Assembly: GCA_003225055.1 (NCBI GenBank) | Contig: QIAU01000168.1 | Coordinates: 1 to 39,320 of the forward strand | Source of the DNA: Acidobacteriota bacterium | GTDB taxonomy: Bacteria > Acidobacteriota > Terriglobia > Terriglobales > Acidobacteriaceae | Reading direction: 5' to 3' | DNA: 39,320 nt | Shown: positions 1-39,320 of the stretch, piece by piece | How positions within the stretch are numbered: the stretch's first letter is position 1 | Layout: each line of letters starts with the position of its first letter | The notes under the pieces: generated by a model | Told to the model about the DNA's origin: nothing | The model's input: only the letters and a program-made list of their open reading frames with translations | The model's database searches: none | Position numbers and translations under genes: made by a program

Positions 1-397
1 CACTTGCGGGGCTTGTGATGCCCACCAAGTAACGCCAACCATGGCTGAAGAGCTCATCGGAAGAGCCGCCATGATTCCATAGGACTTTCTTGTATTCTTC
101 CGCTATCTCCAGCACCGCCATCGTCAGGCCGCTGGAGTACGGCCCTAAGAGAATGTCAATCTGATCCTCTCGAACAAGCCGGAATACGTTTTCCCGGGCG
201 CAGCTGATCTGACTGCGGTCGTCATACCAAATCAGCCGGACAGACCTCTTATCTCCATGCTGGACGGCAATGCCGCCTTGAGCGTTGATATATGACTGCC
301 AGAGGAGGAGACCCTGGAGCGCCTGTTGCCCTTGGAAGTGGAACTTACCTGAGAGAGAAATGGACAGGCCGGCGGTGATTTCTGAAGGGTTCACGGC
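1..397 (-). CDS. Branched-chain amino acid-type ABC substrate-binding domain protein (partial)
   Basis: An open minus-strand frame runs from a stop near 398-400 to the left edge, about 131 codons, so the C-terminal part lies outside the window. The translation has the hallmarks of the LivJ/Peripla_BP_6 N-terminal lobe: GLSISLSGKFHFQGQQA, then YINAQGGI, a strand VRLIWYDDRSQ, ILLGPYSSGLT and a later ...VLWNHGGSSDELF segment. These match the usual order 'sLSGrf..qG..al.G', 'iNa.GGi', 'v.l...Dd.S', 'd.ilGPyssg'. The only plausible start in frame is GTG at 392-394, very close to the conserved domain. There is therefore no signal peptide, which is odd for a periplasmic binder. It may be a cytoplasmic sensor-type domain or an N-terminally eroded gene. 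The ligand cannot be told from this portion. Confidence 0.75.
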
Positions 398-484
398 TCA
401 TCCGTATGCGGCTCCGTCACAGATAGCCGGGTGCGGCTCGCTCCGGAGTCGTCAAACTCCGCCAGGAGGTGACTGCGACTTATG

Positions 485-823
485 TTAGTTTAGTGGTTGG
501 ATCAGAAAAATCATGCTTGGCGACTCTACTGTGCTTGGAGCACGCAAGTAGTGCGCTCCAATTGCTTTCTCGATATCAGCGTCGCCAGCGAGTTCTTCCA
601 GCTCCAGCCACGCAAAAACGTATTTTTCCAATGCGAGTTCGCGCTGGCGGCTGTAGCGCAGCCAGCAAATGGGCAATCTCGGCCCATCCGTATTCAGAAT
701 TTGTCGCGCCCGATTCACGATAAACAGCGCATTCGGGTATCGCAACTGACGGATGTAAATTCCGCGCCGAGTACGGTGCCCAGGTTCAGATTTCAGGGTC
801 AGCTCACAATCTCGAAGAAACAT
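485..823 (-). CDS. Hypothetical protein, about 112 aa
   Basis: I do not recognise this family. The frame looks coding: it is rich in charged and aromatic residues (for example RLPICWLRYSRQRELALEK and VFAWLELEELAGDADIEKA), with no low-complexity or frame-shadow feel. An ATG at 823 is preceded by GGAG at Shine-Dalgarno distance (gcaggagcaccg), which is why I chose it over an ATG 16 codons upstream. It lies about 90 bp upstream of the substrate-binding frame on the same strand. No signal peptide or membrane segment is visible. It could be a soluble small protein or a fragment of something larger. The flanking sequence is eroded, so it may be a remnant. Confidence 0.4.
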   Translation of the reverse strand: MFLRDCELTLKSEPGHRTRRGIYIRQLRYPNALFIVNRARQILNTDGPRLPICWLRYSRQRELALEKYVFAWLELEELAGDADIEKAIGAHYLRAPSTVESPSMIFLIQPLN

Positions 824-1311
824 CGGTGCTCCTGCCGCAAAGCAGACCGCATCCAGGACTGGCGGGATCACGGTTCCTGCCGCTAGACTCCACGCGTCGT
901 CGTGTGTGTGGGTGTCTCAAGCTCGAGTTGCGCCAAAACTGCGGGTGCTGGTTGAGCGTTGTTTGGATCGGGACCAAGAAAGCGAACGGATTGGGGCCCA
1001 TTCTGAAACGACGTGTCGTCGCGGAACCGGATGGCGCTGTCCACTCGATACAGCAGGCGGTATCGAGGCATTTGTTACCCCCGAGCAGCATATTGTACGT
1101 AGGTTGCGTTCCACAGCATTGTGGCGCGCTGTGCAGCGCGGCCGCTATGGGCTACAATCCTGAGCCACGCATGTAAGAGAGTCTCGCAATTACGCCTGAG
1201 GATTCGATTTCCCTGCCGGTTTATTTGCTGGCTCATGAGGTCTGGTTACCAGCATGAACGTGCCTGCGTTTACGCAGTGTTCTGCGATCAGTGAACTTCG
1301 CATGTTTGTGA
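824..1311. other. Gene-poor stretch
   Basis: No convincing gene is visible on either strand. The only suggestive piece is plus-strand 915-985, which translates as VAPKLRVLVERCLDRDQ. This resembles the end of a Hanks-type Ser/Thr kinase C-lobe ('ppkLr.LverCLerDPk.R'), but the frame breaks immediately afterwards. It could be a scrap of a decayed kinase gene or chance. Confidence 0.35.
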
Positions 1312-1776
1312 ATGTTTGTGTATGTCCTTCTAAACACCCTGATAGCAGTATTCGGACCTGCGGCCCTCGAATCCCTTGTTCACCCACTTCGCTTATTCAA
1401 TCCGTACTCCTTCTGGCCGTACTCCGGTGTCGCCATTCTCTTGGCCGAGTGGTTTACCGAGATAGTATCTACAGCTTTGTACGGACTTGTGGTAGCCAAA
1501 GTTACATTGTCGAAGACTGCAGTATGGTCATGGGTTATACCAACTGGGCTGTTCTTTTGTCGGGCATCAGTTTGTCGTGCGCAGCACCGGCTTGGATTGT
1601 TGACTGGAAACACAGGATTTGCGTCCCATTTTTCAGGTCACGACTGTGCAATCGGTCTTCAGAGAAGTGAGTGCGGAGATTTTTGGATATTTACGTTTCC
1701 CCTCATTCGTGGCCTCTCGTATTCAGCCACGGCGCGGCTGGTTTTGCGACGTTCGGTTGCGCGACAAGAGGTGTAA
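1312..1776 (+). CDS. Hypothetical membrane protein, 154 aa
   Basis: Unrecognised. The first half is strongly hydrophobic, with segments such as MFVYVLLNTLIAVFGP, PYSGVAILLAEWFTEIV and a third around VWSWVIPTGLFF. This suggests two to four membrane passes. The second half is more polar but contains a patterned stretch (HFSGHDCAIGLQRSECGDFW followed by FTFPLIRGLSYS), which looks like a real protein tail and not a random frame. There is no good ribosome-binding site before the ATG at 1312, so the true start may differ. It stands alone, with non-coding sequence on both sides. It may be a genuine small membrane protein or a partly decayed one. Confidence 0.45.
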   Translation: MFVYVLLNTLIAVFGPAALESLVHPLRLFNPYSFWPYSGVAILLAEWFTEIVSTALYGLVVAKVTLSKTAVWSWVIPTGLFFCRASVCRAQHRLGLLTGNTGFASHFSGHDCAIGLQRSECGDFWIFTFPLIRGLSYSATARLVLRRSVARQEV

Positions 1777-2249
1777 CGTAAACGAGGTTTGAAAGCCCTT
1801 GGTACCAGAGTCCGTAGTTTGAGCATACTTGGCCAAACATCGCGATTGCGTTCAATGACCGGATCGTGAGTATTTAATCGCCGTTACCCTGATGGATCTC
1901 TCTGATGAATGGGCCAAGAGCGCTAGTTCAACGCGGTCCGGCTCTTTGCTCTCCTTCCGGTTGGGATTGCCCTCTCATATTGCCCTACCAGGCTCGGATT
2001 GTCTGGCCGGTGCACTCGATCACGGGATCCTGGGTGCGTAATTCGCGCACGAAGTCCGCCAGGCTGGATGCCTCATGCGGACTGGTCGCAGGAGATTCTT
2101 AGTGTGGCATAGCATCTCTTCTTAACACCCCATAGGGGCGCCAATGGCAGCCGGAAAGGACCAAGCGGCGTTTCACAGTTCTCAGGATCGCGATAGAATC
2201 TAGAACTCAAGATGAGCGCGGGTGCAGTCTGATTTTCTGCATTTTTCCG
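1777..2249. other. Intergenic region upstream of the sulfatase-like gene
   Basis: No supported gene. A 37-codon minus-strand window around 1993-2105 reads protein-like (SLADFVRELRTQDPVIECTG) but has stops at both ends and no start codon, so it is at most a relic. I could not pick out a clear promoter or ribosome-binding site for the gene at 2250. Confidence 0.4.
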
Positions 2250-4295
2250 ATGCAATGTGAACAAATGCAACAAGGGCGGAAGGCCAATTGCGCCACAGTT
2301 TCTGGAAGGGTTTTCGTTGCCGGCGCTTTTGCGGGCTGGGTTTATGCCATTCTGTTTGTCGTCGGCTTTACGATCAAAGTCCATGCAGCGGAAACAAAGC
2401 CCAACGTCATCATTATTACTATTGATACAGTTCGCGCCGACCACCTGGGGTGCTACGGCTACGCGTTAGTTCAGACGCCCAATATCAACGGTTTGGCGCA
2501 CTCCTCGGCGCGATTCAGCCACGCCTTTAGCACCGTCCCGCTTACGCTTCCTGCGCACGCTTCTCTCTTTACCGGTAGCTTTCCCATGGCAACGGGCGTG
2601 CACGACTTTGCCACCAATACTCTCCCTTCGAGCGCTGTAACCCTGGCGGAAGTGCTACGCCAGAACGGCTATGCCACAGGGGCGTTCCTCGGTTCTCCTG
2701 TGCTCGATGCCCGCTATGGATTGAATCAGGGTTTTGACACCTACTTCGACCACTTCGACTTGAGGCACGTTGACGAAGATAAGGCAGACGTCGTGAAGCG
2801 ACCGGGCGACAAGGTAATGGACGAAGCGCTGGGCTGGCTAAAGCGTGGTCCCCGTCAGCCCTTCTTCCTTTGGGTTCACCTTTACGATGCCCATTACCCA
2901 TACCAACCGCCGGAACCGTTTGCCACCCGCTACAAGACTCGACCCTATGACGGGGAAATCGCTTTTGTGGATGTTCAGGTGGGTCGTCTGTTGTCGTTTC
3001 TGAAGGAAAAAGGGAGCTTTGCGAACTCGTTGGTCGTCTTGGCCAGTGACCACGGCGAAAGCTTAGGCGATCACGGCGAACAGAAACACGGGTTCTTTAT
3101 TTACGATTCGACCCTGCATGTGCCCTTACTCATCAAGGTGCCCAGAGCTACGCCTCGAGTGATTGGCGAAGATATTTCCCTGGTGGACGTAATGCCCACC
3201 ATTCTTCAGGCACTCCAGATTCCAACTCCACTCACAGTACAGGGACGCAGTCTGCTTAGTGGAAGTCTGGGCCGCCCCGGTTCCGGTTCTTCAGACGTTT
3301 ATGCGGAAACTTTCCTGCCGCTTTTGCACTTCAGTTGGAGCCAGTTGCGCGCCCTGCGATGGAAAGGTCTCAAGTACATAGAGGCGCCACATCCAGAACT
3401 CTATGACACCGTTGCAGATCCGCACGAGACGAAAAACTTATTAGAAACGCGCCCTGCCGTGGCGCAAGTCATGCGCAACAGGCTTTCCAACATCGTCCGG
3501 CGCTATACATCCGTCTCAAGTGAGGAAGCTGGCGGTAAGGGGCTCACAGATCCAGCACTGCTGGACCGGTTGCATGCACTGGGCTATGTGACAACTCCTG
3601 CCGGTACAGTTGCTGATGCCAGCGGCAAACAGCTTCCTGATCCCAAGGACCGCGTTCAAGTGTACGAGTTGTTCTGGCAGGCAATGGCAGATGGCCAGCA
3701 AGGCCGCTATGAAGAATCTCTGCGCAAACTCGGTGAGGCGCAGAAACTCGAGCCCGATTCTTTGCCAGTGCTGTTGCTGGCGGCCCTGGATCACTTCCAG
3801 ATGAGAGATTTCCCGCAGTCCATTCAACTGTTCAACCGAACGCTTGAACTTAAACCCAAATTCGCTCAACCGCATTACTATCTGGGCGTAATGTACGCAC
3901 AGACTTCCAATAACGAAGCCGCGATGGAGCACTTCAAGAAGGCATTGGAACTTGAGCCGACCAATTTCACTGCGGCGTTCGGCCTGGGATCCACCTACCT
4001 GCGCTTGAAGCGCGTGGACGAAGCCGCGAGCGCTTTCCAGGAAGCGATTAAGTTGCACCCCGATTATGCGGAGGCCTACACGGCATTAGGTGAAATTTAT
4101 CTCTACCAGAAGCGGATCGACGATGCGGTGCGGGTACTGGAGCGGGCCGTCGCAATAGCGCCGCAAATGAAGCAAGCCCACTACCGCTTGGGCCATGCCT
4201 ACGAGGCGAAAGGACTCCATGCGCAAGCTCAAGAGGAATTAGACCGCGCCAACTCGCTCCCACCCATGGCTCCGAAAGATGTTCCAAACCAATGA
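2250..4295 (+). CDS. Sulfatase-like (alkaline phosphatase superfamily) protein with C-terminal TPR repeats
   Basis: 681 aa. A hydrophobic segment at about residues 21-47 serves as signal or anchor, so the enzyme domain faces the periplasm. The sulfatase fold begins with NVIIITIDTVRADHLGCYGY (metal-ligand Asp59) and continues to ASDHGESLGDHGEQKHG (Asp267-His268, His280). At the nucleophile site, where sulfatases have C/S-x-P-x-R for formylglycine, this protein reads T99-L-P-A-H. It therefore cannot form formylglycine and is expected to use Thr, as phosphatidyl/phosphoethanolamine transferases of this superfamily do. From about residue 465 to the end are roughly five or six TPR repeats (for example PHYYLGVMYAQTSNNEAAME). 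True sulfatase activity is doubtful. A hydrolase or transferase on phospho- or sulfo-esters, or a binding role, is possible. The stop overlaps an ATG of the next TPR frame. No clear ribosome-binding site is seen before 2250. Confidence 0.85.
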   Translation: MQCEQMQQGRKANCATVSGRVFVAGAFAGWVYAILFVVGFTIKVHAAETKPNVIIITIDTVRADHLGCYGYALVQTPNINGLAHSSARFSHAFSTVPLTLPAHASLFTGSFPMATGVHDFATNTLPSSAVTLAEVLRQNGYATGAFLGSPVLDARYGLNQGFDTYFDHFDLRHVDEDKADVVKRPGDKVMDEALGWLKRGPRQPFFLWVHLYDAHYPYQPPEPFATRYKTRPYDGEIAFVDVQVGRLLSFLKEKGSFANSLVVLASDHGESLGDHGEQKHGFFIYDSTLHVPLLIKVPRATPRVIGEDISLVDVMPTILQALQIPTPLTVQGRSLLSGSLGRPGSGSSDVYAETFLPLLHFSWSQLRALRWKGLKYIEAPHPELYDTVADPHETKNLLETRPAVAQVMRNRLSNIVRRYTSVSSEEAGGKGLTDPALLDRLHALGYVTTPAGTVADASGKQLPDPKDRVQVYELFWQAMADGQQGRYEESLRKLGEAQKLEPDSLPVLLLAALDHFQMRDFPQSIQLFNRTLELKPKFAQPHYYLGVMYAQTSNNEAAMEHFKKALELEPTNFTAAFGLGSTYLRLKRVDEAASAFQEAIKLHPDYAEAYTALGEIYLYQKRIDDAVRVLERAVAIAPQMKQAHYRLGHAYEAKGLHAQAQEELDRANSLPPMAPKDVPNQ

Positions 4296-4402
4296 CCAGA
4301 CAGTCGCCGGGACAACGGCGCTCGGAGAATGCAAGGGCCTTGAGTCGTAAGGGAACTGCTGTCGAATCATTCTCCGTCTTCAGGTGTGCGCGTGTGTCGA
4401 AC

Positions 4403-5839
4403 ATGAGGTCATTAAGAACCAACGCCGTGATTCTGGTTTTTCTGTTGGCGATGGCTGGAGTGCTGTTCGCCGCCGATGCACCGCCGGCAAATCACGGCCA
4501 AAAGGAAGACGACCTGGAGGAGGGGATCAAACTTATTGCCGCCGGCCGATACATCGAGTCGCTGGCAGCCTTCAACCGTTTCAAGCAATCAGCTCCTCAG
4601 GATTCCAGCCCGTACTTCTATTCCGCCATGGCGCTCACACAGGCCGGTCGACTGACTGCCGCCGCACTGGAATTGCAGGAAGCGATTCGTCTTGCTCCCG
4701 GAAAGCCGGAATATCTGGTGTTGCAGGCTAGCGTGCTGTCGCAATTGAAGCAAAACGACAGTGCCCTAGCCGCGCTTGCCACAGTGGACAAAGAGGGCTC
4801 CGCGAAACAACTCGAGCCTGCCTGGTTGAAGCTCCTGGCGGAAACTTACCTTCGCCTATGGAAGACAGATGATGCTTTGAGAGTTCTTGCGTTGCTGAGC
4901 GAACGAAGCCCCAAAGATGCAAGTGTCGATTTCGACCGAGGCAAGGTCTACATCGCGACAGGACAATTCGAGCCGGCCGTGGAGGCCTTGAAGAAGAGCA
5001 TCGAAAAGGAACCCGGCCACAACCCACGCGCATACTTCGAGCTGGGCAAGGTCCTATATCAGGCTGGTCAGTCGGAGGCCTCCGAGACGGCTCTTCTCAA
5101 GGCCGTAGAACAGGACCAGAATAACCCCGAGTACCTTTGCAAACTGGGAATAGCCGCTCTGGCAAGGGGCGAACTCGAGGAGGCCATCGGCCATCTGCAG
5201 CGCGCGGAGCCGGCCGCCTCCGCCTTTCCGGAAATCTACTTTTCCCTGGGGCGCGCTTACCAGAGGAAGGGAAACCGGCTGCGGGCAGAGGAATACTTTA
5301 AAAGGTTTGAGCAGGCCACGACCGCTCAGCGCCAAGGTGAAGATAAGAATCAGACCGTGGACAGGAACATCGCTCGGGGTGAGTTGAAGCTTGACGAGGG
5401 GAACATGACAGAAGCGCGATCTTTGTTCGAGCAGGCCGCTCTGACCGATCCGAATCGCTGGGAACCGCATGGTTATCTGGCCGAGATGTTCCTCGATTCC
5501 GGCGAGCTAGACCGTGCCTACCCGCACCTGACAAAGATGGAGTCAATCGACCCAGACTCCGTAGTCGGGAATTACCTGATGGCTCGGTATAGTTTTGCGC
5601 GTAAAGACTTTGAGCGGGCCCGCACTTATGCGGAGCGGGTAGAACTGAGCCGGCCTGCCAATTCCGAGCTTCGCGGTCTTCTTGGCAGTATCTACGAAGC
5701 ACTCGGCAAGACGCAGGATGCCATGCGCGAATATGAAATCGCGGTTCGCCTCGCGCCGAGCCGGGCAGATTTTCAGGATGCCTTGCGTAGAATTCGTAGC
5801 CGGGAGGCTCAAGGCAAGCCGGTAGTTACAAAGCCATGA
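4403..5839 (+). CDS. Secreted TPR-repeat protein
   Basis: 478 aa from the ATG at 4403, which opens directly into a signal peptide (MRSLRTNAVILVFLLAMAGV, cleavage near LFAADA). An in-frame ATG at 4292 overlaps the stop of the upstream gene (ATGA), but its extra 37 residues are polar and would bury the signal sequence, so I prefer 4403. Neither start has a strong Shine-Dalgarno. The mature part is almost wholly TPR: helix pairs with the typical W/L-G-Y-A-F-A-P spacing recur from about residue 40 to 460 (for example GRYIESLAAFNRF, AYFELGKVLYQAGQSEA, PHGYLAEMFLDSGELDRA). It probably acts as a periplasmic scaffold with the TPR domain of the upstream sulfatase-like protein. It ends 15 bp from the convergent GH20-like gene. 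Confidence 0.85.
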   Translation: MRSLRTNAVILVFLLAMAGVLFAADAPPANHGQKEDDLEEGIKLIAAGRYIESLAAFNRFKQSAPQDSSPYFYSAMALTQAGRLTAAALELQEAIRLAPGKPEYLVLQASVLSQLKQNDSALAALATVDKEGSAKQLEPAWLKLLAETYLRLWKTDDALRVLALLSERSPKDASVDFDRGKVYIATGQFEPAVEALKKSIEKEPGHNPRAYFELGKVLYQAGQSEASETALLKAVEQDQNNPEYLCKLGIAALARGELEEAIGHLQRAEPAASAFPEIYFSLGRAYQRKGNRLRAEEYFKRFEQATTAQRQGEDKNQTVDRNIARGELKLDEGNMTEARSLFEQAALTDPNRWEPHGYLAEMFLDSGELDRAYPHLTKMESIDPDSVVGNYLMARYSFARKDFERARTYAERVELSRPANSELRGLLGSIYEALGKTQDAMREYEIAVRLAPSRADFQDALRRIRSREAQGKPVVTKP

Positions 5840-5854
5840 GCGTGTTTGACCGGC

Positions 5855-8251
5855 TTAGTTCCCAGCCGCAGTGGTGTCTTTCCAGTTCAGCTCAAACGTG
5901 CGCACGGGCAATTGATGTGCGCGCGCGTATTCGTTCCTCGCTTCGAGAGTCCGAGACGCCCAATCTCCGAGCGGATAGAGGAGCTCGCGGTACACCAGGT
6001 AGCTCATGTCGACGGTGCGCACCGGCCGGTGGTCCTTCACGTTGTCTACTTGGTCGAGATAGCGCCGTCCGTTGGCCTCCGCAACTCGCGGAAACCACGT
6101 CTGGTACCAGGTGGCCGTCGCATCCTGGAGGGCGCGATTGCGCCGGCGCTGGATTCCAGCCGCCGTGTTCAGTGCCTCATCAAGCGCGGCCAGTGCTTCG
6201 CCGCCGTCACCCCTTCCGGCAGCAGTCTGGGCCGTCTTCAGCCGGTCACTCATCTCACCCAGATCGAGGATCATCTCAAGGTTCTGCCGGTAAAACCCGA
6301 CGATCGAGAGGAATACCTCTAAGCTGTACCTGTTGTCGCGGACTCTTTCGAGGTTGTCATACAGCAGATCGAGCAACTCATCGTTTTCGGGGAGGGCGGC
6401 GGTTGCGATCTCCAGACGCTTGGAATTCTCCTGTTTCCAATCATGCCCAATTGCCAGCGCTCCGGCGGAAGGAACTGGCAACACCGGAAGTGTCTGATCA
6501 CCTGCCGGTTTCGGCGGGTGGAAGATTTTGTCCGAGTTGCCCCAGATAGGCACTCGGGCGCTTGAAGCCACGTCCTCCCAAATGTCATCCCAGATCTGCG
6601 CCTGCTCGCTCATAAGCTGATAGAGGCGACCCATGTTGCGTGCGCCGGGTCCATAGAACAGATCGTAAAATGAGTTTGTGAGCTCGACGGGACTCGTCGA
6701 CGCAGGGTGCCAGGCAGCGGCAGGGCCGGTTGCGTATCCCAGCCAGAACGTCTCCGGATGCAGACCGGCGTCGGCCCATCCGGCCACGATTGTCCCCATG
6801 AGGTCAGATTGCTGACGGGCTGATGTGAACGAGATGCGGTTGAACATTTCCGTGACACGCCCATGGTCCGGCGATTTGGGGTGCAGACGACGGCTCGACG
6901 GCAGGATGTAGTAGTCGGGGAACAACGGCTCTTCGCCTTCGGTCGAGGTGTAAACGAGCTGACGAATTCCGCGCTTCTTGAAGGCAGAGTCGAATTCGTC
7001 ACCATGCACTTCGCCGTTCACGATGTGGCTTGGCAATGAGGCGACGTCGTCGGGAGTCAACGGATATTCTCCCCAGAACCACACGGTGCGGCCCCTGTCA
7101 TGCAGGTAGTCGGATGCCTTGGTAACGAATTCCGCCAGCAGCTTACCTACTGACCCGAGCTCGCGAGCGCGCGCCGCTTCTTCACACTGGGCGCTGCTAG
7201 CCATGCCCACGTAATAGGGCTCGTCAGTTGACAGGATAAAATATCTGCTCCCCTTGGTGGCTTCGAGGAGGTCGTCATACATGCCGAACAATAGCTTGTA
7301 GGTTTGGGGATTGGTGACGCAGAATTCATAGTTGCTGTCGGCAAACGCGCGTAGCGCTGCATATTCCGGGTGCTTCAGGATAAAGGAAACGTGGCCTGGG
7401 GCATCCAGGTAGGGAATAAGTTGCACGTGATAGTGCAACGCAAAGTCGGTGAGCTCTTGCAGCTCCGAGGGCGTCAGTGCGTACGGTTCAACCAGTGCCG
7501 GAGCGCTCTTGTACTGAAAGTGCCCTTCAAGTTTAATAGCGAAGCCGTTGATCTTGAAGAATGCCGCCTGCCGGACAACCTGCTTCAGCACATCGAGACG
7601 CTCGAGATGATGGGCATCGTCCCAATAAATGGTCCGCAGTTCGAGATCAGGCCAGTCCAGGATATCTCCCGCGGGAAGCCACAGACCTTCTTGCCGACGT
7701 CGAATCAGTTGAAGCAGAGTCTCCACTCCGTAAAAGAGTCCGGGGGCGGCGTTGGCTGCGATTGTCACCGTCTTCGGGCTAAGACTGAGGCGGTACGCCT
7801 GTTCGGCGAGAGCGGATTTGTCCCCATCTTTCGCTTCGCCGATTGAAACCGAGTTCGCCTTCAGCGCCATCCGAATCACTCCGGACTGCGACCGGGCGGA
7901 ACGCATAGCTGTGAGGCTCAGGTGGAACCTCGTTGCCAAACCCTCCTTCAGGCTCTCGACCGCGACGTCCTTCTCTTTGACGCTGGCTTCCAAGTCCAAT
8001 TGCCAGCCGCTGTTCAAAGGAAAGTTTTTGCCCGTCAATGTGACCTTCTGCGGCACCGGCAGAACGGCATAGCCTGCGGCGGCAAGTGGGGATGGGTTCT
8101 GGCCGAGGAGCGCCGCCGGAATCAGCATCGCGCTGGTGAGCAGGACAAGGTAGCAGCAAGAGTGTTTCCGCGGGAAGTCTTTCTCGTGCACAGGGGCCTG
8201 GTTGCGCCGCCAGGGACGGGCTTGGCACAATTGCCGTTTTCTTGGTGTCAT
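5855..8251 (-). CDS. GH20-like beta-N-acetylhexosaminidase, exported
   Basis: About 798 aa. The order is an N-terminal signal/anchor (hydrophobic CCYLVLLTSAMLIPAALLG near residues 32-50), then a GH20b-type domain starting at VLPVPQKVTLTG, then a TIM-barrel region with PGLFYGVETLLQL, LRTIYWDDAHH, LIPYLDAPGHVSFI and the acid/base site FILSTDEPYY. The Asp-Glu pair is near residues 343-344. Canonical GH20 enzymes have H-x-G-G-D-E, so the flanking residues diverge although the DE pair is kept. A long helical C-terminal region of unknown function follows. The ATG at 8251 is favoured because it forms the classic ATGA overlap with the ApbE stop. An ATG at 8269 and a GTG at 8191 right before the signal are alternatives. 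Last gene of the Gfo-ApbE-GH20 unit. It likely removes terminal N-acetylhexosamine, but specificity is inferred only. Confidence 0.75.
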   Translation of the reverse strand: MTPRKRQLCQARPWRRNQAPVHEKDFPRKHSCCYLVLLTSAMLIPAALLGQNPSPLAAAGYAVLPVPQKVTLTGKNFPLNSGWQLDLEASVKEKDVAVESLKEGLATRFHLSLTAMRSARSQSGVIRMALKANSVSIGEAKDGDKSALAEQAYRLSLSPKTVTIAANAAPGLFYGVETLLQLIRRRQEGLWLPAGDILDWPDLELRTIYWDDAHHLERLDVLKQVVRQAAFFKINGFAIKLEGHFQYKSAPALVEPYALTPSELQELTDFALHYHVQLIPYLDAPGHVSFILKHPEYAALRAFADSNYEFCVTNPQTYKLLFGMYDDLLEATKGSRYFILSTDEPYYVGMASSAQCEEAARARELGSVGKLLAEFVTKASDYLHDRGRTVWFWGEYPLTPDDVASLPSHIVNGEVHGDEFDSAFKKRGIRQLVYTSTEGEEPLFPDYYILPSSRRLHPKSPDHGRVTEMFNRISFTSARQQSDLMGTIVAGWADAGLHPETFWLGYATGPAAAWHPASTSPVELTNSFYDLFYGPGARNMGRLYQLMSEQAQIWDDIWEDVASSARVPIWGNSDKIFHPPKPAGDQTLPVLPVPSAGALAIGHDWKQENSKRLEIATAALPENDELLDLLYDNLERVRDNRYSLEVFLSIVGFYRQNLEMILDLGEMSDRLKTAQTAAGRGDGGEALAALDEALNTAAGIQRRRNRALQDATATWYQTWFPRVAEANGRRYLDQVDNVKDHRPVRTVDMSYLVYRELLYPLGDWASRTLEARNEYARAHQLPVRTFELNWKDTTAAGN

Positions 8252-9387
8252 AGTGATCGATCGTCCCAACGCGCTGTTGCGTACCTGGCGGAGCTGCGGG
8301 CCGAAGCACCCGTCGAAGTTCCCTTTCGAGTGGACTTCCTTTTTCGCTCCGGAGTCCTGGGGAAAAATGCACCTATCCTGCTTGAGCCGTCCGAGCGGAG
8401 AATCGCGCGGCGGAATTTCCGCCCCGTGCTTGAAGGCAGATAAAAGAGAGCCATGAGGTCACGATGCGTCGCAAGGTACTCGCGGGTGCGCTCGACGCCC
8501 ATTACATAAAAGGCGGTGGATAACGCGTCGGCATCACACGCGCTGGGCGCCAAGACGATAGCAGCCAGCATATTCTCCACCGGCTTGCCGGTAGAGGGGT
8601 TGAGGATATGCGCGTACGTCTTAGTTCCCAGCTTAAAGAACTTCTCGTAATTGCCCGAGGTCGAGAGGGAACAGTTTCGAAGATAGACAATGTTCGCCGC
8701 CTTCTCGCTGGAGTAGGGGTTGCGCAGGCTAATCGACCATCCCCGCGCTCCGGGCGGTGCGCCGAGAGCGTAGAGGCTACTGGTACCGCTCGACACCAAC
8801 GCCCGGGTGACGCCATAGCGGCGCACGATATCTACAGCCCGATCAACCGCGTAGCCTTTTCCAATTGCCCCGAGATCAAGCTCGAGACCCTCCATATCGA
8901 AGCGGATTGTGCGCTCCGCTCGGTTCAGGTGCACGTGTCGAGAGCCAACGCGCCGCAGAACTTGGGCAATTTCGGAATTCGACGGAACGCGACCTTTGCC
9001 GCGAAAGAACCCCCAAGCCTTCATCAGCGGGCCGGCGGTCACGTCAAAAGCCCCTCCAGTCGACTGACTATGATCGACCGCATTCACGAGCAACTCAAAG
9101 AGTTTCGGCTCCACACAGACGCTCCGTGAGGCCGCGGTTCGGTTGATAACGGAAAGTTCGCTCTTTGGCTTGTAGATGCTCATCTGGCCTTCGAGCCGGT
9201 CGATCTCATCAAACACCTCGTTTCCTACTGCCGTGAGGTACTGGGGATCGTCACCATAGGCAACCAGGGTGAATTCAGTCCCCATAGCCTGATGGGCGGC
9301 TTCATAACGTGTGATGGCAGCTCGCATCGGTTTTCCACGACCGGAACGTGCAAACGAGATGGACGATTGCTGGCCCGCTCGCGACAC
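8248..9387 (-). CDS. apbE: FAD:protein FMN transferase (ApbE family)
   Basis: 379 aa from a GTG at 9387. An ATG at 9327 with a better upstream GTGGAAA may be the true start. ApbE enzymes split FAD and attach FMN to a Thr/Ser of target flavoproteins. Visible motifs in order: QAMGTEFTLV, GAFDVTAGPLMKAWGFF, LELDLGAIGKGYAVD, SSGTSSLYALG, STSGNYEKFF, YAHILNPSTGKPVE, and the Mg-binding ACDADALSTAFYVMG. The family assignment is firm. Unlike most periplasmic ApbE proteins, neither start gives a signal peptide or lipobox. The last 40 residues are basic and low-complexity and do not match the family. The gene sits 21 bp after the Gfo/Idh stop and overlaps the GH20-like start, so all three are probably co-transcribed. 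No obvious FMN-accepting domain is encoded in the window. Confidence 0.9.
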   Translation of the reverse strand: MSRAGQQSSISFARSGRGKPMRAAITRYEAAHQAMGTEFTLVAYGDDPQYLTAVGNEVFDEIDRLEGQMSIYKPKSELSVINRTAASRSVCVEPKLFELLVNAVDHSQSTGGAFDVTAGPLMKAWGFFRGKGRVPSNSEIAQVLRRVGSRHVHLNRAERTIRFDMEGLELDLGAIGKGYAVDRAVDIVRRYGVTRALVSSGTSSLYALGAPPGARGWSISLRNPYSSEKAANIVYLRNCSLSTSGNYEKFFKLGTKTYAHILNPSTGKPVENMLAAIVLAPSACDADALSTAFYVMGVERTREYLATHRDLMALFYLPSSTGRKFRRAILRSDGSSRIGAFFPRTPERKRKSTRKGTSTGASARSSARYATARWDDRSL

Positions 9388-9407
9388 CAGCTTGGCGTCA
9401 CTGGCGG

Positions 9408-10715
9408 CTAGGCTGACTTCTTCGTCCAGGATGTCTTTTGGCCGGTGTCAATGGCACGGTTCGCCTTAATGACCGCCATCGCGTCTGCAGTGCCGATCTC
9501 CAGAGGAACGACGGGAGCTTTGTTTTCGCGAATGCTGGCAAAGAAGTTCACCAGCTCGCCCCAGTAAGGATCGTAGGGCTCTTCGGGTTGATAAATACCC
9601 ATTGAGGCTAGCCACCGTCTCGCGTAGAGACTCTCTCGATCGACGAAACCACTATCCTTGGCTTCCTTCTCCGGAAATATCAGCACACCCTTTTGAGCGG
9701 CTGCTTTGGAGACAGTGGCGCCAGCCCACCAGTTTTCCTTGGCGGGGCCCGAAGAGATTTTGGCGACGGGTTCGCGGAAGTAGATGCCGCGATCATCGGT
9801 GATATCCAGCGTCCCCTGATCACCCATGATCATCACGCCATTGGAGTGGTGACCATTGAAAAGCATGCAGTGGAAGTAATGTCTTCCACCGCCGCCGTAA
9901 TCAAAAATGGATTGAATGTTGTCGTGAACCTCCCGCCCGTCCTTCCAGTAATCAAGTCCGCCGGTACCGATGACCGAAACCGGTTCGCCTTCAAACGCCC
10001 AGTTCGCGATGTCGATAAAATGGGAACCCATCTCTGCCATCAGTCCGCCCGAATATTCACGGTACATTCGCCAGTTAATCAGGCGTTCATACTTCGCGTC
10101 CGCCACAGGCCTTCGCCAACTGCTGTGGGTGGTGACGCGTGACTGCACGAGTAAAACCCTGCCCAGGGCACCCTTGCCCACCATCTCCATGGCTGTCTGA
10201 TAGAGCACGCTTGAGCGGCGGTGCAAGCCTACCTGGAGAACCTGCTTCGGATGCGCGGCTGAGACCTTGCGGATCTGCTCGGCCTCTTCTTCCTTAAAGA
10301 ACATGCTCTTTTCGATGAAGACGTGCTTTCCGGCTTCGAGAGCATCGATCGTCATCCGCGCATGGAGATAGAGGGGCGTTGCGATCAGCACCGCGTCAAT
10401 GTCCTTCCTGTCCAGCAGTTGCCGGTAGTCCTCATACGTATCCGGCTTAGAGCCGATGGTCTCGACTCCTTTCTTGAGGTTAGGCGGGTAAATATCGCAG
10501 GTGGCAATGCATCGCCCTGCCGGTATCGTGGTCAAAAACCTCAGCAGAGTGCAGCCCTGCGTTCCCGTGCCGATAAAGCCGTAACGAACAGCGTCGTTGG
10601 GCCCTGGGTTCTCTGCGATGGCGGCGACCCCTGGCAGGGCTGCAAGCGCGGCGGCTGAGGCCGCCGACCTTAGAAAATTGCGCCGTGTGACCTCGTCGTT
10701 AACCTTGTCCTTCAT
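9408..10715 (-). CDS. Gfo/Idh/MocA family oxidoreductase, Tat-exported
   Basis: 435 aa. A twin-arginine signal (RRNFLRSAASAAALAAL, residues 11-27) predicts export in folded form. The Rossmann motif GFIGTGTQG lies at 46-54, followed by IDAVLIATPLYLHA and GKHVFIEKSM, where the family usually has EKP. Later comes the substrate-domain GGLMAEMGSHFIDIANWAF. Such proteins bind NAD(P) tightly and oxidise, reduce or hydrolyse sugars by a redox-assisted route. The exact substrate cannot be read from sequence. The start is supported by GGAGGAG shortly upstream of ATG 10715. First gene of a three-gene unit with ApbE and the GH20-like enzyme. A role in modifying sugars released at the cell surface is inferred from the neighbours. 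Confidence 0.9.
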   Translation of the reverse strand: MKDKVNDEVTRRNFLRSAASAAALAALPGVAAIAENPGPNDAVRYGFIGTGTQGCTLLRFLTTIPAGRCIATCDIYPPNLKKGVETIGSKPDTYEDYRQLLDRKDIDAVLIATPLYLHARMTIDALEAGKHVFIEKSMFFKEEEAEQIRKVSAAHPKQVLQVGLHRRSSVLYQTAMEMVGKGALGRVLLVQSRVTTHSSWRRPVADAKYERLINWRMYREYSGGLMAEMGSHFIDIANWAFEGEPVSVIGTGGLDYWKDGREVHDNIQSIFDYGGGGRHYFHCMLFNGHHSNGVMIMGDQGTLDITDDRGIYFREPVAKISSGPAKENWWAGATVSKAAAQKGVLIFPEKEAKDSGFVDRESLYARRWLASMGIYQPEEPYDPYWGELVNFFASIRENKAPVVPLEIGTADAMAVIKANRAIDTGQKTSWTKKSA

Positions 10716-11129
10716 CTCGATCCGCTCCTCCGCTAGAGTTCACTCTCGCAGAAAAACTGCCAGAGTTACGGCCCCCGATTGCGTCACCCTGAACGGGGAC
10801 TTCTCGGGATTGAGGCAGAGTGCGCTCCCCCGTTCCTTCGATTTTGGATTTTCATCTTGTAGACGCGGCACCTGCTTTCGAAATTCATCGCGATCCGGAG
10901 CTAGGTGGCACATCTATGATTTATTCTAATTCTGATGCGGCCGCGCTCAGACTGGCCTGTACCTGAAGTCGCCCAGCCATTTCTGCCCAGGAGGCGCACA
11001 TAACAACGACCAGCAACAGGCTGGATTTTCTCAACTCACTTCCGCAAGTGATTACAGCGATAAGCTGCAAAACTAAAAGCCCCGCAAGCCTGGCTGGCAG
11101 GGGCCTTGAATCAGCCCACTTACCCAGGC
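10716..11129. other. Intergenic region between TonB receptor and Gfo/Idh unit
   Basis: About 410 bp on the minus-strand path from the receptor stop to the Gfo/Idh start. It contains the receptor terminator (annotated separately) and presumably the promoter for the Gfo-ApbE-GH20 unit. I could not identify convincing -35/-10 boxes or a riboswitch fold. A 70-codon frame at 10921-11133 overlaps the terminator and is not considered a gene. Confidence 0.5.
11071..11107 (-). terminator. Rho-independent terminator of the TonB-dependent receptor gene
   Basis: Read on the minus strand just after the receptor stop, a GC-rich hairpin (GCCCC ... GCC A GGC ... GGGGC, with a small internal bulge) occupies about 11079-11104 and is followed at once by TTTTAGTT. 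Position, stem strength and T-run fit an intrinsic terminator. It separates the receptor transcript from the downstream Gfo-ApbE-GH20 unit. Confidence 0.75.
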
Positions 11130-14100
11130 TCACCAGTCTAGCCGGAGCGAGAATTGGATAATCCGCGGATCATTGGCCTGTTTGCTCAAATCCTGCAGCC
11201 CTGTAGTGCTGTCGGGATCGATATCGTTCGGGTGGTTAAAGGCGTTAAAGAAATCCGCCGTAAATCTGAGATTCGCCACTTCCTTGATTCTGAAGTTCTT
11301 GAATAGGGAGATGTCCGTATTCCATGCGCCTGGGCCGATCAAACTGGCCCTCTTACCCGGATTGAAAAAGTCCGAACTGCTTGCGCCGAAACAACTGCCG
11401 TCTGCCAAAGTCACGGCCAGCCGGCCAGTATCAAAGCTGCCGCTGCAGTCTGGTCCGAAGGGGTGAACCGTTCTTTGACTGCGATCCGCGGGAACCAAAG
11501 CCGAGAGGTTTCCTCCCGTCACGTTGGTTGCCCCGGTGGGATTGAAGTCTCCCTTAAACCACAAACGTTGGTGTCGGCCGAAGATATCCATCTCCGGTCG
11601 CTGGTCGGGGCTGAGAATGGGATTGCCGGCCTGGAATCGGCTGGCGCTAACGCTGCGCCAGAACCCGCCCCGCCAATCTCCAATGGTGGCGACCTGCCAA
11701 CCGCCGATCACCTGATTGAGAGCTCCAGAAGCATGGCCTGCGAATTTCTTCCCCCGGCCAAAAGGAAGAGCCACGACGGCGTTGTAACGGATGTGGTGGG
11801 GCGGGACCTCGGTGGAGTTGAGATAGACGAGGTGAAGCCGCTGGCTGTAAGTGAGGTTGGGCTCGCCAAGCAGGTCAATAATTTCTGGCGGTGCAGCTCC
11901 CAAGCGGACATCGTTTATACCGGAGTTGCCGCTGGTAAACCCTCCCGCGTCGGTCGTGGTCAAGGAATGAATATAGGTGTAAAACCACTGCAAAGCCACG
12001 CCTTTCGAAAATCTGCGTTCGACCTGGACTTGGGCCGAGTGGCTATTTGAATACCCGCTGCGATCCTTGGCCCTGAGGTTCCAGTTCGGGTTGACGCGGC
12101 GCACGTCAATGGGTCGAGGGTCTAAGCTGTTGGGTGGCGGCGCCAGGCCGGTGCGACTAGCATAGTTGAAGGCGGCCTCCGGGGTATTCAGCGCATAGTT
12201 CTGCTCCAGATCTCTTCCGTGAGTCCCAAGGTAGCTGACACGTAGAGCCGTCTGGTAAAACAATTCGCGCTCCAAGGTCACGTGCCACTGCTGAACACGG
12301 TCATCCTTCCAGTGGCGTCCATCCCAGACTTGTTCTGACTGTGCTGCCGGTGAGATTACTCCATTGCCGGAAATATCCACGGTCGCGTTGGGAAGAAAAT
12401 CACCAGGCCCCGGCGCGCTGACCGTCGTGAAGTTGTTGTCGGGAAAGTTCCTCTCATTAAGGGCGTTTCGGTAGAGCAGGTTCAGTGGTGGATTTGTCCG
12501 TGAGGCCTGCAACAATTGGGAAAGTGGCATGGTCCAGAAGTATTCTCCGTAGCTGCCGCGCAAAACTGTGTTAGGCGTGAGCTTGAAAGCGACCCCCAGG
12601 CGCGGACCAAAGTTATTGTTGTCCGCAGCGAACAGGCTATCGGGATAGCCTATCGCCCGCGCCGTATTGAAGGTCAGGCCGCGCGCTTCCCACGACGTCA
12701 ACACGGACGGAGGAACTCCAGGCAACGAGTGCATATCGTGGTTCCCTGGCGTGATCACTTCGAACTTGTTGGGATCGGATATGGAATTGATATCGGCGGT
12801 GGTCAGGCGATTTAATTTTTCGTGGTAGGGGGTCCATTTGTCCCAGCGTACTCCCAGATTCAACGTCAAGCGGGGCGAGACCTTCCAGCTGTCATTAAAA
12901 TAGAGTCCTATTTCCTTCTGTCGGAAATAGAAATAGCCCCGGTTGTATTGGTTGCGCAAAGTAGTGGGCAGACCCAAAAGCAAGTCCGCAAACCCGTCCC
13001 CCGTGAAATCCGAAAGCTTTCCGGTATCGTTTGGATCATGCGCTGACTGTCCCGTCCAGCCGCCGTTAAAGTCATGCGATCCTTGGGCCTGCTGTAGCTC
13101 GCGAACGTTATTCTGCTCCAGGCGCACTCTCCCACCAAACTTGATGGTGTGCTTGCCCTGGGTCCAGGTCGCGTTGTCGTCCAGGACCTCAGCCGTCAGG
13201 GCCTGATTCGAATGATTGTCCGCGTCCCAGCAAAAATAGCCATAGTATCCCAGGTTGGAGGCGCAAAAAGTAGGCCACCCGTTGACACCGAACGGGTTGG
13301 GCAAGCCGAGGTTGCCCGCCCAGTCGGTAAAGTCAGCCAGTGTTCCCTGATCGTGAAAAGATCGGTGCACGCCCACAAGAAGTTCGTTCAAGAAGGAATT
13401 CGAAATCAGCCGGTTATAGTTCACCGCCACATCATGAATGGTGGTGTCAGTCCTGGACGTTCCAGCACCGTCGGCCGCGGTTGCTGGATCGGCAAAAACG
13501 CCACCTTCGGTGGTGTGATTGCGCGCGCTCCGGGTATACCTGACTGAAAGGGAGTCTTTATCGCCGAAATGCTGATCTCCTTTAATCGTCAAGTTCCATA
13601 GTTTGGTTCTGTCGGGATAGAAGTGGACGAAATTAGGCCCCAGGTAAGGATTGTTGCCGGAACTTGGACGGGCCGTGAGCGCGGCCAACGTCTTGGCGGT
13701 AGCGCTAATCCTGTCAGAGGGAATAATGTTTCCCGGGAACTTCTGGCGGTTACCGTTGGCGTCTGTGGTCAGCGGGTCATAGATTGTAATCGGGTTACCC
13801 TCTGTATCCTGGGCATTGCTTAAATCTCCGTTCCACATGGCCTGGGTGGGCACGCGCTGGCCATTCTCATCATTCACATTGAGGCTCTGTTGCAGGGCCC
13901 GCAAGCCTTCGAAGGCCACGAACCAGAAGCTCTTGCGACGCCCGTCGTACAGGCTCGGAATGTAGACGGGACCGCCGGCCGATGCCCCGTATTCGTTCCG
14001 AATAAGCTGTCCGGGCTTGAAGACGCCGGTGACCGGATCCGGCAGGTCCTCACGCCGGCGAACGCGCAGGCCGCCGGAGTTGTTGCGATGGGTTTCAAAG

Positions 14101-14873
14101 AGGCTCCCATGGATCGAGTTCGTTCCGCTGCGGGTTGAGATCGTGACCGTAGAGGGCCGCGAGTAGCGAGCATCTGAACCGGCCGTCTCGATTCGGAACT
14201 CCTGCACGGTATCGAGTCCCGGCTGCACCCGCGAGGCGCCGCCGCCAAAGCGATCTACTTCTGAGACCCCGTCCACCGTGATATCCAGCGCTCCAACTTT
14301 TGTTCCGTTGACACGGAAACTGGTACATGGCGCTGTGCTAGCGCGGTCGTTGCATGAGCCCTCCCCTTCGAGTCCGGGAGTCAGATTTAACAGCAGCGTT
14401 ACCTCACGGCCATTCAGGGGCAACTGGCGGATGCGCTCAAAATCTTTTACGTCGGACACTTCCGCGCTCTGCGTGGCGATGACCGGGGCGGCGTCCGTAA
14501 CTGCCACTGTTTCCTGCACGCTGCCCACGTTGAGCACTGGATCAACCACCGCGTTCTGACCGACGTAGAGCTCCAGCTTGCCCTCCCATTTCTTGAATCC
14601 TGGCTTCTCGACAGTCAGCGTATAGGGACCGCGCGGAAGAGCGCCCACGTAATAGACACCCTCGTTGTTAGTCTCAGCCCTGGTAGTAACGTTGGTTTCC
14701 GAGTTGGTGATCACAACGCTGGCTGCAGTAACCACGGCGTGTCCCGCGTCACGCACCGTCCCGGTGATGCTGGCTTGACCAGTCTGCGCCAGCGCTGGCG
14801 AAGGAAAGCAATTGAGCGTGCCCACTCCGAGCACCAATCCCCAGGTGATCAACCCGATCTGTCGCAGCTTCAT
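11130..14873 (-). CDS. TonB-dependent receptor, Oar-like, with carboxypeptidase-regulatory domain
   Basis: 1247 aa outer-membrane protein. The start at 14873 is fixed by AGGAGGATTGT immediately upstream and by a clean signal peptide (MKLRQIGLITWGLVLGVG ... SPALAQ). Next comes a CarboxypepD_reg-like beta-sandwich (ITGTVRDAGHAVVTAASVVI to about residue 110), then a plug (LPLNGREVTLLLNLTPGL, DITVDGVSEVDRFGG, VTISTRSGTNSIHGSLFE). A long aromatic-rich beta-barrel follows, ending in FSLRLDW with the C-terminal aromatic expected of outer-membrane barrels. Acidobacteria carry many of these, typically for uptake of glycan or peptide fragments. It follows the GntR gene by 75 bp on the same strand, so the regulator may control it. 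No SusD-like partner is present, which is usual for this phylum. Confidence 0.92.
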   Translation of the reverse strand: MKLRQIGLITWGLVLGVGTLNCFPSPALAQTGQASITGTVRDAGHAVVTAASVVITNSETNVTTRAETNNEGVYYVGALPRGPYTLTVEKPGFKKWEGKLELYVGQNAVVDPVLNVGSVQETVAVTDAAPVIATQSAEVSDVKDFERIRQLPLNGREVTLLLNLTPGLEGEGSCNDRASTAPCTSFRVNGTKVGALDITVDGVSEVDRFGGGASRVQPGLDTVQEFRIETAGSDARYSRPSTVTISTRSGTNSIHGSLFETHRNNSGGLRVRRREDLPDPVTGVFKPGQLIRNEYGASAGGPVYIPSLYDGRRKSFWFVAFEGLRALQQSLNVNDENGQRVPTQAMWNGDLSNAQDTEGNPITIYDPLTTDANGNRQKFPGNIIPSDRISATAKTLAALTARPSSGNNPYLGPNFVHFYPDRTKLWNLTIKGDQHFGDKDSLSVRYTRSARNHTTEGGVFADPATAADGAGTSRTDTTIHDVAVNYNRLISNSFLNELLVGVHRSFHDQGTLADFTDWAGNLGLPNPFGVNGWPTFCASNLGYYGYFCWDADNHSNQALTAEVLDDNATWTQGKHTIKFGGRVRLEQNNVRELQQAQGSHDFNGGWTGQSAHDPNDTGKLSDFTGDGFADLLLGLPTTLRNQYNRGYFYFRQKEIGLYFNDSWKVSPRLTLNLGVRWDKWTPYHEKLNRLTTADINSISDPNKFEVITPGNHDMHSLPGVPPSVLTSWEARGLTFNTARAIGYPDSLFAADNNNFGPRLGVAFKLTPNTVLRGSYGEYFWTMPLSQLLQASRTNPPLNLLYRNALNERNFPDNNFTTVSAPGPGDFLPNATVDISGNGVISPAAQSEQVWDGRHWKDDRVQQWHVTLERELFYQTALRVSYLGTHGRDLEQNYALNTPEAAFNYASRTGLAPPPNSLDPRPIDVRRVNPNWNLRAKDRSGYSNSHSAQVQVERRFSKGVALQWFYTYIHSLTTTDAGGFTSGNSGINDVRLGAAPPEIIDLLGEPNLTYSQRLHLVYLNSTEVPPHHIRYNAVVALPFGRGKKFAGHASGALNQVIGGWQVATIGDWRGGFWRSVSASRFQAGNPILSPDQRPEMDIFGRHQRLWFKGDFNPTGATNVTGGNLSALVPADRSQRTVHPFGPDCSGSFDTGRLAVTLADGSCFGASSSDFFNPGKRASLIGPGAWNTDISLFKNFRIKEVANLRFTADFFNAFNHPNDIDPDSTTGLQDLSKQANDPRIIQFSLRLDW

Positions 14874-14948
14874 ACAATCCTCCTGGTCATCAATACCCAA
14901 CAACCAAGAATGCGCCCTCGACGAACCTCAAACCTTTCCTTCCACGGA

Positions 14949-15734
14949 TCATTTCGCTATCGACAATAGCCGCTTCCCTCCCCTGCGCTTGGTGGACAAA
15001 GCAGACGACTTGCGTGGACTCGGTAAGCGATCGAAGTGGTCGGTGCCTTCGGCGGGAGCAACTGGAGCCTTTTGAAACGCCTCCTCGACGTAAGGCAAAT
15101 GGGCTTGGTAATTCCAATGGATATCGCGAAAGTACGCTCCCAACGCCGAAGCATCTTTGGCCTTTGCCAGTCGGATTATTTCCTTGTGTTCGCGAACCGA
15201 TTGCTCAATCAAGTGGCTCAGCGTACGTGGCTGCACAGGAAACACGTAGATTCGCCGGCGGATTGAGTCGCAAATGTCCCGCAGGCTGTGGTTTCTGGAC
15301 TTCGAAAGCAGGACGTCGTGAAACTTTTCGTTCCACAAACCGAAGGTGTGAAAGTCCTCGGTACTGGCGGTTTCTGCCATTTTTTCGTTGTATTGCTCAA
15401 GGAGCTCCAAATCCTTGTCCGTAATCTCCTCGGCGACCGAGGTCACCACTGCCCCCTCCAGAATCCCCAGGATCTCAAAAATCTCGCTGACGTCGGCCGC
15501 CGTCAGTATGCGGACGTTGTAGCTGCGTCTGCTATTGCAAACTACAATGCCAGCCATCTCCAGCTTCAGCAGCGCCTCGCGAATAGGCGTCCGACTTATT
15601 CCTAACCGCTGGGAGAGCTCCTTCTCGCGGATGCGCTGGCCCGGCTTCATCCGCCCCTCGACAATCTCCCGTTCCAGCAGGGAGTACACCTGATCGGTGA
15701 GCGATTCTGCACGAATACCTGGCGGAGACCGCAT
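14949..15734 (-). CDS. GntR-family transcriptional regulator (FadR/FCD type)
   Basis: 261 aa. A winged helix-turn-helix of GntR type is at about residues 10-75 (LTDQVYSLLEREIVEGRMKP, LSQRLGISRTPIREALLKLE). An all-helical FCD effector domain spans about 85-220 (ILGILEGAVVTSVAEEI, FGLWNEKFHDVLLSKSRNHS, SVREHKEIIRLAKAKDA). FCD regulators usually bind organic or sugar acids and repress nearby catabolic genes. The last 35 residues form a basic tail outside the domain. It lies between the amidohydrolase and the TonB receptor on the same strand and is the only DNA-binding regulator in the window, so it is the natural candidate for control of the locus. Its effector is unknown. Confidence 0.93.
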   Translation of the reverse strand: MRSPPGIRAESLTDQVYSLLEREIVEGRMKPGQRIREKELSQRLGISRTPIREALLKLEMAGIVVCNSRRSYNVRILTAADVSEIFEILGILEGAVVTSVAEEITDKDLELLEQYNEKMAETASTEDFHTFGLWNEKFHDVLLSKSRNHSLRDICDSIRRRIYVFPVQPRTLSHLIEQSVREHKEIIRLAKAKDASALGAYFRDIHWNYQAHLPYVEEAFQKAPVAPAEGTDHFDRLPSPRKSSALSTKRRGGKRLLSIAK

Positions 15735-15760
15735 AGGGAGAAAGCGCTTTCCGGTGTGGT

Positions 15761-15789
15761 GTGTACAATATATCTGTTTCCACTGTCAA
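15761..15789 (-). promoter_or_regulatory. Possible promoter/operator of the GntR gene
   Basis: On the minus strand a perfect TTGACA (15784-15789) lies about 50 bp before the GntR start. An AT-rich stretch with GATATATTGTACAC follows where a -10 and an autoregulatory operator would sit. No good -10 falls at the ideal spacing, so the call is tentative. The GATATAT half resembles the arms of the inverted repeat at 17052-17070. Confidence 0.3.
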
Positions 15790-15938
15790 GCTTAATGTGG
15801 TCGGTAGTGGCGGCTTCTTCGCGCCAGCGATTACACCTGTCGGGCCTTGGGAGAGGAAACAGATGAAGATATGTCAGGGCTCAGCCTTCGGTTCGAAGGA
15901 TGGCGGGGCCATATTTCGCCGCAACCTTGGCAAAAAAA

Positions 15939-16871
15939 TCATGCGGTCAGACCCAGGATCTTGATTAGCGTGCCTCCCAAGATCAACTTTCGCGTGGGCA
16001 TGGGAACGTCACAGGCTTCGAACATGGCACGATATTGTTCCAGTACGGGAGCAATCCCATCGAGGCCTTCATCGGACCCGAAGACTAACTTGACGAAGGC
16101 GCTGGGGTCGTCTTCCGGCGTTTTGGTTCCCCATTTAGTACCCGTCCACCAGAAGATCTTGCGGAAATCACCCAGACGGTCGCGCATTTTTGTGAGACTC
16201 GAGCCGCTTAGGTCGAAAAACACGTTGGGGTTCCAGCGCGCCACCTCCCCCGCCCATTCATATTCGGGATTGCCGCAGTGCGCGCCGAGCACCGTAATCT
16301 TGGGGAAGCGCCGGGCGATTTCCTCCAGGTGAAAAGCTCGCATCCGATAAGACGCTACGTCTTCCGCTTGGTCGAACTCTTGCCGCAGGACGATGCCGGT
16401 ATGGAACAAAATAACCCAGCTATGTCGGTTAGCCAGTTCGTAAACCGGCATGTATGAGGGGTCGGTAAAAGGCTTCTTTACGAATTCGAGTTCACCAAGG
16501 CCGCGGTACCCCAGCGCGTGGAATTCCTCCGCCTGCCGAACCGCGTCGGGTGCGTCCATGTCTACATAGCCGAAAGGAACGATTCGCTTGGGATGCCGCT
16601 TCGCTGCCTCTGCGATTATCGTACGCCTGGCATAGGGCGTGAGTACACACGCCGTCACCTTCAGCGGCTCGGTAACTTTCACCAGATCCTCGACGAAGTT
16701 AGGGTTTTTTTCGTCGAAGTGAACGTGCATATCAACAATCCGATCCTCGTCAGAAAAAGGCGTCGAACCCTTCGCGGGCATGGCAGTTGTCGCAACCGCG
16801 CCTCTCGAGACTGAGAGAGTTGCGGCCGCCCCCATGGTGGCAAGAAACTCGCGGCGTGAAAACGAGTGCAT
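15939..16871 (-). CDS. Amidohydrolase family 2 (ACMSD-like metal-dependent hydrolase), Tat-exported
   Basis: 310 aa. A Tat signal (SRREFLATMGAAATLSVS, residues 5-22) leads into a TIM-barrel amidohydrolase. Visible metal-site motifs are IVDMHVHFDEKNP (HxH), VILFHTGIV, TVLGAHCGNPEYE and LVFGSDEGLDG, in the order expected for PF04909 proteins. These act as hydrolases, decarboxylases or lactonases on cyclic acids. A lactonase-type role on a sugar-derived lactone would fit the oxidoreductases nearby, but that is inference. It is divergently transcribed from the Gfo/Idh gene at 17126. A 204-bp gap separates it from the GntR gene downstream. Confidence 0.88.
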   Translation of the reverse strand: MHSFSRREFLATMGAAATLSVSRGAVATTAMPAKGSTPFSDEDRIVDMHVHFDEKNPNFVEDLVKVTEPLKVTACVLTPYARRTIIAEAAKRHPKRIVPFGYVDMDAPDAVRQAEEFHALGYRGLGELEFVKKPFTDPSYMPVYELANRHSWVILFHTGIVLRQEFDQAEDVASYRMRAFHLEEIARRFPKITVLGAHCGNPEYEWAGEVARWNPNVFFDLSGSSLTKMRDRLGDFRKIFWWTGTKWGTKTPEDDPSAFVKLVFGSDEGLDGIAPVLEQYRAMFEACDVPMPTRKLILGGTLIKILGLTA

Positions 16872-17051
16872 TTGGGACCTCGCGCACAGAAGAATAGGCT
16901 GTGATGAGACATCAGCTTATAGCCAATTGCCATGATCGTTGTCAAAGTCGGCGCATGCTCGGTTGGAGGGCACTGCCAAAATCTCACTCCCAAGATCAGC
17001 AGGTTTGACGATTGCGGCGGCTGCGAAAAAAGCGTGGCCCCCTAGCCGCCT

Positions 17052-17070
17052 GTGATATATAACATATCAC
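17052..17070. promoter_or_regulatory. Perfect inverted repeat, candidate operator over a -10 box
   Basis: GTGATAT and ATATCAC form perfect 7-bp arms around a 5-bp centre. The centre includes TATAAC, a -10-like hexamer, placed 56 bp ahead of the ATG of the Gfo/Idh gene at 17126. It lies in the divergent gap between the amidohydrolase and the plus-strand cluster. A dimeric repressor, most simply the GntR/FCD protein encoded at 14949-15734, could bind here and block the promoter. The link to that protein is inference. Confidence 0.55.
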
Positions 17071-17125
17071 CACAATGTCGTATCGATTCTCCACTGCGCG
17101 ATTGTGATTTAAGGGGAAGGCGACG

Positions 17126-18457
17126 ATGACCACAACCGATTCAACCATCACCCGACGCGCCTTCATCGCCGCCGGCGGGGCGGCGCTGGCCGCAACCGCA
17201 ACTCGCTCTTTCCCGCTGCTGGCAGCACCGCAACCACGGCTGAGGATGGCCCTTGTAGGCACCGGCAATCGTGGGTCCCTGACGTGGGGACAAGAGGTCG
17301 TGAAAGGCTACAGTGATGTCGTCGAAATTGTCGGACTATGCGACATCAACCGCAAGCGCGCGGAAGCGGGCAAGGCATTGATCGGCATCAACGCGCCCAC
17401 ATTTGTGGACTTCGACCGGATGATTAACGAAACTCGTCCCGATACCGTCATGGTGACTACCGTGGATGGCACTCACTATCGTTACATCATTCGCGGGCTC
17501 GAACTAGGCTGCAATGTGATGACTGAAAAGCCGCTTTGTACCGATGAACAGCAGTGTCAGGCGATCCTGGACGCGCAAAAGAAGAGCAGCAAGAAAATTA
17601 CGGTGACCTTCAACGCCCGCCACGCTCCCGAGGCCAAGAAAGTCAAGCAACTGCTGTTGGAGAAGGCCGTTGGCGATGTCATCTCGGTGGATTTTCACGA
17701 GTACCTCGACACCAGCCATGGCGCGGACTATTTCCGTCGTTGGCACCGTTTGAAGCAGAACTCAGGCACCTTGTTGGTCCACAAGGCCTCGCATCATTTT
17801 GACCTGGCCAACTGGTGGCTGGATTCCATGCCGATGGAGGTGACGGCCTTCGGCGATTTGAAATTCTACGGACATAACAACTCTTTCCGCAGCACGCACT
17901 GCCGGGTCTGTCCATACAAACAGCAGTGCAAGTTCTACTGGGATGTTACCCAGAACCCGCAGTACGTAAAACTCTACACGGAGTGTGAATCGGAAGATGG
18001 CTACCTGCGCGATGGTTGCGTGTGGCGGGATGACATCAATATTTATGACACGATGTCGGTGGTGGTGAAGTACGAGAACGGTGTGCATCTCACCTACACG
18101 GCCAATACTTATTTGCCTTATGAAGGTCAATCCGTTTCGATCAACGGGAGCCGCGGGCGGCTGGACTACACCGAAGTCAAGGCCAACGGATTCGCCAACA
18201 ACGAAGTTCGCCTGACCCGCAGCTTCGGCAAATCGGAAGCGGTAAAGGACCTGGAAACGTCGCGGGCGGGCAGCCATGGCGGGGCCGACAGCTCGATGCA
18301 GGATCAGATTTTTCGTGGAGCACAGGGTTCTGATCCGCTCAATCTGCGCGCCGGTCTGCACGACGGTGCTCTTTCAAGTCTGGTCGGAATTGCCGCCCGG
18401 CACAGTATTGAACGGGGCAGTCAGACGGTCAAGATCAACGACTTGGTCAAACTCTAA
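17126..18457 (+). CDS. Gfo/Idh/MocA family oxidoreductase with cysteine cluster, Tat-exported
   Basis: 443 aa. The Tat signal is TRRAFIAAGGAALAATA (residues 9-25). The Rossmann motif ALVGTGNRG (42-50) follows, then PDTVMVTTVDGTHYRYI and GCNVMTEKPL, the standard EKP motif with its lysine. LVHKASHHFDLANWWL belongs to the substrate domain. An insertion carries Cys259, Cys262 and Cys268 (CRVCPYKQQC), then Cys287 and Cys298 (GCVWRDDINIYDTMS). This pattern suggests a bound metal, either zinc or an Fe-S centre. It is the first gene of the plus-strand block, starting 56 bp after a palindrome/-10 box, and is followed 6-18 bp later by the esterase gene. Substrate unknown; a sugar or sugar acid is likely. 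Confidence 0.9.
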   Translation: MTTTDSTITRRAFIAAGGAALAATATRSFPLLAAPQPRLRMALVGTGNRGSLTWGQEVVKGYSDVVEIVGLCDINRKRAEAGKALIGINAPTFVDFDRMINETRPDTVMVTTVDGTHYRYIIRGLELGCNVMTEKPLCTDEQQCQAILDAQKKSSKKITVTFNARHAPEAKKVKQLLLEKAVGDVISVDFHEYLDTSHGADYFRRWHRLKQNSGTLLVHKASHHFDLANWWLDSMPMEVTAFGDLKFYGHNNSFRSTHCRVCPYKQQCKFYWDVTQNPQYVKLYTECESEDGYLRDGCVWRDDINIYDTMSVVVKYENGVHLTYTANTYLPYEGQSVSINGSRGRLDYTEVKANGFANNEVRLTRSFGKSEAVKDLETSRAGSHGGADSSMQDQIFRGAQGSDPLNLRAGLHDGALSSLVGIAARHSIERGSQTVKINDLVKL

Positions 18458-18475
18458 TCGCAGTTGATTCCGAGG

Positions 18476-20656
18476 ATGCCAAAGAGTCGAAGAATGCCAT
18501 CCATTTACGTCGCCGGTATTCTGGTTTGCCTCTTCTCCTTGCCGACAGCGGCGCAGCGGTCCGAAGAGTTGAATTTCGCCTCCGGACTGGAGCAATTCCA
18601 GGATCTTCGCCGCATGCTTCCGACGTACTTGAACAATATTGGCTTCCAGATGCTGGCGGAACGCAAAGCCCGCATGGAGAAACTGTCCACCATTGAGGAA
18701 GTCAACCAACGGAGAGACTACCTCCGGCAACGGATGCTGGACGATCTTGGGGGCTTTCCCGAAAGAACGCCGCTGAACGCGCGTGTCACGGGCGTCGTGG
18801 AGCGCCCGAAGTACCGGATCGAAAAGGTGATCTTCGAGAGCCAACCTCACTTCTATGTAACTGCCAACCTCTATCTGCCGAAAACCGGCCATCCGCCCTA
18901 TCCGGCAATTCTCTTCCCTTTGGGCCATGAGCGTGGGGGCAAGACCAATCCGACCTGGCAGCAGATGCTCGCGTCGTTCGCGACCAAAGGCTACGTCGCG
19001 CTGACCTGGGATCCGATCGGCCAAGGGGAACGGCTGCAGATTTACGACGAAGATTTGCGTGAGTCCAAAGTGGGTGATTCCACTACTGAGCACACGATAG
19101 TTGGGACACAGTGCCTGCTGACCGGCGACCACGTGGCCCGCTATACCATTTGGGACGGCATGCGTGCTCTCGACTATCTTCTGTCGCGAAAGGAAGTTGA
19201 TCCCGCGCGAGTCGGCTTGACGGGAAATTCAGGGGGCGGCACCCACACCGCCTATCTCGCGGCGCTCGACGATCGCATCAAGGTCGCTGCCCCTTCCTGC
19301 TACATCACTTCCTGGAATTTGATGCTTCGCACAATTGGTCCGCAGGACGCAGAGCAAGTTTTCCCCTGGTGGCTGCAAGATGGAATCGACTACCCCGATT
19401 ATCTGTACGCTTTCGCCCCCAAACCCTATCTCATGCTCTCCGCTATTCGTGATTTTTTCCCGATCGCCGGCGCGCGCGAGACGTTTGCCGAAGCTGCCAA
19501 GGTCTACGCCGCGATCGGCGCAAAAGAAAAGGTGGGGATGTTCGAGGCGGACGATGGGCATGGGTACAACCAGGGGCGCCGCCTCGCCGCCTACGACTGG
19601 TTCGGCCGTTGGCTGAGTGGCGGGGAGGATAAAAGTCCAGAGCCAGAGATCGAAATGTCTACTCCCGAGGAGCTGCGCGCCACTCCGACCGGCCAGGTTG
19701 CCACTTCGCTGGGCGGTGAGAGCGTGTTCACATTGAACCTGAAGAGGCTGGAGCGTGCGAAGGCGACTCGATTCCGACGCCCCGACGATGTGGCTCGCAA
19801 GGCCAAGGAGTTGGCCCACTACGAGGTATCGAGCGCGCCATTAAAGCAGAATCCTTATGGCACGCTCTCCGGCTCCGGCTATCACATCGAGAGGCTAATC
19901 TACGAGAGCGAACCCGGAATCGTGATTCCATCGCTCCTTTATGTTCCCGACGCGGGAGCTGACAAGAAACCTGCCCTGCTTATGATCGTTGGAGAGGGCA
20001 AGGCAGATTCGGCGGCGGAGGCGGACGAGTTCGTGAAAGCCGGAGTAATTGTGCTTTCCATCGATGCCCGAGGCTTGGGCGAGACCAGAGTAACGGCGGA
20101 GGTCAACAGCAGGGAGTTTGACCACTACTTCGGAGACTACGACGATGCCATGACTGCTTTGCTGGTCGGCAAGACGATGGTTGGAATGCGCGCTCTCGAC
20201 ATCACCCGCGGCGTTGATTTGCTCTCGGCGCGCCCGGACGTAGATCCAAACCGGGTTTATGTCTACGGCAAGGATGGAGGCGCAGTGCCCGCTCTGTACG
20301 CCGCCGTGTTCGATCATCGCATCAAGAAACTGGCGCTCGAAGGCATGTTGTCTTCTTACGAATCGGTTGTGAAGAACAAAGTTCACCGGCAGGTATTCGA
20401 GAGCATCGTTCCTCGCGCCCTGAAGTTTTACGATTTACCTGATCTGGTGGCGACCCTGGTGCCGCGCGATGTCTGGATTGTGAATGGCAACGACCCGATG
20501 GGACACCAATTGCCGGCCAGCGAAGTCAGCAAAGAATACAGTCGCGCCGCCGATGCATTCCGGCAGGCGGGCGCGGAGAGAGCTATCCACATTCAGGATC
20601 GCCGGCCGGGCGAAGATGCCAGCATGATCTACCGCGAACTAACTGACGGCCACTAG
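18476..20656 (+). CDS. Secreted tandem alpha/beta-hydrolase (acetyl xylan esterase-like)
   Basis: About 726 aa with a signal peptide (PSIYVAGILVCLFSLPTAAQ). ATG 18476 and ATG 18494 are both reasonable starts. Domain 1 has the esterase features HFYVTANLYLP, PAILFPLGH, VALTWDPIGQGER (oxyanion region), the nucleophile elbow GLTGNSGGGTHTA (Ser near residue 252) and a late DDGHGYNQ supplying the His. This resembles acetyl xylan esterase/AXE1-type hydrolases. Domain 2 repeats the fold (RLIYESEPGIVIPSLLYVPD, VLSIDARGLGE), but its elbow reads YVYGKDGGAVP, with Asp where the Ser should be, so it is probably catalytically dead and may serve binding or assembly. It most likely removes acetyl or similar esters from a glycan. 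A decayed relative lies at 37432-37724. Confidence 0.82.
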   Translation: MPKSRRMPSIYVAGILVCLFSLPTAAQRSEELNFASGLEQFQDLRRMLPTYLNNIGFQMLAERKARMEKLSTIEEVNQRRDYLRQRMLDDLGGFPERTPLNARVTGVVERPKYRIEKVIFESQPHFYVTANLYLPKTGHPPYPAILFPLGHERGGKTNPTWQQMLASFATKGYVALTWDPIGQGERLQIYDEDLRESKVGDSTTEHTIVGTQCLLTGDHVARYTIWDGMRALDYLLSRKEVDPARVGLTGNSGGGTHTAYLAALDDRIKVAAPSCYITSWNLMLRTIGPQDAEQVFPWWLQDGIDYPDYLYAFAPKPYLMLSAIRDFFPIAGARETFAEAAKVYAAIGAKEKVGMFEADDGHGYNQGRRLAAYDWFGRWLSGGEDKSPEPEIEMSTPEELRATPTGQVATSLGGESVFTLNLKRLERAKATRFRRPDDVARKAKELAHYEVSSAPLKQNPYGTLSGSGYHIERLIYESEPGIVIPSLLYVPDAGADKKPALLMIVGEGKADSAAEADEFVKAGVIVLSIDARGLGETRVTAEVNSREFDHYFGDYDDAMTALLVGKTMVGMRALDITRGVDLLSARPDVDPNRVYVYGKDGGAVPALYAAVFDHRIKKLALEGMLSSYESVVKNKVHRQVFESIVPRALKFYDLPDLVATLVPRDVWIVNGNDPMGHQLPASEVSKEYSRAADAFRQAGAERAIHIQDRRPGEDASMIYRELTDGH

Positions 20657-20669
20657 CGGGAGCAGCAAC

Positions 20670-22493
20670 GTGATCACGAGGATGTGTGCCGCATTAACCG
20701 TAAAGATCATGATTCGACTTGTGAGCCTGTTCTCGCTGACTGGGGTCTCACTGGCGGCAAATCCGAATAGCGGGCACCTCCCCGGCGCGTATTTCCGTCT
20801 GCTGGAAGCAGGTGCCGCCCAAGTCGAGGCCAGGCTCAATGCCGAGCCCTCGGCAACTTTGGAAACGCTGGAGGCACTTCCGGGATGGAGCCACTTTCCC
20901 TATTGCATTCTGGCATCCGCCGTCCTCTACAGCAAAAAGCACGCCACCAATCCTCGATATCACGATCCTAAAATGCTCGCCCTGACTCTCCGGATCGGTG
21001 ATTTTCTCGCCGCCGAAAGTGAAAAGGGCCGCTACGAGCCACGGCTCGACAGTGACTGGGACACATACATGTGGCTCGAAGCCTACCGCCTGCTGGGTCC
21101 TGAACTCGGCGAGGAACGCAAAGCCCGCTGGAAACGGGAGATCGAAAAGATTGTTGTTCCGTTGGTGCCCGACACCACCAAGCGCCTGGATTTTCCCTGG
21201 TATAACTCGCCCTACATCGGCACCTCGCCAAATCATTATGCCCAGTGGGCCTCACTGCTCCTGCTTGCCGGACATGTGTTTGGGAACAACGATTGGGTAA
21301 ACCTGGGCAAGCGGGTACTGCATCGCTTCGCCACTGAGGAGCAGACGCCCGACGGATATTGGGGAGAACACAGCCGGGCAGGTCCAACTACGGGCTACGA
21401 CTATGTGACCTCCACCCAAGTTGCGCTTTACTGGGAGTACACACACGATCCGGCAGCGCTCCAGGCATTGCGCCGCTCCACCGACTTTCACAAGTACTTT
21501 ACTTATCCCGACGGAACTCCGGTGGAGGTCATTAATGACCGCAACCGTTATTGGGGAGTTGACGCGTGGGGACATTTTGGGTTCTCCAATTTCCCAGACG
21601 GCCGCCGCTACGCGGAGTTTTTGACTGGTTTTTTTCGTGCCGACAATTTGACCCGCATGGACCCGCAGTGGGAGCACTGGGGCCTGACGCTGGACGCATT
21701 GGGCCGGCTGGCTCAGAGTGCGCTGTACTATCACGAAGGACGCACAGAGCCGATTCCTCAAGACCAGGAGCGCTATTCCTACCAGATGAACATTCCGGCG
21801 GGGATTCGCAAGACTGGGCCCTGGGTCGTGGCCCTTTCGGGCGTGATCAACACGCAGTCAGTCTTCAGCCAGTTCTACCTTGACCGGCAAAGCAGTATCA
21901 GCGTCTTTCACCAGAAATATGGCCTGATCATCTCCGGCGCCAATTCCAAGCGGCAGCCGGAGCTTGCGACGTTCGCAGAAAAGATCGAAGGGCAGCTTTA
22001 TCACCTTCCTCTCAGCAGCCGTCTGCAAATGAACGACAAGCAGGACCGGCTTTCGCTGTCCTACAACACGTTCTTTAGCGACCTGTACGTTCCTGAACCC
22101 TCTCGAAAGGAACTGCGGCTTCGTTTTGTGCTGACCGGCCGGGGGACGCCCGCGGAAGAGACGAAACTCAACTTACAGCTTTGCCTGAAAGCAGGTGAGA
22201 CGCTGGAAACCGGCGGCGGTAAGAAGATCCTGCTCGGGACTGAAGGAGTGGAGCTTTCGCCCGAGGACCTGGGCGGCGAAATCCGTCATCATGGCTGGAC
22301 GCTGAAGCTGGATCCCATGGCCCGGCTGGTGTGGCCGATTTATCCCTTCAATCCTTATATGAACAAGCCGGAAACCAAGCTGGACCATGCTGTGGGTCTG
22401 CTGTCGGTCCCATTGCAGGCGAAGAGAACCAAAGAGGACTGGTTCGTCCGTCCAGGCGAACAGGAAATTCTGTTCCTACTGACGAGCGATTGA
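20670..22493 (+). CDS. Secreted alpha/alpha-toroid protein, lyase/hydrolase-like, family uncertain
   Basis: 607 aa. A GTG start at 20670 is supported by GGGAG eight bases upstream. The signal peptide is MIRLVSLFSLTGVSLAANP, and an internal ATG at 20709 would also expose it. The N-terminal 330 residues are helix-rich with repeated Trp/Tyr/His motifs (GWSHFPYCILASAVLY, SPYIGTSPNHYAQWASLLLL, DGYWGEHSRAGPTTGYDY, YWGVDAWGHFGFSNFPDGRR). This fits an (alpha/alpha) toroid as in heparinase- or alginate-lyase-like proteins. Residues 360-600 look like a beta-sandwich. NHY and the Tyr/His-rich segments could form a lyase-type active site. I cannot place it in a named PL or GH family. It sits between the esterase and the GH42-like enzyme, so a glycan-cleaving role is likely. 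Confidence 0.65.
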   Translation: MITRMCAALTVKIMIRLVSLFSLTGVSLAANPNSGHLPGAYFRLLEAGAAQVEARLNAEPSATLETLEALPGWSHFPYCILASAVLYSKKHATNPRYHDPKMLALTLRIGDFLAAESEKGRYEPRLDSDWDTYMWLEAYRLLGPELGEERKARWKREIEKIVVPLVPDTTKRLDFPWYNSPYIGTSPNHYAQWASLLLLAGHVFGNNDWVNLGKRVLHRFATEEQTPDGYWGEHSRAGPTTGYDYVTSTQVALYWEYTHDPAALQALRRSTDFHKYFTYPDGTPVEVINDRNRYWGVDAWGHFGFSNFPDGRRYAEFLTGFFRADNLTRMDPQWEHWGLTLDALGRLAQSALYYHEGRTEPIPQDQERYSYQMNIPAGIRKTGPWVVALSGVINTQSVFSQFYLDRQSSISVFHQKYGLIISGANSKRQPELATFAEKIEGQLYHLPLSSRLQMNDKQDRLSLSYNTFFSDLYVPEPSRKELRLRFVLTGRGTPAEETKLNLQLCLKAGETLETGGGKKILLGTEGVELSPEDLGGEIRHHGWTLKLDPMARLVWPIYPFNPYMNKPETKLDHAVGLLSVPLQAKRTKEDWFVRPGEQEILFLLTSD

Positions 22494-22704
22494 TTTCACG
22501 AACATTGGGATGGGGAGCTTGTTTCTGAGCTACCCGGCGTCGAAAGACCCCGGGGCAACAGGATCGTCTTCAAAGCGCGTGACATGATCCAAGCCTCGAA
22601 GTTCTTGGAGGCGGTGGCGGGAATGAATACTTTTCCGCGGACTGCGGATAGCGGCCCGAAACGATGAACTGGATCAGACGGCCAACCGGCTTCCGAAAGG
22701 ATTC

Positions 22705-25386
22705 ATGAAGAGCACAAGGCGAAATCTCCTCACAACCGCACCCGCGACACACCTGTTCTCTGTCCCCGCAAGCCGGTGCCTTCGCCGGCTGAGTTTGCTG
22801 ATCTTCTGCGCCAGCGTCGTGTCGGCCCAAAGCGCCTTCGCCGGTGAAATTCTGCTGCCTTCCGCAGCGCTCGAGCGTAGCCGCCCCGTGCAGTTCGTTT
22901 ACAAGACCGCCTGGCCTTCCACTGGCCAAGGGCAGCTGTCCATTAAGTGGACCGATGCCTATGGCCGCGTGATTGAAGACCGCAAAGTGCCGGTCACGCT
23001 CACCGATGAATCCCAGGTAGGGTTCGAGCTCGATCTGCGCCGCGCAGTCGCAATGCAGAATGAATTGAGCGTTCATTTTTCCTTTACCGGCAAGAACAAG
23101 AAGGGCGAGCCGGACAACCGCGAAGAAGATGCCAGCGCCTCGTTCGTGGCCAGTCCACCGAAACACACCTGGTGGGATTACGAGACCATCATGTGGCAGA
23201 GCCACACTGCCGACCAATACGCTGTACTCAAAACTCTCGGCATCACCGCCGCGATGCACCGCGGTAAACCAGTAGATTTGCCGGAATACCTCGCGAAGAA
23301 AGATTTGCCGCAAGATCTCTTGAAGAATGATCTGCGCTGGTATCTGGAGAATATTGCGACCGACTTCTACGCCGAATACCATCGATGGTTCCCTGATCGG
23401 CCAGTGAACTGGAAATTTAAGGAGGCGAAAGAGCTCTACGCAAAAGATCCCTTGAGTAAGGAGGCATTCAAGCGGCACCCGAGTCTGTCGGACCCAGAAT
23501 GGCTCAAGACAATTCATGATCGGCTGGTCGCTTGTGCGCGCATCAACGCTCCCTACCGGCCTCTTTTTTATAACCTCGGCGACGAAAGCGGTATCGCCGA
23601 CTTGGCTGCGTATTGGGATTTCGACTTTTCCGACCAGTCACTGGCCCAAATGCGGACTTGGCTGAAAGAGCGATATGGCACGCTGGCCGCTCTCAATCAA
23701 CAATGGGGCACGAACTTCGCCGCCTGGGACCTAGTCACACCCATGACCACAAACGAGGCGATGAAGCGGTCGGATGACAACTTTTCCTCCTGGGGAGACT
23801 TCAAGGAATGGATGGACATCTCTTTTGCCAATGCCGTCAAGATGGGAGTGGACGCAGTTCACTCCGTTGACCCCGAAGCCTACGTTGCTCTTGAGGGAGG
23901 CCAGGTGCCCGGCTGGGGTGGATATGACTACTCTCGGCTGGCAAAAGTTCTACCCGCCATGGAACCGTACGATATCGGCGGGAACATGGAGATCCTCGAG
24001 TCGCTGAATCCGAAACTGGTGAGGCTGATCACGACCGGGGGCAGGGGTCGGGAGGAAAAGTGGCGCCTCTGGTATGAGCTTCTCCACGGCAACCGCGGGC
24101 TCATCGTCTGGGACGACAAATACCAATTTGTCAACCAGGACAATACTGTCGGCCCCCGAGGCAAGGAGTCGGCAGCGTTCTACACAGAGTTGATCAGCGG
24201 CATCGGCGCTCTTTTGATCAACAGCGAGCGACAGTCTGATCCCATTGCCATCCACTACTCCCAGCCCAGCCTGAGAATCGAGTGGCTGCTCGAGCAGCGG
24301 CCCAAGGGGGAAGCGTGGGTCAAGCGCAGCTCGGCTACTGAGGAGGGCGGCGACTTTCAACGCCTGCGTGAATCCTGGTGCCGTTTGATCGAAGACCTGG
24401 GCCTACAGTACCGGTTTGTCGCCTATGATCAGGTTGAAGACGGTGAGTTACTTCGGGGCGGCTATCGCGTCCTGATCCTGCCTCACTCGACGGCCATTTC
24501 ACAGGCGGAAGCAGATGCCATGCTCAGGTTTGTTGAGCAGGGAGGAGTGTTGATCGCCGACGGTGAGCCCGGAGTGTTCGATGAGCATGGCCGGAAACTT
24601 CCACGACCGTTGCTCACTGACCTGTTCAGCGGCGCGCACAACGGCCCCGTTACCGAACGCGCCTTTGGACAAGGCAAGGCAATTTATCTGAGCGCAGGAG
24701 TGCTCAACTACTATCGCGACCGGCTTCTGGGCAAAGAACAGGGCACGCTCCACCTGGTAAGCCAGCTGTTCAAAAACGCAAGTGTAGCTCCTCATTTTGC
24801 GGTCACGGAATCGTCCGGTGAACCTGCGGTCGGGGTTGAGGTTCATACTTTCAAGAATGGCGGAGTTCACATCGTCGCACTGCTGTCCAACCCCCAACTG
24901 TACATAGAAGACCTCGGTCCTAAAGGAACTATCTCAAACCAGCGCTTCGAGAAGCCGCGGGCCGTGCTCCTTACCCTGCCGGGGGGTTCTTACATTTACG
25001 ACGTCCGGACGGCGAAGCCTTGGGGAGGAAAAAAACAGGTCACGATCGAGCTCGATCCGTACGAACCGACGATTCTCTCTGTTTCACTCCTTCCATTGCC
25101 CACGCTGGTTGTCTCCGCACCGTCTCGCCTCGGCCGAGGACAATCCGGTCAACTGGGATTGAGTTTTTCTGGGGCGTCACCGGCTGCAACGCATGTATTC
25201 CGCGTGGACGTACTCGATCCCGCAGGCAAAATCGCGCCGCAATATAGCGGCAATGTGCTCGCTCCCAATGGCCGAACAGGCAAACTTCTGCCTTTAGCGC
25301 TCAACGATCAGGCTGGTAACTGGACGATACGCGCCAAAGATCTGCTGACCGGCCAAACGCAAACGAAATCACTCGAGGTTTTCTGA
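22705..25386 (+). CDS. GH42-like glycoside hydrolase (beta-galactosidase-type, with trimerisation-like domain), exported
   Basis: 893 aa. The N-terminal signal region is long (MKSTRRNLLTTAPATHLFS ... LSLLIFCASVVSAQSAFAG). AAGGA precedes the ATG. After a beta-domain comes a TIM barrel with FYNLGDESGIADLAAYW (Asp293-Glu294 in the acid/base position where GH42 has N-E), WLKERYGTLAALNQQWGTNF (a GH42 hallmark) and YVALEGGQVPGWGGYDY (Glu397, candidate nucleophile). A flavodoxin-like trimerisation domain follows (YRVLILPHSTAISQAEADAM, FVEQGGVLIADGEPGVF), then C-terminal beta-sandwiches. Family-level similarity is clear but the NE-to-DE change makes the exact specificity uncertain. It is separated from the upstream gene by a 210-bp gap with no visible gene and abuts the isomerase gene downstream. 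Confidence 0.8.
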   Translation: MKSTRRNLLTTAPATHLFSVPASRCLRRLSLLIFCASVVSAQSAFAGEILLPSAALERSRPVQFVYKTAWPSTGQGQLSIKWTDAYGRVIEDRKVPVTLTDESQVGFELDLRRAVAMQNELSVHFSFTGKNKKGEPDNREEDASASFVASPPKHTWWDYETIMWQSHTADQYAVLKTLGITAAMHRGKPVDLPEYLAKKDLPQDLLKNDLRWYLENIATDFYAEYHRWFPDRPVNWKFKEAKELYAKDPLSKEAFKRHPSLSDPEWLKTIHDRLVACARINAPYRPLFYNLGDESGIADLAAYWDFDFSDQSLAQMRTWLKERYGTLAALNQQWGTNFAAWDLVTPMTTNEAMKRSDDNFSSWGDFKEWMDISFANAVKMGVDAVHSVDPEAYVALEGGQVPGWGGYDYSRLAKVLPAMEPYDIGGNMEILESLNPKLVRLITTGGRGREEKWRLWYELLHGNRGLIVWDDKYQFVNQDNTVGPRGKESAAFYTELISGIGALLINSERQSDPIAIHYSQPSLRIEWLLEQRPKGEAWVKRSSATEEGGDFQRLRESWCRLIEDLGLQYRFVAYDQVEDGELLRGGYRVLILPHSTAISQAEADAMLRFVEQGGVLIADGEPGVFDEHGRKLPRPLLTDLFSGAHNGPVTERAFGQGKAIYLSAGVLNYYRDRLLGKEQGTLHLVSQLFKNASVAPHFAVTESSGEPAVGVEVHTFKNGGVHIVALLSNPQLYIEDLGPKGTISNQRFEKPRAVLLTLPGGSYIYDVRTAKPWGGKKQVTIELDPYEPTILSVSLLPLPTLVVSAPSRLGRGQSGQLGLSFSGASPAATHVFRVDVLDPAGKIAPQYSGNVLAPNGRTGKLLPLALNDQAGNWTIRAKDLLTGQTQTKSLEVF

Positions 25387-25413
25387 ATGGAAACGACACT
25401 CAGGACACTCAGG

Positions 25414-26316
25414 ATGAAATCCATCGATCGCAGGGAATTCTTAGTAGCCGCTGGCACAGCCGCTGCCATGCCAGTCTTCGGGAACGCACTTACGCCGGCC
25501 GCAGGCGGTTCAACCATATACGCCCGGCTCTTCGTCGGATGCTGCGCCTACTCTTATAGCAAACACCTGACCGCGGGGACCATGGCAATGGAGGATTTTT
25601 TTCGGAAGGCGGTCGAGTTAGGGGTTCACGGTGTCGACGTCACAACCTATTGGCTGAAGTCAACCGATCCAGAATATCTGACCGCGTTGCGTCACTTGGC
25701 ATTTAAGAACGGAATGCCGTTCTCGGGCGCCGCGATTCGTACGGAAATGTGCCAGCCGGACGCGACCAAGCGGGCGGAAGAGGTTCGCAAGATCCGGGCC
25801 TGGATCGATGCTACAGAGGTACTGGGAGCGTCACATCTGCGCGTCTTCGGCGGCGAGCTTCCCAACGGCGCCACAGAAACACAGGGTGTCGACTGGGTGG
25901 TGGAGACGATGAAGCCAGCATGCGACTATGCCGCCAAACACGGGATCACTCTGGGAATCGAAGATCATGGCGGAATTACTGCCCACGCGTCTACAATTTT
26001 GGAGATCCTTCGGCGTGTGGACTCCCCTTACGCGGGCATTAATCTCGACATCTCCAATTTCCACGCCAAGTCCGATGAAGATCAATATTCCGAAATCGAG
26101 GCCTGCGTTCCTCTTGCGACACACGCGCACGTCCGCGAAGTATTTTCCGAAACCGAGCGACCCATTGACCTCGACCGAGTTTGGAAACTATTCGCAAGAG
26201 GCGGATACAAAGGTTACATGTCGGCAGAATACGAAGGCAAAGAAGATCCTATGACCGGCGTGCCGAAACTGATTGCGAAAATTAAGGCCCTTTGCAGCAA
26301 GTATTCGAGCGCCTAG
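25414..26316 (+). CDS. Sugar phosphate isomerase/epimerase-like TIM barrel, Tat-exported
   Basis: About 300 aa from the ATG at 25414, chosen because AGGA lies eight bases upstream and the protein then opens with a Tat signal (DRREFLVAAGTAAAMPVFG). An ATG at 25387 directly after the previous stop is the alternative. The barrel belongs to the xylose-isomerase-like/AP-endonuclease-2 family: FFRKAVELGVHGVDVTTYW, EVLGASHLRVFGGELP, GITLGIEDHGGITAH (metal Glu), GINLDISNFH (metal Asp), ATHAHVREVF and YMSAEYEGKEDP. Exported members often work with Gfo/Idh enzymes on oxidised sugars, which fits this cluster. The 3' end overlaps a small tandem duplication that supplies its stop codon. Confidence 0.88.
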   Translation: MKSIDRREFLVAAGTAAAMPVFGNALTPAAGGSTIYARLFVGCCAYSYSKHLTAGTMAMEDFFRKAVELGVHGVDVTTYWLKSTDPEYLTALRHLAFKNGMPFSGAAIRTEMCQPDATKRAEEVRKIRAWIDATEVLGASHLRVFGGELPNGATETQGVDWVVETMKPACDYAAKHGITLGIEDHGGITAHASTILEILRRVDSPYAGINLDISNFHAKSDEDQYSEIEACVPLATHAHVREVFSETERPIDLDRVWKLFARGGYKGYMSAEYEGKEDPMTGVPKLIAKIKALCSKYSSA

Positions 26317-26330
26317 TATTCGAGCGTCTA
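26301..26330 (+). repeat. 15-bp tandem duplication across a stop codon
   Basis: Two near-identical 15-mers, GTATTCGAGCGCCTA and GTATTCGAGCGTCTA, sit head to tail, differing at one base. The first provides the TAG of the isomerase gene. A slippage origin is likely. Confidence 0.85.
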
Positions 26331-26383
26331 GTTGCGCTGACTCCAGCGATCAGATAGATAGGGTCCGACAAAATGAGGGTGCC

Positions 26384-27274
26384 ATGGCTCGCATGTGCAT
26401 GTATCGGTTCTGTGGCTTGATCGCGCTGGCAGTGATTTTGGGCTCGACGACGATTGCCGTTGGCCAGACTGCTCACACGAAGAAAGTTTTCATGATTACC
26501 GACATGGAAGGTGTGGACGGGATTTTCAACTCCGAACTCCAGTGCAACCCGTTCCAGAGTCCGCGATTCGAGGAGTCCAGGAAGCTCCTGACTGGCGAAA
26601 TTAACGCTGCGGTAGACGGTTTGATGGAAGGGGGTGCAACGGAAGTCGTGGTCTGGGACGGGCACGATGCCAGCCGTACGCTCTCCACTTTGGATATCCA
26701 CCCTAAGGCACGGCTGCTCATGGGCAGCCCGGTCTCGTCAACGCTGGAGCTGAATTCCTCCTATAGCGCACTGGTCTTCATCGGGCAGCATGCCATGGCA
26801 GGCGCAGAAAAGGGTGTGCTCGCGCACTCCTACAGCTCCGATGGTGTCCAAAATATCTGGGTCAACAACAAAACGGTAGGAGAAATCGGCGCGCGCGTCA
26901 TGTTGGCCGGCACTTTCGGCATTCCGGTGGTGATGCTCTCCGGAGACGCCGCGGCATGCAAGGAGATACACGAGCTCGTTTCCCAAGCCGAGTGTGCGGA
27001 AGTGAAGTGGGGCGTCAGCCGGACGGCCACTTTCAGCCTTTCGCATCCGGCAGCGTGTTCGCTGATCCGAGAAAAGGCTCGCCGCGCCATGGAGCGCCTC
27101 GCCGAGTTCAAGCCTTATGTGCTGTCCGGGCCGGTGGAAGTGAAAGTCCAATTCACGACCAAAGCCACACCCGATATCCAACCACGCGCAGGCATTGAAC
27201 AGTTGGACGAGCGCACATGGGTTTTTCGTGGGAAGGACATTATTGAAGCGTGGCTGAAATACTCCAGTTTCTGA
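26384..27274 (+). CDS. M55-family D-aminopeptidase (DppA-like), secreted
   Basis: 296 aa from the ATG at 26384, preceded by GAGGG and opening into a signal peptide (MYRFCGLIALAVILGSTTIAVG, cleavage near GQTA). M55 peptidases are zinc enzymes that release N-terminal D-amino acids. The metal ligands known from DppA are all recognisable: FMITDMEGVDGI (Asp and Glu), VWDGHDASR (His), FIGQHAMAG (His) and NKTVGEIGARV (Glu). Classical DppA is cytoplasmic, whereas this one carries an export signal, so it would act on peptides in the periplasm or outside. It follows the isomerase by 67 bp and is convergent with the M28 gene. It implies a substrate with D-residues, such as cell-wall peptides. Confidence 0.88.
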   Translation: MARMCMYRFCGLIALAVILGSTTIAVGQTAHTKKVFMITDMEGVDGIFNSELQCNPFQSPRFEESRKLLTGEINAAVDGLMEGGATEVVVWDGHDASRTLSTLDIHPKARLLMGSPVSSTLELNSSYSALVFIGQHAMAGAEKGVLAHSYSSDGVQNIWVNNKTVGEIGARVMLAGTFGIPVVMLSGDAAACKEIHELVSQAECAEVKWGVSRTATFSLSHPAACSLIREKARRAMERLAEFKPYVLSGPVEVKVQFTTKATPDIQPRAGIEQLDERTWVFRGKDIIEAWLKYSSF

Positions 27275-27378
27275 CACAGAGAAGCCTGCAGCGCCGAGAA
27301 AGAGCGGCCTTCGAGGGCAGCGTAAGGGATTCGTGAGCTTCAGTCCCCGTGGCACGACTCCACCTTCGACTCGAAGCG

Positions 27379-29442
27379 TCATTTCTCGACAAAATCCACA
27401 TATCCCTTCTCGCGCAGAAAGCGGAAATATCCGACGAAATCGAAATCCGTCGGCCCCAGTTCCAAGCGGGTCAGGTGGATGACCTCGGCAAGGTTGCGAT
27501 GGCCGTCACACCAGTAGAGGGCAATGGTGGGGACTCCTTCCCATGCCCCTGAAGGGTAGCCCTCACGTTGGTCGGGCGGAATGTCGTCGAGCGGCAAGGT
27601 CCCATAGCGCTTGCGCCGAACCACAATTTTGGCCGCCTCCTTCAGTTGAGGGTCTGCGGCCGCGATCGGTTTCATAGGCGCCTTGAAGCCAAGCTCCAGA
27701 GCTCGGCGATCAATAGCGTGACGCACTCTGTTGGTTTGCTCCTCCCCGAATCGGCGAAGGCTCTCAACTAGCGGAGTCAGGTTTTTTCTTGCCTCCTCGC
27801 GTCGCGGTTCCGGGATCAGCCGAAGAACTGAGAGAACGGACTCGGTTTCGCGATCAACCGAATATGTGACGCGATCGATTGCGTCCTGAAGCCGGCGTGC
27901 GAGGCTGTCAGCTTCGTTCGTCGTGGGGACGCGGTCCAGAAACGACGCCGCCGTATCCAAAATCTGTTGGTAGCCCCGGGTCTGGCTCAGTTCCGCCAGC
28001 CACATCGCCTCGGACTCTCCCGCATTGGCCAGGTAGTAGAGAAAAGCCGCATTCACAGTTGCGATATCGCGCAGCGAGCGCGGATCCACCCGGTCTGGAG
28101 TGTCTTCACTGTTATGGTGAGTTTCTACTCCGCTGCCGCTGTAACCCCACACTGTCGGAACATTGACCGTGGGCTCGCTTAAATAGGTGTCGGTTCCACT
28201 CATGAATGTATGTTCATGCCAGAGCCGATGGACCTGGGGAAAGTACTCCTGAGCGACCCGCAAAATGAACGCATCCGTATAGGATTTCGCCACGTGTGGA
28301 TTCATGTAAAAGGTGTACTCGGTGCCTGCCAAATCATAGGAAGCGGCCGGCGTGTCCATGCACAGCGCCGCGACCGTGCGGCGCATTCGCTCAGGATGGG
28401 TCTGGATGTAATGCATCGATCCGTACAGTTCACCCATGATGAACAGTCGTATGCTTCGCTTCGGGCGCGGCAATTTGCCGGAGGCGATCAGCCGATTGAG
28501 CGTCGCCAGCGACTCGAGCATTGCCGCGACACCGGTAGCATTGTCCTCAGCACCTTGCTCGGAGGAGTGGCCGAGGGTCAGCACTTCTTCGGACCCGGTT
28601 CCGGGAATCACGCCTGTCACGTAGGGATAGACGCCGTTGTAGTAGCGAGTGTCGACTGTGGCCTTCACGCGCACCGCACCATGTTCTGCCAGGAGTTTCT
28701 GAACCAGGGCGGCTTGCCGGGGAGTGATCGAGAAGGAAAGCAGGGGGGTACTTGCCTTGGTGAACGCCCAACCATTGTCTCCCCAGGCATTGATCCACTG
28801 CCGGCCGTCCTCAAGCTTGGGATTCTCAGTGAAAGCATTGATGGCGCCCGTGGCCCCGGCCCTCACTAGTGCCCACTTAAAATCTGCGGGATTCCGGCTG
28901 GTGAGTACGAGCTTGCCCCGGAGCGGCATGTGCGCGATCTTGGCGGGGTCGGTCTCTTTCAGTTCCAATACCTCGGCCGTCACACCCTCAGGGGGCGTCG
29001 AACCGCTCCACATGCCGAGCGAAGTTGGGACTTTCTGAAAGTCGGCAAGGATAGCCTGCTCAGCGGGAACGGGGGGATCAACAATTTCCAGCCGAGCCGA
29101 CTTCGCGTCCCAGGCGAGTGGCATCGTCCAAAAACCGGCCTGAGTTGTGCCATCCGCCGGCGCCCCCAAAAGCTCGACATTCTTCAGGCCAATCTCTTCC
29201 ATGGTCTTTTTCACGAATTCCGCTGTCTCCTGGAACTTGGGGTAGGTGAACCAGCGGTCGGTCGAGTACACCTGCTGCATGAAATCCATGGCTTGGCGGG
29301 GCTCGATTTCGGCGCGGATGGCCTCGACCAGTTGCGCAAGGTCCACAGGCGCCGCGGCCAGCGCCCCTGCCCAAGCGAGCGGGAGAAAGACGATAACGAG
29401 TGCCTTGATGGGTCGGCGAATAAAGCGTCGCGCAGCGGTCAT
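27379..29442 (-). CDS. M28-family metallopeptidase, exported
   Basis: 687 aa with a signal peptide (KALVIVFLPLAWAGALAAAP, near residues 13-32). A PA-like insertion (about 140-265) precedes the zinc-peptidase core: VLTLGHSSEQGAEDNATGV (His292 and bridging Asp300), LFIMGELYGSMHY (Glu338), ALCMDTPAAS (Asp363) and VETHHNSEDTPDRVD (His442/443). The usual H-x-D reads H-S-S and the usual Glu-Glu pair is a single Glu, so activity may differ from classical aminopeptidases. A helical C-terminal extension ends in FRFLREKGYVDFVEK, possibly a small winged-helix-like fold. It is transcribed towards M55 and away from the racemase pseudogene, from an AT-rich divergent gap. It probably trims peptides outside the cytoplasm. 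Confidence 0.85.
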   Translation of the reverse strand: MTAARRFIRRPIKALVIVFLPLAWAGALAAAPVDLAQLVEAIRAEIEPRQAMDFMQQVYSTDRWFTYPKFQETAEFVKKTMEEIGLKNVELLGAPADGTTQAGFWTMPLAWDAKSARLEIVDPPVPAEQAILADFQKVPTSLGMWSGSTPPEGVTAEVLELKETDPAKIAHMPLRGKLVLTSRNPADFKWALVRAGATGAINAFTENPKLEDGRQWINAWGDNGWAFTKASTPLLSFSITPRQAALVQKLLAEHGAVRVKATVDTRYYNGVYPYVTGVIPGTGSEEVLTLGHSSEQGAEDNATGVAAMLESLATLNRLIASGKLPRPKRSIRLFIMGELYGSMHYIQTHPERMRRTVAALCMDTPAASYDLAGTEYTFYMNPHVAKSYTDAFILRVAQEYFPQVHRLWHEHTFMSGTDTYLSEPTVNVPTVWGYSGSGVETHHNSEDTPDRVDPRSLRDIATVNAAFLYYLANAGESEAMWLAELSQTRGYQQILDTAASFLDRVPTTNEADSLARRLQDAIDRVTYSVDRETESVLSVLRLIPEPRREEARKNLTPLVESLRRFGEEQTNRVRHAIDRRALELGFKAPMKPIAAADPQLKEAAKIVVRRKRYGTLPLDDIPPDQREGYPSGAWEGVPTIALYWCDGHRNLAEVIHLTRLELGPTDFDFVGYFRFLREKGYVDFVEK

Positions 29443-29636
29443 TCAGGTTCTCGTGGACTTCGAAAACGCCGTGTACAGTCTACCTCTATATATACTCGCG
29501 CAAATATTTCCCAAGGCTTGGCGCGCTGATGCCCCGAATTTTGAGCTGGCGGGCGAAGCATCCGGAAATGACGGTGTTACACTGCTGCACGCTGGGTCGG
29601 ATCTCGGGCTTCTGGGCCGCGAATAGGACGAATTCG

Positions 29637-30713
29637 ATGCACCCTTCATCAATTCGCTTGCATTGGGTGCGGGTGCCGCTATGGGACCCTTTTCGCATCT
29701 CCAACGGCGAAGTTTCCGTCAAGGATGCGATCCTGGTCCAGATCGAGGCGGGAGGCACAACCGGCTGGGGCGAAGCTTCTCCCCTGGCGGGGTCTGCCTA
29801 TTCCGGAGAAACTCCGCAAAGTACCTGGGACTTTCTGCGCCAGCGCCTGGTTCCAGCTTTACTCGAGCAGCCCGAACTTGATCCGCTTCGTTGCTTTGAA
29901 CGTTTATCGAACTTTCCGGGAGAACCTTTTGCAAAAGCAGGACTGGAAGGGGCGGTGTGGGACCTCTATGCCCAGCAGAGCGGCGTGCCGTTGTGGTTCT
30001 TGCTGGGAGGCCATAAGCGGCCGCTCGCGTCAGGAGCGACAGTAGGACTCATGCCAGACCTTTCTGAACTCTTGAATCCGGTGCAACGGTTCCCCCGCCA
30101 GGGCGGGATGTGGACTTGGTGCGCGCCGTGCGCCGGCGCTTCGGCAACATTTCCCTCATGGTGGACGCAAACACGTCCTACCAGCTCGACGACACAGGCA
30201 TTTTCGAGGAACTGGACCGCTTCGACCTCATGATGATTGAACAACCTCTGGAGCGGGAGGCCTTGACCGAACATGCTGAGCTTCAAAGACGATTGCGCAC
30301 ATCCATTTGCCTCGACGAATCGGCTCACGATCTGGAGTCGGTCGGCTCCATGTATTCGGCAGGGCAGCGCGCGTATCCTCAACATCAAGGTGCAGCGCAT
30401 TGGGGGCGTCTGGCCGGCGCGCCAGGCGCACGACCTGGCGCGAGCTGCCGGCATTTCCTGCTGGCTCGGGACTATGCCGGAGTTGGGGATCGCCTCGGTG
30501 CAAGGCCTACATCTGGCGACACTTCCGAACTTCACGCTGCCCTCCGACGTTGTGGCTTCGGAGCGCTGGTTCGTCGATGACATAGTCGGTCCGCCAATTT
30601 CGATTACGGAGACTGGTTTCATTTGCCTTCCGGATGGCGCGGGCATGGGATATCGAGTAGCGGCCGACAAAGTCGTGCAATACCGCACTCGCTTCGAGGA
30701 ACTACGAGCATGA
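29637..30713 (+). pseudogene. Enolase-superfamily gene (OSBS / N-acylamino acid racemase / dipeptide epimerase-like), frameshifted
   Basis: The family is clear. The N-terminal capping domain (WVRVPLWDPFRISNGEVS, GGTTGWGEASPLAGSAYS, AKAGLEGAVWDLYAQQSGVP) is in the frame starting at 29637. It breaks near 30090. The barrel resumes in another frame (PGRDVDLVRAVRRRFG, SLMVDANTSYQLDD, MMIEQPLE, SICLDESAHDLE) and then shifts back near 30360 (SARILNIKVQRIGGVWPARQ, TMPELGIASVQGLHLATLPN). At the first break the text jumps from LLNPVQRF to PGRD, skipping the about 13 residues that hold the K-x-K motif with the catalytic lysine. A real deletion therefore seems to have occurred, not just a miscalled base. 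Asp, Glu, Asp and the second Lys remain. The stop overlaps the DHDPS-family start (ATGA). Confidence 0.85.
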
Positions 30714-31702
30714 GTTCACTTTCTGTCCTGGAGTGCCGTAAGAGTTTGATGCATGGTCTCATTCCCGCCGTGCCGGTGCCTTTCACTGCGTCCGGTCAGA
30801 TTGATGCGACCGGGCAGCAGCGATATGTTGCGTACATGGCCAGTCAGCCGGTGGCTGGAGTGGCTGTATGGGCTCACACCGGACGCGGTTTATTACTAAG
30901 TCGCGGACAACGGATTCAAGTCCTGCGCGCCTGGCGTGACGGTCTGGGATCGGGAAAGTTGCTCATCGCAGGAGTAGGTGGTTCTCTACAATATGCGCGT
31001 GATGGCGTGGCGTTTGTTAATTCCGCACTGAGCATGGCCGAAGACGCTCTGGAACACGGCGCACAGGCTTTGATGGCTTACGCACCGACGCCCTTTCGCC
31101 AATCGAACCAATGTGAAGATCTAACGCTTGATTATCATCGGCAGTTGGCGTCGTTGGGGGCTCCGCTCGTTCTCTTTTATTTGTATGAGGCCGCAGGCGG
31201 TATCTCCTATTCCCAAGGACTCCTGCGCGAGCTCCTTGCGCTGTCCGAAGTGGTCGGAATCAAGCTGGCCACGCTCGATAGCGTGATGACCTTCCAGGAC
31301 GTCGCCTCCCTGATTCGCCGAGACTTTCCGGAAAAGTTGCTGATCACCGGGGAAGACCGTTTTCTGGGCTACAGCTTGATGTGCGGAGCGGAGGCCGCTC
31401 TCATCGGCATGGGCGCTGCCTGCACTGGACTACAACTCGATCTGATGCAGGCTTTTTTCCAGGGACGATCCGCCGAGTTTCTTACGCTATCGCGCTTAGT
31501 GGACGAGCTGGGCGAAGTTCTTTTTGTTTCGCCGATGGAAGGCTACATCCGCCGCGTCCTGTGGGCACTGGTCCAGGAGGGCATCATTGGACGCGAATCC
31601 AGTTACGATCCCTGGGGACCAGAGCTGCGCGAAGATGAATTCCCTGAAATCAGCAGTGTTCTTCGCCGAGTAGCTCAGCTCGAACCGACAAAAGGAAATT
31701 GA
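30710..31702 (+). CDS. Dihydrodipicolinate synthase / N-acetylneuraminate lyase family aldolase
   Basis: 330 aa. The start at 30710 overlaps the preceding stop as ATGA and has GAGGAAC upstream, so the longer frame to 30623 is rejected. A class I aldolase TIM barrel: LIPAVPVPFTASGQIDATGQ at the N-terminus, VWAHTGRGLLLSRGQR in the position of the TGE motif, LVLFYLYEAAGG with the catalytic Tyr near 157-159, and VVGIKLATLD with the Schiff-base Lys185. The second family lysine and tyrosine are thus in place. DHDPS/NAL enzymes condense or split pyruvate-containing compounds, including sialic acid and keto-deoxy sugar acids. No signal peptide, so cytoplasmic. It lies 9 bp before the DHOD-like gene. 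A catabolic aldolase is more likely than lysine synthesis given the context. Confidence 0.87.
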   Translation: MSSLSVLECRKSLMHGLIPAVPVPFTASGQIDATGQQRYVAYMASQPVAGVAVWAHTGRGLLLSRGQRIQVLRAWRDGLGSGKLLIAGVGGSLQYARDGVAFVNSALSMAEDALEHGAQALMAYAPTPFRQSNQCEDLTLDYHRQLASLGAPLVLFYLYEAAGGISYSQGLLRELLALSEVVGIKLATLDSVMTFQDVASLIRRDFPEKLLITGEDRFLGYSLMCGAEAALIGMGAACTGLQLDLMQAFFQGRSAEFLTLSRLVDELGEVLFVSPMEGYIRRVLWALVQEGIIGRESSYDPWGPELREDEFPEISSVLRRVAQLEPTKGN

Positions 31703-31711
31703 GAAAGCCTT

Positions 31712-33043
31712 ATGTGGGAGTTGCTTCCTCCAAGAGTCCGCCTGGTTGGCGCTCCGTGCCTCAACGAACGCAATACGCGACAACTCGCGCAGGACTTCGA
31801 CAAGTTCCGTAATGGCCTCCCGCGGCCCCTCGAGGCTTATATCCTTGCAACCTACGGCGTTGACCTTGCCACCGAGTATGCAGGCTTGCCAGTCAAGAAC
31901 CCCTTTGGCAAGGCTTCTGGACAACTTTCGCTTGCTGCCCATCAGATCGAGCGCGATGCCGCTGCTGGGCTGGGCTTCGTCATTTTAAAGACCCTCGTCG
32001 CCCAGGACCCAAGCGGCCGGCAGAGCATGCGAGAGTGGGCCATTCCTGAGACACGCATGCTCGTCGAACCCATTCACGGACGCATGGGCGGGGAGGGATG
32101 GACCGTCACATGGAAAGGTCGGGGCTGGTTTGACAGCTTCGTCGCGTACCGGCACCTTTTCGGCCAAGCGCTGAACGTGGGGCAAGCGTCGAACATGCTG
32201 GTTGTGCCCTCCGTCAACTATCACCTGCCGGGTGGCAAAGAGACGTTCTGGAAGCAGGAGGAATACACTTTCACCACGCTCCGTTTGTTCGAGACCTGGA
32301 GCGAGGTCTGCGGCGACCGGCCGATGCCTCTGGAGAAGGATTTCAGCCCAACCTTGGCAGGCAATGAGCGCGCCACCCAGCAGGCGAAGATTGCGGAGTG
32401 GCTACAATCGGTTCCCGGTCTCATTCACCGCGCTGCGCCTGGCAAGGTTTGGGTTGGGCTGAAAGTTTTTAATACGCTTTTTGATGACCATTTCCAGGTT
32501 CAAATGCTCGATGGCGTACACGGCCCACCAGCGGGTGACGATCGTGCAGATTTCCTGGTTTATGCGAACCGCCTGTTCGATCCGGCTAAGGAATTTGAAG
32601 GCAAGCTGGGGGTCGCTTACGGTGGTCCTGATCTGAGTCACCGGAATCTGGCCGTGCTGGAGAAGTTCTTGTCCGTCCGGTCAGACGCCGACGCGCGCAC
32701 GCGACAACGAGACTTGGTAGACCACTTACCGATTAGCGCTAGCGGTGACATTCACTCGGGTCGCATAGCAGCCGAGTATCTTCTGCGCGGTGCCTCGAGC
32801 TTCCAGATGCACACTATCTTCCAATTGCCCAACGGGCAATTCTCCATGCCGACCGGGAGCAAGACCGAGAGGGCGTTACATCGCTTGCTCTTTCATCCCC
32901 AGGATGGCTTCATTCCCTGGCTGTTGGACCTGAAAGAAACCTTTGGGTGGAAACAGGAAATGAACATCCAGCAGATGGCCAAGTGGTGCCAGAATAACTG
33001 GAAGAACGTTGAAGAGTTGACTTCGGAGAAGCAGAACGCATAA
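31712..33043 (+). CDS. Dihydroorotate dehydrogenase-like FMN oxidoreductase
   Basis: 443 aa, cytoplasmic, no signal. The N-terminal barrel strand GLPVKNPFGKASGQLSLA (residues 58-75) and GFVILKTLVAQDPSG match the 'v.NP...ASG' and 'lKT' FMN-binding motifs of class 1 DHOD and the PreA half of dihydropyrimidine dehydrogenase. The later ISASGDIHSGRIAAEYLL and GASSFQMHTIFQLP correspond to the phosphate-binding 'GGI.s..da.eyl.aGAs..Qv.t' end. The catalytic loop is divergent (LVVPSVNYHLPG instead of a canonical S/C-P-N segment), so it is probably not the pyrimidine enzyme. It sits 9 bp after the aldolase and just before an MFS carrier, suggesting a catabolic flavin step on an unknown substrate. GAGAAAG precedes the ATG. 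Confidence 0.72.
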   Translation: MWELLPPRVRLVGAPCLNERNTRQLAQDFDKFRNGLPRPLEAYILATYGVDLATEYAGLPVKNPFGKASGQLSLAAHQIERDAAAGLGFVILKTLVAQDPSGRQSMREWAIPETRMLVEPIHGRMGGEGWTVTWKGRGWFDSFVAYRHLFGQALNVGQASNMLVVPSVNYHLPGGKETFWKQEEYTFTTLRLFETWSEVCGDRPMPLEKDFSPTLAGNERATQQAKIAEWLQSVPGLIHRAAPGKVWVGLKVFNTLFDDHFQVQMLDGVHGPPAGDDRADFLVYANRLFDPAKEFEGKLGVAYGGPDLSHRNLAVLEKFLSVRSDADARTRQRDLVDHLPISASGDIHSGRIAAEYLLRGASSFQMHTIFQLPNGQFSMPTGSKTERALHRLLFHPQDGFIPWLLDLKETFGWKQEMNIQQMAKWCQNNWKNVEELTSEKQNA

Positions 33044-33101
33044 TCACCCACAAACTGGGAAACCGGTTAGTTGGGAAACACTGATAAATTTTCATCTCTC
33101 C

Positions 33102-34373
33102 ATGCGCGTATTCTACGGCTGGTGGATTGTCCTCGCTGCGTTCCTGAATCTTTTCTTCTCGGTCGGTATCGTCTACTACGGCTTTCCGGTCTTCTATCCT
33201 TCGATGGTCGATTCGCTCGGCTTCACCCGGGCGCAATTGACCCAGGGCTTTCTGGTGGGATTCGTGGTGGCGGGTCTGCTATTCGGGCTTTTGGCAGGCG
33301 TCCTCATCGACCGATTGGGATCTCGTCAGGTCATCCGAATCGGCATTTGGTGTGTTGGCCTGCCGCTGATCGGGATGGGAAGCATGACGCGCCTGTGGCA
33401 ATACTACCTGCTCTGCATCATAGAAGTGGTCGGTTACGTGCTGACCGGACCTATTCCCAACCAGGTCTTGATCTCCAACTGGTTCCGGCTAAAGCGTGGC
33501 CGCGCCATGGGTGGCGCCTATCTGGGATTAGGCGTGGGCGGTGCAATTTCCCCGCTTCTGATCAACGGCCTAATTCAGAGCTTTGGTTGGCGGCACGCCT
33601 TTGAAATCATCGGAGCACTCATCCTGATCGTTCTCTTCCCAGTTTCCCAGTGGATCACGCGCTCCAGCCCGCGCGACTTGGAACTTCTTCCTGACGGGAT
33701 CTCCCCGGCTGCTTCCCCGATTGAACCCGCTTCGGGCGCGGGAGGGTACGTTGTTGGAGTGGAGGTAGCGCAAGCTGTGCGCAGCGCCAACTTTTGGTTG
33801 ATCGTGGCTGGCTGCACTTTGACCATCGGCGCCATCGGCGCCGTGACACAGCACCTGATCCTCTTTCTCAAGGGCCAGGGATATTCCTTGAGCGGCGCTT
33901 CCCGCGTATCGAGCGCGCTGCTGGTTTCAAGTCTTGCGGGCCGGGTGATCGTCGGATACTTTGCCGATCGCTACAGCATAAAAAATGTGATGGCATTGTT
34001 CTACCTGGTGCTGGCGCTGGCAATCCCATTGCTGTTCGCGGCCCAGCGGCCTGCCGCCGTCTGGGGGTTCGCGCTGTTCTATGGCTTTGCCATGGGCGCC
34101 GACTACATGTTGATTCCGCTGGTTACGGCGGATTGCTTTGGATTGTCGGCCCTGGGCAAACTCTTGTCTTTAATCATCATGGGATATTCCATGGGCCAAT
34201 GGTTTGCACCCTGGCTGGCAGGGAGAATCTTCGACACCCGCCACAGCTACGATCTTGCCTGGATCATTATGTCTGCCGTTGCGGCCGTGGGTGCTGCGCT
34301 GATCTATGCGATAGCACCGGATCGGCAGGCGGTCGCCCGCCAAAATTCAATACGCGCAGGCGAGTGCGCATGA
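33102..34373 (+). CDS. MFS transporter, oxalate/formate antiporter-like (OFA/MCT type)
   Basis: 423 aa with about 12 membrane helices in two halves joined by a polar loop near residues 185-215 (SSPRDLELLPDGISPAASP). The MFS motif A-like loop GLLAGVLIDRLGSRQVIRIG lies between helices 2 and 3, and its pair (GRVIVGYFADRYSIKNVM) in the second half. NQVLISNWFRLKRGRAMGG is typical of the OFA/monocarboxylate group, which carries organic acids. It comes 58 bp after the DHOD-like gene and 129 bp before GH109. The neighbours suggest import of a sugar acid or other carboxylate. The ribosome-binding site is weak. Confidence 0.88.
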   Translation: MRVFYGWWIVLAAFLNLFFSVGIVYYGFPVFYPSMVDSLGFTRAQLTQGFLVGFVVAGLLFGLLAGVLIDRLGSRQVIRIGIWCVGLPLIGMGSMTRLWQYYLLCIIEVVGYVLTGPIPNQVLISNWFRLKRGRAMGGAYLGLGVGGAISPLLINGLIQSFGWRHAFEIIGALILIVLFPVSQWITRSSPRDLELLPDGISPAASPIEPASGAGGYVVGVEVAQAVRSANFWLIVAGCTLTIGAIGAVTQHLILFLKGQGYSLSGASRVSSALLVSSLAGRVIVGYFADRYSIKNVMALFYLVLALAIPLLFAAQRPAAVWGFALFYGFAMGADYMLIPLVTADCFGLSALGKLLSLIIMGYSMGQWFAPWLAGRIFDTRHSYDLAWIIMSAVAAVGAALIYAIAPDRQAVARQNSIRAGECA

Positions 34374-34502
34374 TTACAGCCTCTGCTTATACCAGAAGTT
34401 TGCTGGCCGGTATTTTTAGAAAAACACGCGGGAAGACCAGGGCGCTTTATTGTAAAACCAATATCCACCTGAGCGGATCGTTAATCGATAGGAGGTCACC
34501 AC

Positions 34503-35882
34503 ATGGCAACCGATAAAGTATGTAAAGACATCTCGCGACGGAGTTTCATGAAGCGTACTGCGGTGGGAGGTGCGGGACTCGTAATTGGGACTCAAATTCT
34601 GAGCCGGGACCTCGATGCCCGCACACCGAAAAGTGCGAACGCTACGATGATCGGCGTCCCGTTCGAAGCAAGAGAACGCGTGCGCCTGGGAATTATCGGC
34701 GTAGGCGGACGCGGAACCAGCCTGTTACAGGATCTGCTCGCCATTGAAAAGGTTGAGGTCAAGGCAATCTGCGATCTTGTGCCGGAAAAAGTCGCGCGCG
34801 CTCAAAAAGCGGTCACGAACGCAGGCCAGGCAGAGCCCGCCGGCTTCAGCAAGGGCGAATGGGATTTCAAGAACTTGACCCAGCTCGAACTCGATATGGT
34901 CTACATAGCCACCCCTTGGAACTGGCACGTCCCCATGGCCCTCAGCGCCATGAAGAATGGCAAGCACGCTGCCGTCGAAGTGCCCGCCTGTGCGACAGTC
35001 GAAGAGTGCTGGGACCTGGTCGATACCTCCGAAGCCACTCGCAAGCACTGCGTCCTTCTGGAAAATTGCTGTTATGGCTCCAGCGAGATGATGGTCTTGG
35101 GCATGGTGCGTGACGGACTCTTCGGTGAAATCACGCACGGAGAGGCGGCTTATCTCCATGACTTGCGCAGCATTTTAACGTCGAGTGAGGGAGAAGGCCT
35201 GTGGCGCCGATTTCCGCACATGAAGCACAATGGCAATCTGTATCCGACGCACGGATTAGGTCCCGTCGCTCATTACATGGACATCCATCGTGGCGACAGG
35301 TTCGACTACATGGTTTCGGTAAGTTCCGCTGAAGCCTCGCTGAGCGCCTATGTCAAAGCGAACTTCGCTGACGGGGACCCGAAGCGCAGCGAAAAATACA
35401 TTTGCGGTGACATGAATACCAGCATCATCAAAACCGTGAAAGGCCGTACGATTATTCTGCAGCATGATGTCGTCAACCCACGGCCTTACAGCCGACTGAA
35501 CTCGATCTCGGGCACGAAGGGCGCGTTCGCCGATTACCCGCCGCGTATCTTCGTCGATGGCCCAAAGCAAGAGGACTGGCAGAACATCGATGCGTTTCGC
35601 GACAAGTACGAACACGCACTCTGGAAAACGACCGGAGATCTGGCTCGCAAAATGGGTGGCCACGGCGGAATGGACTACATCATGAATTACCGGCTGATGG
35701 ATTGCCTGAAGAGGGGTCTGGTGCCCGATATCGATGTCTACGATGCTGCCGCATGGAGTGCGCCCACTCCGTTAAGCGAAACATCGGTGGCACAGAATGG
35801 CGCTCCCCAGAAATTTCCTGATTTCACACGCGGTAAGTGGAACGCCCGCTCAGATTCGACAGGCTTTGCACTTCAGACTTGA
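34503..35882 (+). CDS. GH109 alpha-N-acetylgalactosaminidase (Gfo/Idh-fold), Tat-exported
   Basis: 459 aa. A perfect AGGAGGT lies eight bases before the ATG. Tat signal: SRRSFMKRTAVGGAGLVIG (11-29). The NAD-binding motif RLGIIGVGGRGTSLL (61-75) is followed by signatures specific to GH109: IATPWNWHVPMAL, HAAVEVPACATVEECW, VLLENCCYGSSEMMVLGMVR, EAAYLHDLRSI, HNGNLYPTHGLGPVAHYMDI, GHGGMDYIMN and KFPDFTRGKW. GH109 enzymes hydrolyse alpha-GalNAc by an NAD-dependent oxidation-elimination-reduction route. The tightly bound cofactor fits Tat export of the folded enzyme. The match covers the whole length, so the family call is strong, although some members act on other sugars. It sits upstream of the HGSNAT-like gene. 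The 129-bp gap upstream may hold its own promoter. Confidence 0.92.
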   Translation: MATDKVCKDISRRSFMKRTAVGGAGLVIGTQILSRDLDARTPKSANATMIGVPFEARERVRLGIIGVGGRGTSLLQDLLAIEKVEVKAICDLVPEKVARAQKAVTNAGQAEPAGFSKGEWDFKNLTQLELDMVYIATPWNWHVPMALSAMKNGKHAAVEVPACATVEECWDLVDTSEATRKHCVLLENCCYGSSEMMVLGMVRDGLFGEITHGEAAYLHDLRSILTSSEGEGLWRRFPHMKHNGNLYPTHGLGPVAHYMDIHRGDRFDYMVSVSSAEASLSAYVKANFADGDPKRSEKYICGDMNTSIIKTVKGRTIILQHDVVNPRPYSRLNSISGTKGAFADYPPRIFVDGPKQEDWQNIDAFRDKYEHALWKTTGDLARKMGGHGGMDYIMNYRLMDCLKRGLVPDIDVYDAAAWSAPTPLSETSVAQNGAPQKFPDFTRGKWNARSDSTGFALQT

Positions 35883-35941
35883 GGGTGATTGAAGCCTGCT
35901 ATTATGCTCGCAGCGTTCCTTGCCTGCTGATAGGACCTATC

Positions 35942-37183
35942 ATGACCGAAGCCGTGCAGCTTGAGAGTCCGGTGAAAGAAGCGGCTATAACCGCACCTGA
36001 ACCCAAGCCCGAAACCAGCACCCGACTGGTATCACTCGATGGATTCCGCGGCCTGGTAATGACCCTGATGCTCGCCGAACGCATGCGTTTGCCCGACGTC
36101 GCGCGCGCGTTTCCGCACAGCGCGTTATGGGCTGTGATCGCCTTCCATACCGAACATGTCGAATGGCAAGGATGCTCGCTGCATGACCTGATCCAACCCG
36201 CCTTCTCGTTCTTAGTGGGCGCTGCACTCCCCTTTTCGATCGCGAGCCGAAAAAGCAAGGGGCAGACTTTCACTCAGATGCTTGGCCACGCGGCCTGGCG
36301 CGCGCTGCTGCTGATTGCTCTCGGAATCTTCCTTCGCTCAGTGGGATCACGGCAGACCTACTTTACATTTGAGGACACGCTGACGCAGATCGGATTGGGT
36401 TACGTCTTCCTGTTTCTGCTGGGATTCGCGCGTGTGCGAACGCAAGTGGTGGCGCTGGTGCTGATTTTGATTTGCTTTTGGGCAGCTTTCGCGCTTTATC
36501 CACCGCCAAGTCCGAATTTTGACTATGCCAGGGTCGGAGTTTCGCAAAACTGGAACCACAACTACACCGGATTTTTATCTCATTGGAACAAGAATTCGAA
36601 TCTTTCGTGGGCCTTCGATGTTTGGTTCTTGAATCTCTTTCCGCGAGAACAGCCTTTTGTCTTCAACGAGGGCGGTTGGTCCACCCTGAGTTTTATTCCC
36701 ACGCTTGGCACCATGATACTCGGGGCCCTGGCCGGAGAATGGCTCAAGGGAAAAGGATCCAAAGAGCAAAAGTTGCGAGGGCTCGTGATCGCGGGAGCAA
36801 CCTTGTTGCTGCTTGGACTCGTGTGTCAATGGGTCGGTATTTGCCCAATCGTCAAAAGGGTCTGGACATCGTCTTACACGCTGTACAGCGGGGGCTGGGT
36901 AGTGCTGATCCTGGCCGGTTTTTATGCGCTAATCGAATGGAAAGGATGGCGGCGATGGGCGTTCCCGCTGGTGGTAGTCGGAATGAACTCGATTGCCGTG
37001 TATGTGATGAGTTGGACCATGACGGGCTTCTTCGGCGATGCCTTAGACCGCCATATTGGAAAGCCGATGTCGGCGATGGCAGGACCGGTGTTTCAGCCCG
37101 TCGTGCACGGCTTTGCGGTGATGCTGAGTTTCTGGTTTATCCTGCTTTGGATGTACCGGCGGAAGATCTTCTTAAAGATCTGA
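35942..37183 (+). CDS. HGSNAT/NagX-like integral membrane acyltransferase (DUF5009 type)
   Basis: 413 aa from the ATG at 35942 (AGGA six bases upstream). A longer frame overlapping the GH109 stop is less likely. A short cytoplasmic N-terminus leads into RLVSLDGFRGLVMTLMLAER, the opening motif of the heparan-alpha-glucosaminide N-acetyltransferase family. About ten membrane helices follow, with conserved loops HVEWQGCSLHDLIQPAFSFL and GGWSTLSFIPTLGTMILGAL. Human HGSNAT acetylates terminal glucosamine across a membrane, and bacterial NagX proteins occur in amino-sugar loci. Here it lies 59 bp after GH109, so a role in N-acetylating or handling amino sugars at the inner membrane is reasonable. 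Activity is not proven for most bacterial members. Confidence 0.85.
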   Translation: MTEAVQLESPVKEAAITAPEPKPETSTRLVSLDGFRGLVMTLMLAERMRLPDVARAFPHSALWAVIAFHTEHVEWQGCSLHDLIQPAFSFLVGAALPFSIASRKSKGQTFTQMLGHAAWRALLLIALGIFLRSVGSRQTYFTFEDTLTQIGLGYVFLFLLGFARVRTQVVALVLILICFWAAFALYPPPSPNFDYARVGVSQNWNHNYTGFLSHWNKNSNLSWAFDVWFLNLFPREQPFVFNEGGWSTLSFIPTLGTMILGALAGEWLKGKGSKEQKLRGLVIAGATLLLLGLVCQWVGICPIVKRVWTSSYTLYSGGWVVLILAGFYALIEWKGWRRWAFPLVVVGMNSIAVYVMSWTMTGFFGDALDRHIGKPMSAMAGPVFQPVVHGFAVMLSFWFILLWMYRRKIFLKI

Positions 37184-37431
37184 GCGATTGCAAAAACATA
37201 CATTCCAATTCTTTTGGCAGGAGCCGCTCTCTAGGTCGCGGCGAGCTGTGCCCTCGTGATTTCAGAGTGCCGGACTGCGGAACGGATCACAGTTCGTCAG
37301 ATACCTGAAAGCGTGTCCGAGAAGGAGTTGATTCGAAAAGCTCCGACGCAAGACCTGGCAGGTCGATTTAGCAATTGTGCCCCGCTACGACATTGTCATC
37401 GTGATGCGCTCCTGAAAACTGGGGAAAAAAA

Positions 37432-37724
37432 TTGGGGAACCCCAGAAACGGCCTCCTGATTCTCGCACTCTATGTGGCGAGCGTTTTTCCAGTAGTTGCT
37501 TCCGATACGCCACTCGGGGACGCCTTCCTGGGGCGTGATACGAAACCGAGCAGGACTTACTCCGCGTCCAGAGGATGCTAAAAAAGCTCCTTTCCATGCT
37601 GGGCGGACTTCCTTCCGAACCATCCCCATTACATGCCCGCATCACGGGCAAGATCGCGATGGATGGTTTTCATGTCGAGAAGTTGTCTGGCCCGATTCAA
37701 TATTTGCTCCGGGACGGAGCTTAG
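37432..37724 (+). pseudogene. Relic of a secreted acetyl xylan esterase-like hydrolase
   Basis: Two frames together read as the N-terminus of a relative of the esterase at 18476. Frame one, from a TTG at 37432, gives a signal peptide (NGLLILALYVASVFPVVAS) and DTPLGDAFLGRD. The second frame, from about 37575, gives MLGGLPSEPSPLHARITGKI and MDGFHVEKL, aligning with LGGFPERTPLNARVTG and RIEKV of the intact gene. The linker between them is shortened and the frame changes. After HVEKL similarity stops and TAG follows at 37722. The whole catalytic domain is gone. A short hairpin with a T-run on the minus strand (37425-37446) overlaps its start. Confidence 0.55.
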
Positions 37725-37738
37725 GACGATTGAACTTG

Positions 37739-38960
37739 TTACGGCACCGGAACTATCGGCAAAATCAACGCTGAGAGGTGCTGTGCATCGTGAAAAATCA
37801 CGTTGGTGGCCGCCACAGGTTGGCGCGTGGAGAAGCCGTCTTCGCTGGTATTGAGATTTCTATCGAACCGAGGAAAGTTACTGCTGCTGACTTCAAGGCG
37901 CAACCGGTGGCCCTTGCGGGAAATGTTGCTTGTGGCCCACAGATCAAGGGTGAACTTGTAGGTCTGGCCGGGGTTCATGAACTGCGGCTGCTCCCGGGAA
38001 TCGCGGTAGCGCGCGCGGACGATTCCTTCGGTCAGGTTCTGTGCGAAACCGTCTGGCCATACGTCCACGAATTTTGCGGTAAAGTCGGTATCCACGGCGG
38101 AGGAACTGGCGAAGAGTTCTAAGGTGATCGGTCCTGTCACTTCCAGGTCCTCGGTCAGCGCAGGGGTCGAGTGCACCAGATGGTCGTCACGCTCTTCCAC
38201 CGGCCGCTGGTCGTGGGGTCTAGGTTTCAAGTGAAGGGGGCGTCGCAGCACAAAGGCCAGCCGACGGTAGGCGCGGGATTCGCGGGGTCATACAGGTAGC
38301 GATCGCTGGGTTCTGAGCGTGGTGCGGCCGTGGAAAGACTGCCGTCTCCGCCTAGCGAGTTCGCTTTCCCCGCCGAATGCAGAAAATCGAGGCTCGCCAC
38401 GCGATGGCCAAGACCAATCATCCTCATCGCGCCATTGGTTGGCGCCCATTACGAAAATTCTCACCGGCTTTGTGTTGCCAAATTCGTTGGCAGCGTTCCT
38501 GAAAATGGCCATACCAGCTCAAAATCAGTTCGTCTTCGTCGAATTCGGCGGCCGCAGTGAAATCCACCTCACCGATTTTGCGGCCCGAGCCTGCATGGCC
38601 TCCGATTGTGACCAGCAGGCGCTGTCCCTGGCGTGCAGCTTCGCTCCCGCCATGTAGCCTTATGCCGATGTAGTTGCGCAGGGATCCGCCAAGAAAAATG
38701 TCATACCAGGCAGCAATCGTCAGTGCGGGGACGTTGATCTCTGAAAAGTGCTCCTCGATAGACCAGCGCTTCCAGGACTCGTCGTAAGTGGGATGAGCCA
38801 GCCAGTCGAGAAAAATATGGAGCCAGCGAACGGGTCAGGTGCGCATCGGCCTGGTGCGGTATTTCTACTATATGGATATTCAGTGAGCGGAAGCTTCCAA
38901 ATTCCGTTTAGCGCACCTCGCCAAAACTCGCAGGCGGCACACCCCCGTTTCGCTGAAGAC
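37739..38960 (-). pseudogene. CocE/NonD-family (X-Pro dipeptidyl-peptidase-like) hydrolase, truncated and frameshifted
   Basis: The minus-strand text follows a CocE/NonD hydrolase through at least four frame segments. Near 38830-38540: FLDWLAHPTYDESWKRWSIE, PALTIAAWYDIFLGGSLRNY and EVDFTAAAEFDED. Near 38510-38420: IFRNAANEFGNTKPVRIFVM and GANQWRDEDDW. Near 38400-38240: LDFLHSAGKANSLGGDGSLS and YLYDPANPAPTVG. From 38250 to the stop at 37739: RPVEERDDHLVHSTPALTED, FTAKFVDVWPDGFAQNL and RLRLEVSSSNFPRFDRNLN, the PepX_C jelly-roll. The N-terminal part with the nucleophile Ser is missing upstream of about 38960. The changes are too many for sequencing error. It was probably a secreted ester or amide hydrolase. 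Confidence 0.88.
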
Positions 38961-39120
38961 TGTAACAGCTTTTGCTTCGAGTGCACAGCCGCGAAGCCCC
39001 GTCACTCTTGGCTCGAACGGCGCAAGGTTCTGGCGATTTGTCAGGTCTACAATTTTCAGAATGGCGGCCCTGTCGTTTGCTCAATCACGGGCCCGAGGCA
39101 GGGCGCATTCGTCATTCGGC

Positions 39121-39320
39121 TTATTGCACGATTACCGTAACCGATGCCGTGGTTCGACCGTACTGGTTCGTCGAATGCAAGGTATAGGTGGTCGTTGCTG
39201 AGGGCCTTGCTACAGTCTGCGTCCCACGCACGGGGCCGATCCGTGGATCGACGATGTTATAGGTGCTATTACTCACACTCCAACTTAGTGTTACCGGAGA
39301 ACCCGCCGAAACGGTCGAAG
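39121..39320 (-). CDS. C-terminal Ig-like domain of an extracellular protein (partial)
   Basis: Only the last 66 codons lie in the window, ending with TAA at 39121-39123. The translation (AGSPVTLSWSVSNSTYNIVD, RIGPVRGTQTVARPSATTTY, TLHSTNQYGRTTASVTVIVQ) is a bacterial Ig-like/fibronectin-type beta-sandwich of the kind that closes many acidobacterial secreted or cell-surface proteins. The frame is open to the right edge with no start inside. What the rest of the protein does cannot be told. Confidence 0.75.
   Translation of the reverse strand, partial: STVSAGSPVTLSWSVSNSTYNIVDPRIGPVRGTQTVARPSATTTYTLHSTNQYGRTTASVTVIVQ

Follow-up and report, generated by a model that had tools for sequence, protein, structure and literature searches.

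The question raised by this locus is what a relative of the DHDPS/NAL aldolases, a putative flavoenzyme resembling dihydroorotate dehydrogenase (DHOD) and an acid carrier do together. In the window (the whole 39,320-nucleotide stretch of Acidobacteriota DNA that was analysed), the three genes occupy positions 30710-34373 of the forward strand, and a racemase pseudogene (29637-30713, same strand) precedes them. The aldolase gene (30710-31702) starts at an ATG that, within an ATGA, shares bases with the stop codon closing the broken racemase frame, the DHOD-like gene (31712-33043, forward) begins 9 bases after it, and the MFS gene (33102-34373, forward) begins 58 bases after the DHOD-like gene, so that the compact module with small gaps behind a racemase relic, as described in a sequence-only reading of this DNA, is borne out. 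That reading knew of no described pathway with this gene set; likewise, our literature search, whose scope took in a minority of subscription journals, found no description of an aldolase/DHOD-like/carrier set.

The DHOD-like protein was placed by profile comparison, predicted fold and a PF01180 match of 25.4 bits, just below the cut-off of 27. In profile comparison, a target set of PyrD from this genome and two further DHOD-family proteins gave 97.3% (E 2.7e-11); with PyrD alone, hhalign in local mode gave a probability of 1.1% (E 0.047). The structure model (pLDDT 85.3) predicts the TIM-barrel fold of DPD and DHOD (VIA-align Z 27.8 over 310 residues, 3.4 Å, 18% identity). Where the genome's PyrD reads ELNVSCPNT, this protein reads LEKDFSPTLAG, the segment EKDFSPTLAG (32333-32362) standing in the place of NVSCPNT, and the altered catalytic loop claimed earlier is therefore real. 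The catalytic N-x-S-C/S-P-N-T motif is absent, all 31 DHOD-like members have a loop of the EKDFSPTLAG type, and D210-F211-S212 is kept in 31 of 31. As to the catalytic base, an ungapped alignment sets Phe211 on the Cys of PyrD, and a shift of one residue sets Ser212 there. At the level of sequence, FMN binding is suggested by a GD/GN motif resembling a phosphate loop and by two lysines, K93 and K251, that are conserved.

The sequence-only reading was to be given up if this protein clustered with genuine PyrD or PreA and complemented pyrimidine auxotrophy. On sequence grounds we rejected that identity because the genome has its own ordinary PyrD elsewhere (C15:7170-8012, 248 bits), the nearest NCBIfam model, PreA, reached 28.5 bits (cut-off 335), and the loop is altered. 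The fold (Z 27.8 with DPD) and most landmark residues are common to PyrD, PreA/DPYD and the DHOD-like protein, but the former have NVSCPNT where the latter has EKDFSPTLAG, and the gene company is always different. Six of eight matches in the phylum search (L003-L008; E 1.9e-4 to 4.4e-4, each over a short length) were discounted as presumably different proteins. For five of them this rests on inspection of the frames by eye, L004 and L005 reading as other DHOD-family proteins and L006-L008 as another barrel family. A tblastn search of a plasmid collection with the DHOD-like protein returned zero matches.

Gene-neighbourhood analysis of the DHOD-like family, which had been proposed as a check, found the aldolase relative adjoining the DHOD-like gene in 33 of the 35 genomes in which the latter was detected. 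The pair was seen in Acidobacteria, an Ignavibacteria/Bacteroidetes group, Isosphaeraceae, Symbiobacteriaceae, Paenibacillus and other Bacillota; of 396 genomes in the window's phylum, two have the DHOD-like family, and those two are also the ones with the aldolase family (matches at E <= 1e-40 only, five candidates scored per listed genome). In the phylum of the Isosphaeraceae bin, the aldolase subfamily is missing from two genomes that do have the flavoprotein, and in G504 the contig with the DHOD-like gene also bears a weak aldolase match (2e-21), ∼26 kb away. Our distance and motif tables cover 31 of the 33 pairs, omitting two truncated entries, L021, which shares its genome with L002/G188, and L072. 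Both superfamilies are very common, and one might suppose that ordinary PyrD and DapA relatives are neighbours by chance, but the separate PyrD of this genome and an adjacency that recurs across so many genomes led us to reject chance, and we regard this explanation as exceedingly improbable. That the aldolase relative and the DHOD-like protein form a conserved module is well supported.

The aldolase relative belongs to the DHDPS/NAL superfamily by Pfam (PF00701, 61.2 bits against a cut-off of 22.1, scanned in a longer TTG frame from 30623), by predicted fold (Z 34.6 with sialic acid aldolase) and by its Schiff-base lysine, Lys185 (31262-31264). The catalytic tyrosine and a G-S/T-T-G-E motif are also defining for this superfamily, and both are missing: the motif columns have Phe156 (31175-31177), where the aligned PDB lyases have Tyr, and HTGR (30875-30886), which with Lys185 are kept in 31 of 31 members. 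The fold (Z about 34) and the lysine are thus common to NanA, DapA, the KDG aldolases and this protein, whereas the catalytic Tyr and S/T-T-G-E of the former are Phe and H-T-G-R in the latter. The NCBIfam equivalogs were missed by far (NAL, 58.6 versus 281 bits; DapA, 39.7 versus 206.15 bits).

The racemase copy, of the OSBS/N-acylamino acid racemase type in the enolase superfamily, was delimited by tblastn with the intact L009 and L010 proteins and by Pfam, MR_MLE_N and MR_MLE_C matching its two main pieces. Against L010 it reads in frames +3/+2/+3, with frameshifts near 30104 and 30352, and nine codons including the K-x-K pair are gone at the first, so the window copy lacks the open frame with K-x-K of such a racemase and is indeed a relic. 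Because nine codons were lost besides the frame shifts, a sequencing error is unlikely, and judged from its sequence the window racemase is dead; an intact relative elsewhere in the genome (39% identity) might stand in for it. Intact racemase-type genes adjoin the pair in L009-L012, L062, L054-L057 and L059, and the top PDB matches of the enzyme are OSBS/N-acylamino acid racemases (273 bits). The o-succinylbenzoate synthase model (cut-off 200.65) is also passed by the L009 (277.0) and L011 (251.9) enzymes, and we therefore infer racemase activity from gene company.

An M20 aminoacylase (amidohydrolase model, 390.9 and 350.3 bits; cut-off 153.75) adjoins the pair in seven Paenibacillus loci, an incomplete eighth (L107), L055, L056, L057 and L059. 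The theme of a keto acid or acylamino acid put forward from the sequence gains support from these intact genes of other loci, one for an enzyme of the N-acylamino acid racemase type and one for M20. In Paenibacillus the racemase is absent at M20-positive loci, and both are absent at M20-negative ones, such as that of Paenibacillus macerans. Both subunits of an L-serine ammonia-lyase, above curated cut-offs (beta, 251.7 versus 161.2; alpha, 386.2 versus 243.2), were found in 6 of 7 M20-positive versus 0 of 9 M20-negative Paenibacillus operons, a count that covers 16 of the 17 Paenibacillus genomes with a DHOD-like gene (G432, on split contigs, omitted), requires matches over half, or four tenths, of the query length, and includes four M20-negative loci (L014, L018, L020, L022) whose view stops at a second DHDPS-like gene. 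This lyase accompanies the pair in a single genus, in loci that are related to each other, and the L066/L101 locus has M20 without it. The known NSAR pathway combines an N-succinylamino acid racemase, an M20 desuccinylase and a GNAT enzyme. The relatives' loci also carry a racemase-type enzyme, some of them M20, and L010 has a GNAT gene right after the pair as well; to our knowledge, however, neither an aldolase nor a DHOD-like protein is part of the NSAR pathway, which begins with D-amino acids.

The carrier is monocarboxylate/OFA-like by PF07690 (136.4 bits) and scored 139.6 bits with the SfMCT lactate carrier model (cut-off 320) and 59.5 with the NCBIfam OFA model (cut-off 374.85); the earlier label of an OFA-like MFS transporter stands as a likeness, but not as certified membership. 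It is the least conserved member of the module; L010 has a homologue near the pair (59% identity, in two frames), and the L009 and L021 sequences end too early to show one. Elsewhere the input beside the pair is often a sugar-type ABC importer, with sugar-type binding proteins, and a heparinase II/III gene is among the neighbours in relatives. In the window the next gene on the strand encodes a GH109-like Gfo/Idh protein with a Tat-type signal (34503-35882, forward; PF21252, 178.2 bits; TAT signal model), and 35837-37183 (forward) a NagX-like transmembrane N-acetyltransferase (NF046061, 130.7 bits versus a cut-off of 480), the latter taken from a listed GTG with its real start probably more internal; both are at most candidate members of the module. 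The suggestion that the window's exported enzymes release the substrate found no support, as the pair lacks those neighbours in every other genome read; of the window genes compared, those that recur there are racemase, aldolase, DHOD-like and MFS genes, with weak Gfo/Idh matches.

These contexts lead us to propose, tentatively, a conserved catabolic module that takes an N-acylated amino-sugar acid through a diketo acid to pyruvate and L-serine. The compound would enter by the carrier (MFS in the window, a sugar-type ABC importer elsewhere). The DHOD-like flavoenzyme would then oxidise a 2-keto-3-deoxy-4-hydroxy-5-(N-acylamino) acid at C4 to a 2,4-diketo acid by a transposed DHOD reaction, in which the C3 proton, alpha to the 2-keto group, is removed, the C4 hydride passes to FMN and the enol becomes a ketone. 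The DHDPS-like enzyme, holding C2 on its kept lysine, would hydrolyse the C3-C4 bond and so release pyruvate and N-acylserine. Phe stands in place of the usual Tyr in every aldolase member seen, and a C4 ketone may make that Tyr unneeded. A racemase-type enzyme and then the M20 aminoacylase would yield L-serine, from which the ammonia-lyase of some Paenibacillus would make a second pyruvate. What we observed are the gene sets with their conservation, the motifs and the predicted folds; we infer N-acylserine as the product with moderate confidence, and offer the diketo chemistry, the use of FMN and the identity of the sugar as hypotheses. We know of no case of hydrolytic C-C cleavage for the DHDPS fold, and no electron acceptor gene was recognised.

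The literature that we found touching this chemistry is on fucose and rhamnose pathways (PMC5080750; PMC11199699). Non-phosphorylating route 3 of L-fucose and L-rhamnose (FucF with FucG; LRA5 with LRA6) 4-dehydrogenates a 2-keto-3-deoxy sugar acid and hydrolyses the product to pyruvate and a hydroxy acid, with no aldehyde, a two-step logic that we propose here by analogy (PMC11199699). Route 3 employs an NAD-dependent SDR and FucG/LRA6, whereas in our proposal the two steps would fall to a flavoprotein of the DHOD family and a member of the DHDPS family, and the substrate would bear nitrogen. FucG and LRA6 are FAH-type enzymes. In the loci inspected by eye, no SDR 4-dehydrogenase or FucG/LRA6-type hydrolase was recognised beside the pair, an SDR-type epimerase family protein of Paenibacillus excepted.

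The same pathway logic could run with the order of steps reversed, a retro-aldol cleavage to pyruvate and N-acylserinal coming first and the DHOD-like or an unlinked enzyme then oxidising this aldehyde, so that an N-acyl amino acid results. The class I aldolase fold and Schiff-base lysine are present, and NAL, the nearest sequence match, treats an N-acetylamino sugar acid by the same chemistry, but Phe replaces the catalytic Tyr in 31 of 31 members, and we know of no precedent for a DHOD-family aldehyde oxidase. Moreover, a search by sequence pattern rather than by profile found no aldehyde dehydrogenase motif in ORFs >300 aa among 842 neighbour ORFs (a set apart from upstream loci L093-L107), leaving the flavoenzyme or an unlinked enzyme, and we consider this order possible but doubtful.

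An anabolic or recycling role for amino acids or cell wall, with DHDPS-like condensation, ring reduction by the flavoenzyme, and racemase and M20 acting as in diaminopimelate synthesis, is improbable. Lysine/DAP synthesis does employ both DHDPS and M20 enzymes, and in L055, L057 and L059 the set adjoins genes reading by eye as glmM, acpS and alr; in L056, however, it is oriented away from such genes, the Paenibacillus importer and serine ammonia-lyase indicate breakdown, and no acyl- or aminotransferase recurs in the loci read beyond the aminotransferase-like gene after the pair in L011, L012 and L062 and the L010 GNAT. Still less probable is a cyclic-amino-acid route, whose substrate, N-acylated or a cyclic imino acid, would be handled by a racemase/epimerase, a flavin dehydrogenase and a deaminase/dehydratase of the DHDPS family. 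Hydroxyproline(-betaine) catabolism does pair DHDPS-family deaminases with enolase-superfamily epimerases, and the cis-3-hydroxyproline dehydratase model gave 95.1 bits on L009 (cut-off 500), but sugar-type importers, heparinase and serine ammonia-lyase are at odds with such a route.

Returning to the catabolic module, its fullest form, which we put forward as somewhat unlikely in all its parts, is a DHOD-family 2-keto-3-deoxy-sugar-acid 4-dehydrogenase and a DHDPS-family 2,4-diketo acid hydrolase that would convert N-acylated aminouronic acids, from sources such as heparin-like or bacterial wall glycans, to pyruvate and N-acylserine and thence to L-serine. The superfamily labels dihydroorotate dehydrogenase and dihydrodipicolinate synthase would mask such a pair. 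If true, there would be a route from an N-acylated amino-sugar acid to an amino acid in which the acyl group is held past carbon-carbon cleavage, two textbook folds would each gain one new reaction, and a function would be assigned to genes of Paenibacillus, Acidobacteria and others.

The three genes that the sequence-only reading had grouped in a compact module (30710-34373) were present as described, all on the forward strand: a relative of the DHDPS/NAL aldolases (30710..31702; Pfam DHDPS, 61.2 bits), a DHOD-like flavoenzyme (31712..33043; DHO_dh, 25.4 bits against a cut-off of 27) and an MFS carrier (33102..34373; MFS_1, 136.4 bits), separated by the expected small gaps of 9 and 58 bases. 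The aldolase relative was taken to start at ATG 30710, which shares bases with the racemase frame's stop codon and matches the start position of its relatives, rather than in a longer TTG frame. Downstream on the same strand, a gene for a Gfo/Idh protein (GH109-like) is followed by one for a NagX-like protein. Many of the genes at 2250-37183 relate to amino sugars and glycans (sulfatase-TPR, GH20, ApbE, GH42-like and NagX-like), among them those for three Gfo/Idh proteins, one of which is GH109-like. At 26273-29442, an M28 peptidase is faced by a DppA-like M55 D-aminopeptidase whose listed frame has a long N-terminal extension, and a frame of 607 residues (20670-22490) has no Pfam match.

The aldolase relative and the DHOD-like gene form a conserved pair. 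When named genomes were scanned, 14 loci emerged, in Acidobacteria, one Bacteroidetes bin, one Ignavibacteriae bin, Symbiobacteriaceae, Isosphaeraceae and seven Paenibacillus. With centre genomes counted, the DHOD-like gene occurred in 17 of 40 genomes from the P. oralis genus and 8 of 299 from its phylum, and in 3 of 294 and 2 of 247 genomes of the phyla of the Isosphaeraceae and Ignavibacteriae bins, respectively. In total, 35 genomes, including the window's own, were found to hold it, and the aldolase subfamily adjoins it in 33. The exceptions, L060 and L061, both from the phylum of the Isosphaeraceae bin, had only weak aldolase matches in their genomes (2.0e-21 and 5.5e-14). In the window's phylum, the two genes were found in the identical 2 of 396 genomes (aldolase at E ≤ 1e-40; six short, weak DHOD-like matches set aside). 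The unit is patchily distributed, since no DHOD-like gene is present in the other genome sampled from the window's genus. The two proteins had correlated pairwise distances (r = 0.93 among 31 genomes; r = 0.91 among the 15 outside Paenibacillus), for which shared descent could be a sufficient cause.

The aldolase model (pLDDT 90.9) matched NAL and DHDPS structures about equally (Z 34.6 to 33.1). All 31 relatives retain Lys185, carry Phe156 at the position of the lyases' Tyr and have HTGR instead of the usual motif; loss of the Tyr would be compatible with an altered reaction. The DHOD-like model (pLDDT 85.3) matched dihydropyrimidine and dihydroorotate dehydrogenases (Foldseek, 2.5e-13; Z 27.8 over 310 residues, 3.4 Å, 18% identity), and the family profile reached E 2.7e-11 against the genome's PyrD plus two other DHOD-family proteins, as compared to only 0.047 against PyrD alone. 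In all 31 members PFGK, K93, K251 and N286 are retained, as is most of GGPDLS, which reads GGYDLS in the five L055-L059 rows. The catalytic loop is indeed altered, as had been proposed: its motif is EKDFSPTLAG, with D210, F211 and S212 in all 31 and P213 in 28. An ordinary PyrD with NVSCPNT is encoded elsewhere in the genome.

The upstream racemase relic (29637..30713) also proved real, the alignment of the window with the intact protein of L010, a locus from another genome, running through frames +3, +2 and +3. Relative to that protein, nine codons including a K-x-K pair are absent near 30104, together with a frame shift, and the frame is restored near 30352. An intact racemase/OSBS-type gene on another contig of the window's own genome (C251:7590-8681; 39% identity to the L009 enzyme) might substitute for it. 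That gene adjoins a frame that, read by eye, resembles a GNAT acetyltransferase (L092 7560-9559), and the NSAR pathway likewise combines a racemase with a GNAT. The L009 enzyme has both OSBS and N-acylamino acid racemase as its best PDB matches (273 bits), and because it also passes the o-succinylbenzoate synthase cut-off, the name "racemase" comes partly from gene company. At L010, the carrier homologue close to the pair is split into two overlapping frames (12133-13315), either through a further case of gene decay or through a sequencing error.

Genes around the pair hint at its pathway. Gene order is racemase-aldolase-DHOD at L009 and L010; nitrilase-type hydrolase-binding protein-permeases-racemase-aldolase-DHOD at L012 and L062, and also at L011, where a single permease frame was called; racemase-regulator-aldolase-DHOD at L054; aldolase-DHOD-racemase-M20 (aminoacylase-type) at L055, L056, L057 and L059; and aldolase-DHOD-another enolase-superfamily enzyme at L013. 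The pair at L055, L056, L057 and L059 adjoins genes reading as glmM, acpS and alr, a cell-wall neighbourhood; at L054 (2206-4691), an M20 peptidase is faced by a second enolase-superfamily enzyme, about 4 kb from the pair. Paenibacillus operons encode an SDR-type protein, a second DHDPS-like protein, serine ammonia-lyase beta and alpha (where present), heparinase II/III, a binding protein, permeases, Gfo/Idh, a TIM isomerase-type protein, a regulator, M20 (where present), DHOD and aldolase. Beyond Paenibacillus, L053 likewise has a heparinase II/III C-terminal domain protein in the vicinity of the pair. Best PDB matches were sugar binders for the binding proteins of L016 and L012, AsbF for the TIM protein of L014, and YxeP and amino-acid-conjugate hydrolases for the M20 of L069. 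The second DHDPS-like protein (L095 8241-9311; counterparts in L093, L094, L096, L097 and L100-L106) is very divergent, with no Pfam match and NAL as best PDB match at only E 1.9e-4; FYL-x-x-A-x-G-G is read in it as well. The other genomes read lend no support to the suggestion that the window's exported enzymes supply the substrate.

The most telling finding concerns serine ammonia-lyase, whose subunits exceed their cut-offs (251.7 over 161.2; 386.2 over 243.2): of the Paenibacillus operons, 6 of the 7 that carry M20 have it, against 0 of the 9 that lack M20. By simple arithmetic, a random draw would give this about once in 1100, a figure that is no proper probability, given the relatedness of the loci and the short view at four of the nine without M20. 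The two genes go together, and the simplest reading is that M20 releases L-serine and hence that the pair yields N-acylserine, the serine evidence coming from Paenibacillus only. The general scheme, in which a sugar acid gives an N-acyl amino acid that passes to the racemase and then to M20, predates examination of the serine ammonia-lyase genes and did not name serine. Against it stand the M20-negative Paenibacillus, with neither racemase nor M20 at the locus, the M20-positive Paenibacillus, with no racemase there, and two genomes with the flavoprotein and no aldolase.

The substrate would be a 2-keto-3-deoxy-4-hydroxy-5-acylamino-6-hydroxy acid, which a C3/C4 cut would split into pyruvate and the N-acylserine carbon skeleton; judging from the structures, a 2-acylamino-uronic acid would yield such an acid once a lyase had acted on it and C1 had been reduced. 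A plain retro-aldol reaction would leave an aldehyde still needing oxidation, and a sequence pattern for aldehyde dehydrogenases had no match in those of 842 neighbour ORFs that exceed 300 aa. DHOD relatives take a proton and a hydride at C5 and C6 of dihydroorotate. If the DHOD-like enzyme acted first, loss of the C3 proton together with transfer of a hydride from C4 would give the enol of a 2,4-diketo acid, hydrolytic cleavage of which would yield the acid directly. By analogy, we hypothesize flavoenzyme oxidation followed by hydrolytic cleavage by the aldolase relative. The breakdown of L-fucose and L-rhamnose is known to follow the same two-step logic, although different enzymes carry it out (PMC11199699). 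Searches of the literature found no description of a pathway with this set, in agreement with the sequence-only reading. The module is real and conserved, and it joins known folds in a new pairing that probably represents a new pathway.
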